Shown: in pieces, positions 1 to 21,577 of the stretch
How the letters are laid out: every line of letters starts with the position of its first letter
Position numbering within the stretch: the first letter of the stretch is position 1
IMG/VR virus record: IMGVR_UViG_3300033143_000287
Coordinates: 1 to 21,577 of that record
Direction: 5' to 3' (one strand)
DNA length: 21,577 nucleotides
Origin: a virus
Made by a program: the position numbers and the translations under genes
Notes under the pieces: generated by a model
Database searches by the model: none
Seen by the model: the letters and a program-made list of their open reading frames with translations, nothing else
What the model was told of the DNA's origin: nothing

Positions 1-1
1 T

Positions 2-109
2 AGTCTAGCCCAACTAGAAAAGCAGAATGAGAGACTTGCTAGAATTGAAAATGCATCTATAGAGACCGCAGATGGTACCCAAAAAATTGCAATCAACTCG
101 TTAATATAA
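2..109 (+). CDS. C-terminal end of an upstream gene (5' end outside window)
   Basis: An open frame enters from the left edge and stops at TAA 107-109, giving 35 residues. The first part is rich in Gln, Glu, Arg and Leu (AQLEKQNERLARIENA), which looks like the end of a coiled-coil helix. In T4 the gene before the portal is the tail tube gene 19, but this fragment is too short and not distinctive enough to assign. The frame ends 33 bases before the portal start, with a late promoter-like motif in the gap. Confidence 0.5.
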   Translation, partial: SLAQLEKQNERLARIENASIETADGTQKIAINSLI

Positions 110-117
110 CTAAATAT
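110..117 (+). promoter_or_regulatory. T4-type late promoter motif CTAAATAT upstream of portal gene
   Basis: CTAAATAT lies 25 bases before the portal ATG, just after the upstream stop codon. It resembles the T4 late promoter box (TATAAATA, read by the gp55 sigma factor). The same octamer recurs at 2317-2324 before the prohead core gene. AT-rich sequence makes chance matches common, so position is the main support. Confidence 0.45.
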
Positions 118-142
118 ATAATATACAGAGAACCTATACCAT

Positions 143-1621
143 ATGTCATATAAAAAGAAATTTCTAAACAAGAGCGGTGTATCAAGTCCGATATCTGGAG
201 GCAACAGTAATTCCGGGTCTTGGAACGGTGTGGGTGCTTCAGAAGAAGGTTATTCAAATACTGACTTCGGCTACAAGAATTACATGAGTAGACTTCCTGA
301 AGTTTACACAGGACATCCTAACAGAATAGAAAGATATAATCAGTACGAGATGATGGATGTTGATGCTGAGATTAATGCGTGTTTAGATATCATTGCAGAA
401 TTCAGCACACAAAAGAATGATCATAATCACACACCATTTAACTTTGAGTTTAGAGATGAGCCTACTCCACATGAGATGGACTTGTTATCTAAGCAGTTAC
501 AACAATGGTGTAAGTTAAATGAATTTGATACTCGTATGTTTAAGATGTTCAGAAACGTCATCAAGTACGGAGATCAAGTTTTTGTAAGAGATCCAGAGAA
601 CTTTAAACTCTACTGGGTTGATCCAGAGAACTTTAAACTCTACTGGGTTGACATGGTTAAAGTCATTAAAGTTATTGTTAATGAGAGTGAAGGTAAACTT
701 CCTGAGCAATATGTTATTAAAGACTTAAACATTAACTTACAGAACTTAACAGTTGCACAAAAAACAAACACAGATTTTGCCGCTAATCCAACAACAGGAT
801 TAGGTGGTACTGGTGGCGGTGGCGGAGCAGGTGGAGGCGGATATACTGTCCCATCTATGCCATACAACACATCAGGTAGTAGATTTACATTAGGACAAGC
901 AGAATCAGCAATCGATTCTAATCATGTTGTTCACTTGTCATTAACAGAAGGCTTAGATCGTTTCTGGCCTTTCGGACAATCAATCTTAGAGAACATCTTT
1001 AAAGTATATAAACAGAAAGAACTGTTAGAAGATGCTATCTTAATCTATCGTGTACAACGTGCACCAGAACGTAGAATGTTTAAGATTGATGTAGGTAATA
1101 TGCCTAGTCACTTAGCAATGGCATTTGTAGATAGAATAAAAAACGAAATTCACCAAAGACGTATTCCAAGTATTCATGGTGGGCAGTCTGTAGTTGATGC
1201 TACATACAATCCACTATCAATGAATGAAGATTACTTCTTCCCAGTTACGTCAGAAGGTAGAGGATCATCTATCGAAGTTCTCCCAGGTGGACAGAACTTA
1301 GGTGAGATTGATGACTTGAAATACTTTAATAATAGATTAGCAAGAGGACTGCGTGTACCTAGTTCATACTTACCCACAGGTCCTGACGACAACACAACAC
1401 CTCTTAACGACGGTCGTGTTGGTACTGCTATGATACAAGAATTTAGATTCAATCAGTACTGTGAAAGACTACAGAACTATATCTGTCAAAAACTTGATGA
1501 AGAATTCAAACTATTCTTGCGTTGGAGAGGATTCAACATCGATACTCAGATGTTTGATTTATCGTTCAATCCTCCTCAGAACTTTGCCGCTTATCGTCAG
1601 AGTGAATTAGATACAGCATGA
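143..1621 (+). CDS. gp20: Portal vertex protein gp20, N-terminal 492 residues (ends at in-frame TGA)
   Basis: This is the T4-family portal, the dodecameric ring at the unique capsid vertex through which DNA is packaged and to which the neck attaches. Family landmarks include KYGDQVFVRDPE (from about residue 142), a Gly-rich loop (about residues 220-237), the conserved stretches LSLTEGLDRFWPFGQSILE and YRVQRAPERRMF, and RGLRVPSSYLPTGPDD. Two features are abnormal. Residues 150-159 and 160-169 are an exact duplicate encoded by a perfect 30-bp tandem repeat, where I recall relatives having one copy. The frame also stops at TGA 1619-1621, directly after ELDTA, where relatives have an Arg and continue (RQAELDTAR...). 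The same frame stays open downstream with the expected C-terminal portal sequence (1622-1966). A full product would be about 607 residues. The start is the first ATG, preceded by a weak AGAGAA ribosome site. Confidence 0.95.
   Translation: MSYKKKFLNKSGVSSPISGGNSNSGSWNGVGASEEGYSNTDFGYKNYMSRLPEVYTGHPNRIERYNQYEMMDVDAEINACLDIIAEFSTQKNDHNHTPFNFEFRDEPTPHEMDLLSKQLQQWCKLNEFDTRMFKMFRNVIKYGDQVFVRDPENFKLYWVDPENFKLYWVDMVKVIKVIVNESEGKLPEQYVIKDLNINLQNLTVAQKTNTDFAANPTTGLGGTGGGGGAGGGGYTVPSMPYNTSGSRFTLGQAESAIDSNHVVHLSLTEGLDRFWPFGQSILENIFKVYKQKELLEDAILIYRVQRAPERRMFKIDVGNMPSHLAMAFVDRIKNEIHQRRIPSIHGGQSVVDATYNPLSMNEDYFFPVTSEGRGSSIEVLPGGQNLGEIDDLKYFNNRLARGLRVPSSYLPTGPDDNTTPLNDGRVGTAMIQEFRFNQYCERLQNYICQKLDEEFKLFLRWRGFNIDTQMFDLSFNPPQNFAAYRQSELDTA
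590..649 (+). repeat. Perfect 30-bp tandem duplication inside the portal gene
   Basis: Bases 590-619 and 620-649 are identical and adjacent, and the next two bases (650-651) also match the repeat start. The unit encodes DPENFKLYWV, so the reading frame is kept and ten residues are added. Removing one copy gives the continuous sequence expected from the portal family, with FVRDPENFKLYWV followed by DMVKV. Confidence 0.97.
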
Positions 1622-1966
1622 GTTAGTACCTTTGGTGCAATGGAAGCATTCCCTTATGTTTCTAAACGTTTTGCACTAGAAAGATTCTTAGGATTGACTG
1701 AAGAAGAAATCAATGAAAACGAAAAACTTTGGGCAGAAGAAAATACAGAAGCACAAGATGCTGATCCGCAAGGATCTGATCTTAGAAACATTGGAGTATC
1801 TACAGGAGACTTTGATGCAGATATAGAAACTGGTGAAGAAATTGAAGACCAAGAAAATTTAGATGATCTTGGAGACCTTGATACAGCAGGTCCAGTAGGT
1901 ACCCCGGGTACTGCCACTGGTTCAATTGAAGGTGCTGGAGAAGTAGGCCCTGCTCAAGGCGTCTAA
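1622..1966 (+). CDS. gp20: Portal protein gp20, C-terminal part in the same frame after the TGA
   Basis: Directly after TGA 1619-1621 the same frame reads VSTFGAMEAFPYVSKRFALE and then RFLGLTEEEINENEKLW. This is the normal C-terminal region of marine T4-like portals (recalled form: FALKRYLGLSEEEI...ENE). An acidic tail (DFDADIETGEEIEDQENLDD) and a Gly/Pro-rich end follow, with TAA at 1964-1966. An ATG at 1640 could in principle start a separate 108-residue protein, but no convincing ribosome site precedes it and the conserved sequence starts upstream of it. I read it as part of gp20, cut off by a CGA-to-TGA type change, a sequencing error, or read-through. It cannot be decided here whether a full-length portal is made. 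Confidence 0.9.
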   Translation, partial: VSTFGAMEAFPYVSKRFALERFLGLTEEEINENEKLWAEENTEAQDADPQGSDLRNIGVSTGDFDADIETGEEIEDQENLDDLGDLDTAGPVGTPGTATGSIEGAGEVGPAQGV

Positions 1967-1969
1967 GAG

Positions 1970-1976
1970 ATAAATA
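1970..1976 (+). promoter_or_regulatory. ATAAATA motif just upstream of the 76-residue gene
   Basis: ATAAATA matches the core of the T4 late promoter box. It lies only five bases before the ATG at 1982, so a transcript started from it would skip that ATG or be leaderless. A role as a promoter for the next gene is therefore doubtful, and it may be chance in AT-rich sequence. Confidence 0.2.
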
Positions 1977-1981
1977 AAGAT

Positions 1982-2212
1982 ATGAAATTATTTGAAATGT
2001 TCGATGCGGCAACACCAGGATACCAAGAAGTTGGAGATGACAACTCCAAACCTATTTGGAGAACATCTAGGAAAACAAAACTTACATTAAGTCAAATCAG
2101 AAAGTTGCGTAAAATGTTAGACGTAAGAAATTACGAAAAAGCAAAGCATCTATCTAAGGTCAGAAATCAATACGGCGCCAAGCCAGAAGCAGAAGCCGGA
2201 CCGAGCATTTAA
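1982..2212 (+). CDS. Small conserved protein in the gp67/68 position, probable prohead-associated
   Basis: This 76-residue basic protein contains DNSKPIWRTSRKTKLTLSQI (residues about 21-40), then a helical Lys/Arg-rich stretch and an Ala/Glu-rich end. From memory, marine T4-like phages carry a similar small protein between the portal and prohead core genes, with a matching DNS..W..SRKT(K/R)LTL core. T4 has gp67, an 80-residue prohead core protein, at this place, but I see no clear residue-level link, so no symbol is given. It starts 15 bases after the portal C-terminus. A prohead core or portal-assembly role is inferred from position only. Confidence 0.75.
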   Translation: MKLFEMFDAATPGYQEVGDDNSKPIWRTSRKTKLTLSQIRKLRKMLDVRNYEKAKHLSKVRNQYGAKPEAEAGPSI

Positions 2213-2276
2213 TAGATTAGAAATTTCAGTTTTTATCTGAAAAAGCCTCTTTTTACCTCAAATCATCAAAAAACGC

Positions 2277-2306
2277 AAAAAAGTAGCACTTAAATAGCAC
2301 TTTTTT
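2277..2306. terminator. Possible weak (bidirectional) terminator hairpin
   Basis: An 8-bp inverted repeat (AAAAAAGT with ACTTTTTT) encloses 14 bases. The stem is mostly A:T and the loop is large, so it is weak, but it ends in a run of six T on either strand. Low confidence as a functional terminator. Confidence 0.3.
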
Positions 2307-2316
2307 ATACTACACA

Positions 2317-2324
2317 CTAAATAT
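2317..2324 (+). promoter_or_regulatory. T4-type late promoter motif CTAAATAT upstream of prohead core gene
   Basis: Same octamer as at 110-117, located about 40 bases upstream of the prohead core start and downstream of the possible terminator hairpins. Its position in the largest intergenic gap of the head module supports a late promoter for the core, protease and scaffold genes. Confidence 0.45.
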
Positions 2325-2365
2325 CTCTACAAAGCCATACTTTATTATATCAGGAGAACATGGAA

Positions 2366-3013
2366 ATGGAAAACAAGAAATTTGAACAATTAATCGATCT
2401 CATTATTAATGAAGACGAAGAACAGGCGAAAGAACTGTTCCACGAAATCGTGGTTGCTAAATCTAAAGAGATTTATGAATCAATCATGGAAGACGAAATC
2501 AAGGATTCTGATGACCTCGAAGAGGGCATGGGCGGACAAGTCGGTGATCTTGCTGACGAAATCCAAGCAGAAGAATCAGGCATTGCTGAAGACGAAGAAG
2601 AAATCGATATCGATTCTGAAGAAGTCTTTGACATCGAAGGTGATGATGAAGTAGATGCAACACTTGATATCGAAGCAAACTCATCTGAAGAAGTAGAAGA
2701 TGCAGTTGTAAGAATTGAAGACAAACTTGATCAATTATTAGACGAGTTTGAAGAAATCATGGCAGATGAAGATGAACTCAAAGGCCGTGATGACGAAATG
2801 GATGCTGACCTACATGACATCGAAGATAAAGAAGATGACATCGAAGGCGACATTGAAGACCAAGAAGTAGACGTAGACGTTTCTGTTGACGATGAAGAAG
2901 TAGTTGCTGAAGCAATTAATCTTCCTAAAGTAACAGCACATATGGGAGACAACGGTTCAAATACTAAATCTCCAGTAGACGCAAACTCAGGTCAAAAAGG
3001 AATGGACTGCTAA
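2366..3013 (+). CDS. Acidic prohead core protein (gp68-like), main reading frame
   Basis: A strongly acidic protein of about 215 residues, dominated by Glu and Asp, with a helical stretch VVRIEDKLDQLLDEFEEIM and the motif NTKSPVDANSGQKGMD near its end. It sits between the portal and protease, where marine T4-like phages carry the prohead core protein that fills the scaffold core and is cleaved by gp21 (a VxRIEDKLDQL-type helix and an N(K/T)KSP motif are recalled family features). Two ATGs are possible (2360, 2366). The ribosome site AGGAGA (2352-2357) is 2 bases from the first and 8 from the second. Other genes here have GGAG 7-9 bases before ATG, so 2366 is preferred. The frame stops at TAA 3011-3013, but family-like sequence continues in the +1 frame (3009-3140), so this is probably not the true end. 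Confidence 0.85.
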   Translation: MENKKFEQLIDLIINEDEEQAKELFHEIVVAKSKEIYESIMEDEIKDSDDLEEGMGGQVGDLADEIQAEESGIAEDEEEIDIDSEEVFDIEGDDEVDATLDIEANSSEEVEDAVVRIEDKLDQLLDEFEEIMADEDELKGRDDEMDADLHDIEDKEDDIEGDIEDQEVDVDVSVDDEEVVAEAINLPKVTAHMGDNGSNTKSPVDANSGQKGMDC

Positions 3014-3140
3014 AGACGTAGATGGCGCATCTTCATTCCAGAATGTTCCCGGTAATAACAAGGGACCTAAACTTAGTGCCGCACCCAAGCCCGTAACATC
3101 ACAGGCTGAAGGTACAAACACTAAATCTGTAATAGACTAA
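3009..3140 (+). CDS. Frameshifted C-terminal tail of the prohead core protein (+1 frame)
   Basis: Reading from GCT at 3009 in the +1 frame gives 43 residues (AKDVDGASSFQNVPGNNKGP, then KLSAAPKPVTSQAEGTNTKS and VID) to TAA 3138-3140. This stretch has no ATG of its own. It ends in NTKSVID, echoing NTKSPVD just before the frame break, and fills the gap to the protease gene exactly. It therefore looks like the proper C-terminus, giving a product of about 257 residues if one base is removed or skipped near 3004-3010. A genuine frameshift mutation, a sequencing error and programmed +1 frameshifting are all possible; error is the simplest. Confidence 0.8.
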   Translation, partial: AKDVDGASSFQNVPGNNKGPKLSAAPKPVTSQAEGTNTKSVID

Positions 3141-3153
3141 GGAACTGATACAA

Positions 3154-3795
3154 ATGGCTTTGTATCTTAAAGAACACTTAACATTCGACCGTGCGGAAAT
3201 GATGGTCGAATCAGTTAAAGAAGGTGATTCAGATTTGAAGACTCTTTATATGAAGGGTATCTTCATTCAGGGAGGGGTAAAGAACGCAAATGAACGTGTT
3301 TACCCCGTAACTGAAATCGAAACTGCTGTAGACACCTTGAATGATCAGATAAAAGACGGTCATTCAGTACTAGGTGAAGTAGACCATCCAGATGATTTAA
3401 AAATAAACTTAGATCGTGTTTCACATATGATTACTAATATGTGGATGGACGGGCCTAACGGCTACGGCAAATTAAAGATTTTACCGACTCCAATGGGGAA
3501 GTTAGTTCAGACCATGTTAGAGTCAGGGGTAAAACTCGGAGTATCTAGTAGAGGTAGCGGAAACGTTAACGATTTAGATGGCCGAGTCAGTGATTTTGAA
3601 ATAATCACTGTAGATATTGTTGCCCAACCAAGTGCTCCTAATGCATACCCTAAAGCAATATACGAGGGTCTTATGAATATGACCAACGGACATAAAGTTT
3701 TAGAAGTTGCAAGAGAAGCAAGAGGCAATAAACAAGTAGAACGGTTTTTGAAAGACGAAGTAACTCGTCTTATCAAAGACTTAAAAATCGACTAA
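3154..3795 (+). CDS. gp21: Prohead maturation protease gp21
   Basis: A 213-residue serine protease of the T4 gp21 / herpesvirus-assemblin-like fold (peptidase U9/S78 group). It is built into the prohead core, self-activates, and cleaves scaffold and capsid proteins at [LI]-x-E sites. Visible catalytic motifs are GEVDHPD with the putative catalytic His78, GVSSRGSG with Ser131/Ser132 as nucleophile candidates, and TVDIVAQPSAP with Asp154 and the conserved PSAP turn. Length matches the T4 enzyme (212 aa). AAGGA precedes the ATG by about ten bases. It follows the frameshifted core tail by 13 bases and precedes the scaffold gene by 19, as in T4. Confidence 0.96.
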   Translation: MALYLKEHLTFDRAEMMVESVKEGDSDLKTLYMKGIFIQGGVKNANERVYPVTEIETAVDTLNDQIKDGHSVLGEVDHPDDLKINLDRVSHMITNMWMDGPNGYGKLKILPTPMGKLVQTMLESGVKLGVSSRGSGNVNDLDGRVSDFEIITVDIVAQPSAPNAYPKAIYEGLMNMTNGHKVLEVAREARGNKQVERFLKDEVTRLIKDLKID

Positions 3796-3814
3796 AAATA
3801 GAGGGGAAATCAGC

Positions 3815-4921
3815 ATGTTAGATGCTATCAAACCATTAATTGATTCAGGTCTTATTAATGAAGATGTTGCAGGTGAATTAGAAAGCACTTGGGAATCTAA
3901 ATTAACTGAGGCTAAAGATCAAGTTCGTGGTGAACTCAGAAATGAATTCGCACAACGATACGAACATGACAGAAGTGTGATGGTGGAAGCCCTTGATAAG
4001 ATGATTACAGAATCTCTAAGTGAAGAAATTAAAGAATTTCACGAGGAGAAAACTGCAATTAACGAAGACCGCGTAAAAGCAAAAATGAAACTTAAAGAAA
4101 GTGCGAAGAAATTTAATAACTTTATGGTAACTAAGTTAGCAGAAGAAATTAAAGAACTACGTGCTGATCGTAAGATTCAGTTGGAAAACCAAGATAAACT
4201 TCAAAAGTTTATTGTTCATGCATTGGCTAGAGAGATCAAAGAATTTGCTCAGGATAGACAAGCAGTGGTAGAACAACGAGTCAAGTTAGTAGCAGAAGGA
4301 CGCACAAAACTAGAAGCATTGAAAGACAAGTTTGTCTCTGAAAGTGCCGCTAGATTGAGCAAATCTGTCGCATCTCATCTTAAAGGTGAGTTATCACAAC
4401 TTAAGGAAGATATTCAAATTGCAAGGGAGAATAACTTCGGTCGTAAGATATTTGAAACATTCGCAGGTGAATTTAGCACAACTTATCTTAATGATAAGGC
4501 TGAAACACGTAAGATCGTTTCTGTATTAGAAGACAGAGAAAAAGAACTTGCTGAATCAATGGAAAAACTTGCGAAAGCAACGCAAATCATTGAATCAAAA
4601 GAACGTGAAGTTAACATTATTAAAGAATCTACTCAACGTGAAAAGACTTTAGACAATTTAGTGTCATCTTTAAACAAAGAGAAGGCTCAAGTAATGCGAT
4701 CTTTATTAGAAAGTGTTCAGACGCCAAAACTGAAGAACGCATTTGATAAGTATTTACCAGCAGTATTGAACGAAGGAAGTACAAAAGAGAAGACTGAAAA
4801 GGCTCCTCTTACTGAATCTGTTTCAACTGTAAGAGATGGTAATAAATCTGCCAAGAAAGAACAAGAGGTTGAGGTAGATGACAGCAATGTTATCGATCTT
4901 AAGCGCCTGGCAGGGCTTTAA
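3815..4921 (+). CDS. gp22: Prohead scaffolding protein gp22
   Basis: This 368-residue, almost wholly helical and highly charged protein is the main component of the T4-type prohead core, on which gp23 assembles and which gp21 then degrades. It contains about four degenerate repeats of the form L(A/S)xEIKEFxxDR, with EIKE at residues 71-74, 111-114 and 140-143 and a weaker copy near 190. Long heptad-like stretches follow (about residues 225-290) before an acidic C-terminus ending in NVIDLKRLAGL. Many L-x-E and I-x-E tripeptides give the protease abundant cleavage sites. The ribosome site GAGGGG lies about 10 bases before the ATG. T4 gp22 is 269 aa, so this version is longer. Confidence 0.93.
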   Translation: MLDAIKPLIDSGLINEDVAGELESTWESKLTEAKDQVRGELRNEFAQRYEHDRSVMVEALDKMITESLSEEIKEFHEEKTAINEDRVKAKMKLKESAKKFNNFMVTKLAEEIKELRADRKIQLENQDKLQKFIVHALAREIKEFAQDRQAVVEQRVKLVAEGRTKLEALKDKFVSESAARLSKSVASHLKGELSQLKEDIQIARENNFGRKIFETFAGEFSTTYLNDKAETRKIVSVLEDREKELAESMEKLAKATQIIESKEREVNIIKESTQREKTLDNLVSSLNKEKAQVMRSLLESVQTPKLKNAFDKYLPAVLNEGSTKEKTEKAPLTESVSTVRDGNKSAKKEQEVEVDDSNVIDLKRLAGL

Positions 4922-4928
4922 TATAAAC
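4922..4928 (+). promoter_or_regulatory. Weak late-promoter-like TATAAAC before gp23
   Basis: TATAAAC (followed by T) matches six of eight bases of the T4 late box TATAAATA and lies 28 bases before the capsid gene ATG, the same spacing as at the fibre genes. T4 gene 23 has its own late promoter. The match is imperfect, so confidence is low. Confidence 0.3.
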
Positions 4929-4956
4929 TAGACATAGAATTTAGGAGAAAATAACC

Positions 4957-6156
4957 ATGTCACAAGTACTCTTAGAAAGCCGTTGGGACGAGACAAAAGA
5001 CGCCCTGTTAGAAGGCTTAAAAGGCACTCGCCGATCAACAATGGGTGTTGTCCTTGAAAACACTCGCAAAGGTCTCTTAAATGAGAATGCTACCGCAGGT
5101 AGTACCTCTGCAGGAAATATTGCTACACTTAACCGTGTGATTTTACCAGTAATTCGTAGGGTTATGCCTACTGTTATTGCTAACGAACTAGTCGGCGTTC
5201 AGCCAATGACTGGTCCTGTTGGACAGATTCACACTTTACGTGTACGTTACGCACAGTCTTTGACTGATAATTCAGCAGCCGCTACTTCTGTAACTGCTGG
5301 TGAAGAAGCATTATCACCATTCAAAATTGCACAAGCATACTCACGTACTGCTAGTGGAACTGCGACTACTACTTCTTATACAGGTGCTGATACAGCAACT
5401 TTAGAAGGAAACGGTGGTAAGAACATCAGTGTGCAAATCTTACGTCAGGCAGTTGAAGCCAAATCACGTAAGTTACAAGCACGTTGGACTTTTGAAGCCG
5501 CACAAGATGCTCAATCTCAACACGGAATCGATGTTGAAGCAGAGATCATGGCCGCTTTAGCACAAGAAATCACTGCTGAAATCGATCAGGAGATTTTACT
5601 ATCTCTTAGAACGTTGGCAGCAACTGAGTTCACTTATAACCAGGCAGCGGTATCAGGTACTGCTACTTACGTTGGTGATGAGCATGCCGCATTAGCAGTT
5701 CTTATCAACAGAGTTGCAAACTTGATTGCACAAAGAACACGTAGAGGCGCAGGTAACTGGGCTGTCGTTTCTTCTGCCGCATTAACTGTATTACAATCTG
5801 CTACTACATCAGCATTTGCACGTACAACTGAAGGTACTTTTGAAGCACCTACTAACACTAAGTTTGTTGGTACGTTGAACGGCGCTATGCGTGTTTTCGT
5901 TGATTCATATGCTCCTGATACTCAAGCAGTATTAGTTGGATATAAAGGATCATCTGAAACTGATGCGGCGGCATTCTACTGCCCATACATTCCATTAATG
6001 AGCAGTGGTGTTGTACTAGATCCATCAACATTCGAACCAGTCGTTTCATTTATGACACGTTACGGATATGTAGAGTTAACTAACACTGCATCTTCATTCG
6101 GTAACGCGGCTGACTACGTTGGTGAAATCGCAGTTCAAAACTTAACTTTCCAATAA
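4957..6156 (+). CDS. gp23: Major capsid protein gp23
   Basis: A 399-residue HK97-fold major capsid protein of the T4 family that forms the hexamers of the head. Family landmarks are the segment SAGNIATLNRVILPVIRRVM (residues about 51-70) followed by PTVIANELVGVQPMTGPVG, a central WTFEAAQDAQSQHGIDVEAE region with the start of the spine helix, and the end motif FMTRYGYVEL (about residues 365-374). gp21 probably removes the N-terminal propeptide after LNE (E43), just before the Ala/Ser/Thr-rich start of the mature protein. This cleavage is inferred from the [LI]-x-E rule. It is much shorter than T4 gp23 (521 aa), mainly through a shorter propeptide and missing insertions. AGGAG precedes the ATG by nine bases, and a strong terminator follows. 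Confidence 0.96.
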   Translation: MSQVLLESRWDETKDALLEGLKGTRRSTMGVVLENTRKGLLNENATAGSTSAGNIATLNRVILPVIRRVMPTVIANELVGVQPMTGPVGQIHTLRVRYAQSLTDNSAAATSVTAGEEALSPFKIAQAYSRTASGTATTTSYTGADTATLEGNGGKNISVQILRQAVEAKSRKLQARWTFEAAQDAQSQHGIDVEAEIMAALAQEITAEIDQEILLSLRTLAATEFTYNQAAVSGTATYVGDEHAALAVLINRVANLIAQRTRRGAGNWAVVSSAALTVLQSATTSAFARTTEGTFEAPTNTKFVGTLNGAMRVFVDSYAPDTQAVLVGYKGSSETDAAAFYCPYIPLMSSGVVLDPSTFEPVVSFMTRYGYVELTNTASSFGNAADYVGEIAVQNLTFQ

Positions 6157-6191
6157 GCCGATTATTATATAATCAACTTATTATAAGTTTT

Positions 6192-6222
6192 AAGGAAGAG
6201 TCATTAGGCTCTTCCTTTTTTT
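6192..6222 (+). terminator. Intrinsic terminator after the major capsid gene
   Basis: AAGGAAGAG (6192-6200) pairs perfectly with CTCTTCCTT (6209-6217). Two inner pairs (C6202:G6207 and a T:G wobble) reduce the loop to ATTA. The 3' arm runs into T6216-6222. The GC content of the stem and the T-run make this the best terminator in the window, and it would end the head-gene transcript. Confidence 0.92.
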
Positions 6223-6249
6223 GTGGTTGCCCTAAATTATAGTAAATAC

Positions 6250-6278
6250 TTGACAATACTAACCAAAGGTTGTATAAT
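6250..6278 (+). promoter_or_regulatory. Strong sigma70-type promoter (early or host-type)
   Basis: A perfect -35 TTGACA (6250-6255) and a perfect -10 TATAAT (6273-6278) are separated by the optimal 17 bases. It lies after the capsid terminator and 25 bases before the ATG at 6304. It matches the host housekeeping consensus rather than the T4 late box, so the downstream genes can be transcribed by unmodified host RNA polymerase, early in infection or in the absence of late functions. Confidence 0.9.
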
Positions 6279-6303
6279 AGTAAGATAAGTTTGGAGAACA
6301 CAT

Positions 6304-7239
6304 ATGGCGAAAAGAATCTTTAGAATTGAAGCCGGCAGATACGGCGGAGAAACAGTAATAGGCACAGTAGACGAAGAATTTGTCTCAATAATGCTAGAAG
6401 AAGACCAAGAAGAACTCATTGATACCTGTACCAGTGCTGACGAAGAGGACTTTAAAGGAACACTTCCTTATGAAGGTTATTATATGTGGGAATGCGATGA
6501 TATAGAACATCTTAATTCAGCATATGCAGACAGTGGATTTATTGTTACTGAAGTAACCAATGAAGATGACAAATATGCATATTCAGAAACTGAAACTGAT
6601 TTTGAGCCAGTAGCATGTCTTTATGGTAGAGAAGCATATTCACAAAACAGTGAGCCTGATTGGGACGATATTGACAAAGAAAAAGATGATTATGTTCCTG
6701 TGCTAAGTTTTCACAGTTCTGAGAAAGGTAATTTTGGTTGCTGGTTTATAGAAACAGAAGGTGAACCATTCGACAAATATAAATTCACATATGGTATCGT
6801 TGAAACTAATATGGGAGAATTTATTGATAGAGTTTACTATGATGGTAAAGAACTAGAATGTGAATATGATTATTCTGATAGCATCGGTAAGGCTTATTAT
6901 GCAGAAGTAGGCTGGATGAATAGAAGATGGCATGATAGTTATGACAAATATGATGAAGATCAATTAGACTCTATCTACTGGGAAGACTTTGCAGACAACG
7001 TAGAGTATGAAAAGAAAGAAGCATCGACTACAGTTCCTTTAAATATTTCAGCAGATGAAATTGTAGGAGAAGTAGGAACAATCGAAAACCCAGGAGACGT
7101 AGATCCTAGCATTGAACCAATCAACGAACCACCTGTTGTTAGTGAACAAGAAGCAGACTCATACAAAGAACTACAAGATCAACTAACTCAACTTAACGGT
7201 CACGGAGATGGTAGAGGGGAAGACGGCGAAGTACTTTAA
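6304..7239 (+). CDS. Acidic protein of unknown function (311 aa)
   Basis: I do not recognise a characterised family. The protein is very acidic and rich in Asp, Glu, Tyr and Trp. An N-terminal MAKRIFRIEAGRYGGETVIG strand-like segment precedes a mixed alpha/beta-looking core with aromatic patches (YYMWECDDIEHLNSAYADSG; SFHSSEKGNFGCWFIETEGE; YYAEVGWMNRRWHDSYDKYD). The last 80 residues or so look disordered and acidic, ending in GHGDGRGEDGEVL. There is no signal peptide or membrane segment. From memory, similar hypothetical proteins occur in marine T4-like phages. GGAG is seven bases before the ATG, and the gene has its own sigma70-type promoter. Its stop codon overlaps the next start (TAATG), so the two genes are coupled. 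The acidic surface could suggest a protein- or nucleic-acid-mimic role, but that is speculation. Confidence 0.88.
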   Translation: MAKRIFRIEAGRYGGETVIGTVDEEFVSIMLEEDQEELIDTCTSADEEDFKGTLPYEGYYMWECDDIEHLNSAYADSGFIVTEVTNEDDKYAYSETETDFEPVACLYGREAYSQNSEPDWDDIDKEKDDYVPVLSFHSSEKGNFGCWFIETEGEPFDKYKFTYGIVETNMGEFIDRVYYDGKELECEYDYSDSIGKAYYAEVGWMNRRWHDSYDKYDEDQLDSIYWEDFADNVEYEKKEASTTVPLNISADEIVGEVGTIENPGDVDPSIEPINEPPVVSEQEADSYKELQDQLTQLNGHGDGRGEDGEVL

Positions 7240-7955
7240 TGGCTAGATGTCGCCCAGAAGATTGTAATTTAGAAACAGACAACTTAACTATAATTTGGTA
7301 TCATAATTATTCAGGTGGCAAGTTTATGGCTAATTGTCTGAGTCTATCTGATCATGGTTTATTCGGTCACAGAGAAATGACTGAAGCACAACTTAGAGGA
7401 GAGTTCTCTCCAGATGATAAATTAAATTATTTGTTAGGTCAACTAGATGAAATAGAAAAAGGTATTTATTGGACCGATCTTAATATATCAGATAATTTCT
7501 TTTTTGGTTTTGATAAAAAAGATTACATCGATCCTTGGAGAGGTATTACATATCATAGTTATGTCAAAGATGTATCTTATGGTGATTATAAATTTTTTAT
7601 AGCATCACATTTTAATCCAGAAGTTATTGAAATTAAAAAGATTTGGAAAAATGCAAATATTATTTTGTTTACAGAACCACATGGTTATGTAGAAAAACGA
7701 GCAAAAAATGATCCTCAAATTAGAGTCTTCTATGATCGATTAGAGTACTATGAAGAAAATCTCGCAGAAATGAGATCATTGCCTAATGTTGTTTATGAAT
7801 TCGATGTGCGAAAGTATGAATCTGAAACAGAAACATTAGATGCAGTAAAAGAAATGTATGATATATTAGGAATAAAAGGATACGATAGAGAAAAACTTGC
7901 TACTTATTATAATCACTGGTATAACAAAATCGAAGAAATTAAATACGAATCGTAG
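7239..7955 (+). CDS. Conserved phage protein with P-loop-like N-terminus, possible sulfotransferase/kinase fold (238 aa)
   Basis: A cytosolic-looking protein of 238 residues. The N-terminal strand-loop-helix NLTIIWYHNYSGGKFMANCL (residues about 15-34) resembles a modified nucleotide- or PAPS-binding loop (SGGKF), as in sulfotransferase-like P-loop proteins. Later segments such as YKFFIASHFNPEVIEIKKIW and NANIILFTEPH, and a C-terminal YNHWYNKIEEI helix, fit an alternating beta/alpha fold. The enzyme class is inference from this motif only. Proteins beginning with a WYHN-x-SGGKF motif are, as I recall, frequent and unannotated in marine phages. ATG overlaps the preceding TAA by one base, implying translational coupling. 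It ends in TAG, the only TAG stop in the window. Its end overlaps the convergent minus-strand gene by 17 bases. Confidence 0.85.
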   Translation: MARCRPEDCNLETDNLTIIWYHNYSGGKFMANCLSLSDHGLFGHREMTEAQLRGEFSPDDKLNYLLGQLDEIEKGIYWTDLNISDNFFFGFDKKDYIDPWRGITYHSYVKDVSYGDYKFFIASHFNPEVIEIKKIWKNANIILFTEPHGYVEKRAKNDPQIRVFYDRLEYYEENLAEMRSLPNVVYEFDVRKYESETETLDAVKEMYDILGIKGYDREKLATYYNHWYNKIEEIKYES

Positions 7956-8292
7956 AATCTACAGACATTTCCATTTGTTTTTTGCCTTCTCGTAGTTTCT
8001 TATTACGCAACCTACTACAATTAGCACAGATTGTCAATATGTTTTCTTTTGCTTTGTTTGTAGGATCAAAATCTCTATATGCAATATCTAACTGAATTAA
8101 GTCTTCAGGCACAAACCCACATTCAATACACATAGTATTTTTCATTGGTATCTTTTTATTGTAGATTGCTTTAGCACAGTCTGTACAATATTTGTGCCAT
8201 TTCTGGAAGCCATGTTTACTGATACCATTTGGTTTCACAAAAGATATGTTGCAATTAGTGCATTTTGGTCGTGCAGGCTGTCTTGTAAGCAT
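7939..8292 (-). CDS. HNH-like zinc-binding protein lacking canonical catalytic residues
   Basis: This 117-residue minus-strand protein has four CxxC pairs: C11/C14, C36/C39, C55/C58 and C89/C92. The segment from CIECGFVPED (55-64) through QLDIAYRDFD to CANCSRL (89-95) aligns with the common phage HNH endonuclease layout C-x2-C-GF...QLD-x-DHIDG...LCANCHRL. At the catalytic positions, however, the Asp-His pair is Ala71-Tyr72 and the His after the last CxxC is Ser93. It is thus probably not a working HNH nuclease, or it uses other residues. The N-terminal half looks like an extra zinc ribbon. No ribosome site precedes the ATG, though an ATAAATA box lies just upstream on the same strand. It is the only gene on the minus strand and overlaps its convergent neighbour by 17 bases. 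Confidence 0.8.
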   Translation of the reverse strand: MLTRQPARPKCTNCNISFVKPNGISKHGFQKWHKYCTDCAKAIYNKKIPMKNTMCIECGFVPEDLIQLDIAYRDFDPTNKAKENILTICANCSRLRNKKLREGKKQMEMSVDSTIRI

Positions 8293-8297
8293 ATTTT

Positions 8298-8304
8298 TAT
8301 TTAT
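8298..8304 (-). promoter_or_regulatory. ATAAATA motif on the minus strand upstream of the HNH-like gene
   Basis: On the minus strand ATAAATA lies five bases before the ATG at 8292. As a late promoter box it would give a leaderless or 5'-truncated message, so it may be coincidental. Confidence 0.2.
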
Positions 8305-8355
8305 TAAAAAGATTCATAGGGTTCTTTTTTATGAAGGTGTTTTTATTATATCAGC

Positions 8356-8362
8356 ATAAATA
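8356..8362 (+). promoter_or_regulatory. T4-type late promoter motif before the first fibre gene
   Basis: CATAAATAC contains ATAAATA, 26 bases before the ATG at 8389. The same nonamer stands 27 bases before the second fibre gene. The repeat of both sequence and spacing supports late promoter function for the fibre block. Confidence 0.65.
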
Positions 8363-8388
8363 CAGTGTACAACAAATGGAATCTACAC

Positions 8389-9921
8389 ATGGCCGCAGAC
8401 AAATTTAATGCATTAACAGGGTATTCAGTAGGACTACCCTCAATAGACGTAGTAGCCGCAAATGGTAATATAGTTACAAATCACAATTACCCTGCAGGTA
8501 ACGTCACATCTAACAGTGTTTATGCAAACAATTACTACTATGCAAACGGTGCCTCATTTTCAAGTGATCCTGCAGGATCAAATACTGAAATTCAATACAA
8601 TAATAACGGTGTATTCGGTGCAAGTGCAAACTTAGTTTTTGATTCAGCAACAGATAGATTAATAACACGCAACCTCTCAGTCGTAGGGGGCAATACACTA
8701 TTAGGTGATGTACAGACTGTAACAATACTAGGTGGAACAAATGGTTATGTTTTACAAACAGATGGCGCAGGTGGATTAAGTTGGACAGCACAATCAGGTA
8801 ATGGTGGCGGTGGAGGCAATGGATCCCCAGGTGGATCCAACATGCAAGTTCAGTTTAATAGTGCAGGTTCATTTGCTGGTGATGCAGGTTTTATTTACGA
8901 TGTAGACGATGATCTATTGACAGCAACTCATATCTCAGGTGAAGCCGGCAACTTATCTAACCTAACCTACTCAAACATTACAGGTATAGGAAACATATCA
9001 GCAATCAATCTTACAGGAGCAAACAATACTGTTTTATATGCCAACGGTGTGTTCGCAGATATCTCAGCAGGAGCAAGTGCAAACTTTGCTAACTATGCAG
9101 GTAACGTTACAGTTGCTAGTCAACCGAATATTACTTCTGTAGGAACATTAACAAGTCTTCAAGTCGGTGGAGGATTATCTGTAGTAGGTAACATCGGCGG
9201 AGCCAATATTGCAATCACAGACACTGCTACATTTACTGGTCCAGTAACCATTGATTCTCTTGGATCACTTGCAGTATCAGGTAATGCAAACTTAATGACA
9301 TCACCTAACATAGAACTTCCAGTAGCAAACTTACATATTGACGGTGGACTCAACGGATATGTATTAGCAACTGATGGTGCAGGAACTCTTTCTTGGACTC
9401 TTAACTCAGGTGGTGGAGGCGGAGGTTCACCAGGTGGAGCCAACACGCAAATACAGTTTAACGATTCAGGTTTGTTTGGTGGAGATGCAAATGTAGTCTA
9501 CAACAAAACAACAAACACGATGACAATGGCAGGCACTCTTGTTGCTAATAACATGACAGTAGGTTCTGGCGCCTACTCATTCAGAACTACAAAAGTTAAG
9601 AATGGTGTAACGACAACAACATCAGCAGTAGAAATTTGTGCAACAGAAGCATCTACTGTATCAGCAGTTGATTATACAATTGTTGCAACTGATCCTGCTA
9701 ACTCAGCCAGACAGACAGTTAAAATAACCTCAGCCGTTTACGGTACTACTGTAAATTATTCTGAGTATGCTACCATTTCCGTAGGAAGTTTGTTAGCAGA
9801 TTTCGCAGTACAGTATGTTCCAGGTGATGCTTTTAGAAATGCTCAAGTAGTTTTATATGCTACTCCTGCAACTACAAATGAGACCACTTACAAGATTTTA
9901 TTAGAAGAATATTCGTCTTAA
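8389..9921 (+). CDS. Modular fibre-like virion protein 1 (510 aa)
   Basis: A Gly/Ala/Ser/Thr/Asn-rich repetitive protein typical of marine phage tail-fibre or capsid-decoration proteins. The start at 8389 is chosen because AADKFNALTGYSVG aligns with the heads of the neighbouring fibre proteins (for example AIKAFNSVAGFSVG). An in-frame GTG at 8365 would lie only three bases from the late promoter box. Modules seen: a YANG tag (about 50), a first NTEIQYN segment (about 66-70), then two copies of a unit GYVLxTDGAGxLSWT, poly-Gly hinge, SPGGxNxQxQFN (about residues 115-168 and 320-370), and an AxQPNITSVGTLTSL unit between them. The C-terminal 90-100 residues form a beta-rich domain related to the ends of proteins 3, 4 and 5. 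Host-surface binding is inferred. Confidence 0.85.
   Translation: MAADKFNALTGYSVGLPSIDVVAANGNIVTNHNYPAGNVTSNSVYANNYYYANGASFSSDPAGSNTEIQYNNNGVFGASANLVFDSATDRLITRNLSVVGGNTLLGDVQTVTILGGTNGYVLQTDGAGGLSWTAQSGNGGGGGNGSPGGSNMQVQFNSAGSFAGDAGFIYDVDDDLLTATHISGEAGNLSNLTYSNITGIGNISAINLTGANNTVLYANGVFADISAGASANFANYAGNVTVASQPNITSVGTLTSLQVGGGLSVVGNIGGANIAITDTATFTGPVTIDSLGSLAVSGNANLMTSPNIELPVANLHIDGGLNGYVLATDGAGTLSWTLNSGGGGGGSPGGANTQIQFNDSGLFGGDANVVYNKTTNTMTMAGTLVANNMTVGSGAYSFRTTKVKNGVTTTTSAVEICATEASTVSAVDYTIVATDPANSARQTVKITSAVYGTTVNYSEYATISVGSLLADFAVQYVPGDAFRNAQVVLYATPATTNETTYKILLEEYSS
8731..8892 (+). repeat. Gly-hinge module, copy 1 (in fibre protein 1)
   Basis: Encodes NGYVLQTDGAGGLSWT, a Gly-rich hinge (GNGGGGGNG), then SPGGSNMQVQF and GDAGF. 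It matches copy 2 at about 9343-9498 in order, spacing and sequence, so the protein carries an internal duplication around two flexible poly-Gly hinges. Confidence 0.8.
9343..9498 (+). repeat. Gly-hinge module, copy 2 (in fibre protein 1)
   Basis: Encodes GLNGYVLATDGAGTLSWT, the hinge SGGGGGG, then SPGGANTQIQF and GGDANV. Second copy of the module at 8731-8892. Confidence 0.8.
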
Positions 9922-9972
9922 AAATAAAAGGACAATAAGTCCGTGTTTAGAGAGAGTTTTTCTGTGTAAGAC

Positions 9973-9979
9973 ATAAATA
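9973..9979 (+). promoter_or_regulatory. T4-type late promoter motif before the second fibre gene
   Basis: CATAAATAC, identical to the box before the first fibre gene and at nearly the same distance (27 bases) from the ATG. A good ribosome site (GGAG, eight bases before ATG 10007) follows. Confidence 0.65.
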
Positions 9980-10006
9980 CTAATTATAGTTTACGGAGAC
10001 CAAACC

Positions 10007-12184
10007 ATGGCAATCAAAGCATTTAATTCGGTAGCGGGATTCTCAGTAGGAGAAACCCCGGCCAACATAATTTTATCGAACGGTTATATCACTACTAATG
10101 GAGCAACGTTTACAGCAAACATTGCGGCATTAGGTGTTTTAACCGACAACTTATATTACGCAAACGGCGTACCTTGGGACTTACAAGAACCAGCAGGTGC
10201 TAACACTCAGATACAGTTTAATGATGACCAAGACTTTGGTGCATCATCTAAATTAACATTTGATACCGCGACTGCTAACTTAGACGTTGACGGAAATCTT
10301 AATCTTACAACAGGTAAGTATTACGGTGACGGTTCTGCATTAACAGGTATTGATGCAACAGGTATTCAAAATGGAACATCAAATGTTCGTATACCAGTCG
10401 CAGATGGCAACATTGAATTAAATGTTGGTGGCGGACTTGAAGCAAACATTACTTCAACAGGAGTAAATGTTGCAGGTACACTGAACGTAACAGGTATTGT
10501 TACTGTACCTAGTACATCTGGTGCTATCGACATAGCATTAGGAACTCCGACTCAAGGATCTTTAACATCTAATGCTTTAACTTTAACAACAGCATCATCG
10601 GTCTCTAATTCAATTGCTCAGTTAAACAATGTATTAGGTAAATTAGTTCCATCAAGTCCAGCAGATTTCCCAGGTGGACAAAGCATTACTATTGCAAGTA
10701 CATCATCATACAGAATGGCATCCGGATTCACTCAGCCAGATAACACAGCAGGTGGAACAGCGGCAGTGTCAGCAGGTACAACAGTATCTAAAACACGTAG
10801 ATCCTCATCATACAATGTTAATGCTATCACAAATACTGGCCCAGGTGATTCAGGAACAATCTCTGTTCAAAAGAATGGTTCAGCCGCAGGTAGCAGAACT
10901 TTAACTACTTCTTTAGATGGCAACGGAACTTACACTGATCTGATTATTACAAACAACGTAGACTACAATGTAGTTGATTCAAGTGTAGCGGCAGGCTTCT
11001 GGTCAGTCTTTACAGCAGATGCATCAGGTACTGTATCAGATGGTTGGAACGAAGTATTAATAGATGATACAGCAACAGCATCTACGAACAAAGAAACTTG
11101 GTACTATGATTCATCGAATCCTGGTACACCTCAGTTTTCATCAACATCTATTACTGCTCCTGGTGGCCCTAGTTATACATACAGTTCAACTGTACCGCAT
11201 TATAACAACACAAACGATTTTGCTATTGCATTTAATGTTAACAGACTATCAGGTAACATGTACCCAACAAGTGATACATTCGTAACAGGATCAAGTGGCG
11301 GAGCATTTGGTTCACCAAGTAGTGTTACATATGCAACTGCTGGAGTAACAACTCCATTAGCACAAGACTTACATGTATCTTCAGGAAGTCAAGCAGTAAC
11401 AACTACAGCATCTATTATTTCAGGATTCGGTTCAAGTGCATCGGGTCCATCAGTATCAGTCTTCAACTCTTATGCAACAGGTGCACAGACATTCAATCCT
11501 GGAAGCACAGTTCTTTATAAGACCGGTACTGCATCTTCTGCAAGTAGAATTGAAGAAGCAAACGTTTATATCGGTTCAACAATTGGTTCTGGATCAGGGT
11601 TAGCACAACGTATTGAAAACCCAGGTTCAACTGATACACCTAGTTTCTCTGCAAGTGCAACTGTGTTTAACAGTGAGACTTCAACATTAGAGACATACGA
11701 CTCAACAGTCGTAGGTGATGTATTAAGCCACGATGAAACTGATTATTCTTCTGGTTATTTACCAGTAGGACCTGACTTATCAGCAGGTAGATCAGGAGCA
11801 CAATATTTTACATTCAAATTTGTAAGAACATCAACATCGAAGTTTGATGTTAAATTTTCAGGAACATTGGCAGGTTGTTGGGTAGCAGTACCCGGATCAA
11901 CAATTGACTCAGCATCTTCATTGAACGGTTGGGTTGATATGTCAACATCTTACGCGGGAGCAGGTGTCCCCGGTGCTAACACAGGCGCTGGTGGTAATGG
12001 TTCAAACGGGTGTGCGTTAGGCGGCGTTATACCTACAGGATCTGCTCAAACAAATAAATCAACAACTGCTACTTTTGGTACAGTAAGTTCATCTAGTACA
12101 TCAACTAATGAAATTTATGTTCGTATCAAATTAACAAGTGGTCAATCGATAACAGCCTTATCATTAGAATCTGCGAGTAACTAA
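10007..12184 (+). CDS. Modular fibre-like virion protein 2 with distinct large C-terminal domains (725 aa)
   Basis: The head AIKAFNSVAGFSVGETPANI matches the other fibre proteins. A YANGVPWDLQEPAGANTQIQ module (about residues 50-70) and an ATGIQNGTSNVRIP segment shared with protein 3 follow. From about residue 190 the protein changes character. A VLGKLVPSSPADFPGG segment leads into long beta-rich domains (about 225-590), including FWSVFTADASGTVSDGWNEV and a VPHYNNTNDFAIAF strand pair. A C-terminal domain (about 605-725) contains YFTFKFVRTSTSKFDVKFSG, CWVAVPGS and GCALGGVIPTG. I recall similar large domains in structural proteins of marine myophages, but no function is established. The C-terminus differs from the VHDG-type domain of proteins 1, 3, 4 and 5. 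Probably an adhesin or decoration protein. Confidence 0.85.
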   Translation: MAIKAFNSVAGFSVGETPANIILSNGYITTNGATFTANIAALGVLTDNLYYANGVPWDLQEPAGANTQIQFNDDQDFGASSKLTFDTATANLDVDGNLNLTTGKYYGDGSALTGIDATGIQNGTSNVRIPVADGNIELNVGGGLEANITSTGVNVAGTLNVTGIVTVPSTSGAIDIALGTPTQGSLTSNALTLTTASSVSNSIAQLNNVLGKLVPSSPADFPGGQSITIASTSSYRMASGFTQPDNTAGGTAAVSAGTTVSKTRRSSSYNVNAITNTGPGDSGTISVQKNGSAAGSRTLTTSLDGNGTYTDLIITNNVDYNVVDSSVAAGFWSVFTADASGTVSDGWNEVLIDDTATASTNKETWYYDSSNPGTPQFSSTSITAPGGPSYTYSSTVPHYNNTNDFAIAFNVNRLSGNMYPTSDTFVTGSSGGAFGSPSSVTYATAGVTTPLAQDLHVSSGSQAVTTTASIISGFGSSASGPSVSVFNSYATGAQTFNPGSTVLYKTGTASSASRIEEANVYIGSTIGSGSGLAQRIENPGSTDTPSFSASATVFNSETSTLETYDSTVVGDVLSHDETDYSSGYLPVGPDLSAGRSGAQYFTFKFVRTSTSKFDVKFSGTLAGCWVAVPGSTIDSASSLNGWVDMSTSYAGAGVPGANTGAGGNGSNGCALGGVIPTGSAQTNKSTTATFGTVSSSSTSTNEIYVRIKLTSGQSITALSLESASN
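10352..10396 (+). repeat. 45-bp near-identical block shared with 12895-12939
   Basis: Encodes DATGIQNGTSNVRIP. By hand alignment 44 of 45 bases match the block in fibre protein 3, with one synonymous difference. The flanking codons are related but less similar. Confidence 0.9.
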
Positions 12185-12186
12185 AA

Positions 12187-15114
12187 ATGAGTATACCTAT
12201 TTCACAAAAAGTCGACCTACTTTATAAACAGGCATTTGGTGTCACTAAAACTGACACAGAATCTAATAAAAGTCCAAGTAACGAGGCTATTGCTAGTCCG
12301 TTATTAAATCGTGGTGATACACTGTGGACACAGGCTGATCAGATCCCAGGAACAGCGGCAGCCGTTGCTAGTATTGTTCAAGCATATACAGGATCTAGTG
12401 CAGTTGAGTGTACAGCAGATAATACTACTGTACCAGTTGGCGGTGTTTACCCCACATGGAAAACTGATTTAACTTATTGGATACCACAAGAATTTGGTGC
12501 TACTTATGCTGTCGCAGTATATGTAGACGATTCAGGAGTTGCAGATCCAACTTCAACAGGTACTCAAATCTTTGGTGCTGGTTCAGGTGGAACTGGAGAG
12601 TTCTTCTATAACTATCAATCAGGTGTTCTTAACTTTATCGGAGAAACAATTCCGACTGCTTTAACAAGTAGTAAAGTTCTTTACATCGTAGGTTATAGAT
12701 ATATTGGTAAAACAGGTGTTACTAGTTTACCAGATTCTCAGATCGGTAATATTGATATCACTGATCAAACATTTACTGGACAAGATACAGATGCTAATAT
12801 TATCTTTACTCCAAATGGCACAGGTCAAGTTGTCACTAGTGGTAACATTACAGCATCATATTTTTATGGTAATGGTTCTCAATTAACAGGAATCGATGCA
12901 ACAGGTATTCAAAACGGAACATCAAATGTTCGTATACCAGCCGCAGATGGTAATATCGAATTAAATGTAGACGGTGGATTAACAGCAAACGTTACTGACA
13001 CTGGCATAGTAATGACTAGTGGTAACTTAAACCTCGGCAATGTTATTGCAACAGGTGTAGGTACATTTACAGGAAATGTTGCAGGTGGAAACATCAGCAC
13101 AGGTGGACAAGCAGATGTAACAGGTAACTTAACTGCCGGCAATATAGACGGTGGTAACTTAGTAGAAGCATCATACTTTACAGGTACATTAATTAATGGT
13201 ACCTCAAACATCACTACAGTAAACAACGGTAACATTAATATCGTATCAGCAGGAAACACAACTGCTGTTATTACTGGCACTGGCGCAAACATCACTGGTA
13301 CACTTAATGCGAACGGAGTAGCAACATTAGGCTCAGTCGTAACAGCACAAGTAACAGGCGCAGGTAGTGGTAATTTAACATTAACAGCGGGTTCAGCAGA
13401 TGACTATGTTGAGATCAGACCTACAGGTACTGGTCAAGTTCACGTCGGTGGATTTAAAATTGAATCAGTTGGTACTCCAACTGCATCAACTGACGCCGCT
13501 ACTAAGCAGTACGTAGATGATGTAGCACAGGGACTTGCAGTTCATGCTCCTTGTGATGTAGCATCAACAAATACATTGGCAACAATGTCTGGTGGTACTG
13601 TAACATATGACAACGGCACAGCAGGTGTCGGAGCGACTCTTACAATTTCTGGTGCAACATTAACAGCAATTGATGGAGTAACTTTAACTACAAATGATAG
13701 AATTTTAATCAAAGACGAATCAACAGGTGCTAATAACGGTATCTATGTATACACAAGTTCAACTGTTTTAACAAGAGCAGATGACTTTAATACTCCGACT
13801 GAAATGGCAGGCGGTGACTTTACGTTTGTTCAACAAGGTACAGTTTATAACGATACTGGTTGGGTAATGACTGATCCAGTAACAACAGTTGGTACTTCTA
13901 CTGTTAACTTTGTTCAGTTCTCTGGTGCAGGATCATTCACAGCAGGTGCAGGTCTTACATTAACAGGTACTGAATTCTCTGTTAACGTTGATGGATTAAC
14001 AACAGACATTCAAGGCGGAAACGTGGTTGTTAAAACTTCTGCTCAGTTAACGACTCCAGATATTGGAGCGGCAACAGGTACAAGTTTAACAGCAACTGGT
14101 AACGTATCAGGTGGTAACTTAACAACAGCAGGAATTGTCTCTGCAACTGGTAATGTAATCGGTGGAAATGTTTATGCTAACTCAGGTATTATAGGAGCAA
14201 CTACATTAACAGGTTCTTTAAGTACAGCGGCACAGCCAAATGTTACATCAGTAGGAACATTAACAAGTCTAACAGCATCTGGTAACATTGATTCTACAAG
14301 CGGCATCTTTAATGGTGACGGTTTTGGATTATCAAACATACCAGCCGCAAACGTAACTGGTTTAAGTTTATCAGGTATTGCAAACGGCACATCTAATGTA
14401 GATATCGCATCAGCAGATGGTAACATCACAATGGGTGTTAACGGCGTTGCTGATATAGTAACTGTATCAGACGGCGGAATTGAAGTAACAGGAACAGCAG
14501 ATATTAGTTCTACTGTAACTGCTCCCGCATTTACTGCTAACACAGGAGTATTCACTGGTGACGGTGGCGGCTTATCTAATGTAGCAGGTGCAAACGTAAC
14601 TGGTCAAGTCGCATTTGCGGCGACTGCTAACGCAGTAGCAGGTGGTAATGTATCTGGTCAAGTAGCAAACGCACTTGTTTCAGGAACAGTATATACAGCG
14701 GCTCAACCTAACATTACTTCTGTAGGCACTTTAACAAGTGTTGCAGTAAGTGGTACTGCTAACGTAGCAGGTAACTTAAATGTAGGTACTAGTGAAATTT
14801 CAACACTAGCGGCAGGCACAGTAACTACTTCATCGACATCTCAAACAGCAATTGCAAGTTTTGCAGTTTCTGGAATTAATGGAATAGAGTTCTTAGTAAA
14901 AGGAATTGACGCAACATCAGGAAACACTTCTGTAGCATCAGTACTAACTGTAACAGACGGATCAACAGTTGATTTCGTTACATACGGTCAGACGTTCTTA
15001 ACAGGAGCGCCTGGTGTATTAGCAGTAGGCTTGAATGGTAGTGATTTAGAATTGTTGGTAACTCCAACATCAACGAACTCAACAGTATGGGTTACACAAT
15101 ATAGGTTTATTTAA
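12187..15114 (+). CDS. Modular fibre-like virion protein 3 with unique N-terminal domain (975 aa)
   Basis: The largest protein here. Its first 200 residues or so differ from the other fibre proteins: ISQKVDLLYKQAFGVTKTD, then NRGDTLWTQADQIPG, a WIPQEFGATYAVAVYVDDSG segment and a VLYIVGYRYIGKTG strand. I recall this head from virion structural proteins of marine T4-like phages, where it may anchor the protein. Next come YFYGNGSQLTGID and ATGIQNGTSNVRIP, alternating TGNVxGGN repeats, a 168-residue ATKQYVD module (13474-13977) duplicated in protein 5, several AAQPNxTSVGTLTSL units, and a C-terminal beta domain (about 95 residues) related to those of proteins 1, 4 and 5. The ATG lies two bases after the preceding stop, so translation is probably coupled. 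Confidence 0.87.
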   Translation: MSIPISQKVDLLYKQAFGVTKTDTESNKSPSNEAIASPLLNRGDTLWTQADQIPGTAAAVASIVQAYTGSSAVECTADNTTVPVGGVYPTWKTDLTYWIPQEFGATYAVAVYVDDSGVADPTSTGTQIFGAGSGGTGEFFYNYQSGVLNFIGETIPTALTSSKVLYIVGYRYIGKTGVTSLPDSQIGNIDITDQTFTGQDTDANIIFTPNGTGQVVTSGNITASYFYGNGSQLTGIDATGIQNGTSNVRIPAADGNIELNVDGGLTANVTDTGIVMTSGNLNLGNVIATGVGTFTGNVAGGNISTGGQADVTGNLTAGNIDGGNLVEASYFTGTLINGTSNITTVNNGNINIVSAGNTTAVITGTGANITGTLNANGVATLGSVVTAQVTGAGSGNLTLTAGSADDYVEIRPTGTGQVHVGGFKIESVGTPTASTDAATKQYVDDVAQGLAVHAPCDVASTNTLATMSGGTVTYDNGTAGVGATLTISGATLTAIDGVTLTTNDRILIKDESTGANNGIYVYTSSTVLTRADDFNTPTEMAGGDFTFVQQGTVYNDTGWVMTDPVTTVGTSTVNFVQFSGAGSFTAGAGLTLTGTEFSVNVDGLTTDIQGGNVVVKTSAQLTTPDIGAATGTSLTATGNVSGGNLTTAGIVSATGNVIGGNVYANSGIIGATTLTGSLSTAAQPNVTSVGTLTSLTASGNIDSTSGIFNGDGFGLSNIPAANVTGLSLSGIANGTSNVDIASADGNITMGVNGVADIVTVSDGGIEVTGTADISSTVTAPAFTANTGVFTGDGGGLSNVAGANVTGQVAFAATANAVAGGNVSGQVANALVSGTVYTAAQPNITSVGTLTSVAVSGTANVAGNLNVGTSEISTLAAGTVTTSSTSQTAIASFAVSGINGIEFLVKGIDATSGNTSVASVLTVTDGSTVDFVTYGQTFLTGAPGVLAVGLNGSDLELLVTPTSTNSTVWVTQYRFI
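12895..12939 (+). repeat. 45-bp near-identical block shared with 10352-10396
   Basis: Encodes the same 15 residues as the block in fibre protein 2, with one base difference. Such identity contrasts with the strong synonymous divergence of the ATKQYVD module pair. Confidence 0.9.
13474..13977 (+). repeat. ATKQYVD module, copy 1 (168 codons, in fibre protein 3)
   Basis: Runs from TPTASTDAATKQYVDD through NNGIYVYTSSTVLTRADDF to AGAGLTLTGTEF. It has the same length as copy 2 at 17529-18032 with no gaps. By hand count about 133 of 168 residues are identical. The ATKQYVD(D/N) start is a common tail-fibre element in many phages. Confidence 0.92.
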
Positions 15115-15116
15115 TA

Positions 15117-16670
15117 ATGGCGATAAGATCCTTTAACTCAGTTGGAGGGTTTTCGGTAGCCGAAACGCCCGTTGAGATAGTAAGTAACGTAGGTAACGTT
15201 ACACCCACTAACTTAGATGTTAGTAGCGGACTATCTGATCTAGGCGCAGTAGGCAACATTACAATTACCGGAGGCTCCGCAAATCAAGCACTAATTACAG
15301 ATGGCTCTGGTGGATTATCATTCGGTGAAGCAGGTCTAGCGGCAAATTCAGCCGCAGTTATGCCCTATATTATTAATTCATCTGAATCATATACAGTAGC
15401 CGCAAATTTACAAGGTCTATTCTCACAACCTATCGAAATAGACGGAGAATTAGATGTAGAAGGTATTCTTATCGAAGTGGGTGTTTCTCAAAACGCAGAA
15501 TCATCACAGATTTATTTCGATAATTCAGGTACATTCTATGGTAACTCAGGATTTACATTTAATATTACATCAGGTAATTTAGATGTACCAGGAAATATTA
15601 ATCCTACTGGAAGTATTATTCCTAGTGCAAATGTCACATACGATTTAGGATCAGCAAATTATCGTTGGAATGATCTATATCTTGCAGGAACTTCTATATT
15701 CTTAGGTGGTGGTACAATAGCAGAAGCCGCAAACGGCGCTATGGTCATGACTAACGGAGACGGTGGACAATTTATATTCGATGGTACTGATGATTTTCAT
15801 ACATATGCAATAGCACATGGTAATTCTAATGTATCTATAGACACATCAGGATCAGCAGTCACAATGGGTGTTTCTGGAAATGCTGATGTATTTACAATGT
15901 CAGGAGGCGGTGTCTTAACTACGACAGGTAATGTCGTACCTTTAGGTATTAAAACTGACAATTATTATTATGCAAATGGCGATGCAATCACTTTTGGTGA
16001 ATCAGCGGCAGGCGCAAACACACAAATTCAGTTTAATAATCAAGGAAGTTTCGGTGCGACTTCAAACTTAACGTTTGATGATGCTTCTGGAGTACATAAA
16101 CTGACTGCAACAGGTAATGTTCAAGGTAACAATTTCATTGCTACATCAGGAACTGTACAATATGGTACTCCTCCTGGATCAGGTACTATATCAGTAGATA
16201 CAAGTACAACTACAGCAGGTGTATTTACATCAGGTATTTCTGATGTAAACATCGGATTACAAGCAAACATTGTAATGTGTGGTACTGGAAAAACACTGAC
16301 AGCAAGAGGAAACGTTTCTGCTGACAATCTAAATTCTACGACACTTTCAGTCGAAGACTTTTATAGCAGTAGAACAGCAGTATCAGTTGGTAGTGCAAAC
16401 ACTACAATTGACACGTTTGGAGCATCAGACTATCGATCAGCAAAATACACAATGAAAGTTTCAGATAACACAGGTTATCAAGCATTAGAAGTTTTATTAG
16501 TACATGACGGAGTGACTCCGATTATGACTGTATATGGTTCATTATCGACTACTGGTTCGGACTTAGTAACACTAAATACTACTATGAGCGGTACAAATGT
16601 ATTGCTACGAGCCACACCTGTCAATAGCAGTACAAGTGTGAATTTAATGGGGACATATGTACCAGACTAA
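15117..16670 (+). CDS. Modular fibre-like virion protein 4 (517 aa)
   Basis: The head AIRSFNSVGGFSVAETPVEI matches proteins 1 and 2. The next 85 residues or so (LGAVGNITITGGSANQA through QPIEIDGELDVEGILIEV) are a module shared with protein 6. Then come a QIYFDNSGTF repeat, an ATYDLG-type element reading YDLGSANYRWNDLYLAGTSI (about 176-195) often seen in marine phage fibres, YYYANGDAITFGESAAGANT and QIQFN (about 281-304), and a C-terminal domain with YQALEVLLVHDG and MTVYG. The domain closely resembles the end of protein 5. The ATG lies two bases after the preceding stop. Probable receptor-contacting or decoration protein; the exact virion location is unknown. Confidence 0.86.
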   Translation: MAIRSFNSVGGFSVAETPVEIVSNVGNVTPTNLDVSSGLSDLGAVGNITITGGSANQALITDGSGGLSFGEAGLAANSAAVMPYIINSSESYTVAANLQGLFSQPIEIDGELDVEGILIEVGVSQNAESSQIYFDNSGTFYGNSGFTFNITSGNLDVPGNINPTGSIIPSANVTYDLGSANYRWNDLYLAGTSIFLGGGTIAEAANGAMVMTNGDGGQFIFDGTDDFHTYAIAHGNSNVSIDTSGSAVTMGVSGNADVFTMSGGGVLTTTGNVVPLGIKTDNYYYANGDAITFGESAAGANTQIQFNNQGSFGATSNLTFDDASGVHKLTATGNVQGNNFIATSGTVQYGTPPGSGTISVDTSTTTAGVFTSGISDVNIGLQANIVMCGTGKTLTARGNVSADNLNSTTLSVEDFYSSRTAVSVGSANTTIDTFGASDYRSAKYTMKVSDNTGYQALEVLLVHDGVTPIMTVYGSLSTTGSDLVTLNTTMSGTNVLLRATPVNSSTSVNLMGTYVPD

Positions 16671-16691
16671 TAATTAGGGATAAACAACAAC

Positions 16692-19247
16692 ATGGCAACT
16701 AGAAATTTTAAAGTCAAAAACGGGTTAGAAGTTGGCTTAGCAACGATTTCAGCATCAACAGGTAATTTAAGCACAGTAAATGCTGATCTTGGTAATCTGG
16801 CCGTTGCCAACTATTTCGAGGGAGACGGTTCTAAATTAGAAGCACTCGCAGGTGGTAATGTATCAGGGCAAGTAGCCAATGCATTAGTATCAGGAACAGT
16901 ATATACAGCGGCACAACCCGCAATCACATCAGTAGGTACGTTAACAGGATTAACAGTATCAGGCATTACAGCAACTGGATCATTACGTACAGATAATCTA
17001 CAATATGCGAATGGAACTGCATGGGATTTACAAGAACCAGCAGGATCAAATACACAAGTACAATATAATAATGGCGGAGACTTTGGAGCAAAGTCTACTT
17101 TTACTTTTGATAGTGCTAGTGATCGATTAACAATCGGCGGAAATATAAACGCAGGCAACGTAGTGGCTACTGGTTTAGTGCAAGGTGGCACATTAGCAGG
17201 ATCATTAACAACAGCCTCACAACCAAATGTTACCTCATTAGGAACATTAAGTGGACTAACAGTTACTAACCCAATTGTAGGTTCAGTTACAGGTACAGCA
17301 TCAACTATTACAACAGCGGCACAACCGAACATAACAAGTGTGGGAACTCTTTCTTCATTAGACGTAACAGGAAACGTAGATACATCTGCAAACTTAGTTA
17401 CTGATAGAATTATCGGTAAGAGTTCAGGAATTTCTGTTACAGCAATAGGAACTGACCAAGACATTACTCTTATTCCTACTGGAACAGGTGCTACTTCTGT
17501 ATCATCTAAACGAATTAAAGACTTAGCAACGCCTACAGCATCAACTGATGCGGCTACAAAACAATATGTAGATGACGTTGCACAAGGATTAGCAGTACAC
17601 GCACCGTGTGACGTTGCAACTACTGGCACACTTACATCTATCACTGGTGGAACTATTACATATGACAATGGTACAGCAGGAGTAGGAGCAACTTTAACAA
17701 CATCGTCTGGTAATTTTGACACTATCGACGGCTACTCAGTACAAACTAATGACAGAGTATTAGTTAAAGACGAAGCAACAGGTGCTAATAATGGTATCTA
17801 CGTTAAGACTTCATCTACAGTACTAACAAGAGCAGATGATTTCGATACACCAACTGAAATGGCAGGTGGAGATTTCACATTCGTATCAAACGGCACATCA
17901 TTTAATGATTGTGGTTTTGTTATGACGGACCCCGTTGCGACGGTCGGAACATCAGATGTGACATTTGTTCAATTCTCAGGAGCAGGTACTTATACTGCAG
18001 GCGCAGGCTTAACACTAACAGGATCAGAATTTAAGATTACTGATACAGCAGTCACTGCAGGATCATATGGTAATGGAACACATAATGCTACATTTACAGT
18101 TGATCAAAGAGGACAATTAACGGCCGCGGCGAATGTTGCAATTACAGCAAACGCAGAAACATTAGTCGGAACAGAATTAAAATCTACAGTTACAGATTCA
18201 AGTCTTACAAGTGTAGGAACATTAGGATCTTTATCAGTAACTGCAAACGTCGGCGCTGGAAATGTCAACGCAACAGGTGGTGTATTTACATACGTATCAG
18301 GCGATGGTGCAAACTTATCATCGATTGCAGGTGGAAATGTAACTGGTACTGTAGCAACAGCAACAACAGCAGGAACCGTAACAACAGCGGCTCAACCCAA
18401 TATTACAAGTGTTGGAACATTATCAGCACTAACAGTTACAGGTATTACAGCAACTGGATCATTACGTACTGACAATTTACAGTATGCTAATGGATCTGCT
18501 TGGGACTTACAACAACCAGGTGGAAGTAATACACAAGTACAATTTAACAACCAAGATCAGTTTGGTGGATCCGCAAACTTTACATTTGATACAGCAGATA
18601 GTAACTTAGACGTTGATGGCAACGTCACAGTATCAACTGGTAAGTTTTATGGAGACGGTGGCGGACTATCTGCTATAGCAGGTGCTAATGTAACTGGAGA
18701 AGTTACAAATGCCGCAACAGCAAATGCAGTTGCAGGCGCTAATGTATCAGGAGAAGTATCGTTTGCCGCTACTGCTAACGCAGTTGCTGGAGCAAATGTA
18801 TCAGGTACTGTATCAAGTGCAACTACTGCTACAACAGCGGGAACAGTTACGACTGCCGCACAACCGAATATTACAAGTGTCGGAACTTTAACAAGTGTTA
18901 CAACTTCTGGCGCAGTTGATGCTGTTTCATTTGGAACTAATCGTTCTAATGTCGCAGTCTCAACAAATACAGTGGTTGATGAGTTTGATCCTAGTGATTA
19001 TAGAACTGCAAAATATGTAGTTTCTGGATCAGGTGATGACGGATATCAATCAGCAGAAGTATTAATGGTACATGATGGTACAGATGCATTTATTACTGTT
19101 TACGGTACTATTTGTTCTAATACATCAGCAGACCTCGTAGAGTTTTCTAGTAACATCAATGGTGTATCTGGAAACTGTACATTGTATGCAACAACAGGTA
19201 GCAATAATACAAAAGTCAATATGGTAGTAGACTATATATTGACTTAA
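16692..19247 (+). CDS. Modular fibre-like virion protein 5 (851 aa)
   Basis: The head ATRNFKVKNGLEVG differs slightly from proteins 1, 2 and 4 but matches protein 6 (ALRDFKVKNGL). The body is built almost entirely of shared modules. These are VSGQVANALVSGTVYTAAQP near the start, two YANGxxWDLQxPxGSNTQVQ units (about residues 108-130 and 597-625), the second copy of the 168-residue ATKQYVD module (17529-18032), five AxQPxxTSxGTL units, and three tandem 18-residue AGANVxGEV repeats at 18678-18839. The C-terminal domain (NTVVDEFDPSDYRTAKYVV..., YQSAEVLMVHDG, ITVYG) is related to those of proteins 1, 3 and 4. Ribosome site AGGGA is about 13 bases before ATG. Confidence 0.87.
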   Translation: MATRNFKVKNGLEVGLATISASTGNLSTVNADLGNLAVANYFEGDGSKLEALAGGNVSGQVANALVSGTVYTAAQPAITSVGTLTGLTVSGITATGSLRTDNLQYANGTAWDLQEPAGSNTQVQYNNGGDFGAKSTFTFDSASDRLTIGGNINAGNVVATGLVQGGTLAGSLTTASQPNVTSLGTLSGLTVTNPIVGSVTGTASTITTAAQPNITSVGTLSSLDVTGNVDTSANLVTDRIIGKSSGISVTAIGTDQDITLIPTGTGATSVSSKRIKDLATPTASTDAATKQYVDDVAQGLAVHAPCDVATTGTLTSITGGTITYDNGTAGVGATLTTSSGNFDTIDGYSVQTNDRVLVKDEATGANNGIYVKTSSTVLTRADDFDTPTEMAGGDFTFVSNGTSFNDCGFVMTDPVATVGTSDVTFVQFSGAGTYTAGAGLTLTGSEFKITDTAVTAGSYGNGTHNATFTVDQRGQLTAAANVAITANAETLVGTELKSTVTDSSLTSVGTLGSLSVTANVGAGNVNATGGVFTYVSGDGANLSSIAGGNVTGTVATATTAGTVTTAAQPNITSVGTLSALTVTGITATGSLRTDNLQYANGSAWDLQQPGGSNTQVQFNNQDQFGGSANFTFDTADSNLDVDGNVTVSTGKFYGDGGGLSAIAGANVTGEVTNAATANAVAGANVSGEVSFAATANAVAGANVSGTVSSATTATTAGTVTTAAQPNITSVGTLTSVTTSGAVDAVSFGTNRSNVAVSTNTVVDEFDPSDYRTAKYVVSGSGDDGYQSAEVLMVHDGTDAFITVYGTICSNTSADLVEFSSNINGVSGNCTLYATTGSNNTKVNMVVDYILT
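17529..18032 (+). repeat. ATKQYVD module, copy 2 (168 codons, in fibre protein 5)
   Basis: Same length as copy 1 (13474-13977). The first 30 residues are identical, yet 19 of those 30 codons use a different synonymous triplet by hand count. Confidence 0.92.
18678..18839 (+). repeat. Three tandem 54-bp repeats (18-residue AGANVxGEV unit)
   Basis: Units 18678-18731 and 18732-18785 each encode AGANV(T/S)GEV followed by a (T/S)(N/F)AATANAV tail. A third, more diverged unit begins at 18786. Units differ mainly at synonymous bases and at one or two residues. The same motif occurs once or twice in protein 3 (near 14582-14660). Confidence 0.85.
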
Positions 19248-19294
19248 TACAATTTAATTAATCTAGTCTAAAAGACTATGGGGAATATGGAACC

Positions 19295-19876
19295 GTGGCA
19301 TTAAGAGACTTTAAAGTCAAAAATGGCTTAACAACGCCAACACTTACCGTTAACACAACTTCCGATCTGGGAGCAGTAGGTAATGTCACTATTACAGGTG
19401 GATCAAGCGGTCAAGCAATCTTAACAGATGGTAATGGAGTATTATCATTTGGCAGTCCTACAATGGATGACCCTATTGCACCTATGCCCACACTTATTTC
19501 TTCTGGAGAAACAGCAGAAGTTCCCTCTAATTATCAAGGTATATTTGGATATCCTATTACTGTCGATGGCACCCTAGAAGTTAATGGTGTGTTAGTTGAC
19601 GTTAGTAGTGACAGTTTACGAGTCGGTGGTGCCAACACTCAAATTCAATTTAACAACGGCACAGACGAAAGTATGGGAGCCAGTACGAATTTAACATTCA
19701 ACACTACTACCAATGTTTTGCAAGTGGATGGAATAACACAAACAGGGAGATATTCTAATTTAGCACTACCAGATAGTGTTCAAGGAGGAATCATTTTTAT
19801 CACAAATGGTAATAACAAACCAGCATACGGCGATGGAACTAACTGGTATTATTTTGATAATACACAAGTTACATAA
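19295..19876 (+). CDS. Short modular fibre-like virion protein 6 (193 aa)
   Basis: Starts with GTG at 19295. This is chosen because ALRDFKVKNGL then aligns residue for residue with ATRNFKVKNGL of protein 5; nearby ATGs (19278, 19287) are out of frame and stop at once. Residues about 22-105 are the module shared with protein 4 (LGAVGNVTITGGSSGQA ... YPITVDGTLEVNGVLVDV). One ANTQIQFN unit follows (about 113), and then a C-terminal GGIIFITNGNNKPAYGDGTN segment ending WYYFDNTQVT. I recall this type of ending from other marine phage fibre proteins. It lacks the VHDG-type C-terminal domain. A complete short member of the set, not an obvious truncation, since the end motif is intact. Confidence 0.85.
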   Translation: MALRDFKVKNGLTTPTLTVNTTSDLGAVGNVTITGGSSGQAILTDGNGVLSFGSPTMDDPIAPMPTLISSGETAEVPSNYQGIFGYPITVDGTLEVNGVLVDVSSDSLRVGGANTQIQFNNGTDESMGASTNLTFNTTTNVLQVDGITQTGRYSNLALPDSVQGGIIFITNGNNKPAYGDGTNWYYFDNTQVT

Positions 19877-19910
19877 ATCAACGTTTATACGGGGTAAAAA
19901 GATAAAAACG

Positions 19911-19917
19911 ATAAATA
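19911..19917 (+). promoter_or_regulatory. T4-type late promoter motif before fibre protein 7
   Basis: ATAAATA (in CGATAAATAG) lies in the 89-base gap between proteins 6 and 7, 48 bases before the ATG at 19966. The sequence matches the boxes before fibre proteins 1 and 2 but the spacing is longer. Confidence 0.5.
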
Positions 19918-19965
19918 GAATTATGCTGAAATAAGGCAAATTTAACTATAATAGGGTAATAGGAA

Positions 19966-21577
19966 ATGTTAATATTAAAACAAAATACGGCGGCATCAGT
20001 CCCCACCCCGGCTGCGGGTAAAGGTACAATCTTCTTAAGTGATTCAGATGTACTGTCAGTCAAAAAGAGTTCAGGATCAGTCGAATCATTCCCAACCGTA
20101 AGTGGTTCAAACACACAAGTTTTCTTTAATGACGACAATGCAATTAATGGTGATGCAAACTTTACGTTTGATAAAGCCACTGATGTATTAACAGTCACAG
20201 GAAACGTTGCGGCGACTAGAGTTTTAACAGATAATCTGTTATATGCTAACGGCGTTGCATGGGATTTACAACAACCAGCAGGCGCAAACACTCAAGTTAT
20301 TTTTAATGACGATTCTCAATTTGGTGCAGACGCAACATTTACATTTGATAAAGACACTGATACCCTATCAGCACCCACAGTTACTGCGACTACACTAAAC
20401 GGTTTACTTGGAACTGCCGCTCAGACTAACATTACTACAGTCGGTACCCTATCAGCACTAACAGTTTCAGGAAACATCGGAACAGGAAATATCTCTGCAA
20501 CAGGAGAAGTTGCAGGTGTAGACGCGGCATTCTCAGGTAATGCAATTATCACTGGTAACTTAACAGTTAACGGCACAACAACTTCAACTAACGTAGATAA
20601 TATGACTGTTGAAGATCCAATAATCAATTTAGGTGGTGGTGCAAACGGCGCGGCCCCTACTTCAGACGACGGTAAAGATCGTGGTGTTGATCTACAATAC
20701 TATGATAGTGAAGCCTTAGTAGCATTTATGGGTTGGGATAACTCAGCATCAGAATTTATCTTTGGTGAAGACGTTACTAACTCATCAGAAGTTATTACAG
20801 TTAATAAATTTGGTAACGTTCACGGTAACGTATTCATTGGTTCAGGTGCAGGCTTATCAGCACTCCCGGCCGCAAACATTTCAGGAACTGTAGCATTAGC
20901 AACAGCGGCAACAACTGCTGGTACAGTAACAACAGCCGCACAACCAAACATTACTTCTGTTGGTACAGTAACAAGTCTCGTAGGTGGTACTGGTTCTTCA
21001 GCAGATTTTGGAAATGCAATTGCAATATTCGCCGCAGACAACACAGGCGCCGCATCAGGTAGTCATATTGGTGTTGTAGGTGAAGCAAAAGGTGACTCAA
21101 CTGATACAGGCATCCCAGGTGTCGGTGTTATGGGTTACGGTGAAACAGCAGGCGCAACTAGAGGTACAGGTGTATTTGGTGAAGGTCTTGTAGATGCTTC
21201 AGGAGATACAGGAGCATCAGTTGGTGTAAGAGGTATTGCAGGCGCAACTCACTCAGGCGGTATGAACGTTGGTCTATATGGTAAAGCCCAAGGATCAAGT
21301 GTTAACAACTATGCTTTATATCTAGCGGCAGGTGGAATTGGTACTATCGAAAGTTCAGCAGAATGGGGATTGGTAGACAATAACGCAGGCGCCCTAAAAT
21401 TCAGTTCAACAGGTAAAGCAAATATCTTCTTAATTGAAACTACAGATAACTCAGAAGGTATCGCAACAACAGGTTACTTAAACGTAACAGGTAATATTAC
21501 TGCAACAGCAGGTATTAAAACAGACAACTATTATTATGCAAACGGAGCACCAGTTGACTTTCAACAGCCAGCAGGTT
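19966..21577 (+). CDS. Modular fibre-like virion protein 7 (at least 537 aa, 3' end outside window)
   Basis: An uninterrupted frame from ATG 19966 to the right edge. The head (LILKQNTAASVPTPAAGKGT, then IFLSDSDVLSVKKSSG) is unlike the other fibre proteins. The body has two NTQVxFN(D) modules (about 48 and 107), two AAQ(P/T)NIT(S/T)VGT units, and the LTVNGTTTSTNVDNMTVEDP element followed by DDGKDRGVDLQYYDSEALVA, a fibre module I know from marine T4-like phages. A Gly-rich region (about 360-450) repeats short GVxGxG strands (IGVVGEA, VGVMGYG, TGVFGEG, VGVRGIA, VGLYGKA). The frame is still open at YYYANGAPVDFQQPAG, another YANG unit, so substantial sequence continues. Host contact is the likely role. 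Confidence 0.87.
   Translation, partial: MLILKQNTAASVPTPAAGKGTIFLSDSDVLSVKKSSGSVESFPTVSGSNTQVFFNDDNAINGDANFTFDKATDVLTVTGNVAATRVLTDNLLYANGVAWDLQQPAGANTQVIFNDDSQFGADATFTFDKDTDTLSAPTVTATTLNGLLGTAAQTNITTVGTLSALTVSGNIGTGNISATGEVAGVDAAFSGNAIITGNLTVNGTTTSTNVDNMTVEDPIINLGGGANGAAPTSDDGKDRGVDLQYYDSEALVAFMGWDNSASEFIFGEDVTNSSEVITVNKFGNVHGNVFIGSGAGLSALPAANISGTVALATAATTAGTVTTAAQPNITSVGTVTSLVGGTGSSADFGNAIAIFAADNTGAASGSHIGVVGEAKGDSTDTGIPGVGVMGYGETAGATRGTGVFGEGLVDASGDTGASVGVRGIAGATHSGGMNVGLYGKAQGSSVNNYALYLAAGGIGTIESSAEWGLVDNNAGALKFSSTGKANIFLIETTDNSEGIATTGYLNVTGNITATAGIKTDNYYYANGAPVDFQQPAG

Follow-up and report, generated by a model that had tools for sequence, protein, structure and literature searches.

A frame break in the prohead-core-like gene of a T4-like virus record is very probably the scar of a short deletion rather than ribosomal recoding

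The window analysed here is an entire, stand-alone virus record of 21,577 bases (IMG/VR record IMGVR_UViG_3300033143_000287). It opens on a cluster of head genes in the order portal (phrog_213; 143–1966, +), a 76-aa gene, an acidic gene (2360–3013, +), head maturation protease (phrog_207; 3154–3795, +), scaffold-like gene (phrog_10922; 3815–4921, +) and major head protein (phrog_138; 4957–6156, +). The last three are intact, and the protease gene was used as the anchor for comparisons. The head cluster of phage T4 runs from the portal (gp20) through the core proteins (gp67/gp68), the protease (gp21) and the scaffold (gp22) to the major head protein (gp23), and the window resembles it in placing a small gene and an acidic gene between portal and protease, followed by a scaffold-like gene and the major head protein. 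Unlike its T4 counterpart, the acidic gene is truncated, and no named family could be detected for it: Pfam returned nothing, and the matches in PHROGs were all weak, each seen for a single member out of 13. Because the gene order is that of a T4-type head cluster, naming it a prohead-core gene on the basis of its position and composition is reasonable, and we refer to it as the core gene.

Beyond the head genes, positions 8365–21577 hold a series of large ORFs that begin alike and contain recurring modules (AQPNITSVGTL, for example), which probably constitute an array of paralogous structural or fibre proteins; the one ORF of the series that was submitted to Pfam (10007–12184) gave no match. 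A 117-aa ORF on the opposite strand (7939–8292, −) carries paired CxxC motifs and is possibly an HNH-like nuclease, and it too had no Pfam match.

Re-reading the sequence bore out the two frames described in the earlier note. The core ORF encodes 217 aa, compared with mostly 248–274 aa for the intact forms in relatives, and ends ...NTKSPVDANSGQKGMDC (C-terminal residues NSGQKGMDC) at a TAA at 3011–3013. The +1 frame is open for 43 codons from 3009 to a TAA at 3138–3140 (+), reads AKDVDGASSFQNVPGNNKGPKLSAAPKPVTSQAEGTNTKSVID, and finishes 13 nt upstream of the protease ATG at 3154. Separate translation of this tail is ruled out, as its frame contains no ATG, GTG or TTG. At 41 of 42 residues the tail is identical to the C-terminal end of the core protein in a near relative whose gene is intact (L001), a match that shows the frame not to be open by chance and upholds the earlier note's view that the tail is part of the core protein. 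The changed codons between the two are 17 synonymous and one non-synonymous, and since the tail is conserved in this manner, the loss of bases that put it out of frame is recent. The out-of-frame remnant shows no sign of decay.

Relatives were gathered from IMG/VR by a search with the protease, which yielded 80 loci, and the set was then enlarged with the major head protein as query. A locus was considered testable if it matched the protease and had sufficient DNA 5' of it; there were 138 of these, or about 125 distinct contigs once repeats are discounted. In all 138, the core gene runs in one frame through the junction region and keeps its C-terminal tail; the tail region varies in length and sequence among the more distant relatives. 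The alignment across the junction that the earlier note had proposed thus finds the homologues continuous, with the tail in the core frame. None of them ends at GQKGMDC, an ending that the note would have read as detaching the tail from the protein, and none requires a shift. At 136 loci, a single long frame ends no more than 75 nt from the protease. The other two (L034 and L052) looked broken at first, but their core genes are intact and extra sequence separates core from protease: a GIY-YIG-like ORF in L052 (4196–4996; AYVYRWTHVPTGKWYVGSRTAKGC), and in L034 a short remnant related to it, in which a MALY start is repeated, just before position 5001. The protease start is a probable homing endonuclease site.

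Homologues L001–L018, all intact, are like the window in gene order, sequence, C-terminal tail and, for the most part, the QKGMD stretch, and differ from it in that their core frame is continuous. Several also carry a stretch of about 850 nt between the portal and the 76-aa gene that the window lacks. In L001 this stretch is a 284-aa gene (L001:2920–3774), absent from the window at 1966–1982; an insert of similar size is found there in several other relatives, while L006 is without it. The GCSFGD motif near the N-terminus of the L001 protein, together with a DVHP motif, suggests a putative SGNH/GDSL-type hydrolase. The window's core protein, for its part, has about seven extra residues in the DKEDDIEGD region (about 2827–2850) that were not seen in 12 aligned relatives, and which possibly represent a short duplication.

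Comparison at the break itself revealed a gap. The nearest relatives (L001–L003) have 56 nt more than the window between GGAC (or GGAT) and TGCTAAAGACG, and L004, L005 and L007 have 59 nt more at the same place, whereas the window joins the two sides directly at about 3004–3008 (+), just 3' of the A-rich stretch. As 56 leaves a remainder of 2 on division by 3, the tail falls in the +1 frame. GACT lies at both edges of the missing stretch in L001; at least 4 nt of such shared sequence occurred in 3.2% of random deletions (20–199 nt) in the core gene, and the repeat lends a copying jump only modest support. A degenerate pattern of the junction matched no other IMG/VR record and nothing in the GTDB genome set. 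The indel suspected in the earlier note was therefore plausible in kind but misjudged in size and place: the cause is not one base too many, the difference from relatives being 56 or 59 nt, and taking one base away would not give back the relatives' protein. A single-base insertion in the A-rich run is ruled out, as the run and AAGGA are identical to those of close relatives. Nor does that stretch appear fragile or stimulating, as had been proposed; it is conserved coding sequence (for QKGMD) in unbroken close relatives, in which CAAAAAGGAATGGA, 5' of the junction, is identical.

From these comparisons, we consider the break almost certainly to be what a deletion of about 56 nt left behind in the core coding sequence, with no ribosomal recoding. 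A stretch of that length, not a multiple of three, would have been lost between two copies of GACT, leaving the last 42 conserved codons out of frame. The loss may have arisen by a copying or template jump between these short repeats, either (i) in one defective phage genome, or (ii) in the amplification, sequencing or assembly of the record.

The portal gene carries two further lesions. One is an in-frame TGA at 1619–1621, where L001–L003 have AGA (Arg) and nearly all other relatives an Arg codon; conserved coding sequence continues beyond it, up to 1966. The other is an exact 30-nt tandem duplication (590–651, +) that adds 10 residues and is absent from all relatives covering the region. Neither was found in other IMG/VR contigs, and an internal stop occurs in only one of 98 related portal loci (L091). 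The record thus has three private lesions within 2.4 kb of head genes, two of them frame-breaking and one a duplication. Elsewhere the record is clean and bears the mark of strong purifying selection: upstream of the TGA, the portal differs from L003 by 42 synonymous and four non-synonymous codons, which speaks against generally poor-quality sequence. As a sign of relaxed selection, the stretch 3' of the TGA proved uninformative, as intact relatives likewise differ from one another there by a high proportion of non-synonymous changes. When the relatives' proteins were compared with the whole window, no further broken frame was found in the parts that they cover; at the DNA level, relatives cover the window well as far as about 8.7 kb, more sparsely up to about 14 kb, and poorly from there on.

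The earlier note had raised a more exciting reading, a programmed +1 frameshift at or before the TAA at 3011, stimulated by the upstream AAGGA acting as a Shine-Dalgarno-like element and yielding two forms of the core protein. Programmed +1 frameshifting of the prfB type combines a slippery codon at the stop with just such an element, and the window does have a purine-rich AAGGA a few codons upstream of its in-frame stop, as well as an open downstream frame of conserved sequence. However, the same AAAAAGGAATGGA is ordinary coding sequence in close relatives without the break, so the element is not specific to a shifting gene, and the codons leading to the stop (AAA GGA ATG GAC TGC TAA) form no +1 slippery site known to us. 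Further, predicted RNA folding of the 100 nt starting at the stop is no stronger than that of shuffled controls (z = −0.06), even a shifted product would be missing about 19 residues that close relatives have, and the frame arrangement recurs neither at the testable loci nor, as a junction, elsewhere in the two databases; the deletion, moreover, accounts for the break. Because the arrangement is unique and lacks both a downstream fold and a known slippery site, a programmed shift at the core gene is very unlikely. A phage that really carries the deletion and appends the conserved tail to its shortened core protein by shifting +1 at the newly formed junction seems more far-fetched still. We give equally little credence to reassignment or suppression of TGA or other stops, through which both interruptions would be read. 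The portal TGA, with its conserved downstream sequence, speaks for such a reading, but it is the only TGA interruption in the parts covered by relatives, which have Arg at that site, and no tRNA gene was found in the 21,577-nt window; on these grounds TGA recoding was rejected. Moreover, read-through of the TAA at 3011 would stay in the wrong frame and could not reach the tail.

If the deletion is taken as real, it could mark a viable lineage that makes do with a shorter core protein because the C-terminal tail is dispensable. Such tolerance would fit the variability of the tail among more distant relatives and the precedent of T4, in which assembly proceeds without the core protein gp68 (PMC9958956). 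We regard a viable lineage as improbable, though, given that every testable relative retains the tail, that the remnant is undecayed, and that the portal gene is broken in the same record; the T4 portal is needed for head assembly, initiating capsid assembly and hosting the packaging motor (PMC9958956). It is because of the two additional private lesions in the portal gene that a non-functional genome copy or a faulty record appears likelier than a viable variant. Between those two the balance is nearly even, tilting slightly toward a faulty record.

The deletion reading removes one candidate for programmed recoding. It also flags this virus record as one with three private head-gene lesions, whose portal and core gene calls and proteins are unfit to serve as references. 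Finally, the comparison with relatives shows what a complete member of this unnamed family of core genes, located 5' of the protease across a large group of T4-like phages, truly looks like.
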